A stretch of 64,000 nt of DNA from a virus. Shown piece after piece: positions 1 through 64,000 of the stretch (the stretch's first letter is position 1; every line of letters starts with the position of its first letter). The DNA lies in the IMG/VR virus record IMGVR_UViG_3300017788_001394, positions 39,293 through 103,292 of that record, one strand, 5' to 3'. Position numbers and translations under genes: made by a program. The notes under the pieces were generated by a model, which saw only the letters and a program-made list of their open reading frames with translations, had not been told where the DNA came from and did not search any database.

Positions 1-942
1 TAATCCGTGAATCTTAGCATTAATAGCATCTTTGCCGCCTGCGAAATCTATAAATTTCCATATCTGTTCTGTCTTAGGATCTTTGTTCCACCACTTGTAC
101 ATACGGCCAGCAGTCCAACAACAGGGCAACGCTACTCCCTCTGCTGTAATAAACAAACTACCTTCGTCTTTAACTTTACAACGAATGGGAGTTTGTTGGT
201 AGTAAGCATCCATACTACCATATTTTATTTCCAACATTGATTGTTTCTTTAATGCACTGTTTACATACTTGTCGTCGGGCTTTTTAAGTTCAGTTGTTTG
301 ATTGCCACGACGATCAATTGCTTGATGTGATTCTTTTTTCTTGCTGTCCTGCGTAATAAATCTTCCGGTTTTTTTAGCAACAAACTTTTCAAAGCCCATT
401 GTTTGTGCTAGTTCTTCTGCTTCGTCTACTTGATGTTGGTTGTGTTCAAATATAAGGAAGTCCCATCGAGCTCTGCCGCCTGCTGCAATAAATGCTTTCA
501 TGTTACGATAAACAGTATCCCAATTAACACCTTGACGATATAAATGATTTGTATCACGTAGCCCATCTACACTAAAAATAACTGTGCCTGCTCTTCCAAG
601 TACAGCGGCAAGTTCTTGCCACCATTCAGTATCACGAGCACCTGCGTTAGTATTCATGCTTAACCACATGTTAGGGTTATGTTCTCTAAAGTATTTAAAT
701 ATTTCAAGTGTATCTCGTGCAATAATAGGATCACCTAAATTGCCACACATATACATTGTTTTAAGTTGACCGATAAACTCTGGCTCAAATATACGTTTAC
801 AATCTTCAAGTGTTAGCTCGCTTAAATCGATATGAGGATTTAATGCGCCGCCGTTTTGATTGCGGTCACACATTGGACAACTGGCTTGACAGTTTTGTGT
901 TACTTCTAAGTGTATGGTTTTTATGTTTTCGAAAGTGTACAT
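1..942 (-). CDS. Radical SAM/SPASM-like protein, C-terminus cut by window edge
   Basis: An open frame starts at ATG 942 and runs 314 codons to the window edge without a stop. The N-terminus carries the radical SAM CX3CX2C motif (C18, C22, C25, in NCQASCPMC), which ligates the [4Fe-4S] cluster that cleaves S-adenosylmethionine. Later come a GNLGDP stretch, an SVDG motif typical of the barrel, and near residue 270 a PCCW motif resembling a C-terminal SPASM-type auxiliary cluster site. Its architecture (radical SAM first, auxiliary cysteines last) matches the gene at 12470-13372 and differs from the eight twitch-first enzymes further on. The substrate is unknown. It diverges from the late operon that begins at 1001. 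Confidence 0.85.
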   Translation of the reverse strand, partial: MYTFENIKTIHLEVTQNCQASCPMCDRNQNGGALNPHIDLSELTLEDCKRIFEPEFIGQLKTMYMCGNLGDPIIARDTLEIFKYFREHNPNMWLSMNTNAGARDTEWWQELAAVLGRAGTVIFSVDGLRDTNHLYRQGVNWDTVYRNMKAFIAAGGRARWDFLIFEHNQHQVDEAEELAQTMGFEKFVAKKTGRFITQDSKKKESHQAIDRRGNQTTELKKPDDKYVNSALKKQSMLEIKYGSMDAYYQQTPIRCKVKDEGSLFITAEGVALPCCWTAGRMYKWWNKDPKTEQIWKFIDFAGGKDAINAKIHGL

Positions 943-967
943 TCAAATATATCTACTTTTGTGTTTC

Positions 968-975
968 TATAAATA
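968..975 (+). promoter_or_regulatory. T4-type late promoter box TATAAATA
   Basis: An exact TATAAATA lies 25 bases before ATG 1001, followed by an AAGG ribosome-binding site at 991-994. This is the classical -10 box read by gp55-type late sigma factors, and such a factor is encoded at 62937-63812. It probably drives the 1001-2979 operon. Confidence 0.65.
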
Positions 976-1000
976 CTTATCTAAATTATAAAGGTACTTA

Positions 1001-1330
1001 ATGAATTATTATCACATCTGGGCCGATCCTAAGGAAGGCGTCGAGGCTAAAGATTTTGCAGTAAAAATGCGTAAGTTCTTGGATCAATTGGTTTCGATGG
1101 GTCGTATGCATTCTTATAAATTAACTAGGATGAAATTGGGATTCAGGAGCATTGACTTACCAGAATTTCATGTTATAATGGAATTTAAAAATATGCAACA
1201 GTTAGATGACGCAATGACTTCTGTATTAGAAGATGAACAAAACATCGAGTCTGTTCATGTTGCATTTAATCAATTGGTGGATAGCGAAACTATACATCAC
1301 GCATTATACAGGGATTATCCAGATGAGTAA
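1001..1330 (+). CDS. DUF6614-like small protein
   Basis: A 109-residue protein with no signal peptide or membrane segment. The pattern MNYYHIWADPKEG, then KLTRMKLGF and LPEFHVIMEF, resembles the short DUF6614 proteins that I recall from alphaproteobacteria, whose function is not known. An AAGG Shine-Dalgarno sequence precedes ATG 1001 and a TATAAATA late box sits just upstream, so this is the first gene of a late operon. Its last eight bases overlap the start of the amidinotransferase-like gene, which suggests translational coupling and perhaps a shared pathway. The family call is from memory of the pattern, so it is moderate. Confidence 0.6.
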   Translation: MNYYHIWADPKEGVEAKDFAVKMRKFLDQLVSMGRMHSYKLTRMKLGFRSIDLPEFHVIMEFKNMQQLDDAMTSVLEDEQNIESVHVAFNQLVDSETIHHALYRDYPDE

Positions 1331-2507
1331 AGTAAATAGTTGGGATGAATTTCAACCATTGGAAGAATTGTTAGTAGGAAGTGTATACAACAGCGAATTC
1401 TTCAATGAAGTTAAAAATCCAAAAATACGCAGTGCATTAAAAAAGATCATTGACGAAACACAAGAAGATCTTGAATACTTCAAAACTCAAATGCAAAGTC
1501 ATGGCATTAAGGTGTATCAGCCTAGTCCTACAGAACTAGGATACAAGTCTAGTATCATGGACTACGTGAACGAAAACGGAGAGCTTGGATATAAAAGAAA
1601 CGTAGGCGGATCGTTTTTTACCACTGGTGTTAGTGCAAGTTTAATTCCAAACCCGCCGCTACAGCCAAGAGATGATAGTATTGTAATGGGTAACAAGATA
1701 CTAGTCACCGACCCCAACACATATGCTATTAAGGCGCTGTTGCCGAAATTTGAGGAATGGTTCGGTAAGGAAAATATCGACACTTCAATGAAGAAAGAAA
1801 ATGTTCAGTTACCAAGAAGCGAAAAGAATCTTAAAAACTACTTGACCAGAAACAATATTGCTGTAACTGATGAGAATCTCGAAGCTGCTAAAAAGATAGA
1901 AACATTGGGCGGATTTTGCAGTCCAACACTAACTAGGATTGGCAAAACCTGTTTAGTAGATACATGGCAAGTACCTACAGTAGTAGAAGATTTCTTAAGT
2001 GTAAAAGTTCCAGAGTTTGATTACCGCAAGATTACAATCGGCGGTCATAATGATAGTATTTTTAGCGTGATTAAGCCAGGTGTATTGGTAGCAACAAGAG
2101 AACTAGAACCTTACAAGCATATTTTTGAAGGCTGGGATATTATTTGGTTTGATGATCCAAATTGGAGTCATGTTAGACACTGGCTGGATCTACGTGCTAA
2201 GAATCGTGGCAAGTGGTGGGTCCCTGGCGAAGAACAAAACGACGAGTTTACTTCGTTTGTTGAAACATTCCTTAGTAACTGGACTGGTATGGCCGAAGAA
2301 ACTATATTTGATGTTAACTGTTTGGTTATCGACGATCAACACGTTGTTGTTAATAGCGAAAATCCTTATCTGATTGAAAACCTAGAAAAGCATAACATGA
2401 CGCCTGTTATTTGCCCACTGAGACATAGCTTCTTTTGGGATGGCGGATGGCATTGCTTGACACTTGATATTAAACGCAGAGGTGGACAAATTGACTACGG
2501 AATTTGA
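1323..2507 (+). CDS. Amidinotransferase-like enzyme (glycine amidinotransferase/ADI superfamily)
   Basis: The protein is 394 residues from ATG 1323, inside the end of the previous gene; the frame is open further upstream, but the coupled ATG is the natural start. Conserved features of the guanidino-group-modifying superfamily are visible: GGHNDSIFSV with a likely catalytic His at 242, and GGWHCLTLDIKRRG near the C-terminus with a likely nucleophilic Cys at 378. The latter closely matches the GGFHCWTCDVRRRG motif of glycine amidinotransferases. Such enzymes transfer an amidino group from arginine to an amine, or hydrolyse guanidines. The amine acceptor cannot be read from sequence. It is co-transcribed with a DUF6614-like protein and an unknown protein from a late promoter. 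Confidence 0.82.
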   Translation: MSKVNSWDEFQPLEELLVGSVYNSEFFNEVKNPKIRSALKKIIDETQEDLEYFKTQMQSHGIKVYQPSPTELGYKSSIMDYVNENGELGYKRNVGGSFFTTGVSASLIPNPPLQPRDDSIVMGNKILVTDPNTYAIKALLPKFEEWFGKENIDTSMKKENVQLPRSEKNLKNYLTRNNIAVTDENLEAAKKIETLGGFCSPTLTRIGKTCLVDTWQVPTVVEDFLSVKVPEFDYRKITIGGHNDSIFSVIKPGVLVATRELEPYKHIFEGWDIIWFDDPNWSHVRHWLDLRAKNRGKWWVPGEEQNDEFTSFVETFLSNWTGMAEETIFDVNCLVIDDQHVVVNSENPYLIENLEKHNMTPVICPLRHSFFWDGGWHCLTLDIKRRGGQIDYGI

Positions 2508-2979
2508 AGCATATATGAAAGAATGGATTTTAAACGATCTTTCATCTCCTGTTGCTGCATTAAATAATTTTTCAAAATGCCCGTATGCTAAAACAGCATT
2601 TTTAGAAAACAAGGTGCGGTTCGTGGACGGTAGCGCAAACTTATATGCTGTAGTGGAGAAAGTTGTAGCACACTGGGATGACCAGCTTACAGAAGTTGTT
2701 GTTATACACCTGGGTGATAGTATATCATCTGATGATATAGAAACAACAGTAAACGCATTAAATCAACAGTATATGCCCGAAGATTTTATTTTCCTTGACG
2801 ACCATGTGGAAAACGAAGAACGTATGCATGACGTTGTTTTCAACAATGGAAAGTATAATGTTCTGTTTTTACAACAGAAAAGCAAACTAGATTTAGCAGC
2901 CAAAAAATTAGAAAAGCTAGGCTATTATAAGAATTGGACTAAAGAGTACTACGACGAAGTTGTAAGTTGGCGATCATAA
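2491..2979 (+). CDS. Unknown protein, DUF1415-like N-terminal motif
   Basis: The reading frame overlaps the end of the amidinotransferase-like gene. The start is uncertain. TTG 2491, preceded by AGAGGTGG, gives about 162 residues and keeps the conserved-looking FEAYMKEW segment; TTG 2464, GTG 2482 and ATG 2515 are alternatives. The segment LNNFSKCPYAKTAF recalls the LNLCPFAK motif of DUF1415 proteins, but the rest is not recognisable. The C-terminal half contains a hydrophobic strand (EVVVIHLGD) and NNGKYNVLFLQQ. It is the third gene of the late operon and overlaps the convergent acetyltransferase-like gene by six bases. No function is assigned. Confidence 0.6.
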   Translation: MTTEFEAYMKEWILNDLSSPVAALNNFSKCPYAKTAFLENKVRFVDGSANLYAVVEKVVAHWDDQLTEVVVIHLGDSISSDDIETTVNALNQQYMPEDFIFLDDHVENEERMHDVVFNNGKYNVLFLQQKSKLDLAAKKLEKLGYYKNWTKEYYDEVVSWRS

Positions 2980-3402
2980 CGGTCCTAACAATTCAAAGCC
3001 ATCTATTTTACTTTTATATTCGTCGGCGCCTCCTAAGTATAGATACTTAAACCCTAGTTCTTTATAATAAGCACATTCGATTTTTAAACTACTGATGCCT
3101 AGTCTTAATTTAGGATTTTTATAATCCCATGCAAACTGTATTGCTTCTACATTTTCGTTATCATATCGTCTTAATATACTAAATCCTACTAATTGATCGT
3201 TATCATAATATCCGATAATATCATTGTTTTTATCTGTAAACTCGCTATCAAATATAGGCATTACACTTCTAAATTTTTTATAGTTACAGTATTCTCTATA
3301 TAAGTTTTGTAACTCGCTAATTTCAAAATCTTGTATAGTTAATAAGCTATAATTGCCTAGTTTATTGTAATTGGTTTTACTTAAATCAATTCTCGCATAC
3401 AT
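2974..3402 (-). CDS. GNAT-like acyl/aminoacyl-transferase (ATE C-terminal-like)
   Basis: A 142-residue protein. The stretch NDQLVGFSILRRYD followed by FAWDYKNPKLRLGISSLKIE and LGFKYLYLGG has the strand-helix order of the GNAT fold. It resembles the C-terminal domain of arginyl/leucyl-tRNA-protein transferases, where a similar LGxxxLxxEIxxAKxLGxxYLYLGY pattern occurs. At 142 residues it is about half the length of a full ATE protein and lacks the N-terminal cysteine-containing domain, so a simple N-acyltransferase is as likely. It is convergent with the late operon. Acceptor and donor are unknown. Confidence 0.55.
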   Translation of the reverse strand: MYARIDLSKTNYNKLGNYSLLTIQDFEISELQNLYREYCNYKKFRSVMPIFDSEFTDKNNDIIGYYDNDQLVGFSILRRYDNENVEAIQFAWDYKNPKLRLGISSLKIECAYYKELGFKYLYLGGADEYKSKIDGFELLGPL

Positions 3403-3438
3403 ATCTATTCCAATGATAGTTTCATACTTTTAATAAAA

Positions 3439-4080
3439 TCATTTATTTTCATCCGTATTGTTGTCTGGAGGTGTCAATAGTGCGGTAAGATGGTCATCCA
3501 GCCACCATCGATCTGCAGGTTGTATGTATTTTTCATTGGCATCTTGCTTTAAAATTTCTTCAATTTGAGGATCGTCCCATGCTATCGGAAAATCCAGCCA
3601 ATGTGACAAACTTTTCACGTATTGCTGCTTATAAAGATACAATAATTCCTGACTGATATAAAACGGAGGTATTTTTATATTTTTTAAAAGCTGTGGCATG
3701 TTGCCCCAAGTAGGACCGCCACGAAGTCGTGTTTGTTGATGTGTTAATATATTTTTATCCCTACCAATAACCACCAGTTGTGTATCGATACCGACATCCT
3801 CTAATTTATTTATAAAATCAAATACAGGCGGTACTTTAGGCAACCAGTTTTCGATATAAGGATTCGAAATACTTGTTACAGCGTATTGTTTACCTCCCAT
3901 TATGTTAACATCAATTTTATCTATATTATTCCAGTAATAGTTAAACGGTTCTTTATAATGTGGTATAAAATAACCGTCGGGTTTAAGTGCATCTTTCCAC
4001 CCATGCACATCTTTATGTAAACTAAAAATTTTACCAAATAAATGATTCCCAGATCCTTGTGGACCTACTAATACAATCAT
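3439..4080 (-). CDS. P-loop sulfotransferase-like protein
   Basis: The protein is 213 residues from ATG 4080, with AAAGGA upstream; the TTG two codons earlier is less likely. The N-terminus MIVLVGPQGSGNHLFGKIF is a P-loop of the kind found in sulfotransferase-like and related nucleotide-binding proteins. A second strand, TQLVVIGRDKNILTHQQTRLRGG, could carry the 3'-phosphate-binding residues of a PAPS-dependent enzyme. Similar small sulfotransferase-like proteins are common in marine T4-like phages, where acceptors are usually not known. It lies downstream of the symporter gene, from which it is separated by a strong terminator at 4108-4143, so it probably has its own weak transcription or relies on readthrough. 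Confidence 0.55.
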   Translation of the reverse strand: MIVLVGPQGSGNHLFGKIFSLHKDVHGWKDALKPDGYFIPHYKEPFNYYWNNIDKIDVNIMGGKQYAVTSISNPYIENWLPKVPPVFDFINKLEDVGIDTQLVVIGRDKNILTHQQTRLRGGPTWGNMPQLLKNIKIPPFYISQELLYLYKQQYVKSLSHWLDFPIAWDDPQIEEILKQDANEKYIQPADRWWLDDHLTALLTPPDNNTDENK

Positions 4081-4107
4081 CTTCAATTTTCGATTCCTTT
4101 GAAAATT

Positions 4108-4143
4108 AAAATACGGCTACATATCATTATGCAGCCGTATTTT
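4108..4143 (-). terminator. Rho-independent terminator after the symporter gene
   Basis: Arms 4108-4122 and 4129-4143 pair over 15 bases (AAAATACGGCT with AGCCGTATTTT, one A-C mismatch) around a six-base loop. On the minus strand the stem ends in a T run (GTATTTTAATTTTC), immediately after the symporter stop. The symmetric A/T flanks mean it could work in both directions. Confidence 0.8.
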
Positions 4144-4159
4144 TAATATAACAATTACT

Positions 4160-5638
4160 TTACTGTGAATTTGAAATTAATTCAGTGGTTTTGCTTTTGT
4201 TAACAGCCGTAATCAGACTAGCTAGTATACCTGATCCGAAGATTGCTATTAGTGTTCCTGCCATAGTAAATGCAGCACCACCACCAAACTGTTGACCATA
4301 TACAAACATTGGGAAACCTATAATGAATGCAATCACAATGCCCCAAAACATACCATGCTCGCTAATCAACTCAGGCTTCCATAGATGTAACATCATTGGC
4401 CACCATACTGTTGCTCTCATCACACCAAAGAACAAGAAAATTGTCAACAGTGTCATTCCGGGCCAGTTTGCGATTACAAGAGCCATAGTAGCTAGTGCTA
4501 GCATACCACCTCTTGACCATTTGATATTAGCTGCTTCGCTGCTGTCGTTACTAAACTTGTTTTTGATGTCATGTCCTACTAGTGATGCAGCACTATTAAG
4601 TTGACTGTCTAATACTGCAACAAGTCCTGCAAGCAACATGAACAACACAATAAGCACTGTCCAGCTTGGCAAGAAGCTACCGATGGTAATAACTGTAGTC
4701 ATACCTACCAGTTCTTTTGGAATTTCTAAGCCAGCGCCTGCAGCAACAAATCCAAGTGAACCGATCATCAAAGGTACAAATACGAAGATAAATGCGCCGC
4801 CGATGAATGCATGTTTGATGCGATCTTGCTTAATAGCAAACGCTCTCTGGTAGAATCCGTTATCGCCCCATGGTGCACCAAGGTGTCCAAGTGCAGTACT
4901 CATACCTACTGCCATAAACACACCAAGCGCAAAATCGTTAACTAGGCTTGCACCATTGCCGGTTATACCGCCAAATCCAGTTGTTAGTATTGCACTACCA
5001 CCTGCTGCACTCCATGCCCATGGAATAACAACTATTATACCTGCCCACAATACTACGATTTTAAAAATTTCAGTAATAACGGACGCTTTTAATCCGCCAC
5101 GCAGTGCATATAGCAGTGCGATGCCTGCAAGTGCAATTGTTACAAAGTGATAGTTGATGCCAGTGATGGTTTGAACTGCCTGCGAGCCTGCAAGTGCGTT
5201 GATTGCAAATGCACAGCTAGCTAACATCCAAAGTTCTAACAAGAAGATATTTTGCACACGGCTGCTAAACTTTTCTTTAATATAGCCTGGTAACGTAAAG
5301 CCCATCGGCTGACTTGCTCTAATTTTATGAACAAATAATCCAAATATAATTAAACTTAAGAAGTTACCTATAGTAAACCAAAATAGCCCAGCAATGCCAT
5401 TCATGTATGCCATTTGAGCTGAAATAAACAGTGCTGGTGCCCATGCCCATGCTGCTGCAGTACTCATTGCCCCTGCTAATCCGCCGATTTCACGACGTGC
5501 TACTAAGAAGCTTGTTTTGTTGTCCGCATAGCCTTTAACATACCAAGCAGTTAATGCAAAGACTATTAAACCATACAGTCCTACTAATAACCATCCGGTG
5601 GTTTGGTCGAATAGCGGAAATAATGTTGTTAAATCCAT
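4160..5638 (-). CDS. Sodium:solute symporter (SSS family)
   Basis: The protein is 492 residues, the full length of the SSS (SLC5-type) family, with about 13 hydrophobic helices and no disruption. Family landmarks are present: RGGLKASVITEIFK after the fifth or sixth helix, WGDNGFYQRAFA (the DxxxxQR signature), and AVLDSQLNSAASLVGHDI, the helix bearing Na+-site serines. It would couple inward Na+ flux to uptake of an organic solute across the host inner membrane. The substrate cannot be called; family members carry urea, proline, acetate, sugars and others. TAAAGGAG precedes the ATG, and the gene starts two bases after the 5640-6377 gene, so the two form one transcript ending at the 4108 terminator. 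A complete transporter is unusual cargo for a phage. Confidence 0.9.
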   Translation of the reverse strand: MDLTTLFPLFDQTTGWLLVGLYGLIVFALTAWYVKGYADNKTSFLVARREIGGLAGAMSTAAAWAWAPALFISAQMAYMNGIAGLFWFTIGNFLSLIIFGLFVHKIRASQPMGFTLPGYIKEKFSSRVQNIFLLELWMLASCAFAINALAGSQAVQTITGINYHFVTIALAGIALLYALRGGLKASVITEIFKIVVLWAGIIVVIPWAWSAAGGSAILTTGFGGITGNGASLVNDFALGVFMAVGMSTALGHLGAPWGDNGFYQRAFAIKQDRIKHAFIGGAFIFVFVPLMIGSLGFVAAGAGLEIPKELVGMTTVITIGSFLPSWTVLIVLFMLLAGLVAVLDSQLNSAASLVGHDIKNKFSNDSSEAANIKWSRGGMLALATMALVIANWPGMTLLTIFLFFGVMRATVWWPMMLHLWKPELISEHGMFWGIVIAFIIGFPMFVYGQQFGGGAAFTMAGTLIAIFGSGILASLITAVNKSKTTELISNSQ

Positions 5639-5639
5639 T

Positions 5640-6377
5640 TTATTCTCCTTTAATGTATCTATATACTACTCGTTCGGCCGGTGTAGTTACATCGCCAAAC
5701 TCCACTCTTTTTAACTGCTCGTAGTAAGGCTGTTGAAGTGTTTTTCTATATTCGAATACTTCATCAAACAATTCATAATCACAAACTTCCCAAGAAAGAA
5801 AATTAGAAATTTTATCAAAAAACTCTGTTGGTTTAGAATGATTAACATCGTACATGTTAACACGTAACAGGTTTGCATTGTTGTATTCTTTATTAAACGA
5901 CCCCGCTGCAATATCTGCTCTGAGCCTGACGAGCAAGTCGTCTTCATCTGTAGCTTCTATCATCCCATACCAACGTGCTTGATCCATTGTTGGTTCATTG
6001 CGAAGGTATCGCATCAGATGTTCTTCTACTGTAGTGCATTCTAGTAAAATCATCTTATCGTTATTTTGTAAATTACCAATGGCAGTTTCTATACTAGGGT
6101 TTAGTTTTTCTCTAACACCTACAGGCCAGCCTGCGTATATGTTATAGCCCCACAGCTTTTCTTTTGATCTTGACAAATCCATCATTGCAATAAAATTGTC
6201 ATTGTTTTGTATTTTACAGTAAGTAACGTATTTGTGCCCACTACCGTCTGGTAGCAAAGGATTATCAGTAACTACTGGTTGATGCTTTTTGCGTTCCGCA
6301 CTAAATCTATCAACTACCCAACTTAAAAAACTGCCATATGCACCAGGTTGATATGCAAGGCAAATTAATTGTGTCAT
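5640..6377 (-). CDS. Unknown phage protein, possible P-loop/sulfotransferase-like fold
   Basis: A 245-residue soluble protein starting at ATG 6377 with CAGGAGA upstream. The N-terminus MTQLICLAYQPGAYGSFLSW has a strand, then a glycine-rich loop followed by GSFLSW, recalling the 5'-phosphosulfate-binding loop of sulfotransferase-like proteins, but without a clear lysine. No catalytic set is visible in the remainder. It sits immediately upstream of the symporter (two-base gap) and downstream of a terminator at 6405-6433, so it opens a two-gene unit with the transporter. The link may be functional or only positional. Confidence 0.5.
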   Translation of the reverse strand: MTQLICLAYQPGAYGSFLSWVVDRFSAERKKHQPVVTDNPLLPDGSGHKYVTYCKIQNNDNFIAMMDLSRSKEKLWGYNIYAGWPVGVREKLNPSIETAIGNLQNNDKMILLECTTVEEHLMRYLRNEPTMDQARWYGMIEATDEDDLLVRLRADIAAGSFNKEYNNANLLRVNMYDVNHSKPTEFFDKISNFLSWEVCDYELFDEVFEYRKTLQQPYYEQLKRVEFGDVTTPAERVVYRYIKGE

Positions 6378-6404
6378 TTTAAATATTTCTCCTGTATGTC
6401 ATTG

Positions 6405-6433
6405 AAAAACCCCTGCCAGATTAATAGCAGAGG
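6405..6433 (-). terminator. Rho-independent terminator after the 6534-7211 gene
   Basis: On the minus strand CCTCTGC (6433-6427) pairs with GCAGGGG (6416-6410) around a ten-base loop and is followed directly by TTTTT (6409-6405). It ends transcription of the methyltransferase unit before the 6377 start. A weaker hairpin (AACAACG/CGTTGTT arms, 6467-6496) lies upstream of it. Confidence 0.75.
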
Positions 6434-6533
6434 CTAAAGTTATACTACCATTTTATTTGATAGAGAAACAACGAACTTACTGTTAGTAGCGTTGTTGCTT
6501 CTGTGTTAATTATATAGTGTTTTATTTATTTGG

Positions 6534-7211
6534 TTATTTTTTCGACCAGACAAAATACAACCGATTGTTATGATCGTGTTTAATGTCAATGACATCAACG
6601 CCAAAGTAGTCTGCACAGTTAATAATAAAGTTACTATTCCACGAGTAAAAACTAATCCATCGGCTTTCGGGTGGAGTATGCTGTACACCGGGATTTACTC
6701 TGAAAAATAGCTTTCCTTTAGATGCAGTTAACGATACTGCTTTTTCTAGTTCAGTAAAGATTTTATCAGTGCTACCAAAGTTAATACTACCTAGTGCTAA
6801 TACAACATCGTATTGTTGACTAGTTGTATAATCAGCAATTTTACACTGTATGTCGGCATGACTGTTGTAAGGATCTAAGCCTGTCAGGTTATTAATTTTA
6901 CCTTTGAATTCGTTGTAACCACAACCAATGTCAAGCACCGAGCGTGGTTTTAATGAATTGACTTCTTCAATTAGCTTTAATCCGCTATACTTAAACTTCT
7001 TCATTTCAGGTTGCCATACTTCACTAAAGTATCGACCTAATACTTTGTCGTCGATTTTTTCTACCAACTCGCCTATGTTGCTAAAACTTACATTGTCGAC
7101 CCATATATCAAACGTTCCGACGATTGCTTGCTGCAACTTTGCAGGATGTCTGAGCAACTGAGGGTTAGTTTGCAGCATGTGTTCTACTGCTTCGAGGATT
7201 TTATGATTCAT
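6534..7211 (-). CDS. Class I SAM-dependent methyltransferase
   Basis: A 225-residue protein. SVLDIGCGYNEFKG (about residues 91-104) is motif I, the SAM-binding glycine loop; LTGLDPYNSHAD follows as the acidic motif II, and YDVVLALGSINFGS is the post-II/motif IV region. This is a Rossmann-fold methyltransferase of near-standard length with an N-terminal helical segment of about 85 residues. The acceptor is unknown. A sigma70-like promoter (7249-7276) lies upstream and a terminator (6405-6433) downstream, so the gene looks like a single-gene transcription unit, perhaps early. Confidence 0.75.
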   Translation of the reverse strand: MNHKILEAVEHMLQTNPQLLRHPAKLQQAIVGTFDIWVDNVSFSNIGELVEKIDDKVLGRYFSEVWQPEMKKFKYSGLKLIEEVNSLKPRSVLDIGCGYNEFKGKINNLTGLDPYNSHADIQCKIADYTTSQQYDVVLALGSINFGSTDKIFTELEKAVSLTASKGKLFFRVNPGVQHTPPESRWISFYSWNSNFIINCADYFGVDVIDIKHDHNNRLYFVWSKK

Positions 7212-7248
7212 TTACTAATATTTCTCACATTTCAGACATATTAAAATG

Positions 7249-7276
7249 ATTATAATATTATTATAATCGTTGTCAA
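7249..7276 (-). promoter_or_regulatory. Sigma70-like promoter overlapping a palindrome
   Basis: On the minus strand, TTGACA (7276-7271), a 16-base spacer and TATAAT (7254-7249) match both consensus hexamers exactly. The -10 lies within a perfect 21-base inverted repeat at 7248-7268 (10-base arms GATTATAATA/TATTATAATC). It reads toward the methyltransferase at 7211 and overlaps the stop codon of the 7273-7500 gene. The palindrome may be an operator, or only a by-product of the AT-rich sequence. Confidence 0.7.
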
Positions 7277-7500
7277 TCATTATTATATAATATTATCACT
7301 GCTTTACCTGGACCTGCCATTGAAGGCAAATCCCCATACTCTGTTACATACCATTCTATTACTGCACGATACCATTTTTGACTGTCATGGTGTGCTAATT
7401 TATTAAAACGGTGTATATTATTGTTTGTTGCTTCTATACAAGATATAGATTTTGCTGCTTCGATTTGCAGTTCACGTAACGATAAACTATTTATATCCAA
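7273..7500 (-). CDS. Small hypothetical protein (75 aa)
   Basis: The protein has 75 residues and overlaps the end of the 7487-8566 gene by 14 bases, a spacing consistent with translational coupling. The sequence is helical and polar at first, with ELQIEAAKSISCIEA and then a WYRAVIEWYVTEYGDLP segment and a hydrophobic C-terminal strand (KAVIILY). I do not recognise a family. Because the frame is tightly packed between neighbours on the same strand and compositionally protein-like, it is probably real. Confidence 0.55.
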   Translation of the reverse strand: MDINSLSLRELQIEAAKSISCIEATNNNIHRFNKLAHHDSQKWYRAVIEWYVTEYGDLPSMAGPGKAVIILYNND

Positions 7501-8566
7501 TTCTCATAAACCTCTTATATTTTTCTAACTGCAATTCTCCAGAATATAACACTTTCTTCATCGGAGTATGTGCTGTAAAATCTTTTAGATTATCATAACA
7601 ATTAGTGTGCATTTCTAAATCGTTAAAATCATTAGCCTGTAATACTAGCAGTTTATCTTTTGGTAATGCACGGTACCAACAATCGAACTTTGCAATGTGT
7701 TCGCAACTAGTATTAATTATCGTATCTGGTGTATCGAACAAATGACAGATAGATCCATTTGTTCGTGTTACAAGATAACTGTGTCCTTCATACTTTATGT
7801 TGTGTATATCTTCAATTGTTGCTTGAAATTTCCAATTGTCGACTACCCAAGGCTTGTTAAATACGTTAGCAACGTGCGAAGTAGCAGGGTCAATATCAAA
7901 ACTTCTTACTTTGCTTAACTGTATGTTATTCTCGAACAACATAACAGATAGTATTCCATACCATCCTGCACACAGAAAAACAGTACCTAAGTCAATATTG
8001 ATTTTTTTTATTTCTTTTATTAGCCAGATTTTACTTTGTAACTGACCTCTACTAAAGCAATCTTTATCAAATACAATATTATTTACAAATAACTTTTTAA
8101 AGGCATTTGTAAATTGTGTAGAAGTGTATTGATCTAAGATATTCCACAATTTCCATACGTTTTGTTCTATTATTAGCTTACGTAATTCGTCGTTGCCAAT
8201 TATTTTAAAAATACTTCGTAAATTTTTGTTTACAATTGCAGTACGATATAAATTTACAGTATCATCTTCTTCATCATACAACCTGAATAAGCTATATAAG
8301 TTTTTTTCTATTACTGCACGTCTTAGATCGTCACTATGACCTCCAGTAACTGGAAACTGTTCCATTATTTTAAAAATTGCATGTAAGTTATCATCAATCA
8401 CAGCACGTCTGATATCCGAATCTGCATTGCATAACCTAAAAATACTACTAAGGTCACGGTCTATATATGCACGCCTCAAGTTATTCAATGCAGCATTGTC
8501 GGGATATAACAATTCATATCTATCTAATATCTCATGTGTTTGTAAAGGAAAAATATAGTCAGACAT
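7487..8566 (-). CDS. Methyltransferase-like protein with N-terminal LRRA-I helical repeats
   Basis: About 359 residues from ATG 8566; a GTG two codons earlier is possible. The N-terminal 150 residues contain five copies of a degenerate unit, (L/I)RRAxIxxNLxxIF(R/K)(I/L), for example LRRAYIDRDLSSIFRL, IRRAVIDDNLHAIFKI and LRRAVIEKNLYSLFRL, spaced 22-30 residues apart, probably helix-pair repeats. The C-terminal 200 residues look like a class I methyltransferase: LGTVFLCAGWYGILSVMLF as motif I, VRSFDIDP as motif II and NTSCEHI as the motif IV-like loop. Similar methyltransferases without repeats occur in marine phages. The repeats may bind a partner or substrate. The target is unknown. Confidence 0.65.
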   Translation of the reverse strand: MSDYIFPLQTHEILDRYELLYPDNAALNNLRRAYIDRDLSSIFRLCNADSDIRRAVIDDNLHAIFKIMEQFPVTGGHSDDLRRAVIEKNLYSLFRLYDEEDDTVNLYRTAIVNKNLRSIFKIIGNDELRKLIIEQNVWKLWNILDQYTSTQFTNAFKKLFVNNIVFDKDCFSRGQLQSKIWLIKEIKKINIDLGTVFLCAGWYGILSVMLFENNIQLSKVRSFDIDPATSHVANVFNKPWVVDNWKFQATIEDIHNIKYEGHSYLVTRTNGSICHLFDTPDTIINTSCEHIAKFDCWYRALPKDKLLVLQANDFNDLEMHTNCYDNLKDFTAHTPMKKVLYSGELQLEKYKRFMRIGYK

Positions 8567-8574
8567 TGACACAG

Positions 8575-9288
8575 TTAATCTTCGCCGACTGTTTTTTCAA
8601 ATTGATTATGCAACCAGTCGAAGTTATTAATCTTTTTCAATGATTTTAGATCGTTACGATAATAAGATCCAAACTCACGACCTTGATTGGCACCCATAAC
8701 ACAATATTCGCCATATGGTCTGTCACGTCCACGACTACACCAAATGTTTAATCTATATTCATTGTCTATGTTATCACCGTTCGGAATAATACTACTAGAA
8801 AGTTTAGCACATTCTCTAAATGCACTTTTCCACGTTTCGAAAGGATTGGTATTGAATGCAGTAATATTACTAATTTGGAATTTAGGAACAAACGAACAAC
8901 CAATTGTAGTTGTCATATCTACATTCCATTTTTTAGCTTTCAACAGTTCTTTACGTGGAAACAGTTTAGCACCGCCGTAACCGTAGACTAAATCGTTTAC
9001 AGGATTTCTACTGCGCCAAACATATACGCATTCTGTTTCAGGAACATGCCCATACTCTAATTTACGTGCATTTGGCCTAAAGCTGAATTTAAAATCTTCT
9101 TCTATAATAGCATCGGCATCAATGACATAAAAATGACTAGTTTCTGCAATCTCTGCTGCTGCCCGGTGTGCATTAAAAATACCTTTAACTCCTTGCACTT
9201 GCTTGGCATATGGTGCAAATAATTTTAAGTATTCAAAGTTTTCAGCGGCTGTTTCTTCAAAGTAGCTAATTTGTATAACGTCTAGCAT
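8575..9288 (-). CDS. GT-A-like glycosyltransferase candidate
   Basis: A 237-residue protein. HFYVIDADAIIEEDF (about residue 52-66) places a DxD-like DAD at the end of a strand, as in GT-A nucleotide-sugar-dependent glycosyltransferases, where it binds the metal and UDP/GDP. It is paralogous to the gene at 35072-36049: both share the ISY start, a G(V/I)(K/W)G segment before an AHxAAAxxxET helix, IDAD, an arginine-asparagine pair followed by G(G/N)GG(A/I)K, and an AFRE or GFRE segment. No membrane segment is present. Sugar and acceptor are unknown. It is followed by a 38-residue gene upstream and the repeat-methyltransferase downstream. Confidence 0.6.
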   Translation of the reverse strand: MLDVIQISYFEETAAENFEYLKLFAPYAKQVQGVKGIFNAHRAAAEIAETSHFYVIDADAIIEEDFKFSFRPNARKLEYGHVPETECVYVWRSRNPVNDLVYGYGGAKLFPRKELLKAKKWNVDMTTTIGCSFVPKFQISNITAFNTNPFETWKSAFRECAKLSSSIIPNGDNIDNEYRLNIWCSRGRDRPYGEYCVMGANQGREFGSYYRNDLKSLKKINNFDWLHNQFEKTVGED

Positions 9289-9296
9289 ATTCTTTT

Positions 9297-9413
9297 TTAC
9301 TCATATATGAATGGATCTCGCTTACGCAATTCAGCTAGTCGCTTTTTTAAACGTTTGCGTTCTTTATAATTAGTCCAAGGGCTTAATATAAATTTTATAA
9401 TTTTGGCAAGCAT
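9297..9413 (-). CDS. Short basic peptide, RKRDPFIY family
   Basis: A 38-residue frame starts at ATG 9413, inside the last codons of the carbamoyltransferase gene, and ends just before the 9288 gene. The product begins MLAKIIKFILSPW, continues with a highly basic helix (KERKRLKKRLAELRKRDP) and ends PFIYE. Tiny proteins ending in LxxLRKRDPFIY are, to my knowledge, recurrent in T4-like cyanophages, which supports it as a true gene despite its size. The amphipathic N-terminus and basic stretch would suit membrane or nucleic-acid contact, but the function is unknown. Confidence 0.65.
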   Translation of the reverse strand: MLAKIIKFILSPWTNYKERKRLKKRLAELRKRDPFIYE

Positions 9414-10909
9414 ACTTTAACTCCGTATGTGGTTTCCCATCGCTCTGCGTCGGCTCTCGTATTTACTAAAGGTTCGCCTTTAATATTAAGGCTAGTATTT
9501 AAAAGCATTGGACAACCAGTTAACTGTTTCCAATTAATTAATAATGCTCTAACATCTGGACAATCATTTGGTCCTACTGTTTGGACCCTACTTGTGCCAT
9601 CGTAATGTATGATCGCAGGAAATAAATCCGGATGCTTGCATCTTGCAATATACTGCATATAAGGGCTGCTGTCAACTGGCATTTCAAAATAGTCGTGTGC
9701 ATCTTCTGCTAGTATCATAGGAGCAAACGGTCTAAACGCTTCTCTGTGTTTAATATTATTAACACGATCCTTGACTTCTACACCACGTGGATCGGCAAGT
9801 ATACTACGATGACCTAATGCCCTTGGCCCAAATTCTGCACGACCAGATGCAACTGCAGTTATCTTATTCTCTAGTAGCTCGTCAATAACTTCTTGTACAG
9901 GATACGCCCCTGGGATATCTGTCCCGCTGTATACATCGTAATTGATAAACTGTTTCTTGTGTGCTAACACTGCACCTATTGCGCTGCCTGCATCTCCTGG
10001 GTTTGGCATAATCCAAACATTTTTGTAATACTTTGTAGCAATGTTGTTTGCTACACAATTTAAAATACACCCGCCCATTAACACCAAGTTATCAGTGCCA
10101 ACATGTTTCTTAGTATATTGAACCAACCCGTCGAATATTTCTTCGTATAACCGTTGTGTAGCTGCAGCTATATCAGCATAATCTTGCACACTTGTTAACT
10201 CTGGTGCCCAATCCATACAGCCACGATGATAGTTGTCTTTAAACAATACTTGCGGATTGATACAGTTTGGCATTTTTAGTATAAAGTCTCTCCTCATACG
10301 AGCGTACAGCCTAGTAGAATCTCCTATTGCTGCCATACCCATTAAAATGTATTCGTGTTCTTGCGGCTTGAGACCTAAGCGTTGCGTCATTGCACTATAC
10401 CATATACCAATACTGTCAGGATATGTTTGATGCCAAGTGCGCTTTAGCTTATTTTTCTTTCCGTTCCATACACTGATGGTGTCCCACTCGCCAATACTAT
10501 CAACAACCAATACTGCAGCATTGCTGAATTTTGATGTATAGTAACCTGCGGCTGCATGGCTTAAATGATGGCTAGTTGTAGTAGACTTAGGTGCGTCTGC
10601 ATAGTATCTACGCATATATGTAGTAGGAGATTCTTTGCGTAGTAACTTGTATTGTCCCGAGTATAGTTGCCGTATTTTTTTAAGCCACGGTTTTTCATAG
10701 TAATAAATTTCCGTCGGCTTGCCATATGTGAGTGCTTCCGATATCAAGTCAGGGTGTAAGTTCTTATCGTTTTTGATTCTACTGTAACGCTCACTATGTG
10801 CAGCAAACAATAACTTTAATTCAGTTTTATCTGACAGACCTTTTCTGCTTTGTTTAAAAACTGCTAAACTAGCGTCGTGGGCCATGCCCGTCCAACCCCA
10901 TATAATCAT
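9395..10909 (-). CDS. Carbamoyltransferase (NodU/CmcH family)
   Basis: The protein is 504 residues from ATG 10909, which overlaps the preceding stop as ATGA; a start six codons earlier is possible but less natural. All family landmarks are present in order: MAHDASLAVF, SHHLSHAAAGYY with the metal- and ATP-site histidines, LVVDSIGEWDT, LMGGCILNCVANN, PNPGDAGSAIGA, then the C-terminal YrdC-like carbamoyl-transfer domain with GRAEFGPRALGHRSILADPR and CPMLLNTSLNIKGEPLV. These enzymes use carbamoyl phosphate and ATP to O-carbamoylate sugars or natural products. The gene is coupled to the GDPD-like gene upstream and lies in the decoration cluster, so a sugar acceptor is likely. Confidence 0.92.
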   Translation of the reverse strand: MIIWGWTGMAHDASLAVFKQSRKGLSDKTELKLLFAAHSERYSRIKNDKNLHPDLISEALTYGKPTEIYYYEKPWLKKIRQLYSGQYKLLRKESPTTYMRRYYADAPKSTTTSHHLSHAAAGYYTSKFSNAAVLVVDSIGEWDTISVWNGKKNKLKRTWHQTYPDSIGIWYSAMTQRLGLKPQEHEYILMGMAAIGDSTRLYARMRRDFILKMPNCINPQVLFKDNYHRGCMDWAPELTSVQDYADIAAATQRLYEEIFDGLVQYTKKHVGTDNLVLMGGCILNCVANNIATKYYKNVWIMPNPGDAGSAIGAVLAHKKQFINYDVYSGTDIPGAYPVQEVIDELLENKITAVASGRAEFGPRALGHRSILADPRGVEVKDRVNNIKHREAFRPFAPMILAEDAHDYFEMPVDSSPYMQYIARCKHPDLFPAIIHYDGTSRVQTVGPNDCPDVRALLINWKQLTGCPMLLNTSLNIKGEPLVNTRADAERWETTYGVKVCLPKL

Positions 10910-11334
10910 CTTACTGTGTCTCCGCATATACCGTAAATATTTCCTATTTTATCCGGCAATGGTTTATCTAACAAATCTAACCATACAGCGGTTTTATTAT
11001 TAATAAACGTGCCTGGATAACACCATAAGTATCCTTTACTAGTGAGTGTTACGTCATCGGTTTGGTGCCAAAATGTATTAGTATTCATACGTAATAAAAT
11101 AGAAAGTGCTTCTAAGTTTTTAGCATGTGTCCAGACCCCTTGCTGTTGCAAGAATGATACATCTGCAGGCTGTTGTGGTTCGTCATGTCCATAATACAGA
11201 ATACCTTTGTATGCAATTAAATCGCACTCTACATCATATCCTATGCTGTATGCATGTTTTAAGTATGCATCATCATTTTCATACGCCAGATTAGCGCCGT
11301 CTATATTTCCCTTGTGTGCTATGAATTTAGCCAT
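10906..11334 (-). CDS. Glycerophosphodiester phosphodiesterase-like protein
   Basis: A 142-residue protein. AHKGNIDGANLAYENDDAYL, followed by GYDVECDLIAYKGILYYGHD, reproduces the start of GDPD/PI-PLC-like phosphodiesterases: His, then a G..EN segment, a DVE(C/L)D metal-binding strand and a (G)HD second histidine. The protein is only about half the usual 240-300 residues, and the second half of the TIM barrel looks abbreviated. It could cleave a phosphodiester in a glycan or lipid head group. A ribosome-binding AGGA and a late box about 115 bases upstream (11451-11459) precede it; the downstream carbamoyltransferase overlaps by four bases. Confidence 0.65.
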   Translation of the reverse strand: MAKFIAHKGNIDGANLAYENDDAYLKHAYSIGYDVECDLIAYKGILYYGHDEPQQPADVSFLQQQGVWTHAKNLEALSILLRMNTNTFWHQTDDVTLTSKGYLWCYPGTFINNKTAVWLDLLDKPLPDKIGNIYGICGDTVR

Positions 11335-11450
11335 TTTTTTTCAGATCCTATAGGTGTAACAATAACGTGCATGTTACTTACAATTAACTATATGTGATAT
11401 CTATGTCAAATGTTAATGTTTTTTCATATTAACTACTTATATAACTAAAA

Positions 11451-11459
11451 ATATTTATA
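11451..11459 (-). promoter_or_regulatory. Late promoter box TATAAATAT overlapping a stop codon
   Basis: On the minus strand TATAAATAT contains the TAA stop of the aminotransferase gene (11455-11457). It lies about 115 bases upstream of the GDPD-like and carbamoyltransferase genes and would drive them as a late unit. The leader between contains a possible hairpin (GTAAC/GTTAC). Confidence 0.55.
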
Positions 11460-12468
11460 TCAATGACAAGCACCGCAATAATTCTTTATAATTGCCCTTA
11501 TCGCCTGGAACACTAATTCTAACGTAGTCTTCGCTTAATATATTACAAACTTTATGAGAACAGTTTTCAATACTAATCTTAGCATGTATAAAGTTTGTTT
11601 CGCTCGGTAAGCATAATATATTGTGTTCCCTTAACTTAGAAATCAAAATATCCCTATTTGCTATAACATTAGCTACATAGGTGTTAATTTCATGTTTAAA
11701 TTTAACTAATGTATCTAACCAGGCAATGCTTGGGCCTGTTATGTCATTCATGTTGCGTAGCTTATACAATAATTCTCTATTAAATCTATCACTAACTGTA
11801 TATCCTATCCTAACCCCAGCACTACCTACTGCTTTGCTTAGTGTGCGTATCACTACTAAGTTAGGATGTGTTTGCGCTAGATCAACAAGTGATTTCGTTT
11901 TACTGAATTCTATATATGCTTCGTCAATGGCTAATATACAATTATGCTTCTCGCAACTTGCTAGCAAACATAGTAACTGTTCATGTGATATAACTGTTCC
12001 TATAGGACTACTCGGGTTGCTTAGTATAACAAGGTTAGTATTACTATCTATTGCTGTTAACACATCCACAAACGGAAAGTCGGTCGTAGTATACTTTGCA
12101 GCATATAAATTAGCCTGATACATGTCAGCATATACACTATACATTGGAAAACTAGGATCGGTTGTAATTACTTTACTACCTGGTGCTACATATACTTGAA
12201 AGATGTTGCGTATTGCACGATCACTGCCATCATAAAGCACTGTGTATTCTTTGTTAATTTGAGTAAACTGTTCTAATAACTCATATGCTAAATCTTGGTT
12301 CGGGTAATATCTGACAATGTCATCTGTTAGTAGTTCTGTATAATACTTAAACATATTATAGCTAAACTTACTATCACGCTCACTTGCATGTAATCTAAGT
12401 TTATCGGTTGTGTTATAAGGTGCGTGTATCCGATTTATTCGTTCTAAATGTTTATTATACTTAATCAT
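11455..12468 (-). CDS. PLP-dependent aminotransferase, HisC-like (fold type I)
   Basis: A 337-residue protein, the length of histidinol-phosphate aminotransferase-type enzymes. Landmarks: YYPNQDLAYELLEQF, then VLYDGSDRAIRNIF, VILSNPSSPIGTVIS with the PLP-ring Asn, ILAIDEAYIEF with D182, which contacts the pyridine nitrogen, and IRTLSKAVGSAGVRIGY with K212 as Schiff-base lysine. No histidine-biosynthesis genes are nearby. In capsule loci HisC-like enzymes make amino alcohols such as serinol phosphate, and the neighbouring kinase and nucleotidyltransferase genes would fit such a pathway; this is inference. It is the last gene of a unit running from 15137. Confidence 0.85.
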   Translation of the reverse strand: MIKYNKHLERINRIHAPYNTTDKLRLHASERDSKFSYNMFKYYTELLTDDIVRYYPNQDLAYELLEQFTQINKEYTVLYDGSDRAIRNIFQVYVAPGSKVITTDPSFPMYSVYADMYQANLYAAKYTTTDFPFVDVLTAIDSNTNLVILSNPSSPIGTVISHEQLLCLLASCEKHNCILAIDEAYIEFSKTKSLVDLAQTHPNLVVIRTLSKAVGSAGVRIGYTVSDRFNRELLYKLRNMNDITGPSIAWLDTLVKFKHEINTYVANVIANRDILISKLREHNILCLPSETNFIHAKISIENCSHKVCNILSEDYVRISVPGDKGNYKELLRCLSLI

Positions 12469-12469
12469 A

Positions 12470-13372
12470 TTATACTCCTAGCTGAGTTAATACAGGCGCC
12501 AATTCTTTATAGCTGCAATTAGCACAATGTTTAGTAGGAGTATTTGATAAGCAGCCTTGCTTAACGTTCTGAAAATCAACTCCATTGTGTATATCGTCGA
12601 TTTTAGTTTCAAATATATTACCGAAACTTTTTGCTGAGGTGTTCATACAACAAGCTAATATACGTCCTTCTACTGTTGCATATAATCCTGTCTTAATCCA
12701 GAAACAATCTTCAAAATTCCAATCGCCACGGCCTTTAATACTAGACTGCCAATTTGTTTTAAGATAAGTTAGTTGTTCGTCTGTATATCCTAAAGTCACC
12801 GACCTCGTTTCACTCCAGTCTTGTGCAATGTTTAATCTAAGTTCAGTTAAATTATAAGGTAAAACAATTTCATCATACACTTTTTGTATATCGTCAATAT
12901 TGCTAGGGTTAACTACATAGTTACATGTAATTTGACAGTTATGTCTGTCTACCTTTTGTAATTCATCTAAAAATTTAATTAGTTTGGACCATTTACTTGG
13001 TGATCTATCACGCTCATATGTTTCTTTGTAACCATCTATACTTAGATACAAATAGTCAATGTACTTCAAACTCTCTGGGAACCAAGTTGCTATACTCATA
13101 CTGTATTGACAGTTAGTAGCACTAATAAGTTTTGCGTCCGGGAAATAGTCTTTAAATGTTTTGCATATAACATTAAACTCTGGATGTAAAAAGGGTTCTC
13201 CCATGCCCATTAGTTTAGCTTCTTTAACAGGGTGATGTTTAATATGTTCCATTAATTCTGTAAATCGTGCTACACTCATGTGCTGCAATGCGCCAATCAC
13301 TTCATGTCTGTTACAGAAACTGCATTGTAAATTGCAATGATTTGTTGTTTCGATATAAACATATTCGATCAT
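12470..13372 (-). CDS. Radical SAM protein with C-terminal SPASM-like cysteines
   Basis: A 300-residue protein. ETTNHCNLQCSFCNRHE gives the CX3CX2C radical SAM motif (C13, C17, C20); KLMGMGEPFLHPEF is the GGEP-like SAM contact and YLYLSIDG a later barrel strand. The C-terminal 70 residues hold further cysteines (FEDCFW, ILACCMN, KQGCLS and KHCANCSY), matching a SPASM auxiliary-cluster domain. It is coupled by ATGA to the nucleotidyltransferase-HAD gene upstream and separated by one base from the aminotransferase downstream, so it probably acts on a metabolite of that pathway or on a peptide not seen here. Confidence 0.88.
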   Translation of the reverse strand: MIEYVYIETTNHCNLQCSFCNRHEVIGALQHMSVARFTELMEHIKHHPVKEAKLMGMGEPFLHPEFNVICKTFKDYFPDAKLISATNCQYSMSIATWFPESLKYIDYLYLSIDGYKETYERDRSPSKWSKLIKFLDELQKVDRHNCQITCNYVVNPSNIDDIQKVYDEIVLPYNLTELRLNIAQDWSETRSVTLGYTDEQLTYLKTNWQSSIKGRGDWNFEDCFWIKTGLYATVEGRILACCMNTSAKSFGNIFETKIDDIHNGVDFQNVKQGCLSNTPTKHCANCSYKELAPVLTQLGV

Positions 13373-14403
13373 TTAATCGATTTCCAGAAGTTATTATCGT
13401 CACGAGGAACATTTATTGCATTAGCACTAGGCCAAGGATTTGTAGTGCTTACATCGTTTATTAACAGCCTAGGACTATGTGGTAAATCGTATATTATACG
13501 ATAGTTAGTAAACCCACAACTATTTAAGTTTGCTTCGGTTACTGCCTTAAATCGTTCCGGTCTTGCTGTTGTGAATATAATCGTAGCACCTGATCTCTGT
13601 TTATCTTTAAGATAAGCAACAGCATCTGGATTTACTTCAATAGGTGTATTATAGTTATTAGAAAAGTGTTCGCTTTGATTTTTAAACACAACACCATCAA
13701 TGTCACAAAAGATAGTCATATGTTTTTTAGCATGATCGACGAAATCACTATATGTCCCGCAATCTATGTAAGTGTCAACTTCTACATTTTTAAATGCGTC
13801 TTTTTTTATGTCAATCTGGTATTTAATAATATGACTCAAGAACAGTTCGCCTGTGCAATCAGTTTTAACAGATTCATAGCTTTCAATATATTTTTTGCTA
13901 CTCTCAAAGCCATAACCGCCTACACATATATTGCCGCTAACAATACGCTTCTCTACGATGTTTCTTATTATACCGTTTTCTTCTATAATAAAACTCTTAG
14001 CAGCTATGTTTGATAGCGTGGGGTAATTACTGATATCAATTGATGTAACGAAGTTTTGACCTGCAGGTATTGCTACACTATAAAAGCTATCGCAGTCTAC
14101 ACTCATGAATGGTGTATCTGTCCAGTCTTTAACTGTTAGATATATTGTTTCAGCAGGACCGCTAGTAAACTCGTCGAGTATTACAATGTCTACAGTAGAA
14201 CCGTAAGCATTGCGTATAGCAGTATCAGCAGCGTATAGCGCACAATGCTCTTTAATCACAACAAATGTAACAGGATACTTGCCATAATATGGTGCAGCGG
14301 CGTGCATGAACATGGGCTTACTATCTGGCATTGTTAACAAGTATTTGGGTCTAGCTGTGGGGAATCTATTGCTGCGACCCGCACAGGGTATTATTATTTT
14401 CAT
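13369..14403 (-). CDS. Fusion: nucleotidyltransferase + HAD phosphatase
   Basis: A 344-residue two-domain protein. Residues 1-220 are a sugar/alcohol-phosphate nucleotidyltransferase: IIIPCAGRSNRFPTARPKYLL is the nucleotide-binding loop and signature lysine, and SVDCDSFY holds the metal-binding Asp. Residues 230-344 are a HAD domain: TIFCDIDGVVFKN with the nucleophilic Asp (DxDG), IIFTTARPERFK as motif II and the LLINDVS acidic motif. The first activates a phosphorylated sugar or amino alcohol as an NDP derivative; the second removes a phosphate. The separate genes at 17144 and 17835 repeat the same pair of activities unfused. Coupled by four bases to both neighbours. Confidence 0.82.
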   Translation of the reverse strand: MKIIIPCAGRSNRFPTARPKYLLTMPDSKPMFMHAAAPYYGKYPVTFVVIKEHCALYAADTAIRNAYGSTVDIVILDEFTSGPAETIYLTVKDWTDTPFMSVDCDSFYSVAIPAGQNFVTSIDISNYPTLSNIAAKSFIIEENGIIRNIVEKRIVSGNICVGGYGFESSKKYIESYESVKTDCTGELFLSHIIKYQIDIKKDAFKNVEVDTYIDCGTYSDFVDHAKKHMTIFCDIDGVVFKNQSEHFSNNYNTPIEVNPDAVAYLKDKQRSGATIIFTTARPERFKAVTEANLNSCGFTNYRIIYDLPHSPRLLINDVSTTNPWPSANAINVPRDDNNFWKSIK

Positions 14404-15137
14404 AATCTGTTAATCTCTTTCATAATGAAATCATAATCTGCTTTATGATTTATGCAGTATGGTAATACTCGTGCAAGCATAAATTTATAAATCTTGTTGT
14501 TAAATATATTTGAATACTTTTGTTTTAGTTTATTATAAATGTAGTTACAGCTTAATTGATAGTTTGCTTTATTATTATAGTTCCTGACAAACCAAAGCCC
14601 AGTTAAGTCTTGTCTGAGTTTGTTAGCATCAAAGTATATACTATCAAATTCTGTTGGACTAACATCTATCATGTAAAATTTATTGTTGTAGTATAGTAAA
14701 TTATCAAACGTAAAGTCGCCGTGTATCAATGATTTTGGTAGTACATAATTAAATTTGTATGATAGATTTATATTACATACATTGTTAATACGTTGTTGCT
14801 TGTTTAACACTATACTACTATAATCTTCAGTTTTAGTCGTGTTAGCTAAACAAAAATCAAAATAAGAACTTATGTAAACAACAAGCCTATCTAAGTCTGT
14901 AGCAGTAGCAGTTTCTAAATAATTTCTAATAGAGATACCAGGAATATATTCCATAAAAATTGTAGTGTCGGTATATCTATAAATTTTTGGCTGGTCAAAT
15001 GGCATCAATGTAGTGTTTAGTAAATATTGATCTATATTTTTAATACCAGACTTAAACACGCCTAACTGCTCGTCAATGACTGCTAACGCAACGTAACAAC
15101 CACTTCGTCCATTGGTAAATTCTTGTATTACTTTCAT
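14400..15137 (-). CDS. Choline/aminoglycoside kinase-like protein (APH fold)
   Basis: A 245-residue protein. LIHGDFTFDNLLYYNNKFYMIDVSP reads as the catalytic loop (HGDxxxxN) and the metal-binding IDV segment of the aminoglycoside/choline kinase fold; MEYIPGISIRNYL is the hinge. It would phosphorylate a small alcohol or amino alcohol with ATP. It is the first gene of the unit 15137-11455 and overlaps the nucleotidyltransferase-HAD fusion by four bases, which resembles kinase-cytidylyltransferase pairs that build CDP-alcohols. A palindromic late box at 15164-15177 sits 27 bases upstream. Confidence 0.75.
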   Translation of the reverse strand: MKVIQEFTNGRSGCYVALAVIDEQLGVFKSGIKNIDQYLLNTTLMPFDQPKIYRYTDTTIFMEYIPGISIRNYLETATATDLDRLVVYISSYFDFCLANTTKTEDYSSIVLNKQQRINNVCNINLSYKFNYVLPKSLIHGDFTFDNLLYYNNKFYMIDVSPTEFDSIYFDANKLRQDLTGLWFVRNYNNKANYQLSCNYIYNKLKQKYSNIFNNKIYKFMLARVLPYCINHKADYDFIMKEINRL

Positions 15138-15163
15138 CTCGATTTCATTATAAACTGTAGTTA

Positions 15164-15177
15164 ATAAATATATTTAT
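15164..15177. promoter_or_regulatory. Palindromic, possibly bidirectional late promoter
   Basis: The 14 bases ATAAATATATTTAT are a perfect palindrome placing an ATAAATA box on each strand between the divergent genes at 15137 (minus) and 15226 (plus). Both resemble the late boxes elsewhere in the window. The minus-strand copy reads CATAAATA, the plus-strand copy AATAAATA, each one base off TATAAATA. Confidence 0.5.
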
Positions 15178-15225
15178 GAAAATACGATTCTTACTCGAGA
15201 CTAGTCTTATTTATGGTTAATATCA

Positions 15226-16351
15226 ATGAGTGAAAAACTTAAAGTCGCAATATGTCTTACCGGACTAGTACGTAATACTTAGTGCAGTGTCTGCATATAT
15301 TAAACATATATTTACTAAGATTGGTAATGATAATAAGATCGAGTTTGACTACTATTGTCATTTTTGGAAAAATGATAAGCTGTATCCATATAATATAAAT
15401 GAAGATTGGTTAGGTATCACATCCTTACCCAAGGAAGATGAAACAAGTGTTAACCACGTCGTGGCTACATTAAATCCAAAAGCAGTCACATATAACTGTT
15501 ACATTGACATGTTTCCTACTTTTTTAAACCACGGCCTGTCGCAATATATTGATTACAGCACACATTTGGACTTGTTTATAGATAAAACGATAGATAAAGA
15601 TTTCTTTATGTCAGTTGACAGTACTGATCCAACAAAATATTTTGATTGTTGGTGTAAGTTTCATAATGATTGGGTTAATTTTGCACACCTAACCAGTCAA
15701 TTTTTTGCTATAGAACAATGCTTGAAACCTGTTGTTAGTTCAGACATACAATATGATGCAATATTAAGATGGAGATATGATCAATTATTTTTAACATCAG
15801 ATTACCACATAAACAAGTTAGTGGAGAATCTAAAAAATACACACCGCAATCACATTGTTGTTGAATGGATGCATAGTGGGAGGTGGGACGTAATCGAAAG
15901 TATAGAAATAACTAACATTTCCCAAGTCGGGATAAATCCCGGTATGGATATAACAGTGTCTGACACTTGGTGGATAGTTGATGCTGACACTGCAGCGTTT
16001 ATGTCCAAGTATTTAACAATTGCATATGCAGACATAAGAAAGTATTATAAAGTATTCTTGTTAAGGGATGCTGGACAACATACTTTTTTTTATTACGCAC
16101 TATTGTCAATAAAAATTAATTTTAACATTGTCGGATCTATAGGAAGCAATTTAATCAGAGATCCGACAATATTACCGCCTATCGACGATTTATCTGAACT
16201 AAGTATTATTGATTCTGATCTTGCGATAAACATAGCGAGGAGTGATCCCGGGATAAGCAGTTATAAAAAGCAACTTGAAGAATCTCAAAAAAAGAAGTAT
16301 GTGTATAATATTATCAAACATTTTAATTTTGTGTCTGAAGAAACATTATAA
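15226..16351 (+). pseudogene. Frameshifted paralog of the 18485-19657 protein
   Basis: Translation from ATG 15226 gives MSEKLKVAICLTGLVRNT and stops at TAG 15280. The +1 frame continues LSAVSAYIKHIFTKIG, then DYYCHFW, and stays open to 16351 (354 residues from GTG 15287). The combined product aligns with the intact paralog at 18485 (KKIAIYLTGL... then DYYCHFW, later RxRYDxLF and a WW segment), so one indel near 15277-15280 split the gene. There is no homopolymer or obvious slippery codon at the site, so mutation or assembly error is more likely than programmed shifting. The family resembles polysaccharide-locus proteins beginning CLSG-R and may be glycosyltransferase-like, with low certainty. 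Confidence 0.7.
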
Positions 16352-16367
16352 GTCAGGTTAAACCCAT

Positions 16368-16446
16368 ATGTCAAAAACAATTATATAGCAGTAATGTTTT
16401 TAGGACTAATACGATTCGATATCGACATTTTTAAGCAACACATAAT
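16368..16446 (+). pseudogene. Remnant of a third copy of the CLTGL-type gene start
   Basis: ATG 16368 encodes MSKTII followed by a stop, but the next frame reads AVMFLGLIRFDIDIFKQH. The joined sequence resembles the N-termini of the paralogs at 15226 (KVAICLTGLVRN) and 18485 (KKIAIYLTGLIQD). Nothing of the remainder of the gene follows. It looks like a decayed stub left by deletion, although the match is short. Confidence 0.4.
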
Positions 16447-16458
16447 ATGCATATTCTA

Positions 16459-17142
16459 TCATAGTATTAGCTTTGCACAAAAGGATTTTAAATCAGAATC
16501 TGGATAGCTAGCGGGCATTTCAATAATATCGAAATCTTTAAAAAAATCTCTGCTATAAAACATTAACGGAGTAGACTTGTATTTTTCTTTTAATTGACTA
16601 ATAGTCAACTGTTGTCTGTACGCTTGTGTTTCTAAAAAGATATCTTGTGTTTCTATATCTTTAATGTCTGTTATCATGACTACTACGTTTGATATCCTAC
16701 GCATTTGATTTATAACTGATAACGCATAATCGTAATCTGGAAAGTACTGAAATACACTGTTAGATATACAACAATCATAACTGTTACTTTTAATCGACGC
16801 CGTGTTGTTGAAAAAATTATTTTTTTCTATTACTTTATTACAGTATTCGACAAAATACTCACTAATGTCACACCCACCGACATTGATGTTTTTATAGTTT
16901 TTAAAATAATATAGCAATGCCCCATTACCACAACCATACTCAAATATAGAACTAATGTTTCCTACTTCATTTTCTAAGAAATTTATAAAATCATAATATG
17001 ACGACTGATCAATTTTAAAAATCGAACTATGCAGTTTATAACTCGACTCCTTGCTATCAGTTACTGTTAGACTGTGTGTTATTGAATCTGTATTTTTATT
17101 CCACACAAAGTCTTTTTTATTAATTACTTCATTCCAACTCAT
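16459..17142 (-). CDS. Class I SAM-dependent methyltransferase
   Basis: The protein is 227 residues from ATG 17142, one base past the stop of the nucleotidyltransferase gene; the longer frame overlaps that gene and is rejected. SSIFEYGCGNGALLYYFKNY is motif I, VGGCDISEYFVEYCNKV motif II, and YDCCISNSVFQYFPDYDYA the catalytic-side motif IV/V region. The protein is typical of small-molecule methyltransferases in sugar pathways. It forms a unit with the nucleotidyltransferase (17144) and HAD phosphatase (17835), so it may methylate the nucleotide-activated product. The acceptor is unknown. Confidence 0.75.
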   Translation of the reverse strand: MSWNEVINKKDFVWNKNTDSITHSLTVTDSKESSYKLHSSIFKIDQSSYYDFINFLENEVGNISSIFEYGCGNGALLYYFKNYKNINVGGCDISEYFVEYCNKVIEKNNFFNNTASIKSNSYDCCISNSVFQYFPDYDYALSVINQMRRISNVVVMITDIKDIETQDIFLETQAYRQQLTISQLKEKYKSTPLMFYSRDFFKDFDIIEMPASYPDSDLKSFCAKLIL

Positions 17143-17143
17143 T

Positions 17144-17845
17144 TTATGTTTGTTGTAACCAATGTTGCAAATCCTCTGGTGTTCCAATGCCATGCATAGA
17201 TTCAACATTAACTGTTTTAACTGTGCATCCTAATGCAATAGTATAATTAAATACCGGACACAAATAAAACTCGTTATTGAATCTGTCGTTAGCAACAAAC
17301 ATATGATTAGCACTGTGTTTGTATGTTTTCCAAGACTTCCAATAGTAATGCCCTGTCGTTGCACGATCACTTATTGGTTGTTTTTCTGCTACACGTATTA
17401 CATTGCCTGTTGCATCTGTTTCCGCAAAACTCCATTTAGGATCACGTTCTGGGCAATCAAATGTAAGTATTACTCCATCATAATTCATATTATTAACAAA
17501 TAAATTTTTATCCCACGACATTATTTGATCGCAATTAGAAATAAAAACACTATCGTTGTCATTTAAGTGTGCGTCTGCAGTTAACACACTACATGCAGCG
17601 CCTTCAGTTAATGTGTCTAGTTCTACTACTTTAGCATTAGGGTAATAATCTTTTACTGCGTCGACAATATTTTGTTCTTTTCTAATAATAAAAATGTAAT
17701 CATCAAACTCTAAATCTATGTTTTCTACTGCACGAACAAACATAGGTTTACCTTTTACATCTATCAATGGCTTAGGTTGTATATAACCATGAGACTGAAA
17801 CCTAGACCCGTTGCCTGCCATTGGCATTATAAGTTTAAAACTCAT
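17144..17845 (-). CDS. Sugar-phosphate nucleotidyltransferase
   Basis: A 233-residue single-domain GT-A-like nucleotidyltransferase. LIMPMAGNGSRFQSHGYIQPKPLIDV contains the G-x-G-x-R loop and signature lysine (PKPL); FISNCDQIM carries the metal-binding Asp, and the stretch ending GIGTPEDLQHWLQQT is the usual C-terminal end of this family. It activates a sugar or alcohol phosphate with an NTP. It overlaps the HAD gene upstream by 11 bases and abuts the methyltransferase downstream. It resembles the N-terminal half of the 13369-14403 fusion in function, but the sequences are clearly distinct. Confidence 0.85.
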   Translation of the reverse strand: MSFKLIMPMAGNGSRFQSHGYIQPKPLIDVKGKPMFVRAVENIDLEFDDYIFIIRKEQNIVDAVKDYYPNAKVVELDTLTEGAACSVLTADAHLNDNDSVFISNCDQIMSWDKNLFVNNMNYDGVILTFDCPERDPKWSFAETDATGNVIRVAEKQPISDRATTGHYYWKSWKTYKHSANHMFVANDRFNNEFYLCPVFNYTIALGCTVKTVNVESMHGIGTPEDLQHWLQQT

Positions 17846-18407
17846 ATAACTTCTCTATTAAGTCTTTACTATCAGCAACTGCTATTACAGTTGCCCCTGT
17901 TAACATTGCACCTTCTATCCCCACGAGACTGTCTTCGAATATTACAGTATTAGAAGGTGTGTTATTTGTTATTCTCATGCACTCATTATACATCCACGGG
18001 TTAGGTTTAGCGGGACCATAGTCACGTGTATAAACACATTCGAACTGCCATAATTGCAAAATATTCATACATTTAAAAACAAACTCACTACGGCTATTAC
18101 TTGCTAAACACAATTTATATTTGGTGTATAATCTAGTAAAGTGATCTGCTAACTCTTTATTATACTTTACATACTCATTGATGTGAGCTCGTGTATGTTC
18201 TTTTTTTAAATCATCAACAGCTATTGTAACATCGTAGCCTTTATTTTGCAAATATTTTATTTTAGCAGTAGTAGGCAATCCCTCTACTTCTTCGTCAGCA
18301 TATGTTATACCCGGACACTGATGTGTCACCGCCCATCTGAATCCGTCTTGATGTAACTTTTTACAGTCTACTAACGTTCCGTCTAAGTCAAATATTAATG
18401 TTTTCAT
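17835..18407 (-). CDS. HAD-superfamily phosphatase (beta-phosphoglucomutase-like)
   Basis: The protein is 190 residues from ATG 18407 (MKTLIFDLDGTLVD); an upstream TTG/ATT extension of 24 codons is AT-rich and not protein-like. Motifs: DLDGT nucleophile (D8 and D10), LASNSRSEF as motif II, GPAKPNPWMYN with the motif III lysine, and VIFEDSLVGIEGAMLTGA as motif IV. A helical cap sits between motifs I and II, as in the PGMB subgroup. It would dephosphorylate or isomerise a sugar phosphate feeding the nucleotidyltransferase that overlaps it. A GATAAATAT box ends seven bases before the start codon, and no Shine-Dalgarno sequence is visible. Confidence 0.85.
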   Translation of the reverse strand: MKTLIFDLDGTLVDCKKLHQDGFRWAVTHQCPGITYADEEVEGLPTTAKIKYLQNKGYDVTIAVDDLKKEHTRAHINEYVKYNKELADHFTRLYTKYKLCLASNSRSEFVFKCMNILQLWQFECVYTRDYGPAKPNPWMYNECMRITNNTPSNTVIFEDSLVGIEGAMLTGATVIAVADSKDLIEKLYEF

Positions 18408-18413
18408 AAAAAA

Positions 18414-18422
18414 ATATTTATC
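18414..18422 (-). promoter_or_regulatory. Late promoter box GATAAATAT close to a start codon
   Basis: On the minus strand GATAAATAT is followed by a T run and ATG 18407 only six bases later. With initiation about six bases past the box, the transcript would begin at or next to the ATG. Confidence 0.5.
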
Positions 18423-18484
18423 TTGGTTAAATACTATTTTAATTATAAAAATACATTTTATTAAAGAATTGATTATCATAAATT

Positions 18485-19657
18485 ATGAAAAAAATTGCAA
18501 TTTATCTGACAGGACTGATCCAGGATCGAACACATGTGTTGCCTCATGTTAAGCAATCATTTGATTACATTGCTAAAGCCTTAGATTTAGAAATAGATTA
18601 CTATTGCCATTTTTGGGATACTTCAGTTCGTTATCCTTATACCATTGACGATACTGATTTAATAGTTGGTGTATCTTGTGAGAATAAAGAAAATATATCA
18701 ACTTGCATTGAAGTTTTTAATCCTGTTAATTATACTGTTGCATCATTTATGGATTATTTTCCACATTTTTTAAAAATTGTCAGCGTTGATCCCCATAATA
18801 CAGAAGGTTATTGTAACATTGAACATTTTTTTACATTTACATTCGATAATTTTGACATCAATTCAATAACAAATGTTGTGATAGATAAAAACTTTTTTTT
18901 AAATAACGAGTTGAACGGAATTGAAAATGCAGGGCATATATTTAATCAGTGGTGGGAACTGCATACATTATGGAGTACATTTGTATTAGAAGCATCTCAA
19001 GGCATTTCAATGTCAAACTGTAACAAAATGATAGTATCATCTGGAAAACAGTACGATGCTTGTTTTAAATCGAGATACGATTTGTTATTTAATTATAGTG
19101 ACTTAGATTTCTTAAACATCTTCAATAGTATATTAGAGTTAGCTGAACGTAATACGGATAGTGTTATTTTAGAATCGGTGTGGTTCAGGCCACCACCTCA
19201 TCATGAGGTGTTGGAATCTTGTTTTCCACATCAACTACAAATCGACAATGCAATCGACATACATGAGTTTGGTTGCACGTCAGATTTTTGGTGGGCACAC
19301 GATATGTCGACAGCACAGAAACTAGCAAATTCTCTATTAGATGATTACTGTAGTTCAATGGTGTTGCGTACAGCTAAATGGAACTCTCAACATGCGTATT
19401 ACTACAGGGCATTTAGAAAATCCAATTTAGTTGTTCGATGTCCTGCCGGGAAGTTGTCTACAGGTATAATCAGAAGTAATGTAGAAATACCAAAAAATTA
19501 TCATCTTAACACTACAGCGCATTTTACTTTACTAAATAATCAATTTCTAAATCGTGATAAAAGTGACGATTCTGAAAAATGTTATCATAGATCAGGAATA
19601 ACTGCAAAATATTACACTATAGGTCAATTTAACTTTGACATATTTAAGAAAAAATAA
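18485..19657 (+). CDS. CLSG/YLTGL-type polysaccharide-locus protein, possibly glycosyltransferase-like
   Basis: The protein has 390 residues and is the intact member of a three-copy family (see 15226 and 16368). The N-terminal strand KKIAIYLTGLIQDR, then DYYCHFWDTS, a central YDACFKSRYDLLF and CTSDFWWAHD recall proteins of surface-polysaccharide loci that start with a (C/Y)L(S/T)G strand and contain R(Y/P)DLLF. The SRYDLLF motif could play the DxD-like role, but no standard catalytic set is provable. No membrane segments. It begins the large plus-strand operon that contains the 2OG oxygenase and the twitch radical SAM genes. Confidence 0.5.
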   Translation: MKKIAIYLTGLIQDRTHVLPHVKQSFDYIAKALDLEIDYYCHFWDTSVRYPYTIDDTDLIVGVSCENKENISTCIEVFNPVNYTVASFMDYFPHFLKIVSVDPHNTEGYCNIEHFFTFTFDNFDINSITNVVIDKNFFLNNELNGIENAGHIFNQWWELHTLWSTFVLEASQGISMSNCNKMIVSSGKQYDACFKSRYDLLFNYSDLDFLNIFNSILELAERNTDSVILESVWFRPPPHHEVLESCFPHQLQIDNAIDIHEFGCTSDFWWAHDMSTAQKLANSLLDDYCSSMVLRTAKWNSQHAYYYRAFRKSNLVVRCPAGKLSTGIIRSNVEIPKNYHLNTTAHFTLLNNQFLNRDKSDDSEKCYHRSGITAKYYTIGQFNFDIFKKK

Positions 19658-19661
19658 ATAC
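19653..19661 (+). promoter_or_regulatory. Late promoter-like box AATAAATAC overlapping a stop codon
   Basis: AATAAATAC contains the TAA stop (19655-19657) of the previous gene and is followed by AAAAGGA and ATG 19686. This repeats the arrangement at 11451 and 42007, where a TAAATA box is built over a TAA stop. Confidence 0.4.
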
Positions 19662-19685
19662 TATTTTAAAAGGAATCATGACATT

Positions 19686-20297
19686 ATGTTATCATCTGTT
19701 AAGTCGCATGTTGTTGAATCATTGCGAAATACTGTGATTGAGTTCAACAACTACGAATATTTGTGCATTAAAAATTTGTTTCCGGAAGATTTTTACAACG
19801 AGCTGAAATCATTATCGATGCAAGAAGCAAGTAAACGAGTCCATGAAGTTTTTATTAACGAAGGCTTTGTTAATTTATTATTTGAAAAATTTAATAAAAG
19901 TCCGAAACGTAGCACGTTAATTAAAAGTATATATGCATTCTGGCAGCAGCATGGTGTTGGGTATACACTTAAACCACATGTTGATAGCTTTCCCCGAGTG
20001 TTTACAATGACTGTGTATCTCGCCGATAACGACAATACTCCTAATGCTGGTACAGCAGTGTATGATGTTAATAGAAGCACTAAGGAGTATAAAACCATTG
20101 GAATGATGCCGTATTTGCGTAATAGCTGTATGATTATTTGTCCGTATGATAACTTAACATGGCATGGCGTAGATATGTTAGTCGACGACATAAAAAGAGA
20201 TAGTATTGTTGTTGTGTTTAGCGCACAAGAATGGAACGAAACCCAAATGCATTATGCAGATTGGAAGCCAGGAGTAACAGTTAATTATGGGATTTAG
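19686..20297 (+). CDS. 2OG-Fe(II) dioxygenase (prolyl-hydroxylase-like)
   Basis: The protein has 203 residues from ATG 19686, with AAAAGGA upstream; a 17-codon N-terminal extension overlaps the previous gene and lacks its own ribosome-binding site. LKPHVDSFPRVFTMTVYLAD gives the HxD iron ligands, followed by the second histidine in LTWHGVDM and the 2-oxoglutarate-binding arginine in DIKRDSIVVVFS. This is the double-stranded beta-helix arrangement HxD...H...R of small phage oxygenases. It would hydroxylate a protein, nucleotide or glycan precursor with O2 and 2-oxoglutarate. The gene overlaps the next by 11 bases. Confidence 0.82.
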   Translation: MLSSVKSHVVESLRNTVIEFNNYEYLCIKNLFPEDFYNELKSLSMQEASKRVHEVFINEGFVNLLFEKFNKSPKRSTLIKSIYAFWQQHGVGYTLKPHVDSFPRVFTMTVYLADNDNTPNAGTAVYDVNRSTKEYKTIGMMPYLRNSCMIICPYDNLTWHGVDMLVDDIKRDSIVVVFSAQEWNETQMHYADWKPGVTVNYGI

Positions 20298-20844
20298 TAA
20301 TAGTAGACAATACTTAGAGAAGTATAAAAATCTTAAAGACGGTTATTACGAATATCTAATAAATGGCACCACTCGTAACTTATATACTAAATTTGAAGAT
20401 AATAGTGGTTGGATTCAAGTTGTAGTAGTTGACTGGAATAACAGAGATCATGTTAATCGTGATGAAATAGTAAATGTTAAATTAAACGACCATGACATAA
20501 ACTTCTTGCGGTCTGACATATTCGATTATAATATAATGGCTAGTGCCGAGATCTTTAAGGAACCATTCAATGAATGGATACGCTATCCACACAACATGTA
20601 TGTTCACAAATCAATGATTGAATTTAATAGTATTTCGCTAGCATCAGATACTCCTAACAGTAATCTAGTTAGTATTGACTTAAACGCACCACCACTTGCA
20701 ATATACCAAGATACTCAAGACATTGGGTTCGGCGGCGGCAGCAGTGGTATAGGAGATACATTTTTTGCATATAGCAGAGAAGGACGTAACGGATTAGTTC
20801 AAAGTTTTTGCGGACCTGCAAGAGGTGCTGTATACGTTAGATGA
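20287..20844 (+). CDS. Unknown protein coupled to a radical SAM gene
   Basis: A 185-residue protein with no recognised domain. The N-terminal half is rich in aromatic and charged residues (YLEKYKNLKDGYYEYL, WIQVVVVDWNNRDHV). The C-terminal part has IGFGGGSSGIGDTFFAYS, then REGRNGLVQSFCGPARGAVYV, a glycine-rich segment with a lone cysteine. It overlaps the 2OG oxygenase upstream by 11 bases and the radical SAM gene downstream by four (ATGA). This tight coupling makes it a candidate partner or substrate of those enzymes, but it could equally be a structural or enzymatic protein of unknown family. Confidence 0.5.
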   Translation: MGFSNSRQYLEKYKNLKDGYYEYLINGTTRNLYTKFEDNSGWIQVVVVDWNNRDHVNRDEIVNVKLNDHDINFLRSDIFDYNIMASAEIFKEPFNEWIRYPHNMYVHKSMIEFNSISLASDTPNSNLVSIDLNAPPLAIYQDTQDIGFGGGSSGIGDTFFAYSREGRNGLVQSFCGPARGAVYVR

Positions 20845-22010
20845 CTAAAATATTTTGCCCGCATGTTTATAATGCATTGGAGATATCCACAATCGGTAAA
20901 TTTAAGCCTTGCTGTATATCTAGTAAAACATTTAAAAACAACAGTAATGTTGATTTTTTTGCTAGTAAATCAACATTGAATGATGTATATCACAGCGATG
21001 ATAGAAAAGATTTCATTGATAACTTTGACGAATATTTCCCTACAGAATGCAGTCAATGCTATCAAGTTGAAGCAAGTGGCGGAGAAAGTAAACGGCTCAG
21101 GGAAATCAAATACTGGGAATTATATTACAACGGTATTGAACATGTACCTGAATTTACAAAAAGCCAAAGTCTTGAGGTACTGGATTTAAAATTAGGCAAC
21201 ACCTGTAACTTAGCATGTGCTACGTGTGATTCATATAGTAGTAGTAAGTGGAATAGCCTGTTTAAGGAATTTAACAGCGGGTTTGAAACTACTGTTACAC
21301 GCTGGCAAGACGATGATAAGTTCTGGAATGATTTGGTATTAAATCTGTCTAATATTAAGAAAATTGAACTAGCAGGCGGAGAACCGTTTTTAAATAAAAA
21401 ACAAAAGATCATGTTAAAATTTCTAGTAGACAACGACCTAGCTAAGGACATCGACATTACATGGATTACTAACTGCACACAGTACGACGAAGAAGTAATT
21501 AGTCTGTTTAAACACTTTAAACTTGTGCGAGTTATGATTAGTTTAGACAACACAGGTAAACAATTCGAGTATATGCGATATCCTGCTGTATGGGATGATA
21601 GTTATCAAATCTTTTTAAAGTTTTTAGAACTTAAAAATGCAAATTTAATTAACTTAGGAATTAGTCATACTATTAGCTTGCTTAACATATATCATTTGCC
21701 TGATATGTGGGAATTTGCAAGAAAACATAAAGTAATGTTGTTTAACAACTTAGTTATGTGGCCATTCCATTGTAGAAATTTACCAGAGGATTTCAAGCAA
21801 ACAGTTAAAGCCAGACTGGAAGCAGTAAGCGACTCTAGTTACCAGCTTAATCCAGCCAATGGTAAAAACAGTTGGCTAGTAGAATTTATGTTGCAATCCA
21901 ACGAAAATGATAGTATAATGGAAAGAATGAAGGCTCATTTGAGATTTGTTAACAGGACCAGGCAGGACTTGTTTGAAGATGCGTTTCCTGAACTAGCAAG
22001 TATTTTATAA
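20841..22010 (+). CDS. Twitch-domain radical SAM protein
   Basis: The protein has 389 residues. Four cysteines that could bind an auxiliary cluster come first: C6 (IFCPHVY), C24-C25 (FKPCCIS) and a CxxC at C70/C73 (ECSQCYQ). The radical SAM core follows, with CX3CX2C at C122, C126 and C129 (GNTCNLACATCD), then ELAGGEPFL (the GGEP SAM contact) and a VMISLDNTGKQFEYMRYP barrel segment. In this copy the N-terminal PW after the first Cys is replaced by HVY. Related proteins are annotated as twitch-domain radical SAM proteins in marine phages. The substrate is not known. The start codon overlaps the unknown 20287 gene. Confidence 0.88.
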   Translation: MTKIFCPHVYNALEISTIGKFKPCCISSKTFKNNSNVDFFASKSTLNDVYHSDDRKDFIDNFDEYFPTECSQCYQVEASGGESKRLREIKYWELYYNGIEHVPEFTKSQSLEVLDLKLGNTCNLACATCDSYSSSKWNSLFKEFNSGFETTVTRWQDDDKFWNDLVLNLSNIKKIELAGGEPFLNKKQKIMLKFLVDNDLAKDIDITWITNCTQYDEEVISLFKHFKLVRVMISLDNTGKQFEYMRYPAVWDDSYQIFLKFLELKNANLINLGISHTISLLNIYHLPDMWEFARKHKVMLFNNLVMWPFHCRNLPEDFKQTVKARLEAVSDSSYQLNPANGKNSWLVEFMLQSNENDSIMERMKAHLRFVNRTRQDLFEDAFPELASIL

Positions 22011-22012
22011 AC

Positions 22013-22870
22013 ATGAAAGAAAGAAAATATATAAATTGGCGCAGCGGTATTAAACGTAGAATTTTAATAATAGGCGATCAAAATCTATTAGGTGACTACA
22101 GTTTAGAAGGTAAACTCGTAGGTTATAAAAGCTGGGCATGGCATTTAAAAAAACAACTTAACGAAGATCATCATATCTATACTTTACCGTTACCTAATTG
22201 CAGTTTTACACAAGTAAATGCAATATTAGAATATCTCAGAGATAGTGGTCTTCTTGATATCTTTACCCATTGTATTGTCAGTTTACCTGCAGATAACAGT
22301 CAAACATTGTTTACATCAGACGCTGACGGTTATTTTAACGCACTGTCCACTTTTATATTAACCGATCGTTTCTTAAAATATGATTTATATGATGGCAAAG
22401 AACTGTATGATAGATTCTTAGAACCACATATTATGTCAACAAGTGCATCATATTCTAAAAACAATTTAGATAATAGTGTTAGTTATTCGGTTTTTAACAA
22501 ACATTTATTCTCTGTAAATTACGCCATGTTATTAGATATATTGAAGTCGAGTAATGTTGTTCCAATATTATTTGATCTTGAATCAAGGCCAGTTGCACAA
22601 TATCAACAAATTCACACAATAAGAAAACGAGAAGATTTAAATCTATACCCCAACAATTCGTATGCATTTACCGAACCCGACGGTGTATACTGGTCAGCTA
22701 TAGAGATGATAAAGTGCATCGATTTTGATAGAGACTTTAATATCAACAATAACAACACATTCACCGCCGACGACCAATGGGTTCTTGCTAAAACATTGTA
22801 CAAAGTTTTAGCTGATAAACTAATACTTGATTGGATAATAGAGGATAAAAAAAAAAAAGGTAAATCATAA
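22013..22870 (+). CDS. SGNH-like paralog with degenerate motifs
   Basis: A 285-residue protein. It is paralogous to the next gene: both have an IIG/CIG strand near the N-terminus, a YKSWAWHL or NESWAWHL segment, YTLPLP or YTLPSP, and a late PILFD or PIIFD strand. In this copy the GCSH loop of the neighbour is replaced by GDQNLLG and the C-terminal GGHFN is absent, so the probable nucleophile and base of an SGNH-type esterase are missing. It may be a non-catalytic partner. The C-terminus ends in DKKKKGKS, encoded by a run of 12 A (22847-22858). Confidence 0.5.
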   Translation: MKERKYINWRSGIKRRILIIGDQNLLGDYSLEGKLVGYKSWAWHLKKQLNEDHHIYTLPLPNCSFTQVNAILEYLRDSGLLDIFTHCIVSLPADNSQTLFTSDADGYFNALSTFILTDRFLKYDLYDGKELYDRFLEPHIMSTSASYSKNNLDNSVSYSVFNKHLFSVNYAMLLDILKSSNVVPILFDLESRPVAQYQQIHTIRKREDLNLYPNNSYAFTEPDGVYWSAIEMIKCIDFDRDFNINNNNTFTADDQWVLAKTLYKVLADKLILDWIIEDKKKKGKS

Positions 22871-23680
22871 ATGAAAGATAAAGTATTGTGTATAGGATGC
22901 AGCCATTTAGCAGGTGCATACGATAAAGATGATATAGTCGTTAGCAACGAGTCATGGGCTTGGCATTTATGGAAACGTAGAGGAAAGAATGAAATTTTTT
23001 ATACGTTGCCAAGCCCAGGTCAAGGTCTGATGCAGTATGGTGCATTAATAGAAACTCTAAAAAATAAAAACAAACTAAGTCAATTTAAGTATGCCATAAT
23101 ACAGTTAACATCCGAACCTAGAATTAATTGGTATGGCGGGTTACCTCAAAATTATTATTTTTCAATATTGCCACACTTTGTTGATAACAATGAAAATGGG
23201 TTTAACGATGGACAAACAATGTATACTAAGTATGCAAGAAGTATTGTATTATCATCTGACTTTAGAAAAATGTACGAAATACACGAAGGAAAATTTGTTT
23301 CTCCGGATTCTAAAAATGCTTGGTTGGATATTAGCGAACAGCTTTATGAGTCATTTAATAAAAGTGTACTGTCGCAATCATTATTTCCTATCTATATGAA
23401 ATATATTACTGATACGTTAAAAGAACACAATATAACGCCAATCATATTCGATTGGTGGGGTAAAACGGTCGAACAATGGCAATTGATTGATAATCTGAAT
23501 ATACATGATAATATATTGTTTGTCAGGAAATCTATTAAACAGATTCTAATAGATAACAATTTGTGGAACAGAGAAGAGCAAAGTATCGGTGGTCACTTTA
23601 ACAGTATTCAAAATAAAGCTGTTACGAAATTTTTGCATAAAGAAATTATTGAAAAAGGTTTAATGCCTGACTATGAATGA
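22871..23680 (+). CDS. SGNH/GDSL-like hydrolase candidate
   Basis: The protein has 269 residues and starts one base after the previous stop, with AAGG ten bases upstream. KVLCIGCSHLAGAY is a strand followed by GCSH, a GxS-like nucleophile loop; YAIIQLTSEPR could be block III, and GGHFNSIQNKAVTKFL near the C-terminus fits the block V His-containing motif. This is the pattern of SGNH-fold esterases and O-acetylesterases or transferases seen in glycan loci. Homology to the classic families is distant. It forms a tandem duplicate with the preceding gene and overlaps the next radical SAM gene by eight bases. Confidence 0.5.
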   Translation: MKDKVLCIGCSHLAGAYDKDDIVVSNESWAWHLWKRRGKNEIFYTLPSPGQGLMQYGALIETLKNKNKLSQFKYAIIQLTSEPRINWYGGLPQNYYFSILPHFVDNNENGFNDGQTMYTKYARSIVLSSDFRKMYEIHEGKFVSPDSKNAWLDISEQLYESFNKSVLSQSLFPIYMKYITDTLKEHNITPIIFDWWGKTVEQWQLIDNLNIHDNILFVRKSIKQILIDNNLWNREEQSIGGHFNSIQNKAVTKFLHKEIIEKGLMPDYE

Positions 23681-24845
23681 ATCCTTTTGTGTTGCACCAT
23701 GGCTACACATGCATGTAGAACCAACTGGCGATGTTCAACTGTGTTGTGCAAGCAATTGGAAACATGATTTCAACCGTAGCTTAGGAAACTTAAACGATGC
23801 ATCTCCGTTAGAAATATGGAACAATGAACAATATAGATATGTAAGAGCAAACATGATTAAAGGCAATATGTTAAAAAAATATTGCAGTCCGTGTTATCTT
23901 AGAGAAAATGGTGCAGTTAATCAAACCGAACGTCAACGACTTAATAAGGAATTTCCTTTAGGTTATGAACTAGCTAAAGAAACAAATGCAGATGGCAGTT
24001 TAAACAAGTTAGACATACGATATCTCGACATACGTTTTAATAATTTATGTAATTTAAAATGCAGGACATGTGGCCCAGACTGGAGCACAAGTTGGGCAAA
24101 CGAGATGGGTATTGAAAAACCATTGCACTATAATAACTCCTGGAAAAAACTAATACCGTATCTGGGCAATTTAGAAAAAGTATATTTTGCAGGAGGTGAG
24201 CCAATGATGACCGCAGAGCATTATGATTTCTTAGAGTTACTATTAGATACAAACCCTAATGTAGAATTACTATACACTAGTAATTTTACAAGATTGGAAC
24301 TCAAGGGCAGACATGTAATGGACTATTGGCCAAGGTTTAAACTTGTAAATGCAGTAGCTAGTATTGACCATTGCAATGAATACGCAAGTTATGTCAGAAC
24401 TGGAAGTGATTATAACGTAGTCAAGAATAACTTTTTAGAAATAAAAAATCAAAATTTACACAATGTTAGAGCAGGTGTAACTAGTGTACTAAGTTTGTAT
24501 AATATTACTAAAATAGGTAGCTTCATAACACAGTTGTTTGAAGATAAAATTTTAGATAATATGGATCAAATTGTTTTCAACCTATTAGTAAACCCTAATT
24601 ATCAAAACGCTTTGATTATGCCAGAAGAATCGTTGCCTACGGCATTGAATAGTATCGAATTATGTGAACAGTATTTGCATAATTTAGTAATAGATTCATC
24701 TAAGTTAAATAATATTAAAGAATGGTTAACTAATAATCATAATTATGATGAAACTTTATTTAAAAAATTTATCTACTATAATAAAGAATTAGATCGTAAA
24801 CGTAATACAAACTTTGAGTTGTTATATTCGGAGTATAATGTGTGA
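23673..24845 (+). CDS. Twitch-domain radical SAM protein
   Basis: The protein has 390 residues. SFCVAPWLHMHVEPTGDVQLCC (C6, C24, C25) with the CSPC pair C71/C74 forms the N-terminal twitch motif, and FNNLCNLKCRTCG (C126, C130, C133) is the radical SAM site. VYFAGGEPMM supplies the GGEP SAM contact, and AVASIDHCNEYASYVRTGSD is a late barrel segment. The order auxiliary-cluster first, barrel second is reversed relative to SPASM enzymes. The gene overlaps the SGNH-like gene by eight bases and its stop overlaps the next ATG by one base, so three proteins are probably made in fixed ratio. Confidence 0.9.
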   Translation: MNESFCVAPWLHMHVEPTGDVQLCCASNWKHDFNRSLGNLNDASPLEIWNNEQYRYVRANMIKGNMLKKYCSPCYLRENGAVNQTERQRLNKEFPLGYELAKETNADGSLNKLDIRYLDIRFNNLCNLKCRTCGPDWSTSWANEMGIEKPLHYNNSWKKLIPYLGNLEKVYFAGGEPMMTAEHYDFLELLLDTNPNVELLYTSNFTRLELKGRHVMDYWPRFKLVNAVASIDHCNEYASYVRTGSDYNVVKNNFLEIKNQNLHNVRAGVTSVLSLYNITKIGSFITQLFEDKILDNMDQIVFNLLVNPNYQNALIMPEESLPTALNSIELCEQYLHNLVIDSSKLNNIKEWLTNNHNYDETLFKKFIYYNKELDRKRNTNFELLYSEYNV

Positions 24846-26074
24846 TGTCGAATATCCCTGATAATTTTTGTTCGGCTCCGTGGAGTGCAGTGTATGTGGA
24901 TCCGGTCGGTTATGTCGGACCTTGCTGTATATATCGTATGGATGACGAAACAGCATACGGTAATTTAAACAACGATTCAATGAGTAATATAGTTAACAGC
25001 GATAACGCAAGAAAACTAAAATTACAGCTCATTAATAATGAACGACCCGTCGGATGTAACAACTGCTGGGAAAGCGACGATAAAAATTTAACAAGTTTCA
25101 GACATTCTTGGAATGAACGAGACAATAAACAAATTGAAGATTTTTTGAATTATACTAGCAACACAGGGGATTATAATTATTCAAACATAAATTACTGGGA
25201 TATACGACCTAGTAATTTATGTAATCTAGGTTGTATTATGTGTACACCGACACTTAGTTCTGGGGTGTGGCAACTATACTCTGACTTAGGAATGTTAGCA
25301 AAAGATAACGTAAAAAAATTTAAAAAAATGAGCGAAGATGATATCAATTTAACATTGCAATACATCAAAGAAAAAGTATCAGAAAATCATAGTAACGGAA
25401 TAAATGATCATTTTTATTTTGCAGGTGGCGAACCGTTGATTATGCCAGAGCACAAAAAAATTATCGACATGTTAGAGCAGGAAAACTTTTATCATGTCTC
25501 ATTACGATATAATACAAATTTAACGTCAGTTGTGTTTAAAGATATTAATTGGTTAGATAAGTGGAAAAAATTTCAGAACGAAATAATTATCGATGCATCG
25601 ATTGACAGTACAGGAGACACTGCTGGCATACAACGATTCGGAACTGACTGGAATGTGATTAAGAACAATTTAAAATTAATTGCTGCTAGTGATAATATTA
25701 AAATAACATTTAACATTGTAGTATCTATCTTAACTTACCCTGTATTAATAGATACACTAACCGAGTTAGAAGAAATATTCGGTAACGAATATCTGAGATA
25801 CTGTGTAAAATTGACACCGTTACAATACCCTGAATTCTTATGTTTAAACAGTATAACAGATAATCATATTGACTATTCTATAATACATAAAGTAAATGAA
25901 ATGGGCTATAATGTCAGTGAGTTAGGATCTTTGTTAAGAAATAGAGAAAAATTCGTTACACAGCATGATATGCGATCGATCGCCACTGCTCGTAATAAAC
26001 TGTTTAACAGATTATATAAAATAAAAAACATAGATGTAAGAAATATACTACCCTGGTTTGTATTAGATGAATAA
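24845..26074 (+). CDS. Twitch-domain radical SAM protein
   Basis: The protein has 409 residues from ATG 24845 (stop-start overlap TGATG); a GTG one codon earlier is possible. Cysteine layout: C9 in FCSAPW, C27-C28 in PCC, C71/C74 in CNNC, then C126, C130, C133 in SNLCNLGCIMCT. FYFAGGEPLI is the SAM contact and IIDASIDSTGDTAGIQRFG the later barrel segment. It is a paralog of the neighbouring radical SAM genes but only distantly similar over the C-terminal half, so distinct substrates are likely. Followed by a 38-residue gene that overlaps its end. Confidence 0.9.
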   Translation: MSNIPDNFCSAPWSAVYVDPVGYVGPCCIYRMDDETAYGNLNNDSMSNIVNSDNARKLKLQLINNERPVGCNNCWESDDKNLTSFRHSWNERDNKQIEDFLNYTSNTGDYNYSNINYWDIRPSNLCNLGCIMCTPTLSSGVWQLYSDLGMLAKDNVKKFKKMSEDDINLTLQYIKEKVSENHSNGINDHFYFAGGEPLIMPEHKKIIDMLEQENFYHVSLRYNTNLTSVVFKDINWLDKWKKFQNEIIIDASIDSTGDTAGIQRFGTDWNVIKNNLKLIAASDNIKITFNIVVSILTYPVLIDTLTELEEIFGNEYLRYCVKLTPLQYPEFLCLNSITDNHIDYSIIHKVNEMGYNVSELGSLLRNREKFVTQHDMRSIATARNKLFNRLYKIKNIDVRNILPWFVLDE

Positions 26075-26183
26075 CGAAAACGTCAGAACAATGTCTGGGC
26101 ACCTTAATGCCATTGGTTACGAGTTATTTGCACAATATGTATATGAGTTACTTACAGCAAAAATAGCAAAGAAAAATGAGTAA
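26067..26183 (+). CDS. 38-residue peptide between two radical SAM genes
   Basis: ATG 26067 lies in the last codons of the preceding gene and the TAA at 26181-26183 lies just inside the next gene, so both ends overlap by eight bases. The peptide MNNENVRTMSGHLNAIGYEL continues FAQYVYELLTAK and ends AKKNE: one amphipathic helix with no cysteine and a lysine-rich tail. No family is recognised. The two-sided overlap, typical of this operon, argues for translation. It could be a small regulator, a coupling element, or, less likely, a peptide substrate. Confidence 0.5.
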   Translation: MNNENVRTMSGHLNAIGYELFAQYVYELLTAKIAKKNE

Positions 26184-27561
26184 AATTAAACCAATTTGGA
26201 ATCATGACGGTAGCTGTTCAAACGACAGTCCTAATAAAGTTTTCTGTATGGCACCATGGTCACATACATATATTAGTCCGCAAGGAGAACGTCGTCTGTG
26301 CTGTGCTAGTCGTGAAGAACACAGTTTTCAAAAACAATATATTGACGCTAGCAATGACGAAAAATACGGCGCTGTAAAAGAGTCTAAGACCAGTGCAGAT
26401 GAGTTTAATCCGCTAACATTAGAAGAGCATTGGAATAGTCCATATATGCGTGATATACGCAAGAAATTAATGGCAGGCGAGCGTATTCCACAATGTGATG
26501 TTTGTAATGATGATATACTTAGTATAAGCAGTTATCGTAAATGGTTTACAGGTGTGTTGTTTAGAGATAAAATCGAACAAGCGTTTGATAATACAGACGA
26601 CGACGGATATACATCTATGCCTGCTATATCGTTCGATTATCGATATAGCAATTTGTGTAACTTTAAATGTCGTATGTGTGGAGAGCAACTTAGTAGCAGT
26701 TGGGAATCAGAAAAAAAGAAACACGACTTGTGGACTCCAAAAAATCAACCGTTTATGATACCCGAAGTCAAACAAAAAATGACACTGTTTCAGCGTAACG
26801 TAGTTGAGCCAGAATTTAAGAAAGCAATCAGTGATGGCATTGTAGAAGAGATTTATTGGGTCGGAGGCGAGCCTTTAATGTATGATATACATTGGTGGGC
26901 ATTAGAAGAAATGATACAAAACAACAGTGCTAGAAACTGTTACTTAAGATACAATTCCAACTTGTCACGAATCGAATACAAAGGCATGAATTTGTTCGAC
27001 TACTTACCGCAATTTAAAAATTGGTTAATGTGTGCAAGTATCGACGGCACAGGACATATTGTAGAATTTATCCGTAAGGGTATTGTTTGGGAAGAGTGGT
27101 TAGCAAACTTTAAAACAGGATTAGCAGCACCCCACGGAAAAGATAGGATGTTATTTGATTTAACAATAACAGGCCCCGGCATGTTTGCACTTAAAGATTT
27201 GTTTGATTTGTCGAGAGAATTAGATGTAAGAATCGAAACAAAAATAATGTTTGCTTTTCACCCCGACATTGTGTTTAGTCCGTTTGCTTGGCCCAAACAC
27301 ATACTAGATCGTAAAATAGATCAATTATTAAACTATATGGACCCGATAGCAACACATAAACAGCTATCTCTTGTTAACACACTTAAGGAAATGAAAAAAC
27401 GTCCAACCTTTGCAGAACAATGGCCTGACACACATAAGCAGTCATTTATTAACGGTCGAGGCTGGCAACAAAAATTAGACACGATACGCCAAGAGCAGTA
27501 TCGATTAGAAGATATATATAAAGAAGATAACGAATTATACAATTGGTGGACACAAAATTGA
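26176..27561 (+). CDS. Twitch-domain radical SAM protein
   Basis: The protein has 461 residues, about 60 more than its neighbours, with a longer N-terminal lead and a 25-residue insertion before the CxxC pair. Cysteines: C24 in FCMAPW, C42-C43 in LCC, a CDVC pair near 106/109, and the radical SAM motif C161, C165, C168 in SNLCNFKCRMCG. IYWVGGEPLM is the SAM contact and CASIDGTGHIVEFIRKG the later barrel segment. A longer version of the family, with SPxGE before the CC pair. Substrate unknown. The last codons overlap the start of a methyltransferase gene. Confidence 0.9.
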   Translation: MSKIKPIWNHDGSCSNDSPNKVFCMAPWSHTYISPQGERRLCCASREEHSFQKQYIDASNDEKYGAVKESKTSADEFNPLTLEEHWNSPYMRDIRKKLMAGERIPQCDVCNDDILSISSYRKWFTGVLFRDKIEQAFDNTDDDGYTSMPAISFDYRYSNLCNFKCRMCGEQLSSSWESEKKKHDLWTPKNQPFMIPEVKQKMTLFQRNVVEPEFKKAISDGIVEEIYWVGGEPLMYDIHWWALEEMIQNNSARNCYLRYNSNLSRIEYKGMNLFDYLPQFKNWLMCASIDGTGHIVEFIRKGIVWEEWLANFKTGLAAPHGKDRMLFDLTITGPGMFALKDLFDLSRELDVRIETKIMFAFHPDIVFSPFAWPKHILDRKIDQLLNYMDPIATHKQLSLVNTLKEMKKRPTFAEQWPDTHKQSFINGRGWQQKLDTIRQEQYRLEDIYKEDNELYNWWTQN

Positions 27562-28823
27562 CAGCAAATAACTACAAGTGGCACTATTTAAATAGTGCAG
27601 AAGCTAATCCAATGTACGAACAAATGGCTAGTTTTATTAAGGAGAATGACTGTAAAACTGTTTTAGATATCGGATGCGGGTTTAGTAGAATCAATGAGTT
27701 TTTAACCAATGATTATTCGATAAATGGTCTAGATTCTGATATAGATTGCATAAATTATTGTTTGGAAAATCATTCAGGAAAGTATGTAATTGGCGATGTC
27801 ACTGCCATAGAAAAATACACCGAGCTCGGCACACATTACGATGCTATTGTGTTAAGTGGTATACTATATTATTTTGGTAAAGGCGATATGCCAACTGTCG
27901 AAGACTACGTTGACAGGTTGATTAAACTGTATAGCCCCAGAATAGTTATAGTATGCGAACCAAGGCCTAGTCTTGTTTATATAAGTCCAAACTTTACTGA
28001 GTTACTAGACAGATATGCATACGTTGCAAAACAATTCGATATGAAAATTCGAATGGGAAACAGAATTGTTTATTGTTTATACACAGACAGAAATCGTCCT
28101 GAGCGCAAAATAAAAGCAGAATTCAATGAACACTCGGAACTATATAATCATATTAAACAAAGTGACTTTGATACTAATCGATTGAAATATAATGTTTATC
28201 TCACCAATACAGAAAACATATCAAACGACAGAGACGGCGAATTATTTCCGCAAAATGTAAATAATTATCATTATATAAGTGTTGCAGCTGGATTTAAAAG
28301 TTTGTTTAAAGCAGTAATAGATTGGGAAGCCCACAAAGAGTTTAAATTTATATATGTTGATGTTGTTCCTACTGCATTAGATTACCGAATGTTCTTTGAT
28401 TTTAAACTTAAGCAAAACAGTAAAATATCATTCAATGAAATATATAACTTGTATGTCAGTGAGATAAACCCAAATATTATTCCCATATATGGAACGAATA
28501 ACGTTGACATAGATGAAACAGTAAAAATGCAATTAAAAGAACTCGACATTGACTTTCAACACTGGCAAGACTTTATTGCTGCATATAGTCAAATTGAAAA
28601 AACATATATCAAATTGGATGCAGTTAATAATATAAAACTTCTTAAAAATCTTATAAATTCGTGTACAGATGATAATCTAAAATGGTTTTGGTATAGTAAT
28701 ATGTTTGATTGGCACCAATTTAGATTTAAAGAACAAACATATTATCGATGGGTTAAATACTTAGATAATAATATAAAAGGCTTAAAATTGAATGGTCACA
28801 CCCCGCCGTTTACTACTTCATGA
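27558..28823 (+). CDS. Methyltransferase with large C-terminal domain of unknown function
   Basis: About 421 residues; a TTG at 27558 overlapping the previous stop (TTGA) with GGTGG upstream is the favoured start, TTG 27543 and GTG 27546 are alternatives, and no ATG is near. TVLDIGCGFSRINEFL is methyltransferase motif I, NGLDSDIDCINYCL motif II and YDAIVLSGILYYF motif IV, all within the first 130 residues. The C-terminal 250 residues contain FKFIYVDVVPTALDYRMFF and alternating aromatic segments that I cannot place. A two-domain protein may methylate the product of the flanking radical SAM enzymes. A non-ATG start in a tightly packed operon may lower its expression. Confidence 0.65.
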   Translation: MTANNYKWHYLNSAEANPMYEQMASFIKENDCKTVLDIGCGFSRINEFLTNDYSINGLDSDIDCINYCLENHSGKYVIGDVTAIEKYTELGTHYDAIVLSGILYYFGKGDMPTVEDYVDRLIKLYSPRIVIVCEPRPSLVYISPNFTELLDRYAYVAKQFDMKIRMGNRIVYCLYTDRNRPERKIKAEFNEHSELYNHIKQSDFDTNRLKYNVYLTNTENISNDRDGELFPQNVNNYHYISVAAGFKSLFKAVIDWEAHKEFKFIYVDVVPTALDYRMFFDFKLKQNSKISFNEIYNLYVSEINPNIIPIYGTNNVDIDETVKMQLKELDIDFQHWQDFIAAYSQIEKTYIKLDAVNNIKLLKNLINSCTDDNLKWFWYSNMFDWHQFRFKEQTYYRWVKYLDNNIKGLKLNGHTPPFTTS

Positions 28824-29613
28824 TATTATATTCAGATATTGCCAGTTCGTAAGTCAAGCAGTAATAGGTGTGTATGTCCATGATATTATTAATATAGGTC
28901 TTGATAGGCTAGCAACAAACATATCAAACGACATTTTTTCTGACCCGGCATGGGAACATATAGAACAGTCGAGCGAGAATTTAATATTTAAAAGAAATTC
29001 TTTCAACCTGTGCATTATAACTACATATCGAAAATACAAAGTTTTCATCGGCACAAACGCAGTGATAAGCAATGTTAACTTCTTATACGCAGCTGACATA
29101 TTTAAAGATAATTTAGCAATAAAAACAACAAATGTGTTTTACAACAACTTCTCGTATAGGGTTGAGTGTAGTGATTTTATACCGGGCATTACAATATCTC
29201 AATTCTTAGAAGACGACCAAGAAGGCGAATCATTGGAAAAATTTAGGGATGCAGATGTATTATTAACTACTGTTGCAAATTATATAGGAAAGAATTTTTA
29301 TATAGACAGTGACGGATTTGTGTTATACCCGTCAGATTTACAAAGTACTAACTTAATACTGACCAATCTAGATACTGATCCAGAAATTATATTAATAGAT
29401 TTTGATCACATTATTAAACAACCGTATGAACGGATGTATACAGATGTAGCTAACAGATTTTTTACTCATATATCTAAATACAATTTTGACAGTAAACGTT
29501 TTCCGGTCAATTCGATACAACCATTCTGGAAACACCATTTATTAACACATACTATAGACGAAATTAAAACTGATTTTATAAAGAGAATTGACAATGCAGT
29601 TAGAAACAAATAA
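28792..29613 (+). CDS. Kinase-like protein (choline/aminoglycoside kinase fold, divergent)
   Basis: A 273-residue protein from ATG 28792, which overlaps the previous gene by 32 bases. YPSDLQSTNLILTNLD followed by EIILIDFDHII reads as a diverged catalytic loop (D..xxN) and metal-binding IDFD motif, and RVECSDFIPGITISQFL as the hinge. These recall the kinase-like protein at 14400 (HGDFTFDN, MEYIPGISIRNYL). The histidine of HGD is absent. It might be an atypical small-molecule kinase or an inactive relative. Overlaps the next radical SAM gene by 20 bases. Confidence 0.5.
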   Translation: MVTPRRLLLHDIIFRYCQFVSQAVIGVYVHDIINIGLDRLATNISNDIFSDPAWEHIEQSSENLIFKRNSFNLCIITTYRKYKVFIGTNAVISNVNFLYAADIFKDNLAIKTTNVFYNNFSYRVECSDFIPGITISQFLEDDQEGESLEKFRDADVLLTTVANYIGKNFYIDSDGFVLYPSDLQSTNLILTNLDTDPEIILIDFDHIIKQPYERMYTDVANRFFTHISKYNFDSKRFPVNSIQPFWKHHLLTHTIDEIKTDFIKRIDNAVRNK

Positions 29614-30811
29614 CCCATATTTTTGTATACTACCATGGATACATATGCACATATGGCCAAATGGCACAACTTATCCCTGCTGTCTATCAACTAACGATTA
29701 CAAACTAGGAAATACAAATGATAGTAGCTTCTTAGAAATATGGAACAGCGATAAAATGAGATCATTGAGAACAAATGTTCTCAACGGTAAGCCAACATCT
29801 GGTTGTGCAAGGTGTTACGAGCATGAAAAAAATGGCGCAAGAAGTATGCGAATAAATCTTAACCGAGACTATGAGCATTATTTTGATCGAACCAAGTTAA
29901 CTAAAGAAAATGGTAGTTTAGACGAAATATTCATGGCTTATATGGATATTCGGTTTAGTAATATTTGTAACTTTAAATGCAGAACATGTGGTCCAGAGTT
30001 AAGTAGCTTCTGGGTCGACGATGCTGTTAAGATGAATCGCTATTCGTCGACGCAACCTAAAATACTTAAAATCAAAAATACATTAGAAGAACTGTGGCAA
30101 GATATGGAGCAGTGGATAGACACTGTGGAAAAGATTTACTTTGCAGGCGGCGAGCCATTAATAATGGACGAACATTATAAAATATTAGAATATCTTATTA
30201 AGATAGGAAAAACTAATATTAACATATTTTACAATACTAATCTAAGTAAATTAAAATACAAAAATAAAGATATAATCGAATTATGGAAACAGTTTAGTAA
30301 AATCAGTGTCGGTGCAAGCATAGACGGTATGAATGGTCGTGCTGAATACATAAGAAGCGGAACAAGCTGGTTCGATATTGAAAAAAATAGAGAGCTGTTA
30401 CTCACTGAATTGCCTGAAGTAGAGTTTCACATAACTTCTACTATAAGCGCATATAATGCAGAACACTGCCCCGACTTTTTCAATAATTGGATTAATAAAG
30501 GTTTTATTAGTGCAACTGATATAGATTGCAATGTGCTGCTGTATCCGGAATTTCAACGAGCACAAGTGTTACCAGAGTACAAAAGAAAAATGATACAAGA
30601 AAAATATCTGCAATTTATATCAGATCATAAATTAAAAGAAATGGTCGCTGCCCAACATCGTTATGTTAGTTTCAAAGCAGTTGTGGATTCGTTAAATGTA
30701 GACAAGTCAAACTTACTTCCTCAATTTGTTGAATACAGTAAACGGCTAGACAAAATAAGAAATGAACATTTACCGGATATCTTTCCGGAATTAAGGTTCA
30801 TGTATGAGTAA
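29594..30811 (+). CDS. Twitch-domain radical SAM protein
   Basis: The protein has 405 residues from ATG 29594; an upstream in-frame TTG is ignored. C11 in FCILPW, C29-C30 in YPCC, the CARC pair, and then FSNICNFKCRTCG complete the twitch plus radical SAM layout. IYFAGGEPLI supplies the GGEP contact and VGASIDGMNGRAEYIRSG the following barrel segment. Most similar in motif spelling to the gene at 23673 (CNxKCRTCGP), which suggests that these two arose by duplication. Its end overlaps the next radical SAM gene by eight bases. Confidence 0.9.
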   Translation: MQLETNNPYFCILPWIHMHIWPNGTTYPCCLSTNDYKLGNTNDSSFLEIWNSDKMRSLRTNVLNGKPTSGCARCYEHEKNGARSMRINLNRDYEHYFDRTKLTKENGSLDEIFMAYMDIRFSNICNFKCRTCGPELSSFWVDDAVKMNRYSSTQPKILKIKNTLEELWQDMEQWIDTVEKIYFAGGEPLIMDEHYKILEYLIKIGKTNINIFYNTNLSKLKYKNKDIIELWKQFSKISVGASIDGMNGRAEYIRSGTSWFDIEKNRELLLTELPEVEFHITSTISAYNAEHCPDFFNNWINKGFISATDIDCNVLLYPEFQRAQVLPEYKRKMIQEKYLQFISDHKLKEMVAAQHRYVSFKAVVDSLNVDKSNLLPQFVEYSKRLDKIRNEHLPDIFPELRFMYE

Positions 30812-32006
30812 CACTTTTTGCCCGTTATTATTTCAACACTTAGCAACGCATCCCCACGGCGGTGTTACTCATTGCTGTATCGCCGATCACCGAAATGCAT
30901 TAAGCAGTGCAAGAGATGTGACCGATACCGGACACAACTACTATAACTTAAATCGTAATACAGTTAGTGATACATTTAATAGTGAAAGTTTCCGAACAGC
31001 TCGATTGCAAGTGTTAGAAGGTAAAAAGCCACAAGCATGTTTAAGATGCTATAGCGAAGAAGCTAAAGGCATAAGAAGCAAGAGGCTAGAAGAAATCGGA
31101 AACTATCCTGATTATACACTAGATATAGCTAAATCTGTTACAGATAATAATGGTTACATACAAAATATACAATTTGATTTTGTTGAATTGCGTCTGGGTA
31201 ACGTTTGCAATGTTGCGTGTAGAACATGCAATCCTGCAAGTAGCAGTAAGTGGCGCAATGATTATGACAAACTACAAAGTTCTTTGCCGTTTTCTATTAC
31301 AAACTACGATACGATCGAGGGATTCAGGTGGCCTGAACGTGAAGCATTCTGGGAAGATTTGTTACAACATTGTAATAACGTAAAGACATTTTACATTAAC
31401 GGCGGCGAGCCTACACTAATTAAACAACATTTTAAGTTTTTAGAACGTCTGGCTAGTATGGGCAGAACTGATGTTAAACTTTGGTATAACATTAATATGA
31501 CTAACATGAACGAAGAAATAATAGAAGTTTGGAAAAAGTTTGATAAGGTTAAAATTAGTTGCAGCATAGATGATTTAGGTTCGAGAAACGAATACATACG
31601 TTATCCCACTAAGTGGGACGATGTAATGCGTAATTTTTTGAGGTTAAAAGAAGAAAATTTTGAATTAGATGTTACACAAACTGTATCATTTATGAATTAT
31701 AGCAACTTGACCGAATTTTATAACTTTTTTCACAATGAACACAAGGTTTGGGTTCATCATAACTTTGTATATGATCCTGATATTTTAAGTCCTGGTGTAT
31801 TACCTAAGGAGATCAGAGATAAAATACATGCACGTATGCACAACATTTTCGAGCCATGGCAAGTAAATATGTTTGTTAACATGTATAACAATGCAGATAA
31901 CAACGAAAAGTGGAGTCGTGCGGTAGCATATACTAAATCATTAGACAGAATACGCAATCAATCGATCGTTAACGCTTTGCCTGAATTCGAACATATAATA
32001 AAGTAA
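30804..32006 (+). CDS. Twitch-domain radical SAM protein, last gene of the plus-strand operon
   Basis: The protein has 400 residues. C6 (TFCPLLF), C24-C25 (THCC), the CLRC pair and LGNVCNVACRTCN complete the cysteine set; the first Cys is followed by PLLF rather than PW. FYINGGEPTL is the SAM contact and ISCSIDDLGSRNEYIRYP the late barrel segment. By motif spelling it groups with the 20841 gene (LGNTCNLACATCD, later EYMRYP), a second subclass within the operon. It is convergent with the minus-strand radical SAM gene at 32023, with only 16 bases between and no clear terminator hairpin. Confidence 0.9.
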   Translation: MSNTFCPLLFQHLATHPHGGVTHCCIADHRNALSSARDVTDTGHNYYNLNRNTVSDTFNSESFRTARLQVLEGKKPQACLRCYSEEAKGIRSKRLEEIGNYPDYTLDIAKSVTDNNGYIQNIQFDFVELRLGNVCNVACRTCNPASSSKWRNDYDKLQSSLPFSITNYDTIEGFRWPEREAFWEDLLQHCNNVKTFYINGGEPTLIKQHFKFLERLASMGRTDVKLWYNINMTNMNEEIIEVWKKFDKVKISCSIDDLGSRNEYIRYPTKWDDVMRNFLRLKEENFELDVTQTVSFMNYSNLTEFYNFFHNEHKVWVHHNFVYDPDILSPGVLPKEIRDKIHARMHNIFEPWQVNMFVNMYNNADNNEKWSRAVAYTKSLDRIRNQSIVNALPEFEHIIK

Positions 32007-32022
32007 AAAGTGCATATGCCCC

Positions 32023-33504
32023 TTAAACTCCTAGCGTATCTGTTTCTGTATTCCACCCTCCGGTGCCTGCTACAATGTCGTCGTTTAAATAATGTTCTGT
32101 CGTTGCAGGGTCTATTGCGGATGTAATACTAGGGACAACTATATCCGGGTTGTAAGATATGCTATCGTACCATTCTACAAATGTAGGAAATGCAGCACGG
32201 AAATCTTTGTTACGTCTGATGTCATACTGCTCATAGAAATAACGGAAGTCATTATATAACTTAGGTGTTTCTGCTGTATTGCGATGTGGCGTTTTAACAA
32301 CGTCTAAATAATCGATCAGTCGTTGAACATGTGCAACTTCACCCTGACTTAAAAACTCTTGTTTTGTTGGTAACCAATCTTCAAGTTTTTTCTTAAAAAT
32401 TGCTTTCAACTCTACCGGCAATATCGCAGCACTTTGGAAACTAGGAAAGCGCAATATGTTGAGTGTCATAGTAGGAGCACGAAATCCGTATTCTTTTCTA
32501 AGCTCTAACATGTCGTCCATAAATTCAGTTATAGACTCTAAACACAAACTATTAATAGTCATCATACAATGTAATTCTTTAACGTTAGATTCCTCTAACA
32601 ACCTTACAATGTTACTACGCCAGATTTTGTAATCAAACCCGTCACGGGTATATTCGTTTTGTGTCGCTGCACATTCAGCACTGGTATATATTTCAAAATT
32701 TTGTATGTCAAAACTTGCGTCTATTAGTTTTTGAAACATGCGCTCATTTTCGGGAACAAGATTGCTATTGATAGCAAAACGCATAGTGCTTGTTGGGTTG
32801 TCACGAAACCAATCAAACAGTTTCCAAACAGACTTATGCATTAATGGTTCGCCGCCTGTGATTCGGATTTCTTCTAGTTTATCACTAAGACCATTTTCCC
32901 ACCACTTCCAAAACGCAATAATATATGGATTGTCTTCTTCATGCAATGTTTTACGTGCAGCCCAGGGCGCAGTATCGATAAAGTGCCCACGTCCATCACT
33001 TTGGATATTCATGTAAGGACCTTTATCTTTAATGTCTTTAACCCATGTGCTGCTGAATGCAGGATTGCAATAACTACATGCAAAGTTACATGCACGGTCA
33101 AACGCAATTTCGAGTGTTCTTAATGTGACATCTTGATCCCATGGCGTAGTAACACACGCTTTTACATCTTCGTCACTGAATATTTGCGTTTTATAAACAC
33201 GGTCGCTAATGTTGTTTCGTCCAATATCTTCCACTTTCCAACAATATTCGCATTCTTGTGGACGCTCACCTTCCTGCATCATTTTACGCATAAGTTTTTT
33301 GTGTTTAGTGTTATGAATAGCGGTAGGATTAATCATTAATTCATCGGTTGGGATCCAATGTCCTGGTGGATGGTGACAGCTAGTAGTTTGACCATGACCC
33401 AGCCATATTGTAGCATTGTACCACTTAGCTGCACAAAAACTTTTACTTATCGGATCAATTATGCGTTCTTTATATTCGTGATAACTTTCATTATTTTTTT
33501 TCAT
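32023..33504 (-). CDS. Twitch-like radical SAM protein, CHHPP subclass
   Basis: The protein has 493 residues. The N-terminal motif is altered: C24 in FCAAKW, then C43 in TTSCHHPPGHWIP where the others have CC, followed by a CEYC pair and the radical SAM motif in FDRACNFACSYCN. IRITGGEPLM is the SAM contact. A conserved block of prolines and histidines (CHHPPGHW, NPTAIHNTKHKK) separates this subclass. It is coupled by four bases to the paralog at 33501, and both are transcribed with glycosyltransferase-like genes from about 39.1 kb. Such pairs occur in marine T4-like phages; the reaction is unknown. Confidence 0.9.
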   Translation of the reverse strand: MKKNNESYHEYKERIIDPISKSFCAAKWYNATIWLGHGQTTSCHHPPGHWIPTDELMINPTAIHNTKHKKLMRKMMQEGERPQECEYCWKVEDIGRNNISDRVYKTQIFSDEDVKACVTTPWDQDVTLRTLEIAFDRACNFACSYCNPAFSSTWVKDIKDKGPYMNIQSDGRGHFIDTAPWAARKTLHEEDNPYIIAFWKWWENGLSDKLEEIRITGGEPLMHKSVWKLFDWFRDNPTSTMRFAINSNLVPENERMFQKLIDASFDIQNFEIYTSAECAATQNEYTRDGFDYKIWRSNIVRLLEESNVKELHCMMTINSLCLESITEFMDDMLELRKEYGFRAPTMTLNILRFPSFQSAAILPVELKAIFKKKLEDWLPTKQEFLSQGEVAHVQRLIDYLDVVKTPHRNTAETPKLYNDFRYFYEQYDIRRNKDFRAAFPTFVEWYDSISYNPDIVVPSITSAIDPATTEHYLNDDIVAGTGGWNTETDTLGV

Positions 33505-35072
33505 GTTTTGTTACTTTCGTTAAAATGTTTATAGCAATCGTTCCACCAGTTTCCTAGTTCGGGAAAAACTTCAGGGAACTTAGTGTTTCTTCTTTGATCA
33601 ATTTGATTAAAATATAACCAGAACTGTTTTTTTCTTCTAGCTATCTCTGCAACAGAAAGCTCTGTTTTTCCGTTTTTGATCCAAGCAATGTCTCTTTTAA
33701 GTTTAGCGATTTCGTAGTGCTTGAACCCATGATACGTTCTGCCATAGTGTTCATTTTCTACATTATTTTCCATGAAAACTAAACAATCTTCTAACATAGA
33801 AATAAGTTCAGGATAAAACGCTGCATTTTGTGCGCTCATCCATTCTGGCTGACGAAGATATGGAATATCGAACCAAACTCGCTGGCGACGTTTTCTAACA
33901 AAAGGAGGATGCACAAAACCGTTACGGTCGGGAGGTTGTATAACATGATCTGTTTGATTTTCATAACCAAATTCTATACGCAAATCTAAAATCATTTGCA
34001 AAAATTCTTTAAGACGAGGAATACTTAGTAAGTTAAATGTGTTAATAAAACTTATCTCTGATCCATGTGTTTCTTTCATGAATGTTTTAATATTTTTCAT
34101 CATACGTTCGTAATTGAGACCTGTTCTGATATATTCCGCTTGTTCACCTGTACTATCTAAGCTAATGAACAAACTAAAATGTTTACATGCAGGGGCCACA
34201 TACCAATTATTACCGCTATCTGGGTTAAACTTTTCTTTATCTTCCCAAATTCTAACTTCCTCGATAGCTTTTAGTTTTTTAATAAATTTATCGAATAAAC
34301 GTTGATCAGGTGGACACATATTACTAGTTATACTTAAGTCTAATGTAGAATTTGGATTTTTGTTAACATAATCTAATACTCTAAATGTATTTTTATCCAT
34401 TAGAGGTTCGCCGCCGGTCATACGAAAAACTTTCAAATCCTTATACAAATCAGGCCACCAGTCCCAAAAGGCCTCTACATAAGGATTATCTTTATTACTA
34501 GAATTGATAGGCATTAACCCCGCAGCAGATAAACTTTTAATATCGTTATGTTTAAAGTTGTCGCCGAGATCATACGGGCCATAATCTTCGATTTCTTTTT
34601 GCCAAGATGTGCTTAAATGAGGACTGCAATATGTGCATTTAAAATTACATGCTTGATTGAAATTAACTTCAACATATCTTGGATTAATGTTGTTGTCCCA
34701 CCCGCCGTCTATTACTTCGTCCCAACCATCTTGTGCCCATACTTCGCTGCTACGATAATGCCTATCGCTTAAATGGGGTCCATCGGGAGCGTCTTCGATA
34801 TTCCAACAATATTGGCATCCAGCTGGACGTTTACCTTGCCACATATCTCTGCGTTGTTTTACTTTTTCCATTGTATTGTGCAACGCTTTAGGATTTACTT
34901 CTAATTCGTCTAAAGGAATTTTGTGTGTTGGCGGATGGTAGCAGCTTTGCGTTAATCCTGATGTTAAATGCATACTGACTTGCAACCATTTAGCCATACA
35001 CATAGTAGAACTAATCTGATTTAACTTGTCTTTAGTTTTTTTTGCTTCTTCGAAGTAATCAAGAGCTGCCAT
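33501..35072 (-). CDS. Twitch-like radical SAM protein, CYHPP subclass
   Basis: The protein has 523 residues and is a close paralog of the next gene downstream. C25 in MCMAKW, TQSCYHPPTHKIP, the CQYC pair, then FNQACNFKCTYCS; FRMTGGEPLM is the SAM contact and LFISLDSTGEQAEYIRTG the late barrel segment. The shared NPxAxHN block after the HPP motif and the long C-terminal region (QIDQRRNTKFPEVFPEL in this copy) mark the subclass. It begins one base after, and on the same strand as, the glycosyltransferase-like 35072 gene, and probably works in the same pathway. Confidence 0.9.
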   Translation of the reverse strand: MAALDYFEEAKKTKDKLNQISSTMCMAKWLQVSMHLTSGLTQSCYHPPTHKIPLDELEVNPKALHNTMEKVKQRRDMWQGKRPAGCQYCWNIEDAPDGPHLSDRHYRSSEVWAQDGWDEVIDGGWDNNINPRYVEVNFNQACNFKCTYCSPHLSTSWQKEIEDYGPYDLGDNFKHNDIKSLSAAGLMPINSSNKDNPYVEAFWDWWPDLYKDLKVFRMTGGEPLMDKNTFRVLDYVNKNPNSTLDLSITSNMCPPDQRLFDKFIKKLKAIEEVRIWEDKEKFNPDSGNNWYVAPACKHFSLFISLDSTGEQAEYIRTGLNYERMMKNIKTFMKETHGSEISFINTFNLLSIPRLKEFLQMILDLRIEFGYENQTDHVIQPPDRNGFVHPPFVRKRRQRVWFDIPYLRQPEWMSAQNAAFYPELISMLEDCLVFMENNVENEHYGRTYHGFKHYEIAKLKRDIAWIKNGKTELSVAEIARRKKQFWLYFNQIDQRRNTKFPEVFPELGNWWNDCYKHFNESNKT

Positions 35073-36049
35073 TAAATACTATCTATAACCTCAGTTTCAC
35101 GAATCATTGCACCTGTTCTAGCAGGATTTTTATAAGTTGTTTTAAAGAAGCGACTACCGGTCCAATCTAAATCAGCGATTTCAAGATCAAGATTACTTCT
35201 TAATTCATTACCAAGTCTTACTGTTTCTGCTTTTAATTTGATCGGATCCCAACTGTATCCTGTACGTGGACAAAGTTCTGTCCCATCTTCAAACTGGGGC
35301 GCTAATTCTGTGTTAAAGTAATTGCTTAACCAATCAAAGTCTCTAACGTTTTTCCAGTCCCATTCATGACGCAATATGTTTGTCATATAGCATCCCAATC
35401 TTGCGCCGTATACAGCCCACAATCCGTTTGGTGCATCTTCGCCTACGCTCATCCAAACCAACAAACGCTTATAGTTTTCTCTATGAATTTTCTTAAGTTT
35501 ACTAGGATCGACTACATCGCCGTTTTCTAATCCCATTTTTACACCTTCACGGAAACCAGCACGCCATGCTTGCAACGGACTGCCGTTGTTGTAGACATGA
35601 CTATACCAGTTATTCATTTGAACGTAGTGAATATTCCAACAGAAATCTACTTGCGCCCGCTTATCAGTAGGAGGTGCTGCTTCGTGTGTTCGCATACGCA
35701 TCACTACATCAACCGGCCAACATTTAATGCCGCCGTTGCCGTAAATTAAACCGTTAATTTGATTTCGTGCAGCCCAGCTAATAACATCATTACTACGAAC
35801 TTTATCCATATTGATTTCAACATTAAAAAAATCTTCGTTGACAATGTTGTCAGCATCAATTGTAATAAATCGTTCAGTTTCACTTAGTGCAGCGGCTGCT
35901 TTGTGTGCAGCATCACTGCCCCAAACACCGTGACTACGTTTAGCCCAAGGACATTTTGTTAATAAGTCTGCATAGTTTTCATCTGCATTAGGCTCGTCGT
36001 AGCTAATGTAGACAATATCAAAATCGTTAATACTTACCAGATTTGACAT
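35072..36049 (-). CDS. GT-A-like glycosyltransferase candidate
   Basis: The protein has 325 residues from ATG 36049, chosen because GAGGAAA lies just upstream. FITIDADNIVNEDFF supplies a DxD-like DAD at a strand end. VWGSDAAHKAAAALSETERF and RNQINGLIYGNGGIKCW match the paralog at 8575, which has the same order of motifs. The C-terminal 120 residues are extra here. A nucleotide-sugar-dependent transferase is the best guess, but donor and acceptor are unknown. It overlaps the unknown gene at 36027 by 23 bases and abuts the twitch radical SAM gene. Confidence 0.6.
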   Translation of the reverse strand: MSNLVSINDFDIVYISYDEPNADENYADLLTKCPWAKRSHGVWGSDAAHKAAAALSETERFITIDADNIVNEDFFNVEINMDKVRSNDVISWAARNQINGLIYGNGGIKCWPVDVVMRMRTHEAAPPTDKRAQVDFCWNIHYVQMNNWYSHVYNNGSPLQAWRAGFREGVKMGLENGDVVDPSKLKKIHRENYKRLLVWMSVGEDAPNGLWAVYGARLGCYMTNILRHEWDWKNVRDFDWLSNYFNTELAPQFEDGTELCPRTGYSWDPIKLKAETVRLGNELRSNLDLEIADLDWTGSRFFKTTYKNPARTGAMIRETEVIDSI

Positions 36050-37034
36050 ATTCAATTTCCTCAAATTTAAAAGTTATATTTTTGCCTTCTTCGCCTAATA
36101 ATAATTTACATGTAGTAGGATCTATCGTAGTCTTTACTATGTATTCTTTAAAGTTACCAATTTGATCGTAAGGTATAATTATCTTGTCAAGCAGTATATT
36201 AGGATCTTTGCCTGTTAAAAAAATCTTAAGGTCTTTGTATATTTTTTGTTCTTGCGGATTATCAAAGTTACTTCTAACAATCCATCCTTCTGTAGACGGG
36301 CTAACAGAAAATGTACTCCATTCTACTGTGGATTTTTGAATTATAGTTTGCATTCTCTTGTTGTTTCTTCTAGTATGATAATCTATGTTAACATAGTTTT
36401 GTTTTATTTTCAAGCCATAATTTTTAAAAATTCGTCTTGTTAACACGTCTACACTTGCAAGATCGAGTGTATTTTGCAAATGAGATAAATCTAAGATTGT
36501 GTAACCGTTTTTTACAATATCTATTACTTTGATTTTTATCGTTTCTAATAGATGGGTTGGATTGTTCTTTTTAATAAGATAAAATACTAAGTAATTCTCA
36601 TCAGAATCGTCAGTATAGTAGCGATTGTTAAAACGTTTACCTGTCATTTTGTAGATAGTATCTTGATTTAAGTTAACTTCCATTCTATAATCGTTTATAT
36701 ATAAAATAACATTAACATCGCTATCTATAAAGTTTTTTACTCTAGGTATTTTAGTTAGAATTTCCTCGGCTTTTTTAATTGCAAGCACATCAGATTTTGG
36801 TAATAGTTTCATACCGTCTACTAAGTTACTCACTACATATTTTTTGGGATTTAAAATGCCCATCATTAATTTTGCAGCAGTTTCATCTTCTGTTATAATG
36901 TGAGGATAGCTTTGCTGTTTGTATTTACCGGTGATACTTTTGATCTCACCTGTCCAGTCGTCGTAATATACGTAGTACTTAGGTAAAGTCTTGCCTTCAT
37001 CTGCTATTTGAATTAATCTTGGCTCTGATGACAT
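36027..37034 (-). CDS. Unknown phage protein (335 aa)
   Basis: A 335-residue soluble protein, lysine-, asparagine- and isoleucine-rich, with no motif that I recognise. The beginning (LPKYYVYYDDWTGEIKSITG) reads like a beta hairpin, and the C-terminal half is probably also mostly beta strands. It lies between two glycosyltransferase-like genes in overlapping frames (38 bases with the upstream gene, 23 with the downstream), so it is clearly translated as part of that operon. It could be a virion or fibre accessory protein; no function is assigned. Confidence 0.6.
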   Translation of the reverse strand: MSSEPRLIQIADEGKTLPKYYVYYDDWTGEIKSITGKYKQQSYPHIITEDETAAKLMMGILNPKKYVVSNLVDGMKLLPKSDVLAIKKAEEILTKIPRVKNFIDSDVNVILYINDYRMEVNLNQDTIYKMTGKRFNNRYYTDDSDENYLVFYLIKKNNPTHLLETIKIKVIDIVKNGYTILDLSHLQNTLDLASVDVLTRRIFKNYGLKIKQNYVNIDYHTRRNNKRMQTIIQKSTVEWSTFSVSPSTEGWIVRSNFDNPQEQKIYKDLKIFLTGKDPNILLDKIIIPYDQIGNFKEYIVKTTIDPTTCKLLLGEEGKNITFKFEEIEYVKSGKY

Positions 37035-37866
37035 CTACAATATCTTCTGTTAAAAACGACTTATCGTGATAGTGAATGATACCTGAATTAATAACATAAT
37101 TTTCGATAATCAACTTCCCGGCGTCGGTATACCAATGATTTAACATTTCTGTCCAATTTATAGGTATATCTTCATTCCATAACCATTGGCTTCTTAGATC
37201 TAAATCGTACAGATTGTTCAAACTAACTGTTACTTCACTATTTACATCTAATAAATGTGTTACAATATTTGCCAACACATTTTTATCAAAGGACAGTGGT
37301 TTTTTGTCACTTAATAATTTACTATACACACTTCTCCAATTCTGGAAAATCGGGTCGGCCATCTTAAACCATTGAATGGCCAGTGGCATGTTACGATCAA
37401 AGTATATCAAATTATTAAAATTTGTAGGTAACTGGTAATGCATTTCAATATCAAAATACCGATTATAATTAATAACTGTGTTTCTAAATGTTCTTGCTAA
37501 ATTGGAAACTGCAAACCCTGTTGCATTAGCAGACATTTGTCCCCACAGTAACTCGATGTCCACATTATTGAATATCGTATCATAATCTACATAAATGGTT
37601 TCATCGAACGGTGTAGCATGAATTAGCTGCCATAAGTTCATTCCATGGAAACCATCTTTATATGCAGTGTTACCGAAAGGTAGCTCTGCTATATAATTAA
37701 AAGCATGAAAGTAATTAGATGGGACTAAATCTTTTTTGCCATTATCGACAATCAGACAAGTTTCCGCAGTTGGGTCACTAGCTTTGATACTCATCGCAAG
37801 ACCGTAGCTGTATTTTATCATATCTCTGTCGGTGTTGATACCGAGTGTAACAAATCCTCTAGACAT
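36997..37866 (-). CDS. GT-A-fold glycosyltransferase-like protein
   Basis: A 289-residue protein. FVTLGINTDRDMIKYSYGLAMSI is an N-terminal strand-helix unit as in GT8-like enzymes, and DETIYVDYDTIFNN carries the DxD (DYD) expected for metal and nucleotide-sugar binding. GIIHYHDK near the C-terminus fits the late histidine that completes the metal site in such enzymes. It is paralogous to the 37866 gene, which has LLIDTDYFIQN at the same place. Start codon and preceding stop overlap as TAATG. Sugar donor and acceptor are unknown. Confidence 0.62.
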   Translation of the reverse strand: MSRGFVTLGINTDRDMIKYSYGLAMSIKASDPTAETCLIVDNGKKDLVPSNYFHAFNYIAELPFGNTAYKDGFHGMNLWQLIHATPFDETIYVDYDTIFNNVDIELLWGQMSANATGFAVSNLARTFRNTVINYNRYFDIEMHYQLPTNFNNLIYFDRNMPLAIQWFKMADPIFQNWRSVYSKLLSDKKPLSFDKNVLANIVTHLLDVNSEVTVSLNNLYDLDLRSQWLWNEDIPINWTEMLNHWYTDAGKLIIENYVINSGIIHYHDKSFLTEDIVDVIRAKINSNSR

Positions 37867-38762
37867 TAAAATTTTGCCTGTAATTTTTCAATAAAAAGAT
37901 CGGCGTGTCTACTGATTGCCCTTTTATTCATAACGTGTATATTTGTATTTTCTAATCTAACAAGAATATTCTTCCAAGGCTCTTTTCTATTATGGCTTAA
38001 CATAATTAGATCAGTTGTATCTTTGACTTCTATTAAATCATCTTTTTGGTCCATATTGAGTAACGGCACTGATAAACCTTCAACAAATGAATCATTTGTA
38101 AACCCGTTCAATAAATGAGCAGCAATGCTAACACAAAAATCTGTTCTAAATAGTGCAGGTGGGAATTGATATAGAAGATAATAATAATCCCAGTTGTCTT
38201 TCACATGTGACCATATATCAAAAAAGATTTCTGCTTCGTCACTTTTGTCAAAATATACTACAGTAGACCACCAATGATGTATACCCGTTTCGTTCAGATC
38301 ACATTCATTCATATAAGGACGTTGTCCTTCTAAGTATATAGAATCCCTGTGTAATGCCAATGGCATTGTACTGTCAAACAAGAAATCGTAATAATTGTTT
38401 TGTATAAAATAATCGGTGTCGATTAATAATGTTTTGTTATACGGAGAAAGTTGAAAAATGTCGTGTTTGTTGCTGTTACTAAATTGGGCATTAAATTCAG
38501 TCCACGGACTGTCGTAATGCTTTCGTGGATTAGACTTGTGTTCAACATCCTGAATAATAATATTGTCAAAGCATTGATTGTGCCATTTTTTATCCGTCGA
38601 TTCTTTCAACCAGTTATAAGTGCCGTTGTCTGTAACTAGTGTCACAGAGTTATTTTTCATATTTTGCTTAACATATGCGGCTGCAATGTGAGCCATTTTA
38701 ACATAATCAATTTGACTATTGTTATATGCAAACATGCACACACCGTTTTCTTCTTCACTCAT
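37866..38762 (-). CDS. GT-A-fold glycosyltransferase-like protein
   Basis: The protein has 298 residues from ATG 38762 (TAATG overlap with the previous stop). GVCMFAYNNSQIDYVKMAHI is the N-terminal strand-helix unit, NKTLLIDTDYFIQNN contains the DxD, and IMLSHNRKEPW is a possible C-terminal metal-site region. It is a diverged duplicate of the neighbouring 36997 gene. The tandem pair could transfer successive sugars to one acceptor. No membrane segment is visible, so action on soluble or virion proteins is possible. Confidence 0.6.
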   Translation of the reverse strand: MSEEENGVCMFAYNNSQIDYVKMAHIAAAYVKQNMKNNSVTLVTDNGTYNWLKESTDKKWHNQCFDNIIIQDVEHKSNPRKHYDSPWTEFNAQFSNSNKHDIFQLSPYNKTLLIDTDYFIQNNYYDFLFDSTMPLALHRDSIYLEGQRPYMNECDLNETGIHHWWSTVVYFDKSDEAEIFFDIWSHVKDNWDYYYLLYQFPPALFRTDFCVSIAAHLLNGFTNDSFVEGLSVPLLNMDQKDDLIEVKDTTDLIMLSHNRKEPWKNILVRLENTNIHVMNKRAISRHADLFIEKLQAKF

Positions 38763-39109
38763 TACCAACCCATTAATTTTTTAACGTTTCTTGCTCTGTT
38801 TACTTTATCTAACAGTGTTAGATATTCATTGGTTGCTTCAGTATATTTTTCAATAAGCAAATTAAAAAACTCTTTTAAATCATCAATTTTAATAGGCGTT
38901 TCTTTTGTATCTAATAAAATAGCACTTGTTTTATTAGCCGTTAATAAACCGCTAACAATACCGATCGTAATAGCATCTGCTAAAAAACTTCCGTTATTAT
39001 AATGAACTAACTGTAATATTTGCATTCTACTGCGAATATTACGTTTTTGATTTGCTAATGTTTGTCTGTAGTTTGCAAAGTCTAGAGCTTTTTCGAGTCT
39101 CTCATCCAT
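38762..39109 (-). CDS. Conserved T4-like cyanophage-type small protein (MDERLEKALDFANY family)
   Basis: A 115-residue protein. The start MDERLEKALDFANYRQTLANQKRNIR and the tail RARNVKKLMGW match small proteins I recall as conserved near structural genes in marine T4-like phages, with unknown role. An internal LADAITIGIVSGLL segment is mildly hydrophobic but short for a membrane helix. AAGGAG precedes the ATG and a strong sigma70-like promoter (39137-39165) stands upstream, so it leads the minus-strand operon that continues through the glycosyltransferases to the two HPP-type radical SAM genes. Confidence 0.7.
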   Translation of the reverse strand: MDERLEKALDFANYRQTLANQKRNIRSRMQILQLVHYNNGSFLADAITIGIVSGLLTANKTSAILLDTKETPIKIDDLKEFFNLLIEKYTEATNEYLTLLDKVNRARNVKKLMGW

Positions 39110-39136
39110 GCGAGTTTCTCCTTACAATTAACTACT

Positions 39137-39165
39137 ACTATAATTATTTATTATCAGGTTGTCAA
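39137..39165 (-). promoter_or_regulatory. Sigma70-like promoter
   Basis: On the minus strand TTGACA (39165-39160), a 17-base spacer and TATAGT (39142-39137) form a near-consensus host-type promoter. AAGGAG (about 39113-39118) and ATG 39109 follow. It implies early or constitutive expression of the 39109-32023 unit. The spacer also contains AATAAATA, a possible weak late box. Confidence 0.75.
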
Positions 39166-39173
39166 GCTATTTT

Positions 39174-40460
39174 TTAGCTATCGTCCATTGTGTTGAAATT
39201 GTCTGTAATTACAACATAAGGATCTGGGTTAACGTCAAACGTTGCTGAACCTGCCCAACTAGTTCTTGTTATTGTATCTGGCATAAGATATGTAAAGTTG
39301 GAAGCAATTTGACCATCGATTGTTTGATCGTATGCAGTATCATCTAACACTACTTTAAAATGTATTTCAGTGCCGCCGGTTGCCCACTTGCCATAAATTT
39401 TAAATCTTAAACTTGCATAACCACTATACGATCCATACGAAGATGCATAAACGGATGTTCCATAGCCGTACCCGCTGGGAGGACAATAATGATAGCCAGT
39501 TGTATATCCGGTCATATAACTACTTACAAAACCGTAATAACCGCTATATGCATAACCGTAGCCGTAACCATATCCATAATTGCTAAAACCTATATTAACT
39601 GTAACTCCGGAACTTTCAAACAACAATCCTTCATTGGTTGAAGTATCGCTGCCATCGCCATAGTTTTCTGTTAAATGGTAAAAACCTTTACCGTAACTTG
39701 TTCCTGCAGTATAATAATTGTTGCTTTGATAAAAGTTATCAACAGTGAACGTTAATACACCCATTTCATTTATAACATCAGACCAGTTGTAATAACCTGC
39801 AGTGCAACCGCCTGACATTTCTAACTGAATACGTAACTGACCACCACCATTGAAAAAATGTCTTGCATGATTGTAATCATCAAATACCCATTTATATTCT
39901 CCGGTTATTTTATTTGTCCATGGAGTTGTTCTTTCCATATCGTTTGGTGTTTGCGCTGCGATTAGTAAACTTGCATCAGTTGGATCGATCGAGTTGTAAT
40001 TATAGTTAGGTATAACACTGGTGTTGATTTTATTTTCAACAACATTTAAGTCTTCTGCTCGTATTAATGTATATTTGTCAACTGTGTTTCTGCCTGTCGG
40101 CACAGCAAACACTAATATTGTATCGGTTACGTTAATGTGATCGACCATGATGTTTACACGATCAACTAAAAACTGTAATCTTTCTGCAGTAATTAAATCA
40201 CCAACCGCAATATTGTTAGCAGTGTTTACTGCACCCCACCCAAATCTATAGTTGCCATAAACTGCAGGTGCACCGTTTATATCGGTGCCACGACTGATGT
40301 TTGCGTATTGTGATGTATTAAATGCAGGTGTTGTTGCACTTGCTTCTGCAGAAGTCAATGGTGTAGAAGTAGGGTAGTTATCGCCGAACACTTTGTTTAC
40401 AAGTGTTGCGATGCCGTTATACTCACTACCGTATACCTTTGACCCCGGAGTAACAACCAT
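39174..40460 (-). CDS. Virion/tail-fibre protein with Tyr-Gly-rich segment
   Basis: A 428-residue protein. The N-terminus and middle (GSKVYGSEYNGIATLVNKVFG, AVGDLITAERLQFLVDRVN) look like the conserved structural proteins encoded next to baseplate genes in marine T4-like phages. Residues about 290-350 are extremely rich in tyrosine and glycine (GYGYGYGYAYSGYYGF and neighbours), with serine, and few charged residues. Such a stretch could form a flexible or adhesive surface. It is the most distal gene of the structural operon and has no strong ribosome-binding site, so it may rely on coupling with the 40464 gene three bases away. Confidence 0.65.
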   Translation of the reverse strand: MVVTPGSKVYGSEYNGIATLVNKVFGDNYPTSTPLTSAEASATTPAFNTSQYANISRGTDINGAPAVYGNYRFGWGAVNTANNIAVGDLITAERLQFLVDRVNIMVDHINVTDTILVFAVPTGRNTVDKYTLIRAEDLNVVENKINTSVIPNYNYNSIDPTDASLLIAAQTPNDMERTTPWTNKITGEYKWVFDDYNHARHFFNGGGQLRIQLEMSGGCTAGYYNWSDVINEMGVLTFTVDNFYQSNNYYTAGTSYGKGFYHLTENYGDGSDTSTNEGLLFESSGVTVNIGFSNYGYGYGYGYAYSGYYGFVSSYMTGYTTGYHYCPPSGYGYGTSVYASSYGSYSGYASLRFKIYGKWATGGTEIHFKVVLDDTAYDQTIDGQIASNFTYLMPDTITRTSWAGSATFDVNPDPYVVITDNFNTMDDS

Positions 40461-40463
40461 TAC

Positions 40464-41381
40464 TTACTTTGCTCCTACGACCACTTCGACAGTACCTGCG
40501 TCGAGTGTCTCTTTACTTGAAAGAGCTCTGCCAATAATACGTCTATAATCTCCCAATTCATTTGGATATGCTACACGAGCATGTCCGGCGACCTCGCTAG
40601 TCACAAGTCTTTCACCTTTTTTAACAGGACCAATTACTTTACATGGAACACGACCTGCTAACGCAACATACGGATGTGTTGCATCACTGCCTGCGCCGCT
40701 ATTCATTTCAAAGCCAGGTGCAGTAGAAATTATACCAAACACGTTTATGCTTGCAGATTCAGTTGACTCTGTTATTTCTTTTTCACCACCTAAAATCACT
40801 ACAGTTCCTGGTTCGTATTCGTTGTCAGCAGCATAACGTTCTGCAAGGTCAGCATATTCTGCACTAGTAGCAGTGCCTCTAAATTTAAAATTTGCTGTAG
40901 TATTCATGTTGTCGCCTGCTTGTAATACAGGAAACTGTGTGCTTAACATCGTTAAGCCGTCTTCTAAAAACTCAGTTGTTGCAGGTGTCCATGCTGTTGT
41001 GTCACTAACTTGTATAGTAACGATATCGCTATCGACTATAGTTTCTATTGTATAATGGTAAACACCCAGTGTGTCAAGTCTACTTCTAGCAACAACTCGT
41101 GTTCCGCCTGCTTGGAAACCTATCGGCCACCATGCACCGTTATCATACAAATACAATTGACTTTCGGTAGTGTTATACCAAAGTTGACCTTCGTTCGGAT
41201 TTGTTGGCGCAGTGTCAGCTGAGTTGTTGGCTAATAATCTTAAAAAATTTTCATTTAGTGCTTCACCAAACATACTATAATTTCGACCGATGAGCTTTAG
41301 TGTAGTGCTAGTGTCTACGGTTCCGTCGTTAACGATAATAGGTGTTTTACCTGCATCTGGCCAATCAACTGTATACGGCAT
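40464..41381 (-). CDS. Tail-fibre-like structural protein
   Basis: A 305-residue protein. APTNPNEGQLWYNTTESQLYLYDNG is a phage fibre motif in which NxGxLWYN repeats bridge beta strands. SAEYADLAERYAADNEYEPGTVV is the conserved collar that precedes the C-terminal domain of many marine phage fibres, and the C-terminal region (AGRVPCKVIGPVKKGERLV) resembles the G2-peptidase/chaperone-like tail domains. Together these suggest a receptor-binding or short fibre. AAGGAAAAAAAG precedes the ATG. It sits in the structural operon between two other virion genes. Confidence 0.75.
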   Translation of the reverse strand: MPYTVDWPDAGKTPIIVNDGTVDTSTTLKLIGRNYSMFGEALNENFLRLLANNSADTAPTNPNEGQLWYNTTESQLYLYDNGAWWPIGFQAGGTRVVARSRLDTLGVYHYTIETIVDSDIVTIQVSDTTAWTPATTEFLEDGLTMLSTQFPVLQAGDNMNTTANFKFRGTATSAEYADLAERYAADNEYEPGTVVILGGEKEITESTESASINVFGIISTAPGFEMNSGAGSDATHPYVALAGRVPCKVIGPVKKGERLVTSEVAGHARVAYPNELGDYRRIIGRALSSKETLDAGTVEVVVGAK

Positions 41382-41392
41382 CTTTTTTTCCT

Positions 41393-41989
41393 TTATACAT
41401 CACTATACGATGTTCTGATTCTTAAAGTATATATTACTTGTATTTTTCTATTTGCGCTCTTCTGAACCGGATGGAAAATAACATGAGTTAACATTGTGCT
41501 ATTTGCAGTATAAAGTGCAAGCTCGTCAAAAACATAAGTGCCGTTCATATCAACACTTGTATCTAGTGCATCTTGACCTGCTGGTTGGTTGTAATCAAGT
41601 GTGCAAGTTACTACCACATCACTATATAACTCACCGGAAGTATGTGTCACTTCTACACTGTTGGTTGCTGTGCCAGTTATGGTTTCGTCGACTGTTTGTG
41701 CATATGTTTGATTATATAGCGCACCTGCTGTGATATTAGTGTTTGTTGCTTTGTATGTAACTGCACCTAATCCGTCGATAATAGTACCACCATTACCAAA
41801 ACGCATTTGTGCTATTGCATACGTTCCAATTCCACCAGCTTCGTTTGCTAATAAATTTGCAAGTGCAATACTCATATTTTCATAGTTGATAGCATTACGA
41901 CGGCGAACTAAAATTTCACCGTTGTCTGGATCCCATATTGTTATGTGTCCTTCTATTCCGAACACCGGTTTTTCAATTATCTTACTCAT
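41393..41989 (-). CDS. Virion structural protein (conserved in marine T4-like phages)
   Basis: About 198 residues from ATG 41989; the ATG four codons upstream (42001) would lie only five bases after a TATAAATAT late box, so the inner start with GGA upstream is preferred. FGIEGHITIWDPDNGEILVRRRNAINYENM, then IAQMRFGNGG and YVFDELALY, is the pattern I associate with small structural proteins next to fibre genes in marine myoviruses. Composition is beta-rich, with no membrane segment. It lies just downstream of the 3,692-residue protein and upstream of the fibre gene. Confidence 0.65.
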   Translation of the reverse strand: MSKIIEKPVFGIEGHITIWDPDNGEILVRRRNAINYENMSIALANLLANEAGGIGTYAIAQMRFGNGGTIIDGLGAVTYKATNTNITAGALYNQTYAQTVDETITGTATNSVEVTHTSGELYSDVVVTCTLDYNQPAGQDALDTSVDMNGTYVFDELALYTANSTMLTHVIFHPVQKSANRKIQVIYTLRIRTSYSDV

Positions 41990-42006
41990 AGTTTTTTCCA
42001 TTTATA

Positions 42007-42015
42007 ATATTTATA
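42007..42015 (-). promoter_or_regulatory. Late promoter box TATAAATAT overlapping the stop of the giant gene
   Basis: On the minus strand TATAAATAT includes the TAA stop (42013-42011) of the giant structural gene and precedes the 41989 start by about 17 bases. It would launch a separate late transcript for the fibre genes. Confidence 0.65.
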
Positions 42016-45000
42016 ACGTTCCGGAACCTGCATTTCTTATGAATATATGCATAGGTGTTGTTCCTGTTGCACTTAGGCTTATTCCTGTATCATTATAGGC
42101 AAAACCCAAATCATCACCATAATCAACAAAATGTTCTAGTGTTGGAATTTTATAAACCCAACTTGCATCTGTTACAGTTGCACCCGAAGCATGTGTTGTT
42201 GCACCTGTACCGAGTGTTCCTCTAGTACAATAGCGTAATGTATTGCCTTCTATAGCACGGTATTCTATACGTTCATTATCTATCCACACAACTCCGACTT
42301 GACTATCAACTGGTGCTGCTAATGTTGCTGCGTTTGCTACAGCTATGCTAGTTGCTGTAGCATTTATGCTACTAGACAATGTTGTTTTTGCAGTATCAAC
42401 AATAACTGTGCTTTCTTCAATTTGATAAGGTGAATAATAAGTCATATCAAACGTTCTGGTATCACTAGTTACAGTGCTGCCACTACTATTTGTTTGTACA
42501 CGGATACGAATATTCTCCGAGTAATCGGTTGGATATAATTCTTCGCCCCAATTATCTCTAACCACTGTATTAAACCCGTTGCCGTCGTATATATATTGAA
42601 GCGATGCGTCCAGTGTAGTAAACGTTGAACTATCTGTGTTAGTTACTACACTCGTAAATGTTCCACCAGTTAGTATTTCATCAAAATCTTCAGAGTCTTT
42701 AAAACTATGATCGTTGTATTTTAATGTAATTTCTGCATCCCGATCTAGTTCTGTTACTTCTACATCATTTTCGTCCATGTGTGTTACTGCACGATCAATG
42801 CTATGAAGCTTCGTGTGGTAAGGCTTTATTGAATTAAAGAACTCTTCAACAATCTCAGTGCCAGACGGTTGATAGTTTATTGCATCGGTTAATACCGGAT
42901 GTTCTACACGAATCTTTGCATAAGTTGTTTTAAATGCAAAGTCATCTGTAGTATTATCAGTAACTGAATGATACAAGCACTTGAACCAAAGTTTATTATA
43001 ATAAGACTTGTATTGACCTACAAATACTTTATTTCTTAATAAATCAAATATGGCTTTTATAACTGGACTAGGTTCGGCATCGAACCCGCTCATATCAAAC
43101 GGCCCTACGTCAAACCCGTAACCGAACTTTTCTAAATTCCAAAGTTCTTCGCTCAACTGTATTGTGCCTTTAGATTTCCATTGTATTACCCACTCGTCGT
43201 TAACTAGTTTGTAAATCTCTGGTCTATTTACACCGTCACTGTGCAATACATTTCTAACATAAACAAGTGTTCCTTCTTCAGTTGATAATGGATCTTCTCC
43301 TAATTCTGGTATCAGCTCTTGTTTAATATCGACATACAAATCAGGTAGTATTGATTTGTCAAACACGCTTAATAAAGATCCATCGTTATTGTATTCTTTA
43401 CGATACCAATCACTGTAAATCCAGTACTTGTCCATATCATAATCAATAACGCCATCAGTTATAATTTCTTTAAAAATTGTATCCCAGTCTGGTATTTCGT
43501 TAATTACACAAATCCTAGATAATAAATCGTTTGCTGCGTGGACAAAGTTTTGTCTTGCAGTTTTTAAATCTCTAACTAGACTTTGATTCGGTCTTGTTAA
43601 ATGTCCGTATCTGTTATACGGATGTAAGTTAAGGTCTGGTAGTGGTTGACCCATCCAAACATCTATATCGTTTGCAGGAGTATCTGCCGGAAGCTCATAC
43701 TCGTATATACGCCTCCAATAAGTCATTGTAGTGTCCGCCGAAGGAGTATGATTTAAGTTGCTATTCTTCAAACTAATATAATAGCGACCACTGCCGTCAA
43801 CTACAACATCGTCAATGCTATATGTAGTTGCACTACTATAAGTTGTATATGAATATCTCTTAACTGCATTATTCCGACCTACAATACTGTCACGTATTTT
43901 AATGTGTAGTTGTTCCGGTATCAATTCAACTGGATCACTGTCATGCAGTAATACCCATTCACTTAAAGGTAAAGCGTCACTTTCTATAATTTGATTAATC
44001 TGAACGACTGTATTATCGCTTACAACTTTATCTAAATTGTTAATCAGCAAGTTACTTGATTGCGAAGCTGCTGCCCATAGCTGTTCGAAACTATTAGGAT
44101 TTGCTAGGTAATTAGATAGCTGTTTTGTATTATAAACTCTATTACCCACAGTATCTAATTTATTCTTAACCCAGAAGTAATAAACAGTTTTAGTTCTGCC
44201 TTGCACAGGATCAACAACTGATTGTTCTGCCCAATAGTAAACGTATTCGTCGTTGTTTTTAACCTTGTAAACGTCGCCGGTAACACGTCTGCCGTTAACA
44301 GTTGCGTTTGCTTTTACTAACTGTTCCCATTGATCTGGAAATACAGTGCTTTCAGTCCATTCATAAATGTCGACTGATGCGCCGTCAAATAATCTGCCCC
44401 AGTTGTTTTGTTGATAGTCTATAGGACCTTGCTCGTAATCTAAATAGATTGCTGTATTTAGATCCCACCAACGTAATCCTAGTTGATCTGCTCCCCATGT
44501 TTTTCTTGACTCGTTATTTCCGTTAACGCTGTCGTAATTATAAACTGCAAAATCTGCAGTAGTTGCAAAGTCGATTTCATTGTCGATAAAGCCAGGTAGT
44601 ATACCTTTTGCTGGATCAAATGTTTCAATAGTAGTGATTAATGTTTTGTTAACTGCATCGTATACTTTAACATTTTCTATTAGATCATTACGGGCTTGTT
44701 CGTTGCCCTCCCTAACTAGTTGCCAACTGCCGTTATGCCCAGTTACTGTAGAGAAACTACCATAGAACTTGTACACACCCGAGACTGGGTTTACATCACT
44801 GATTCTGTCAACAAACGCATATATTGGGCGTGTTGTAGTGTTTTGTCTATAACCAGCAAAATTATAGTAATACATGTTTGCAGCATTTGTAGAGTTATAA
44901 TTAGCTGATAATTCCTGATAAGATGAAAATCTTACATTTCTAATAGGATAAACGTTTCCGACATTACCCTCTTTATTAATATAAACATCGATAAAGAACT

Positions 45001-48000
45001 TATTAGCATTGTCTATGTCTATACCAGTAACTCGATGTATACCATCTATGTTAGGCTCTGTATTACTTCCTCTGATTAAAACAAAGTCTCCTACTTGTAA
45101 GCTGTGTGCAGCGGCAGCACCAGATGGTGTTGCTATTGTAAGTTGTGCATCATCTGCAGCATCTATGCCAGCACATGCACGAGTAATATACCAACCCATA
45201 TCCATTGTTTGATATGCTGCAAAACCAACATCGCTGTCAATTTGAGAACTTGTTAATTCGTCGGCTTTCCATTTTGCAATCCATATACTGAATACGTTAG
45301 GGTCGTAGTCCATTTTACGGAATATAACGTCTCCATCAACAATTGCTTCAAATATGTTACTAACTGTTGTTTGTGTTGCAGTATATGTTTGTGCAGTGAA
45401 ACCAATGTCACCATTAGCAGTTCCAGCACCTATGATTAGTGTAGGATTTGTGCTTGTTAGCTTAACCCTGTTGTTACTGTTTGTAGCTTTTACACCTGAC
45501 ACGTTAGCTAAGTTGATTTGTGTCACTATGTCATTTATGTAACTACTAACATTAACAGTGATTACAGATGATGTGGCTGCAGTAACACCGGTTGTTAAAC
45601 CAATGACACTATTTGCAGTGCCATTGCCTATATATAATGAACTATTTATACTAGATATATTGAGTAATATACCGGTAGGTGCCAATGCTGCTGCAGTTAT
45701 ACCAGATATACCTGCAGCATTAATTTGTGATATAACTTGAGCAATAGACAAGTTCGGGTTAGTTGTTGTTGTAGAACTACTACTAATGTATGTTCCTGCA
45801 TCAATACCCACGTCACTGTTGACAGTTGCGTTAGCAATGACTAGACTAAATTGTGTTGCAGGAGTAGCTGTAGTTTTTGTTAATCTTAAACTGCCTGCAC
45901 TGTTAGATGCAGTGACATTTGGTATACTTGCACTAGTGATTCTGTTAACAATGTCTGTTATAGTATACGTTATAAATGTTGTTCCAGAAGAAGTAAAGAC
46001 AACAGTCGATGTAGTAAAAGTAGTTGAAGTATTTGCTACTAACCAATCCTTAACATCTTCTGTATATGTTCCTGCAGCCATTAATGTTTGAGCTGTTGTG
46101 ATATCTCCAGCTAAAACGGTTTCCGATCCTGCGATAACATTTGCTGTATTATATGTTTCATTGGCATAATTGTTTATTAGTGTTATGTCACTGTCTAGTA
46201 ATGCTTCTACTTGTGCTTGATAGCTAGGTGTAGCTGCTATTTCGCTTAACAGTAGACTTATGTTTATCCCTGCAACACTGCTACTAAAGTAACTTGATAA
46301 AAATGTTGACCAAATTCCAGTATATGCACTTCTAAGATTTTCAATTGCTGAAATTCTTGCGTTTGCTGCCGAAGTCTTTGCACCAGCATTATTGTTTATT
46401 ACCCAACCGTTAAATGCATTTTCAAATGCAGCTTGTGCAGTAATATTAGTTGTAGTACTTGTTGTCTCATTAAAAAACACATCAACACCATCTATTGTTA
46501 ATTTTTTTGTTGAACTTCCTACAAAGGAAGGATTGATAACAGTTCCGGTTACAACTATATTATTGTATGTAGTTGATGATATAGTATTGCTGAATACAAT
46601 AGTTTCTGCAGTAGCTGAAGTTGCGCCTAACACTAATGTAGATCCGTGTGTAACAACGTTAGTAGTGCCAATATTATTTGTTCCGGTAACAGTTATGGTT
46701 GTAGAGGTTGTTGATGTAGTTGAATTATTAAATGTGAGTGCGTTCCCGTCTAATATCAACGTTCTACCATTAGCCACGATAGGCAATGAAATTGTACCTG
46801 TAACAATGATAGGATCGTTAGGAGTTGCTAGTCCGGTGCTGCTATTCGTATCTACCATTTCCCAAACACGGCCTTGATAAATTACCCTGTCGCCGTATTT
46901 GTATGATGTTTTATTGTCCCATTGTTTAATATCCTGCCAGCTACCACTGAAATCGTAATAGTTGCTTTCTTGTTCAGGGAACATAGCAAATGCAGCATAA
47001 TCTAATACACGATAATCTGTTTCTGTAGTTAACGGTGTCCCGGAAGTAATAAAGTCATTTTTATAAGGACCTTCTTTACTTAAAGTGTCATATGAGAACA
47101 CCTTAGGCAATCTTGTTTGGAAGTTATTGCCAACGGTTCCGGTAACTAATAACTCGCTGTTAGGAGTGATATCAATATACACATCGCTTAACGCATCGCT
47201 TTCATATGTGTCTCTAAATCTTATTACTTGCGGACTTGTTAACACTAAATCTTTGCTAACATTAAATTCGACTGTATCTCTCGATCTTGTGTCACCATAA
47301 TCTGCAGTTCTGATTGCCCATTCTTCAAACAAAGTAACATCTGCTTGTGTCCCAAATATAGAAGTGTTTCTCATGAATGCGTTTAATGCATACTTTGTAC
47401 CCTTGTATTTTCCTATACCCTTGACAAATTCAAATACAGTGCTGTCGTCGAGTGTTGTATATTGTTTCCAAGACGGTGTATTATATCCAATGTTGGATCT
47501 TGCTGCATTTTTTACAGATTTGTTTACAATGTTATTGCCAACATCATAAATTTGATCGATGTCTAATACTGTTCTGTCAAAGTTATTATAAATGGTATTG
47601 TTGTCTACAATATATCCCGGTGCGTAAAGTTTACCATTCCAGTTGTTAGTTCTGCTACCGATCCACTTTATTCTTGTGTGCAACTGTCCTAGTGCAGGAT
47701 TATAAATCATATCGTCGAACCCTGTATAATTGTCAAACACTATTACATGTTCTAATTCTACAGAATACATTCTTATACCATACAATGTTAAATCAGAAGA
47801 CCTTGGTGTGATTTTAGTTACAGCATCTGATTGTTCTAAGACCTGTCTTTCAACTATTACTTTGTTAGGTAATACTTGTCGACCATTTTGATCTATTAAA
47901 TTATAAACACCGTCGTACTTGTTTTGCAAGTTATCAAAGTAACCAGTAACACCTTCTGAAATTTCAATAGATTCTGTTGCAGGAATAACGTTGATGATAT

Positions 48001-51000
48001 CGCCGACTGCAGGTGAGTTGTCTGCCCAAGATAAGAATGTTGTTGCGGCTGCATCCCAGCTTGGGACCCATCCAAATGTGTTTAGATAATAACCATAACC
48101 TCTGATAATGTCATATACATCTTGTTCTTTAACTAAAATTGTGTTATATTCTAGTCTAACAACGTCACTGGTAAATTCTTTATATTTTATAATATTAGTA
48201 TTTCCCAATGGGACAATAGTTTTTTTACTGTTGTATGATACTGGATTATATTCTAAATACATTTTACTAGTATCATACCCAGATATCATGTAACCTTCAG
48301 CTGTTAATGTTACTTTTATTGCACCATAGAATGTATCAAATATAGGTTGACTCTTATATAGCGATACAACATAATTTTCTTCTGGTATTGTTACTTTACC
48401 TTTGTCTTGACTGCTATCTAATACAAAACGCTGATTTGCTTTATTAACAAACCCGCCTAGTTTTATTACAGGGTTATACGCTGCTGTTTCAAACTTTTCT
48501 TTTAAAGAATCGATATCGGTGGTATTAAAGAATCCAAACTCAATAATCGCATTACTTAGCCCACTGTAATATTTTCTAACATTTGAGGACAATATAGCTT
48601 CGAACGTTGCTTCTTCTGTAATTACTGCAGCGTCATCAACTGCAATAATAGTCGGTTTACTCTGATAATTATTACCTGGATTTGTAATAGATACAGCTAT
48701 GATACTACCATCATGAACAATAGCTTCTGCAGTAGCACCGCTGCCAAAATTACCATAAATTTCTATACTAGTATTGCTTGTGTACCCAGCGCCACCATTT
48801 CTAACATTTATAAGTTCAATGATGCTATCTTCGTATTTTTCGTAACTTAGTTTAGGTTGTTTATTGTTGCCTAATAAACGAGTATCTTCGAATAATAATT
48901 GTGGTGTAGCTACTGATGAATGATAATCTAGTTTTCTTCTATTACTATCGAAATAACTGTTAAGCAACCATAATGGTCTTAATCTCATTAATCCTAACGA
49001 ACGATTTATATTATATTCCGGACTACGTCTCCAGCGTTGTTCTATTGGTCCCCAGTCGCCGTACACAAAGTCTTTTTGTTTTTCTGCAGTGGTAGGTGCA
49101 GTAACAATGCCCGCCGTAACAGGCCCGTTTAATGCACCTGCAGGAGTAACTAGTGTTTCGTTATCCCAGTCATACGCAGAATAACAATATGTTATATCAT
49201 AACGTTTGTCTGCATCAGATGGATCGTTGTAGTGACCGGTTTTTAATGCTTCGATCAATGCAACTCGTTTTGCATCATTACCACCGTTTGCAGTGCTTAA
49301 CCATGTGTAAAATTCACTCCACCACCCCGGTTCGTCACGGTGCCCTAACATTTCCCATGGATGTGCGTGTGGTTTGTCGGTATTAAAGTAATAATGATAT
49401 ATACCTTTCCAGCCACCGATACCAGGACCAACACTACTATAATTCCAAGTAAACTCGTTTCCTGCATCGTAGAAATTCGCATCGTTCAATGATGAAATGT
49501 TATTTCTGACTTTCCAACTGTTGAATTCGCTTTCCGTGGCTGCATTTAGTTCGTCCCATGTGTATGGAGTTTTTCTATTAGCATTAGGCATTGCTTCTAG
49601 ATAATCTATTACGTTATGATAATTGCCAACTAAGGTGTTAAAGATTCTGGTTTCTAATTCCCATATTACCGCATCTTCTATATTAAACGCAGCAGAGCTT
49701 CTAATGAATAAATCAATTACACCCGGTAACGCAGTTGCATAATGTACAGATCCGTCATGACAAATAATCGCAGGTGTAGATTCGGTGTTATCAGTATTAG
49801 CATATAATCCTGATACAACACGAGGAATGACAGGTCTGGTTAAACCTAGTTTAACTGCACTAGGTGGCATAAAACTAACACTATCTAGTGGATACCAACG
49901 AATGTCTATATAAACTTTTCCATTAGCATCGGGAAGAAGTGGGGAATTGATTTGTACTTGTGAAGCATTTAATAATTCATAATCAGAGATATTGAGTAAC
50001 GGTCTCCAATTTATCGGCGCTATGCCGTCATAAGAATCTTTGACCCATATATGAATATGATTTCGAGTATCAGCGTAATAGTTAACAATATTTGGTAAAT
50101 CAAATATAGTACTTTCACCTGCAATCCAGGTGTATTCCGCTGTTTCGTAATCTTTATATAATAACATGTCACTATATGCAAAAGGAGAATCTTTAGTTTT
50201 TCCTAAATTCAATTCGCTTAATGCTTGATCTACTAATTCGTACACAGGAATATCTATATCTGTGGTAGTGTGTAACTGAGCTACTTTTCTAATTATTTGT
50301 TGTCTAAATTTAGCATAACTAGCAGAGATAAATCTTAAACTAGCAAATGGATTTGTGTTAGCATCAGCTAATGTTACTGCTAGTAGTTCAGTACTAAATG
50401 GTTGTTGTCTTATTGTTCCGCCAAATTCATGTATTTGCGGCAATGATGTATAATTATTATCACCAAAGTAATCGCCGCTAAACCCTGGTATATTTGACAT
50501 TTGTGATTTAATATGTGCTTGTAAATCACCGAACGTTGCATTAGTTAACCACTCATTTTGTGGATTATACACATGGGTATCTGCAGTATGGAAAATTCCT
50601 TGATCTGATGTTAATATGTCATATGATGACCAACTAACTTCAATAACAGTATCTAACGGGTATATATTTTCTACAGTAACTCGTGTGCCAGAAAGTGTGT
50701 AATCATTTGTCTCGACGCCATTTATCTTTACTATTAGATTTTTTGATGATGTGTTATCATCTAGATAAATTATGCCAAAAATCGAATTATCAGATACTAG
50801 TCTATACTTAATATAGTCGATTGCAATTGAACTGCTAATTTCGACTGTCTGAGTGTTAGTTGTTGTTGATGTAATTGTCAACCCGGTAGAAATTGCAGAC
50901 CCATCTACGTTAACTAATTCAAAATCAGTTATATCGAACATTGTTTGAATGGTATATGTTTTACCTTTACTCATAAAGATAGCAGGATTAATACCGTTTA

Positions 51001-53089
51001 TTAGTTCTGGTTTATCACGTTCATTTAATGTGTTTTCACTATATACTTTTAAATTACCGCTATTGCTAAGTTTAAATCTAAACTTGTCATCTAAATCGAT
51101 ATCAGTGGTGCCGATATCAAAAATATGATCGCTGCTGATACTTTCAACAACATAACGAATATGCTTTTCGATTGGCTGATCATTGCGTAATTGCGCCCAA
51201 CCGTTATTGTAAAAACCGGTGATTAAATTCTTGTAATAATAATAACCTTTAATTTCTTCTACATTAACAACGTCTGAATCAGCTTGATATCCAATATTTT
51301 CGTTTATGCTATTATAATTATAGCGTTTTGCTCCTAGGCCAATATCAAATTCGTAACCTGGATTATTACCGTAGTCGACGTATTTAGGCGCAAACCCCAA
51401 GGCGTGGTCTACTACGCTGGAAGTTCTCGCATAATCAAATATAGTATCGCCTTCAAACGTTGTATTAGGATATGTTGTTGTATTTGATAATAAAACTTGT
51501 TCGTAATCGTAAAGATTAAATTTCGGAGCAACACTTCTAGAATCTTTTTGTTGTCCATAGATCCAGTTTGTTCCATCCCAATACCATTCACTACCAGAAT
51601 AAATTAAACTATCAATAGAATCACCAAACACATTGTTATAACCTATTTTTACAATAACTTTATCATAAAGAGTGTAATTGGTAGTATTATACACCTCAGT
51701 TAATGCAATGCTGCTACCTACACCGCTAACACTAAAAATCTTTTTATTGTAAGTAGATGTTGCATTTTTAGCAAATAGTATTGTATCGCCGTTTGCTAGT
51801 GACTTAGATGACACTTCTCTCCAATAGCTTCTATTTTCAAAAAATGTTGGATTTTTTGCTTCTGTATGAGTTTGTATACAGTCCCAGTAAGTGATGTTAC
51901 CACTGATTGTAACTTTTACTTGATCGCCTTTATTATAACCAACAACTGGATCCCACTCGTCTGTGATACTGTAGGATGCAAGGCTCCATGTCGACTGGCC
52001 AACAATTGCTGTTAATGGATTTGAAATAGAATCAAACATGTGTGTAACTGCAGTTAAGTGCTGCTTACCGTAATTGTATTTTTCCATACTTGCACGATAT
52101 TCAATAATAGGACGTATCGCTCTAAAAGGTTCGACAATATAATCGAATGGATCATCTCCGTTAAAATCACAAACTGCGATAGCAACATCGTTTCTGACCC
52201 AGGCGTTACTTCTTGCCCATGCACTTTGATCTATACTGTCTCTGCGCTCAACTACATAATCTCTAACAATAATTCTGTCATCTTGAATGTCTACAGGCGT
52301 CTCACTATCTTCGTTACGGGTCAACGAATAAATTGTGTTAGTAAAAAATGTTGTTTCTGCAGCACTGTCGTCGTACTGTCTGATAAGTTTAATGCCAGTA
52401 GGTTGTCCCACGCCTTCTACAATATAAATGTCATCGACTGGATATGTCGCATTGCCTGTGCAGTTTGTTTTAAATGCCACCCGCATCCCATTACGGAATT
52501 CTAATGTTTTACTATTTGACAATGTAGGAGTAGTGTAAGAAATTTGACCAACAATGGTTGCTATGGTGATAGGATTTCCTACTGTTGCGTTTATTTCGCA
52601 CACAGGTAAAAAGTCTAATAGCCAGAAATATCTATGATAGTTAATAAACATATCATAGTTAATAGGTAAGTCCAATGTATATGCCGGCTCATTGAGCAAT
52701 CTGTTAGGTTGCTCGACTGTTGCACCACCAAATTTTAAACCGTTAATAATATCGTCATATGATATCACATCTGTTACATTTCCGTTATCGTCTTTGTTAA
52801 CAACTCCTGGAACAAACTGATATTGATCACTGGTTCTATTATCGTCTAAGTATAAATCATCTATACTTAATCTGCTATCTTCGTGTCCTAAGTAATGATT
52901 GATAGCTTGCAAACTACCACTCGACATCAATTGATCTAGTGTAGATTCTAAGAACTTTTTATTAACCGGAGTATTAAAAATATTAGGCAATAAGTTCATT
53001 ACACTTCTTGCACCTACATATTCGCTACTTTCACCTGGTCTTGAAATAAGAGGTGCTACTGTAGGATTTGCTTTGTAATTTTGACTCAT
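42011..53089 (-). CDS. Giant virion structural protein (3,692 aa), baseplate/tail
   Basis: One uninterrupted frame of 3,692 codons, directly after gp6 (ATGA overlap). In T4 gene 7 follows gene 6, and marine T4-like phages carry very large structural proteins here, so a baseplate wedge or fibre role is likely by synteny. The N-terminus (about 1-200) has YHRYFWLLDF. A GGAGYTSNT and ITNPGNNY unit lies near 1427-1490. A Ser/Thr-rich region (about 2040-2580) contains three 65-residue modules with IGxGTAN. The C-terminus has IRVEHPVLTD, EFFNSIKPYHTK and IDNERIEYRAIEGNTL, typical phage surface-domain motifs. Part of the Thr-rich region is far more repetitive than the rest and may be recently expanded. 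Confidence 0.8.
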   Translation of the reverse strand: MSQNYKANPTVAPLISRPGESSEYVGARSVMNLLPNIFNTPVNKKFLESTLDQLMSSGSLQAINHYLGHEDSRLSIDDLYLDDNRTSDQYQFVPGVVNKDDNGNVTDVISYDDIINGLKFGGATVEQPNRLLNEPAYTLDLPINYDMFINYHRYFWLLDFLPVCEINATVGNPITIATIVGQISYTTPTLSNSKTLEFRNGMRVAFKTNCTGNATYPVDDIYIVEGVGQPTGIKLIRQYDDSAAETTFFTNTIYSLTRNEDSETPVDIQDDRIIVRDYVVERRDSIDQSAWARSNAWVRNDVAIAVCDFNGDDPFDYIVEPFRAIRPIIEYRASMEKYNYGKQHLTAVTHMFDSISNPLTAIVGQSTWSLASYSITDEWDPVVGYNKGDQVKVTISGNITYWDCIQTHTEAKNPTFFENRSYWREVSSKSLANGDTILFAKNATSTYNKKIFSVSGVGSSIALTEVYNTTNYTLYDKVIVKIGYNNVFGDSIDSLIYSGSEWYWDGTNWIYGQQKDSRSVAPKFNLYDYEQVLLSNTTTYPNTTFEGDTIFDYARTSSVVDHALGFAPKYVDYGNNPGYEFDIGLGAKRYNYNSINENIGYQADSDVVNVEEIKGYYYYKNLITGFYNNGWAQLRNDQPIEKHIRYVVESISSDHIFDIGTTDIDLDDKFRFKLSNSGNLKVYSENTLNERDKPELINGINPAIFMSKGKTYTIQTMFDITDFELVNVDGSAISTGLTITSTTTNTQTVEISSSIAIDYIKYRLVSDNSIFGIIYLDDNTSSKNLIVKINGVETNDYTLSGTRVTVENIYPLDTVIEVSWSSYDILTSDQGIFHTADTHVYNPQNEWLTNATFGDLQAHIKSQMSNIPGFSGDYFGDNNYTSLPQIHEFGGTIRQQPFSTELLAVTLADANTNPFASLRFISASYAKFRQQIIRKVAQLHTTTDIDIPVYELVDQALSELNLGKTKDSPFAYSDMLLYKDYETAEYTWIAGESTIFDLPNIVNYYADTRNHIHIWVKDSYDGIAPINWRPLLNISDYELLNASQVQINSPLLPDANGKVYIDIRWYPLDSVSFMPPSAVKLGLTRPVIPRVVSGLYANTDNTESTPAIICHDGSVHYATALPGVIDLFIRSSAAFNIEDAVIWELETRIFNTLVGNYHNVIDYLEAMPNANRKTPYTWDELNAATESEFNSWKVRNNISSLNDANFYDAGNEFTWNYSSVGPGIGGWKGIYHYYFNTDKPHAHPWEMLGHRDEPGWWSEFYTWLSTANGGNDAKRVALIEALKTGHYNDPSDADKRYDITYCYSAYDWDNETLVTPAGALNGPVTAGIVTAPTTAEKQKDFVYGDWGPIEQRWRRSPEYNINRSLGLMRLRPLWLLNSYFDSNRRKLDYHSSVATPQLLFEDTRLLGNNKQPKLSYEKYEDSIIELINVRNGGAGYTSNTSIEIYGNFGSGATAEAIVHDGSIIAVSITNPGNNYQSKPTIIAVDDAAVITEEATFEAILSSNVRKYYSGLSNAIIEFGFFNTTDIDSLKEKFETAAYNPVIKLGGFVNKANQRFVLDSSQDKGKVTIPEENYVVSLYKSQPIFDTFYGAIKVTLTAEGYMISGYDTSKMYLEYNPVSYNSKKTIVPLGNTNIIKYKEFTSDVVRLEYNTILVKEQDVYDIIRGYGYYLNTFGWVPSWDAAATTFLSWADNSPAVGDIINVIPATESIEISEGVTGYFDNLQNKYDGVYNLIDQNGRQVLPNKVIVERQVLEQSDAVTKITPRSSDLTLYGIRMYSVELEHVIVFDNYTGFDDMIYNPALGQLHTRIKWIGSRTNNWNGKLYAPGYIVDNNTIYNNFDRTVLDIDQIYDVGNNIVNKSVKNAARSNIGYNTPSWKQYTTLDDSTVFEFVKGIGKYKGTKYALNAFMRNTSIFGTQADVTLFEEWAIRTADYGDTRSRDTVEFNVSKDLVLTSPQVIRFRDTYESDALSDVYIDITPNSELLVTGTVGNNFQTRLPKVFSYDTLSKEGPYKNDFITSGTPLTTETDYRVLDYAAFAMFPEQESNYYDFSGSWQDIKQWDNKTSYKYGDRVIYQGRVWEMVDTNSSTGLATPNDPIIVTGTISLPIVANGRTLILDGNALTFNNSTTSTTSTTITVTGTNNIGTTNVVTHGSTLVLGATSATAETIVFSNTISSTTYNNIVVTGTVINPSFVGSSTKKLTIDGVDVFFNETTSTTTNITAQAAFENAFNGWVINNNAGAKTSAANARISAIENLRSAYTGIWSTFLSSYFSSSVAGINISLLLSEIAATPSYQAQVEALLDSDITLINNYANETYNTANVIAGSETVLAGDITTAQTLMAAGTYTEDVKDWLVANTSTTFTTSTVVFTSSGTTFITYTITDIVNRITSASIPNVTASNSAGSLRLTKTTATPATQFSLVIANATVNSDVGIDAGTYISSSSTTTTNPNLSIAQVISQINAAGISGITAAALAPTGILLNISSINSSLYIGNGTANSVIGLTTGVTAATSSVITVNVSSYINDIVTQINLANVSGVKATNSNNRVKLTSTNPTLIIGAGTANGDIGFTAQTYTATQTTVSNIFEAIVDGDVIFRKMDYDPNVFSIWIAKWKADELTSSQIDSDVGFAAYQTMDMGWYITRACAGIDAADDAQLTIATPSGAAAAHSLQVGDFVLIRGSNTEPNIDGIHRVTGIDIDNANKFFIDVYINKEGNVGNVYPIRNVRFSSYQELSANYNSTNAANMYYYNFAGYRQNTTTRPIYAFVDRISDVNPVSGVYKFYGSFSTVTGHNGSWQLVREGNEQARNDLIENVKVYDAVNKTLITTIETFDPAKGILPGFIDNEIDFATTADFAVYNYDSVNGNNESRKTWGADQLGLRWWDLNTAIYLDYEQGPIDYQQNNWGRLFDGASVDIYEWTESTVFPDQWEQLVKANATVNGRRVTGDVYKVKNNDEYVYYWAEQSVVDPVQGRTKTVYYFWVKNKLDTVGNRVYNTKQLSNYLANPNSFEQLWAAASQSSNLLINNLDKVVSDNTVVQINQIIESDALPLSEWVLLHDSDPVELIPEQLHIKIRDSIVGRNNAVKRYSYTTYSSATTYSIDDVVVDGSGRYYISLKNSNLNHTPSADTTMTYWRRIYEYELPADTPANDIDVWMGQPLPDLNLHPYNRYGHLTRPNQSLVRDLKTARQNFVHAANDLLSRICVINEIPDWDTIFKEIITDGVIDYDMDKYWIYSDWYRKEYNNDGSLLSVFDKSILPDLYVDIKQELIPELGEDPLSTEEGTLVYVRNVLHSDGVNRPEIYKLVNDEWVIQWKSKGTIQLSEELWNLEKFGYGFDVGPFDMSGFDAEPSPVIKAIFDLLRNKVFVGQYKSYYNKLWFKCLYHSVTDNTTDDFAFKTTYAKIRVEHPVLTDAINYQPSGTEIVEEFFNSIKPYHTKLHSIDRAVTHMDENDVEVTELDRDAEITLKYNDHSFKDSEDFDEILTGGTFTSVVTNTDSSTFTTLDASLQYIYDGNGFNTVVRDNWGEELYPTDYSENIRIRVQTNSSGSTVTSDTRTFDMTYYSPYQIEESTVIVDTAKTTLSSSINATATSIAVANAATLAAPVDSQVGVVWIDNERIEYRAIEGNTLRYCTRGTLGTGATTHASGATVTDASWVYKIPTLEHFVDYGDDLGFAYNDTGISLSATGTTPMHIFIRNAGSGTL
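45366..45980 (-). repeat. Three tandem modules in the giant structural protein
   Basis: Residues about 2370-2575 hold three related units of roughly 65 residues, each with an IxxxINxAxxxGxxA-like helix or strand, a run of L/V/K-T residues and an ending IGxGTANxxIG (with IANATVNSDVG in the first). They are flanked by Thr/Ser-rich linkers such as SSSSTTTTNPN. Units are recognisable as protein but diverged at DNA level. Confidence 0.65.
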
Positions 53090-56000
53090 CTTGTGCTAAC
53101 TCCGGTATTTGCTGCGATTGATGTTGCATTTGTTATCAATGTATTAGTGATAACAAAATTTCCTATACTTAATACTGGTACGAATAGTTCGTCGCTGTCC
53201 GCATGTATTTCATATAAACTATTTAAATCTTCTGGATTTGACACAGAAGAAATTGTAATTTGTGATATTTGACCGATCATATTATTGTGAACATATGCTG
53301 CAAGTTCGGTAAAATAGAATGTTTCGCCAAAGTCCCAGTTTTCTATACTGAAAAATTCATTTATTAAGGTTATTATTTGTTGCTTTATTTCTACATCACT
53401 CTTTGTTGCATTACTAGTTTTAGTAACGTTAAATTTAGCTTGAAGTTCGGGATTAGCTAAATCGCCAAACAAAATTTTATATTTTACAGGTCTGTAAATT
53501 ATCTGGTCACTGATAGATTTCTTTGTTTCTAGACTCGTAAATGTTTCGGTTAGTTCAGATATTGTTGGAGGATTAGGTTTTGTGTAACTTCTTCCGTCAC
53601 GCAATGCCCATGTTCTGAAACTTGTATCATAACTTCTTAATAAGACATAAGTGTCGACAATGTTGGTTACTGCAGGATCGATCACTTGATTTATATCAGC
53701 AATTCTTGTATACTTCATATGTAGGTATGCACGACCGTTAACAGTAGTACCGCCGTCATCGTCATGAACCGTAAACTCGTATTCGTTCGGATAATATTCT
53801 AGTTTTGTTCCTAAGTTAATAGTTTCAGTGCTAGTTAATTTCTTAAATGCTTCCGGATCATTTATAAATGTATCGTTGTCGTTATCATCTAACGTAACTC
53901 TGAGTTTATAAGGATCAGTATAGCCTTCAGGATATGTAAAATATCCAAAACTGTTAAATGTATATTTTTTACCTAGCGGAGTCATATTAGTAGTTGACTT
54001 TGTGTTGATAGGTAAAAACTCAAATTTGTCTCTACCTGGCTTTAATGTTTCGCTACTGAAAGATTCAGCAAAATTTAAATTGTTAAATTTTAAAGTAGCA
54101 TCGCTGCCTACAATATAACGAGTTTTACGTGTTAACACTTCCCACTGAGCGTTTGCATAGTTGATTCGTATTAACCAACTATTATCTCTACTGGTATTAG
54201 AAGTATCACCTTCATACTGTCTGCTCCAGCTAGATACACTATTATTGGCTATAGTACTAGCAGGCAAATTGCTGCTGTCGATCACTGCCCATTCTTGAAT
54301 ACTTGGATTATATCTTAATCCAAAACTAAGTCTGTTTGCAATTTTAGAGATTACTGCAGTTTTTACTGTATTAGTAAACTGACTTTCCCAACTTGGAATA
54401 ATTCTTTTTATTCTAGCACCTGATGGTATCGATGATGAAAGAGTCACGGCTCCTTGACCGATCACGTTTACACCGGTTGGATTACCGACACTGTCATCTA
54501 CACCAAACCCGCCATTGTCTAATTTTATAATTCTAGCCCATACTGTATCTGCATTCGATACTGTAACTTTTGCAGTTGCACCAGACCCGCCGCCGCCTGT
54601 GAAGGATATATTTGTAGCCGAATCGTAATTAGTGCCAGGATTTGTAATAGTGACTGAAACAACTACACCTGCACTTGTGTTTGCAGTTGCAGTTGCACTA
54701 GCACCAACTCCAGTTATAACAACAGTAGGAGCGGTAAAATAACCTGAACCGCCATTAACAACTTCTATAGTTTTAATATATCCTGTTCTGAACGGTGATG
54801 TGATAAATTCTACTAATCCGTTAACTTCTAACTTTCTTAGCGGAGCAGATGCGTTGTCGCCTAATCTTTGAACAAAGCTATTGTAAGTTATATAACCTGT
54901 ACAGCTATTGTTACTTCTTGTTACTTGGTTCCAACGGTATACTCCGGTAATATTACTATCACTTGCTGTTAAGAATGTTAAACTTTCAGTTGTGTTATTG
55001 TAGTAATTATTAGAGTTATAGCCGCCAGTTTCATATCCATAATACTGTCTGTCGTAGTAGAAGTTTTTAACTTCTGGATTACTTAAAATGGGATTGATAT
55101 ACTGACTTAGTATTTGTTCAGAATTTAATACTGAAGGCAGTAATATTAAACTTCTAGTTGTAACATCTTCTTTATAAATGTATGCATCATCGGTATATTG
55201 TATCGCATCACTGTATGTTGCAGTAGGATCGTACAAATCTCTAAAACGACTGTGACCGCTATGCACTCGGTTAATACTTTTAATTTTTAAAATATTTTCA
55301 CTTACTGTTAGAGGAAATACAGTGTAGTCGTCGGCAGTGACCATACGATCTTGTGTTGCAAAGAAACGTCCGCTGTTTACTTTGATACTATCAATGGTTT
55401 CTCTTTCGCTTGCATTACTCACGGGAGATTTTAAACTACAGTTAAATGTTGCAACATAAGCTCTACTATCTTGACCAGTGTAATTGATACTTAATGTAAC
55501 GTTATTAAAGGTATCTGGATTTATGTTGTATGTTCTGTTAATACCAGTTCTATACCACACACGAATTATACCACGTGGGGTGTTGCCAAAATTGCCGTCC
55601 GCAAACACAATACTAACCTGGTCGTTTTCTCTGGAACTTACAGTGTATACGTTTCTAGAACCAGAATTGTTTACTATATTACTGTTTCCAAATAGTCTGT
55701 CAATTTGAGTCCATGTTGCCAATACTTGTCCAACTTCGTCGATTGTTTGAACCCAGATGTTACCGTTAGCAACGTTGTTTTCATTAATATCAATTACCAT
55801 ATTTGGTAGACCGTTTGCTATTGAAAAATCTTTATATTGTAACGACCCTTCTTTGAATCCGAAAAAGAATCCAGTATTAGGACTTGCAAGTCCACCATTA
55901 TCATTTTGATAAAGCAGATCATAAACACCGTATGGGTCTGGTATTTTTTCTTCTAGTTTGTTTCTAGCTTGATCATAACTGATACTGTGTGCAGTAAAGG

Positions 56001-56628
56001 AAGTTCTACCAGAATCAATGATTCCACTAAATTCTTTAATTACATCGTTGTTAGAACTGTTAGTTCTGTATATTTCATACTGAACATTATTCTTTGTAAA
56101 TTTAGCAAACGGAGATCCAAATCTATTACTACTTTGAAAAATACTATTCATAATAGTTAAAAAGTTTTGGTATGTGTCAGGATCAGTGGTGTCTTCATAC
56201 TGAACTGTAACGTTTGCTAAACTATTGCCATTAACATCATACACCGTCTGGTTAGTTCTAACACTATCTATCTTTAAGTATCCGCTTGCAACAACGTTTC
56301 TGGTAGGCTTGTACCCCAAGAACTCAGCAATACGCAATACGCTTTCTCTGCGCTCTGCAGTGCTTAAAAAGTTTTCACGGCTTGCTAAGTCTGCACGAAA
56401 TGCTAGGTTATGGCCGAGGAATGCCATAAGCTCTATCAAACTTACAAATTCGCTGCTACTGATCCAGTCGTTAAAGTTTTCAGGATAGTTGTTGTTAATA
56501 TAGTCAACCATACTGTTTCTGATTGTATCAAAATCGTATGATTGAAAGTTTGCTTGTGCAAAACTTTCGTAAACTACGCTGAAGTCTTCTGCAGCAAATA
56601 AACTACTTTGTCTGATATTCTGTGCCAT
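53086..56628 (-). CDS. 6: Baseplate wedge protein gp6
   Basis: A 1,180-residue protein, longer than T4 gp6 (about 660). The N-terminus is characteristic: SFAQANFQSYDFDTIRNSMVDYI, NNYPENFNDWISSSEFVSLI, then AFLGHNLAFRADLASRENFL and RRESVLRIAEFLGYKP, as in gp6 of marine T4-like phages. A middle insertion (about 600-700) holds the units VNGGSGYFTAPTVVITG and ITNPGTNYDSATN, also found in the giant neighbour. Gp6 dimers form the continuous ring of the baseplate wedge. The gene is coupled to gp25 upstream (one base) and the giant gene downstream (four bases). Confidence 0.93.
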   Translation of the reverse strand: MAQNIRQSSLFAAEDFSVVYESFAQANFQSYDFDTIRNSMVDYINNNYPENFNDWISSSEFVSLIELMAFLGHNLAFRADLASRENFLSTAERRESVLRIAEFLGYKPTRNVVASGYLKIDSVRTNQTVYDVNGNSLANVTVQYEDTTDPDTYQNFLTIMNSIFQSSNRFGSPFAKFTKNNVQYEIYRTNSSNNDVIKEFSGIIDSGRTSFTAHSISYDQARNKLEEKIPDPYGVYDLLYQNDNGGLASPNTGFFFGFKEGSLQYKDFSIANGLPNMVIDINENNVANGNIWVQTIDEVGQVLATWTQIDRLFGNSNIVNNSGSRNVYTVSSRENDQVSIVFADGNFGNTPRGIIRVWYRTGINRTYNINPDTFNNVTLSINYTGQDSRAYVATFNCSLKSPVSNASERETIDSIKVNSGRFFATQDRMVTADDYTVFPLTVSENILKIKSINRVHSGHSRFRDLYDPTATYSDAIQYTDDAYIYKEDVTTRSLILLPSVLNSEQILSQYINPILSNPEVKNFYYDRQYYGYETGGYNSNNYYNNTTESLTFLTASDSNITGVYRWNQVTRSNNSCTGYITYNSFVQRLGDNASAPLRKLEVNGLVEFITSPFRTGYIKTIEVVNGGSGYFTAPTVVITGVGASATATANTSAGVVVSVTITNPGTNYDSATNISFTGGGGSGATAKVTVSNADTVWARIIKLDNGGFGVDDSVGNPTGVNVIGQGAVTLSSSIPSGARIKRIIPSWESQFTNTVKTAVISKIANRLSFGLRYNPSIQEWAVIDSSNLPASTIANNSVSSWSRQYEGDTSNTSRDNSWLIRINYANAQWEVLTRKTRYIVGSDATLKFNNLNFAESFSSETLKPGRDKFEFLPINTKSTTNMTPLGKKYTFNSFGYFTYPEGYTDPYKLRVTLDDNDNDTFINDPEAFKKLTSTETINLGTKLEYYPNEYEFTVHDDDGGTTVNGRAYLHMKYTRIADINQVIDPAVTNIVDTYVLLRSYDTSFRTWALRDGRSYTKPNPPTISELTETFTSLETKKSISDQIIYRPVKYKILFGDLANPELQAKFNVTKTSNATKSDVEIKQQIITLINEFFSIENWDFGETFYFTELAAYVHNNMIGQISQITISSVSNPEDLNSLYEIHADSDELFVPVLSIGNFVITNTLITNATSIAANTGVSTR

Positions 56629-56993
56629 TATTCTATCTCACCTATAAATGTTAAGTACAATTCCTCTGCAGTGCCGGTGTCGTTATAAAACATTTGCACC
56701 CTTATACTTAAACTATGATCGTCTGGCTTTTCTGCTTTCATATCCTGAAATACCCATCTTGGGTCGCTTCGGACAATTCTCTCAACATCTTCTTTTGCTA
56801 ACGATTCTGTTAAACCGTCTAGTGGATCAAACAATAAGTCCCAAATGATAGATCCAAATTCTGGATTTATCACTCGCTCACCTTTTTTTGTGTAAAAATG
56901 ATTCATTAAATCACGAATAGCAAGTTCTTTATCTACAAGAATCTTGCTACTGTTTTGATTTTCGACTGTGCTATATCCGATATATGTTGCCAT
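56628..56993 (-). CDS. 25: Baseplate wedge protein gp25
   Basis: A 121-residue protein. KGERVINPEFGSIIWDLLFDPL is the signature of the gp25/gpW-like family, followed by ESLAKEDVERIVRSDPRW and a final beta-rich part. In T4, gp25 sits at the inner part of the wedge and links to gp6 and gp53. A GATAAATAT late box ends four bases before the ATG with no Shine-Dalgarno sequence between, so transcription from it would give an essentially leaderless message. The stop overlaps the gp6 start by one base. Confidence 0.93.
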   Translation of the reverse strand: MATYIGYSTVENQNSSKILVDKELAIRDLMNHFYTKKGERVINPEFGSIIWDLLFDPLDGLTESLAKEDVERIVRSDPRWVFQDMKAEKPDDHSLSIRVQMFYNDTGTAEELYLTFIGEIE

Positions 56994-56997
56994 AATA

Positions 56998-57006
56998 ATA
57001 TTTATC
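56998..57006 (-). promoter_or_regulatory. Late promoter box GATAAATAT close to the gp25 start
   Basis: On the minus strand GATAAATAT in the context CCGATAAATATT lies four bases before ATG 56993. The context resembles the box at 62849-62857 (TCGATAAATATA). The closeness to the start codon is unusual for a T4-type late promoter. Confidence 0.6.
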
Positions 57007-57025
57007 GGATAATTATATGCTAATA

Positions 57026-57934
57026 TTATATCCTAATTTTTGAAGAAATAATATCGCCTGTAACTAATTCTACCGAATCTGTTTTAATAGTAAACACGTT
57101 TCCGCTTAAAGTGAAATCATATTCATACTGTAAAATATTATTATTAACCTTAACTTCTAGTTTTTCTACTGGAGTCATTGCAGGAGTTTTTGATAAAGAA
57201 TAATTTACAGTAGAACCGTCATATGTCCGGCGTTGTGTAATTAATGTTTCTTCATAACGTTTAGCAATATCACGCTTAATACTGTTAGGAGTTAACGGTA
57301 AAAATTCTAATGTTTCAGCATAATATGAAAATCTTGCTCGTGCTAATTGATCTCCTGACAGCAACCCAATTTGATTAGATGCTCTCATTTCAAAGATACC
57401 GTTTGCTCGTAACCATCCTCTGTTTTTTGGATTACCGTAATCTGCTAAACGAAGTATAGTTGCTGCACGAATAGAGTTTTGTCTATTTGCATGATCCCTT
57501 AAAATCATACCGGCAACTGTATCCCAATTTTTATTTGCAATATGATTTCTTAAATTATATTGACCTTCCATTGCATAAACTATTGTAAAATTTTCTGCTA
57601 ACAAATAATATAATAACAACCCGTCAAACGCTGATTGTGACATTTCATTTAACCCGAAGGATTTTAGCTGTCTGATTAAATTACGTTCTTTACGACGGAA
57701 ATCTTCTATCCAGATATTATATGCTTCTTCTTCTGTTATACCTCTAGTTGCGGTACCTACAGAATATCCTTTACCATCATAACCATTATATTTAAAATTA
57801 TTCAATGCAACTAGCACAAGTGTATCACTTGCGAACACATTATCTATATAAATTTCAGTTTCGTACAAATCCTCGTCGAGGACAGTATAGTCTTCCCAAT
57901 TTGTTTTATGATATATTTGTAATTCTGTTAGCAT
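57026..57934 (-). CDS. Baseplate/hub structural protein, possible lysozyme-like helical domain
   Basis: A 302-residue protein. The middle (about 80-180) is helical: LKSFGLNEMSQSAFDGLLLYY, NWDTVAGMILRD, then a repeated arginine-rich segment. This recalls, weakly, the FDALVSFxFN and W..VA...LR pattern of phage (GH24-type) lysozymes, but the catalytic Glu/Asp/Thr set is not clear. The C-terminal part (about 215-302) is beta-rich. By position, between the gp5-like spike and gp25, it belongs to the baseplate. The start overlaps the spike stop as TAATG. A structural role alone is equally likely. Confidence 0.55.
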   Translation of the reverse strand: MLTELQIYHKTNWEDYTVLDEDLYETEIYIDNVFASDTLVLVALNNFKYNGYDGKGYSVGTATRGITEEEAYNIWIEDFRRKERNLIRQLKSFGLNEMSQSAFDGLLLYYLLAENFTIVYAMEGQYNLRNHIANKNWDTVAGMILRDHANRQNSIRAATILRLADYGNPKNRGWLRANGIFEMRASNQIGLLSGDQLARARFSYYAETLEFLPLTPNSIKRDIAKRYEETLITQRRTYDGSTVNYSLSKTPAMTPVEKLEVKVNNNILQYEYDFTLSGNVFTIKTDSVELVTGDIISSKIRI

Positions 57935-59274
57935 TATTGAGGTCCTACTTTTGGTGCGGTACCAGCAGCGCCACCTGTTCCACCTACAGGGCCGCCGCCA
58001 CTTAACTGTGCTAAGTTGTAATCTTTTGATGTAGTGTCTGTTGTATTACTTCTTGCTTGGGATGGCAAATACATTTCGTTTGTTAAATGACCTCCCCATG
58101 GTTCGTGTTCAGGAACACGGCCTGCTGTGCTTTGTTTTACACCGGTGTTTGTTGTTAAATTATTTGGTCCTGGTTTACCTGCTGTTGCTGCTGCTGGACC
58201 GTTTAAGTCGATCATACTAGAAGTAACTCGTGTGTTCCCCGATGCTTTTATATGCATATTTGCATCTGTAGTTAACTTAATATCTTTAGTGCTGTAAACA
58301 TCAACACCTCCGGTTGCACTGTGTATTTTAACACCCGATCCTCTTGCATTTAAATTTACAGTGTCTGCATCGACATTAAAGTCTCCGTCAACATATAAAT
58401 TAAAATCTTGCGTTGCTCTCATACTAATACTGCCACCTGCATAGATATCTAAGTTTCCTGAGCTATCTAATTGTATCCATCCACTGCCATTTTGATTAAT
58501 AATATAAACAATACCAGCACTGTCATTTAGTAATATTTGCGCTCCGCTGCCGCTTCTTAATCTTACTAAGTTACTCTTTCCTGGTTCTCTGCTTTTATCT
58601 GGTGTATAGTTTGTTCCTTCAACGTATGCAGTTGTGCCGTCGTCAAATACTAGTCCATGACCACCGGGTGTTAAAAATCCAGCAACAGTGGATGGACTTT
58701 CACGTCTCATACCGCTACTACTTACACCACGGGCAGCATCAAGACCTATACCTTGGGCAGCATTAGCATTTGCAATAGGGTGACGTGTTCTTTTATTTCC
58801 GTCTTGGGTTTTGTCTGGCGCTGTATCTAATGTAGCACCGACTGTCCTAGACTCGCCATCTATTTCACTAGCAGGTATACCTGGTACGTTTGTGTTTCTA
58901 GTAGATTCTAGCATAACTCCCATCAAGAATCCTTCTTGTTCTTGACCGGTAAATGCAACTACAACTTCCGATCCCGGTGACGGCGGAGGGAATGCAGCAC
59001 CGTAGGTGTTACTGTAATTCCTTCCGCTAATTGATCCGCCAAATGGCATCGGTCTACGTATTTTTACAAAACCTCTGCGTTCTTCCGGTGTATCTTTATT
59101 GCTAAGTCTTTGATGATTTACTAATTCTACCCATATGTGTCCTTCATAATCAGGATCTGCATGTTCTACTACTTTTGCAAGATATACTCCGTTTAGACTG
59201 TTAACACCACCATTATCTGATGGGCCGCCTGTAGATGATAGTCGTGTGCTGTTTAATCCGGTAAATCTTGTCAT
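57934..59274 (-). CDS. 5: Baseplate hub/spike protein, gp5-like OB + beta-helix without lysozyme
   Basis: The protein has 446 residues. Residues 30-135 form an OB-fold like the N-terminal domain of T4 gp5 (YEGHIWVELVNHQR, ...RRPMPFGGSISGRNYSNTY, PPPSPGSEVVVAFTGQE). Residues about 215-370 are short beta repeats (GSGWIQLDSSGNLDIYAGG, GSISMRATQDFNLYVDGD, VKIHSATGGVDVYSTKD) that would form the trimeric beta-helix needle. Between these, where T4 gp5 has a lysozyme, there is only a glycine/serine-rich linker. AAGGAACAATAA precedes the ATG. It is the membrane-piercing spike of the tail. Confidence 0.85.
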   Translation of the reverse strand: MTRFTGLNSTRLSSTGGPSDNGGVNSLNGVYLAKVVEHADPDYEGHIWVELVNHQRLSNKDTPEERRGFVKIRRPMPFGGSISGRNYSNTYGAAFPPPSPGSEVVVAFTGQEQEGFLMGVMLESTRNTNVPGIPASEIDGESRTVGATLDTAPDKTQDGNKRTRHPIANANAAQGIGLDAARGVSSSGMRRESPSTVAGFLTPGGHGLVFDDGTTAYVEGTNYTPDKSREPGKSNLVRLRSGSGAQILLNDSAGIVYIINQNGSGWIQLDSSGNLDIYAGGSISMRATQDFNLYVDGDFNVDADTVNLNARGSGVKIHSATGGVDVYSTKDIKLTTDANMHIKASGNTRVTSSMIDLNGPAAATAGKPGPNNLTTNTGVKQSTAGRVPEHEPWGGHLTNEMYLPSQARSNTTDTTSKDYNLAQLSGGGPVGGTGGAAGTAPKVGPQ

Positions 59275-59284
59275 TTATTGTTCC

Positions 59285-61906
59285 TTAAAATAATGATGCT
59301 AACCAATTTGGTGGCGACACATGTGCAGTATCTCCGCTACCGCCCCAATACGCACCTCTATTAACATCTATGCTGTTACCCCGTGCAATGTCATAATGGA
59401 AAGTGTTACCGCCCATATACCATTGACTTGACGGATACGTGTGATTGGCTGCTCCTATACTGGGATTATACCCTGCTGCAGTTGAATTATTAATAAAGTT
59501 TTGTGAAAACGTTTGTATAATTGCTCTGTCTGCTGCATTGCCAACCGAAAGTCTCCTGCCGCCTGAATACAATGCAACATCTGACGCATCTCCTAAATGT
59601 CTGCCGCTGCCAGGGTCGGCTCTGTAACCACTTATCGTTACAACTGTTACTCCAGTCTGATTTCCAGTAAGTGTAAGAATAGTATTCAATGCAGGATTGA
59701 CGCCGCTAGCAAGTGAATGCCCTCCGGGTGGACTTGTACCAGTTGCTCCAGATGGTAAAGATCCTTCGGGTGGTCGTTGTGTACTACCGTTTGCTCCGGT
59801 CACCGACCCATCTTCACTGCCTGGTTTTAAACCAGGCAGTGAAGATACTCCATCTCTATCTCTGTAGTTTTGTCCTCTATCAAGTTGTTCATAAATTAAT
59901 GATGTTTGACAGTTCATATCTCTAAATGCTACTAAGTTCATAGTAAATGAACCGGACTGGTATGTAGCACTTCCTTGATACATTAAATACAACCCCGATA
60001 AAAAGTATGAAACTTGATTTTCAATATCCATTAACCCTGTTTTGTCGTTTGGATATCTGGGAGCTCTGATATTTAAGAAAAATCCTTGTCCACCTCGTTG
60101 ATAGTTTGCGCCTGTTTGCCCATTAGGTCCACCTAACCAATAAGGATCTCCTCTAATAGATAATGTTATCTGAACAAGGTCTGCAACACTATACAAATTG
60201 TTATACATCGCAGCCGCTTGTGCGGCCCCTACTTCTTGTCCGTTCGGGTCGCCGCCTTGTGTTCCAGGATTTTGGGGCTGGTGGTATAAAAATGACATAG
60301 GGATAGTAAGTTCGTTATTTGAATTAATATCAGAATTTGCATATAATTCACTTTGTGTAATATACCGGGTTGTATTACGACCTCTATTAGGTGTAGTTAA
60401 AGTAAAAAATTCTGGGGCCTGAAACCGTCCTAATTCGTTTGTTAACTCTGTTTCTTGTCTAACCAAATCACTAATTTCTGATTGCAACCTAGTACGTTCC
60501 GCCTCCAGTTGTGTTCTGTTACCGGGGCCGTTTCCCTTAATTAAACTGTCTATGTTAATCAATGATTTTCTAGCTGCGCCCAATTCTCTTTGTACATCAT
60601 CTAGTCTACCTCTCAATCCACTCGGAGTATTGCTGTCTGAACTCCCTCCGGGAAACTCACCACTAGCAAATGTTTTAGCACCATTGAGTGTAGTTTGCAT
60701 TGTAAAATAAGTGTTGTTAAGAGCAATATCAAAATTTAAAACTTCAGTATTTTTACCAGTGAAAATATAATCATACCGCTTTTTTATTTGCCCGTTTCTA
60801 AACATTTTATTAATTTTATCACGTTGTATGCGTGGACTACTGTTAACTTGTTGGTAACTATCAGGATCGTTGATTGCTTGAGGAGCCAGAACGGGTATTA
60901 CAGTATATGTTAACTGTCTCGCATAGTTATTAGATAGCTCATCATAATTGCCGTATTTGATAGAAGTTCTGTACGAAAACCATCGTATCTGGTCAGCAAA
61001 TGCTCCGGGATTAGCAATAGTTTCGTTCGGGTCAGTTTTAGCAAATCCGTTACCTGTTAACGCAATCGGCAATCTACGGAAGTTATGAGTTGCCATCAAC
61101 GCTGCAGAAATAGCAGATGTAATTGTTGTTCTAATGGGTAAGGAGAATGTCGCAGCACCGTCGGTTAAACTTACTACTCTTGCTCCTTCTAAAATACCCG
61201 GATCTATAGAACCAAACGTCCAATTCGACGCTCCGTATTCGTCTTTCAATACATAAGAATTAGGCCATAATATATTAGGATTTGTTGCCGCAACACTTCT
61301 TGCTTGTCTGTTGAGTTCATTTTGAAAATTAGTTAAAAATTCGCCAAAATTTCTAGCATAAACAGTAACATCAGATATTAATGTGAATTCGTTTTGTTTA
61401 AATGCTTCTTCTGTTATTTCAACTAATTCGCCTGAATAATATGCAGCACCGTTTTGAAAAGACATTGTTAATGATCTGAATACACAATAGTAATAAAAAG
61501 GTCCGGCATCTCTAATATTATTAGTTGGAATACCGTCGGGCGATGCTCCGCTAAAATTCAATTCAAAAATGAACGCTGCTTTTAAATGATTCTCTATGTC
61601 TAAATCTTTTGCTGCTTTAATTATTCTAGTAAAAAAAGTAATACCGCCTACTTCGATAAAATTTACATTAAACTGGTTAGCTATTGCTTGTCTGTTAGTA
61701 TTAACAAATGTTAACACAAAATTTTGTTCTACTGATTCTATGCTAATTTCGTTTTCAACACCACTTTGTGCTAGTGTAATAATTTTATTTTGTGACTTTA
61801 ACTTCGGTAAGCCCAAGTCTATATTAGCTGGGTGAGTTATATGTAATGCCCAGTTATAAGTGTATGTTTCATACTTGTTCAATATATTGTCTAAATAAAC
61901 TGACAT
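59285..61906 (-). CDS. Large baseplate/hub protein with C-terminal M15-like peptidase domain
   Basis: The protein has 873 residues. Residues 1-440 are beta-rich and hub-like (GVENEISIESVEQNFVLTF, FYYYCVFRSLTMSFQNGAAY). A coiled coil occupies about 445-510 (DDVQRELGAARKSLINID, ERTRLQSEISDLVRQETE). Residues about 740-850 show SGYRADPGSGRHLGDASDVA and NTFHYDIARG, the H-x6-D and later H of zinc D-Ala-D-Ala peptidases of the M15/VanY type (H770, D776, H837). This domain could cut peptidoglycan cross-links during entry, replacing the lysozyme missing from the spike. It could alternatively be a structural relative; the second His motif reads HYD, not HxH. Confidence 0.7.
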   Translation of the reverse strand: MSVYLDNILNKYETYTYNWALHITHPANIDLGLPKLKSQNKIITLAQSGVENEISIESVEQNFVLTFVNTNRQAIANQFNVNFIEVGGITFFTRIIKAAKDLDIENHLKAAFIFELNFSGASPDGIPTNNIRDAGPFYYYCVFRSLTMSFQNGAAYYSGELVEITEEAFKQNEFTLISDVTVYARNFGEFLTNFQNELNRQARSVAATNPNILWPNSYVLKDEYGASNWTFGSIDPGILEGARVVSLTDGAATFSLPIRTTITSAISAALMATHNFRRLPIALTGNGFAKTDPNETIANPGAFADQIRWFSYRTSIKYGNYDELSNNYARQLTYTVIPVLAPQAINDPDSYQQVNSSPRIQRDKINKMFRNGQIKKRYDYIFTGKNTEVLNFDIALNNTYFTMQTTLNGAKTFASGEFPGGSSDSNTPSGLRGRLDDVQRELGAARKSLINIDSLIKGNGPGNRTQLEAERTRLQSEISDLVRQETELTNELGRFQAPEFFTLTTPNRGRNTTRYITQSELYANSDINSNNELTIPMSFLYHQPQNPGTQGGDPNGQEVGAAQAAAMYNNLYSVADLVQITLSIRGDPYWLGGPNGQTGANYQRGGQGFFLNIRAPRYPNDKTGLMDIENQVSYFLSGLYLMYQGSATYQSGSFTMNLVAFRDMNCQTSLIYEQLDRGQNYRDRDGVSSLPGLKPGSEDGSVTGANGSTQRPPEGSLPSGATGTSPPGGHSLASGVNPALNTILTLTGNQTGVTVVTISGYRADPGSGRHLGDASDVALYSGGRRLSVGNAADRAIIQTFSQNFINNSTAAGYNPSIGAANHTYPSSQWYMGGNTFHYDIARGNSIDVNRGAYWGGSGDTAHVSPPNWLASLF
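59811..59845. repeat. Perfect 17-base inverted repeat inside the hub gene
   Basis: Arms 59811-59827 and 59829-59845 are exact reverse complements around a single base (left arm TCTTCACTGCCTGGTTT). The region encodes SSLPGLKPGSEDG at residues about 688-699, in the linker before the M15-like domain. A 17-bp perfect stem inside coding DNA is not expected by chance. Confidence 0.85.
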
Positions 61907-61912
61907 TTATGC

Positions 61913-62212
61913 TTAAATTCCTATGCTACTAATATTTTTAGGAACAACAATTAATAAACCTGCTTTAAAATCAAAAATTGGATCTTTAATTACATCTCTG
62001 TTGTAGTGAATAATAACCCACCATAGTTTACTATTACCGTATAAGTTATATGCCATCAAGTCCGGTCTCATGTTGTACTTAGACGGTATAATAGTTTTAT
62101 TAACTTGAACTGATAAGTTTTCCGCTGTCAGAGGCGGATTATAAACTTCTAAATACTTTTCATTAACATTTGTTATTGAATAGTTACTACTTTCTTTATA
62201 TGTAACTGCCAT
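61913..62212 (-). CDS. 53: Baseplate wedge protein, gp53-like
   Basis: A 99-residue protein. The segment SKYNMRPDLMAYNLYGNSKLWW, followed by NRDVIKDPIFDFKAGLLIVVP, matches the central part of gp53-type wedge proteins (RPDLLAYxxYGxxxxWWV and DPIxDFxxG). In T4 gp53 is the last wedge protein to bind, joining wedges around the hub. The position beside gp25 and gp6 agrees. The start overlaps the stop of the upstream 62212 gene by one base. Confidence 0.8.
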   Translation of the reverse strand: MAVTYKESSNYSITNVNEKYLEVYNPPLTAENLSVQVNKTIIPSKYNMRPDLMAYNLYGNSKLWWVIIHYNRDVIKDPIFDFKAGLLIVVPKNISSIGI

Positions 62213-62802
62213 TAAATGAATCCTTGTCCGTATAGACTACCCGATACAAATTCAGGCATATTGAACACTTGTTTTTGTTTGTCCGGTGTAACAATTGGCA
62301 TTAAATCTAGTGCAATAGTCTGTACAGTAGGTAACGCAACACCTCCAAATTCTTTTAAATCCGTGTCGCTTGACAACACCATTGAAAAGCTACCAACTTG
62401 AACTCTTACTTCTTTAAATAATCCCAAACCGCTAAATCGTAATACCGGCGGCGGGGTACCAGCGAGTGGATCTTTCACCCCGTAAAACATTTTTGTAACA
62501 CTTCTCAAAAAGTGTATAACTCCTTGTAAGTAAGCGTGTTCCTCATCTGTTACTTGAGAAAATTGTGCTGTTACTTGCAACATGGGCGAAGGAGTATTGC
62601 TATATGCATTGAAACTATAGTTAGTATGTGTCATGCTATACGGACTATAGATCACTGATTGTGAATAAGAAATATCAGGCTGGTTAGGAAACACTATTCC
62701 GCCATGGCGTCTTAAAATTTCTGCAGGTCCTTTACAATAAAAATTTACTGCTCCGGGTGCTGTTCTTAAAAATACTCTGTTACCGCTACTCACGCCGCTC
62801 AT
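62212..62802 (-). CDS. Baseplate-tail tube junction protein (gp48/gp54-like)
   Basis: A 196-residue protein. GLFKEVRVQVGSFSMVLSSDTDL, with GGVALPTVQTIALDLMPIV, has the beta-rich layout of tube-cap proteins that initiate tail-tube growth (T4 gp48/gp54), and the neighbouring region (TDEEHAYLQGVIHFLRSVTKMFYG) is a conserved helix. Which of gp48 or gp54 it corresponds to is not decided. A late box (62849-62857) and AAAGGT ribosome-binding site precede ATG 62802, so it begins the baseplate transcript that continues to 57026 and beyond. Confidence 0.6.
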   Translation of the reverse strand: MSGVSSGNRVFLRTAPGAVNFYCKGPAEILRRHGGIVFPNQPDISYSQSVIYSPYSMTHTNYSFNAYSNTPSPMLQVTAQFSQVTDEEHAYLQGVIHFLRSVTKMFYGVKDPLAGTPPPVLRFSGLGLFKEVRVQVGSFSMVLSSDTDLKEFGGVALPTVQTIALDLMPIVTPDKQKQVFNMPEFVSGSLYGQGFI

Positions 62803-62848
62803 TATACACTTACCTTTTTTGACAAATAAATATGTTACTGTCTCTTAT

Positions 62849-62857
62849 ATATTTATC
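62849..62857 (-). promoter_or_regulatory. Late promoter box GATAAATAT heading the baseplate operon
   Basis: On the minus strand TTCGATAAATATATAAG lies 47 bases upstream of ATG 62802, leaving room for a normal leader with AAAGGT. It is the upstream-most late box of the structural cluster. Confidence 0.65.
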
Positions 62858-62882
62858 GAATAATTATATTAGTATATAATGA

Positions 62883-62911
62883 TTGACATTTATACGAATG
62901 TATACTATATT
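62883..62911 (+). promoter_or_regulatory. Sigma70-like promoter for the late sigma factor gene
   Basis: TTGACA (62883-62888), a 17-base spacer and TATATT (62906-62911) form a strong host-type promoter 25 bases before ATG 62937. The spacer contains the inverted repeat TATAC-GAAT-GTATA. It lies back to back with the late box of the baseplate operon. Confidence 0.75.
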
Positions 62912-62936
62912 AAAAAATAAATCTAAGGAATTTTTA

Positions 62937-63812
62937 ATGAAAAGAGTAAATTATCTTAATAACAAAGATATGTTAACAGAAATACACAAAAGCAAACTTT
63001 CATACTGTCACTTATTAGAAAAAGAACACGGACGTTATGATGTTATAGTTGACGAATACAACGATATATTCACCGACGACATAATTCAACTAGCTAAAGA
63101 AAACCGTGCATATCAATTAACCGTAGAATCATATGAAGCTGCATATTTAGATTGGTATAACAATAGTAAAAAACTAAAAGACAAACCTAAAGTAGCAGAT
63201 CATCGAGTACACGCAGCAGACATACCTACCGAAGATTTAATATTCAGAGTTATGACTTATGAACATGTACCACTGGAACCGGGTCGTAAATCAAAACCAA
63301 AAACTACTGCAGACGCACATTCTAAATGTAATTTCCCTCCATTTAAACACTTTAAATCCATTGACAATGAAATGCGTGAAGTAGTACGTAGCCATTGGAA
63401 AGGTGGTTTCGACAACGGTCATTTTAGTGTAGACCACGGAACCGTAACAAACAACTTAGCAAAAATGTATATTAAACTATGTGAGCGTTATAGTATGCGT
63501 AGTAACTGGAGAGGATATACTTACGTTGACGAAATGCGTAGCCATGCATTACTACAGTTGAGTCAAATTGGATTGCAGTTTAACGAACACAAATCACAAA
63601 ACCCGTTTGCTTACTATACTGCCGCTGTTACTAACAGTTTTACAAGAGTTTTGAATTTAGAAAAACGTAATCAAAACATAAGAGATGATCTATTACAAGA
63701 AAACGGACAGCTACCATCATTTAGTAGACAAATTGATCACGAAATAGCAGAACGAGCAAAGTGGGATGAACAAATGGCTGCAGAACACAAAGACGCTGGT
63801 TACAACATTTGA
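62937..63812 (+). CDS. 55: Late-transcription sigma factor, gp55-like
   Basis: The protein has 291 residues from ATG 62937, with AAGGAA at 62925-62930; an 18-codon upstream extension (from TTG 62883) would lie inside the promoter and is rejected. The C-terminal part resembles T4 gp55: WRGYTYVDEMRSHALLQL followed by SQNPFAYYTAAVTNSFTRVLN, the diverged sigma region 2 that reads TATAAATA promoters. The N-terminal 160 residues, including KCNFPPFKHFKSIDNEM, are an extension absent from the 185-residue T4 protein and may replace a separate factor or bind RNA polymerase. Its own promoter is sigma70-like, as expected for a gene needed before late transcription. Confidence 0.85.
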   Translation: MKRVNYLNNKDMLTEIHKSKLSYCHLLEKEHGRYDVIVDEYNDIFTDDIIQLAKENRAYQLTVESYEAAYLDWYNNSKKLKDKPKVADHRVHAADIPTEDLIFRVMTYEHVPLEPGRKSKPKTTADAHSKCNFPPFKHFKSIDNEMREVVRSHWKGGFDNGHFSVDHGTVTNNLAKMYIKLCERYSMRSNWRGYTYVDEMRSHALLQLSQIGLQFNEHKSQNPFAYYTAAVTNSFTRVLNLEKRNQNIRDDLLQENGQLPSFSRQIDHEIAERAKWDEQMAAEHKDAGYNI

Positions 63813-63877
63813 GTTAACTTTTGTTTAACATCACGGTTGGACAAAATAATAAAAATTATCAATTTTTGGAGAACGAC

Positions 63878-64000
63878 ATGAAAAACTTTATTGCTGCTCT
63901 ATTACTTACTACCACTGTTGCCTACGCAGAAGGCGATGCTGCTCAAGGCGAAAAACAATATAAAAAATGTGCTGTTTGCCATACCGTCGAAGAAGGTGGA
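63878..64000 (+). CDS. c-type cytochrome precursor, C-terminus beyond window
   Basis: The gene starts at ATG 63878 with TTGGAGAA eight to twelve bases upstream; 41 codons are visible. MKNFIAALLLTTTVAYA is a signal peptide with AYA cleavage, and EGDAAQGEKQYKKCAVCHTV shows the CxxCH haem-attachment motif (C32, C35, H36) in the spacing of class I cytochrome c of the c552/c2 kind common in alphaproteobacteria. Such proteins carry electrons in the periplasm, for example between bc1 complex and oxidase. An unusual cargo for a phage. Because only the first third is seen and the gene is the last in the window, a join to host DNA or a chimeric contig cannot be ruled out. Confidence 0.85.
   Translation, partial: MKNFIAALLLTTTVAYAEGDAAQGEKQYKKCAVCHTVEEGG

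Follow-up and report, generated by a model that had tools for sequence, protein, structure and literature searches.

A class I cytochrome c gene carried by T4-like phages as a proposed auxiliary gene for host respiration

The gene cut by the right end of the virus contig studied here encodes a class I cytochrome c, of the c2/c550/mitochondrial type, and its carriage by phages can be taken as practically certain. The analysed stretch, referred to as the window, comprises 64,000 nucleotides (positions 39,293 to 103,292 of IMGVR_UViG_3300017788_001394). The reading that we favour, with moderate confidence, is that a large T4-like phage carries this secreted cytochrome as an auxiliary metabolic gene that sustains periplasmic respiratory electron flow. 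Gene identity, carriage in several phage lineages, conserved ligands, selection, alphaproteobacterial affinity and adjacency to DoxX or alternative oxidase (AOX) genes were observed directly; the function has been inferred. If the proposal holds, viruses tune respiration in heterotrophic bacteria too, beyond the photosynthetic carriers that they bring to cyanobacteria, and whether viral proteins support the respiration of infected cells becomes testable.

The cytochrome c gene

Only 41 codons of the gene lie in the window because the 103,292-bp contig ends at position 64000 (Table 1). The open reading frame begins MKNFIAALLLTTTVAYAEGDAAQGEKQYKKCAVCHTVEEGG and runs off the window end, and the signal peptide MKNFIAALLLTTTVAYA is followed by EGDAAQGEKQYKKCAVCH, containing the CxxCH motif. 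The sequence-only reading had described a signal peptide, a CxxCH haem site and a good ribosome-binding site just after a gp55-like gene, and all of them were confirmed, the gap being of 65 nt. Taken alone, the 41 residues match Pfam Cytochrom_C weakly and below the cut-off (E=0.024). Full-length relatives, however, match PF00034 with E=4e-11 to 1e-10 (43-44.5 bits versus a cut-off of 21.3) and solved cytochromes c among the PDB sequences with E=1.5e-23, and the weak match of the window is therefore not due to chance. A structure model of a family member (pLDDT 80.7) retrieved cytochrome c folds from the PDB with E values down to 2.1e-07. The cytochrome does not belong to the NCBIfam equivalog for cytochrome c-550 CycA (NF043008), scoring 55.3 bits versus a cut-off of 240.

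Table 1. Features at the right end of the window
Feature	Position	Strand	Evidence
gp55-type late sigma factor gene, 291 aa	62937..63812	+	PHROG 12791, sigma factor for late transcription, E=1.6e-86; 99% identical in L002
Intergenic junction gp55/cytochrome c	63813..63877	+	Resembles the region upstream of cytochrome c in L082, starting right after the gp55 stop
Ribosome-binding site GGAG, 6 nt 5' of ATG	63868..63871	+	Sequence; GGAGAACGACATG context also in L082
Class I cytochrome c gene, first 41 codons	63878..64000	+	ATG at 63878; contig end cuts the gene
Signal peptide MKNFIAALLLTTTVAYA	63878..63928	+	Read from the sequence; similar hydrophobic leaders in family members
Overlap of 121 bases, exact, with the start of IMGVR_UViG_3300017788_000317 (L083/L085)	63880..64000		Sequence identity
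Haem attachment site CAVCH	63968..63982	+	No variation in either Cys or in the His across 18 aligned sequences

The full-length protein has 122 amino acids in contig L082, and 121 codons are present in contig L083. The axial methionine is Met98, within KGTKM and about 60 residues past CxxCH. The window sequence stops before this residue, which is known from the relatives only and is invariant in them, L083 included. The haem cysteines, the histidine and the methionine ligand do not vary among 18 aligned sequences (16 viral and 2 cellular). Hence the gene encodes a class I cytochrome c, with covalent haem and redox activity being inferred. The protein shares with bacterial cytochrome c2/c550 and mitochondrial cytochrome c (PF00034) the signal peptide, the N-terminal CxxCH, the KGTKM methionine ligand, the C-terminal helix and the fold. 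The phage-carried proteins differ from these in forming a viral clade of their own, in a shorter loop after the methionine ligand (KMxFKE-KK instead of KMxFPGLKK) and in a viral motif, WTxELMDxWL.

Codons less AT-rich than those of the neighbouring genes had also been reported, and this did not hold: GC at third positions is 0.24 in the 123 nt, versus 0.285 +/- 0.037 in the window genes, and a total GC as high as that of the 123 nt (0.41) occurs in 13% of in-frame segments of this length drawn at random from those genes. The argument for recent acquisition from composition was consequently rejected, since third positions are as AT-rich as those of the neighbouring genes.

A family of phage cytochromes c

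The cytochrome family is represented at 35 viral loci, the longest contig measuring 299,910 bp, and in L082, L088, L118, L132 and others phage genes stand on both sides of it. For the window cytochrome this is so only via the overlap with L083. The phage-carried class I cytochrome c proposed from the window alone is thus supported by the phage genes of L083 and by these 35 loci. Family neighbours include gp43 DNA polymerase, gp44, gp32, Hsp20, class II ribonucleotide reductase, PhoH and endolysin; in L082/L084 the cytochrome is accompanied by MazG and gp44, with PhoH nearby. A short way upstream of the cytochrome, L082 encodes a Bax1-I (YccA-like) membrane protein (3625-4296, minus strand, E=9.7e-53). 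The phage cytochromes are under purifying selection, with dN/dS of 0.03-0.20 in the seven pairs whose dS is below 1.2. Carriage is sporadic, since 43 viral contigs (DoxX carriers and gp55 relatives) yielded no PF00034 match when scanned over their entire length.

Genes of electron transport adjoin the cytochrome in several relatives. A DoxX gene (PF07681, above the cut-off where tested) overlaps it by 3 to 45 nt in six distinct phage lineages (L086, L088/L133, L091-L093, L112-L115, L120/L121 and L122-L125), lying 3' of the cytochrome in L120/L121 and 5' in the other five. AOX (PF01786) is encoded directly upstream in L105 (5334-5918, E=3e-77) and L132 (5379-5999, E=6e-81). This adjacency in relatives points to electron transport. 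The DoxX family itself occurs in at least 404 viral stretches, and among 80 of these most show no haem-binding neighbour. Neither DoxX nor AOX neighbours the cytochrome in the window's own subgroup (window, L082 and L083).

No match to this cytochrome c or to phage DoxX was obtained among GenBank phages, PHROGs has no family for the cytochrome, DoxX or AOX, and the viral predicted structures of BFVD gave no significant match to cytochrome c. Phage C48C1 (OQ984149, Kyanoviridae) encodes a 59.5%-identical AOX homologue, annotated as hypothetical (26318-26821), near gp55, gp47, gp46, Hsp20 and gp43; no cytochrome c of this family was found in it.

Proposed function and its main rival

By inference from what is established for class I cytochromes c, the phage protein would cross the membrane through the host Sec system, would be loaded with haem by the host cytochrome c maturation (Ccm) system and, as a soluble periplasmic cytochrome, would shuttle electrons from the host bc1 complex to a host terminal oxidase. 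The last of these roles seems fairly probable to us. The benefit would be that respiration and ATP supply continue once host gene expression has been shut off or host transcripts have been lost. Export, haem loading, redox partners, expression and benefit to the infection are all inferences, with no expression, haem or redox data.

The main rival to the respiration role is redox relief, in which the cytochrome would supply a peroxidase with electrons or help to drain a quinol pool that is over-reduced, limiting oxidative stress in the infected cell. AOX oxidises quinol without proton pumping, a property that favours protection, as does the direct adjacency of DoxX or AOX to the cytochrome in several phage lineages. 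However, AOX needs no cytochrome c, the subgroup of the window has neither neighbour, and nothing in the sequence separates a peroxidase-linked from an oxidase-linked cytochrome c. The protective role is regarded as unlikely. Possible but doubtful is a broader proposal, namely that marine T4-like phages possess a swappable module, made of cytochrome c plus phage DoxX or AOX, acting as a virus-run electron-transport branch that determines how energy and redox stress are balanced in infected alphaproteobacteria.

As for the respiration role, the data suggest that the family of T4-like phages with this gene, which often stands next to further genes of electron transport, manages the respiration of infected cells. 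Cyanophages carry electron-carrier auxiliary genes such as plastocyanin petE, ferredoxin petF and the oxidase PTOX. These likewise are T4-like phages with single components of host electron transport, and the analogy with plastocyanin drawn by the sequence-only reading is apt, although the phage cytochrome c is respiratory and of alphaproteobacterial affinity, not photosynthetic. The same reading had envisaged a new kind of respiratory auxiliary gene, an idea to which the phage gene context lends support, its role being inferred. Reads of cbb3 oxidase have been reported from viral fractions of the Indian Ocean (Williamson 2012, PMC3474794), a report that likewise claims respiratory chain genes in marine viruses but concerns an oxidase subunit at read level, whereas here cytochrome c stands on phage contigs that have been assembled. 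Viral fractions are known to suffer from contamination (PMC3877843). Nitrogen-cycle phages have been noted to lack electron carriers (PMC8115048), and phage haem synthesis has been proposed as a support of respiration (PMC11480375). No open-access paper on phage cytochrome c or phage DoxX was found; as only the open literature is covered, this is weak evidence.

The junction with gp55 and the far side of the gene

The neighbouring gene proved to be of the gp55 type both by its family match and by the gp55-gp47-gp46 order of its relatives. Phage genes beyond position 64000 had been named as the sign of phage carriage, and they are present, as MazG, gp47 and gp46 on L083, provided that both contigs adjoin. 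Their join rests on the 121-base overlap and not on reads; from its length, such an overlap is inferred to be what is expected between adjoining contigs of a k-mer assembly graph. The gene order on L083 is the rest of cytochrome c, a MazG-like gene, a small open reading frame, a truncated gp44, gp47, gp46 and further phage genes. A 92%-identical cytochrome c gene is present in a third phage contig. Neither gp44 nor a second cytochrome was found in the window's own 103-kb contig.

Comparison with relatives delimits the foreign piece. The gp55 side matches L002 at 88% (DNA), window positions 63861-64000 match L084 at 95%, L083 from 1 to 1025 (cytochrome to the truncated gp44) matches L084 at 94% without a break, and L083 from gp47 onward matches L002 at 96%. 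Judging from these alignments, some 1.1 kb of DNA originating in an L084-like phage seems to have entered the gap between gp55 and gp47; these two genes remained intact, and gp44 is truncated. The position of the cassette in this phage looks recent and the gene family in phages old. The end of the cytochrome gene (AGGTGTTCAATGATGTTTAA) is repeated at the junction of truncated gp44 and gp47 (L083, 9823-9847, minus strand), which hints that the cytochrome once stood immediately before gp47.

The same pattern might be produced by an assembly or amplification chimera, a phage contig being joined at 63.8 kb to unrelated cytochrome-bearing phage DNA, in which case gp55 and the cytochrome would not adjoin in this phage. 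In the close relatives gp47 follows gp55 directly (gp55 protein identity 99% in L002, 93% in L003 and 80% in L004), the exact gp55/cytochrome junction was not found in any other viral contig, the cytochrome is terminal in both contigs, a position at which assemblies frequently break, and the truncation of gp44 falls at the far junction. Nevertheless, according to two contigs the cassette sits between gp55 and gp47, both breakpoints falling in the short gap between these genes or in the first gp47 codons, and flanking genes intact on both sides would be unexpected for random joining. Moreover, the identity of the cassette to L084 falls short of 100%, at 94%. Since both breakpoints spare gp55 and gp47, a random chimera is disfavoured, in the absence of read data, and we consider it quite improbable; even if it were true, the cytochrome would remain phage-borne in L082 and others.

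That host chromosome begins at about 63.8 kb, as a prophage edge or contaminating bacterial DNA, is hardly tenable, for although the nearest non-viral homologues are alphaproteobacterial, the DNA beyond the window consists of phage genes (a continuation on L083 that rejects this reading if L083 and the window adjoin), the best cellular homologue scores 131 bits versus 180-245 bits for the viral members, and the viral sequences form their own clade.

Origin and host

In the tree, 18 viral sequences constitute one clade (support 99/95) nested among alphaproteobacterial cytochromes c, a topology consistent with a single ancient acquisition and later spread among phages. Host-derived origin and maintenance by selection were thus both borne out, by the tree and by dN/dS. 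Among 385 genomes belonging to the same class as an alphaproteobacterial MAG, 314 have a homologue of the cytochrome. The host has not been identified; solely from the affinity of the cytochrome, an alphaproteobacterium seems most plausible.

The 1180-aa baseplate-wedge protein of the window has as its relatives in cultured phages the jumbo phages of Agrobacterium, Salicola and Pseudomonas (37-40% identity), so that the contig probably represents only part of a far larger genome. Genes for a sodium:solute symporter (SSF; window 4160-5638, minus strand) and for a glycine-betaine-type ABC binding protein (OpuAC; L098, 15542-16537) were also observed on the phage contig. Dense clusters of radical SAM/SPASM-like open reading frames occupy both strands of this contig, at window positions 20841-35072 and in L099 (G000:C1:20001-39400); they were judged by their CxxC-rich starts, and one of them, at window positions 29588-30811, was confirmed by Pfam.
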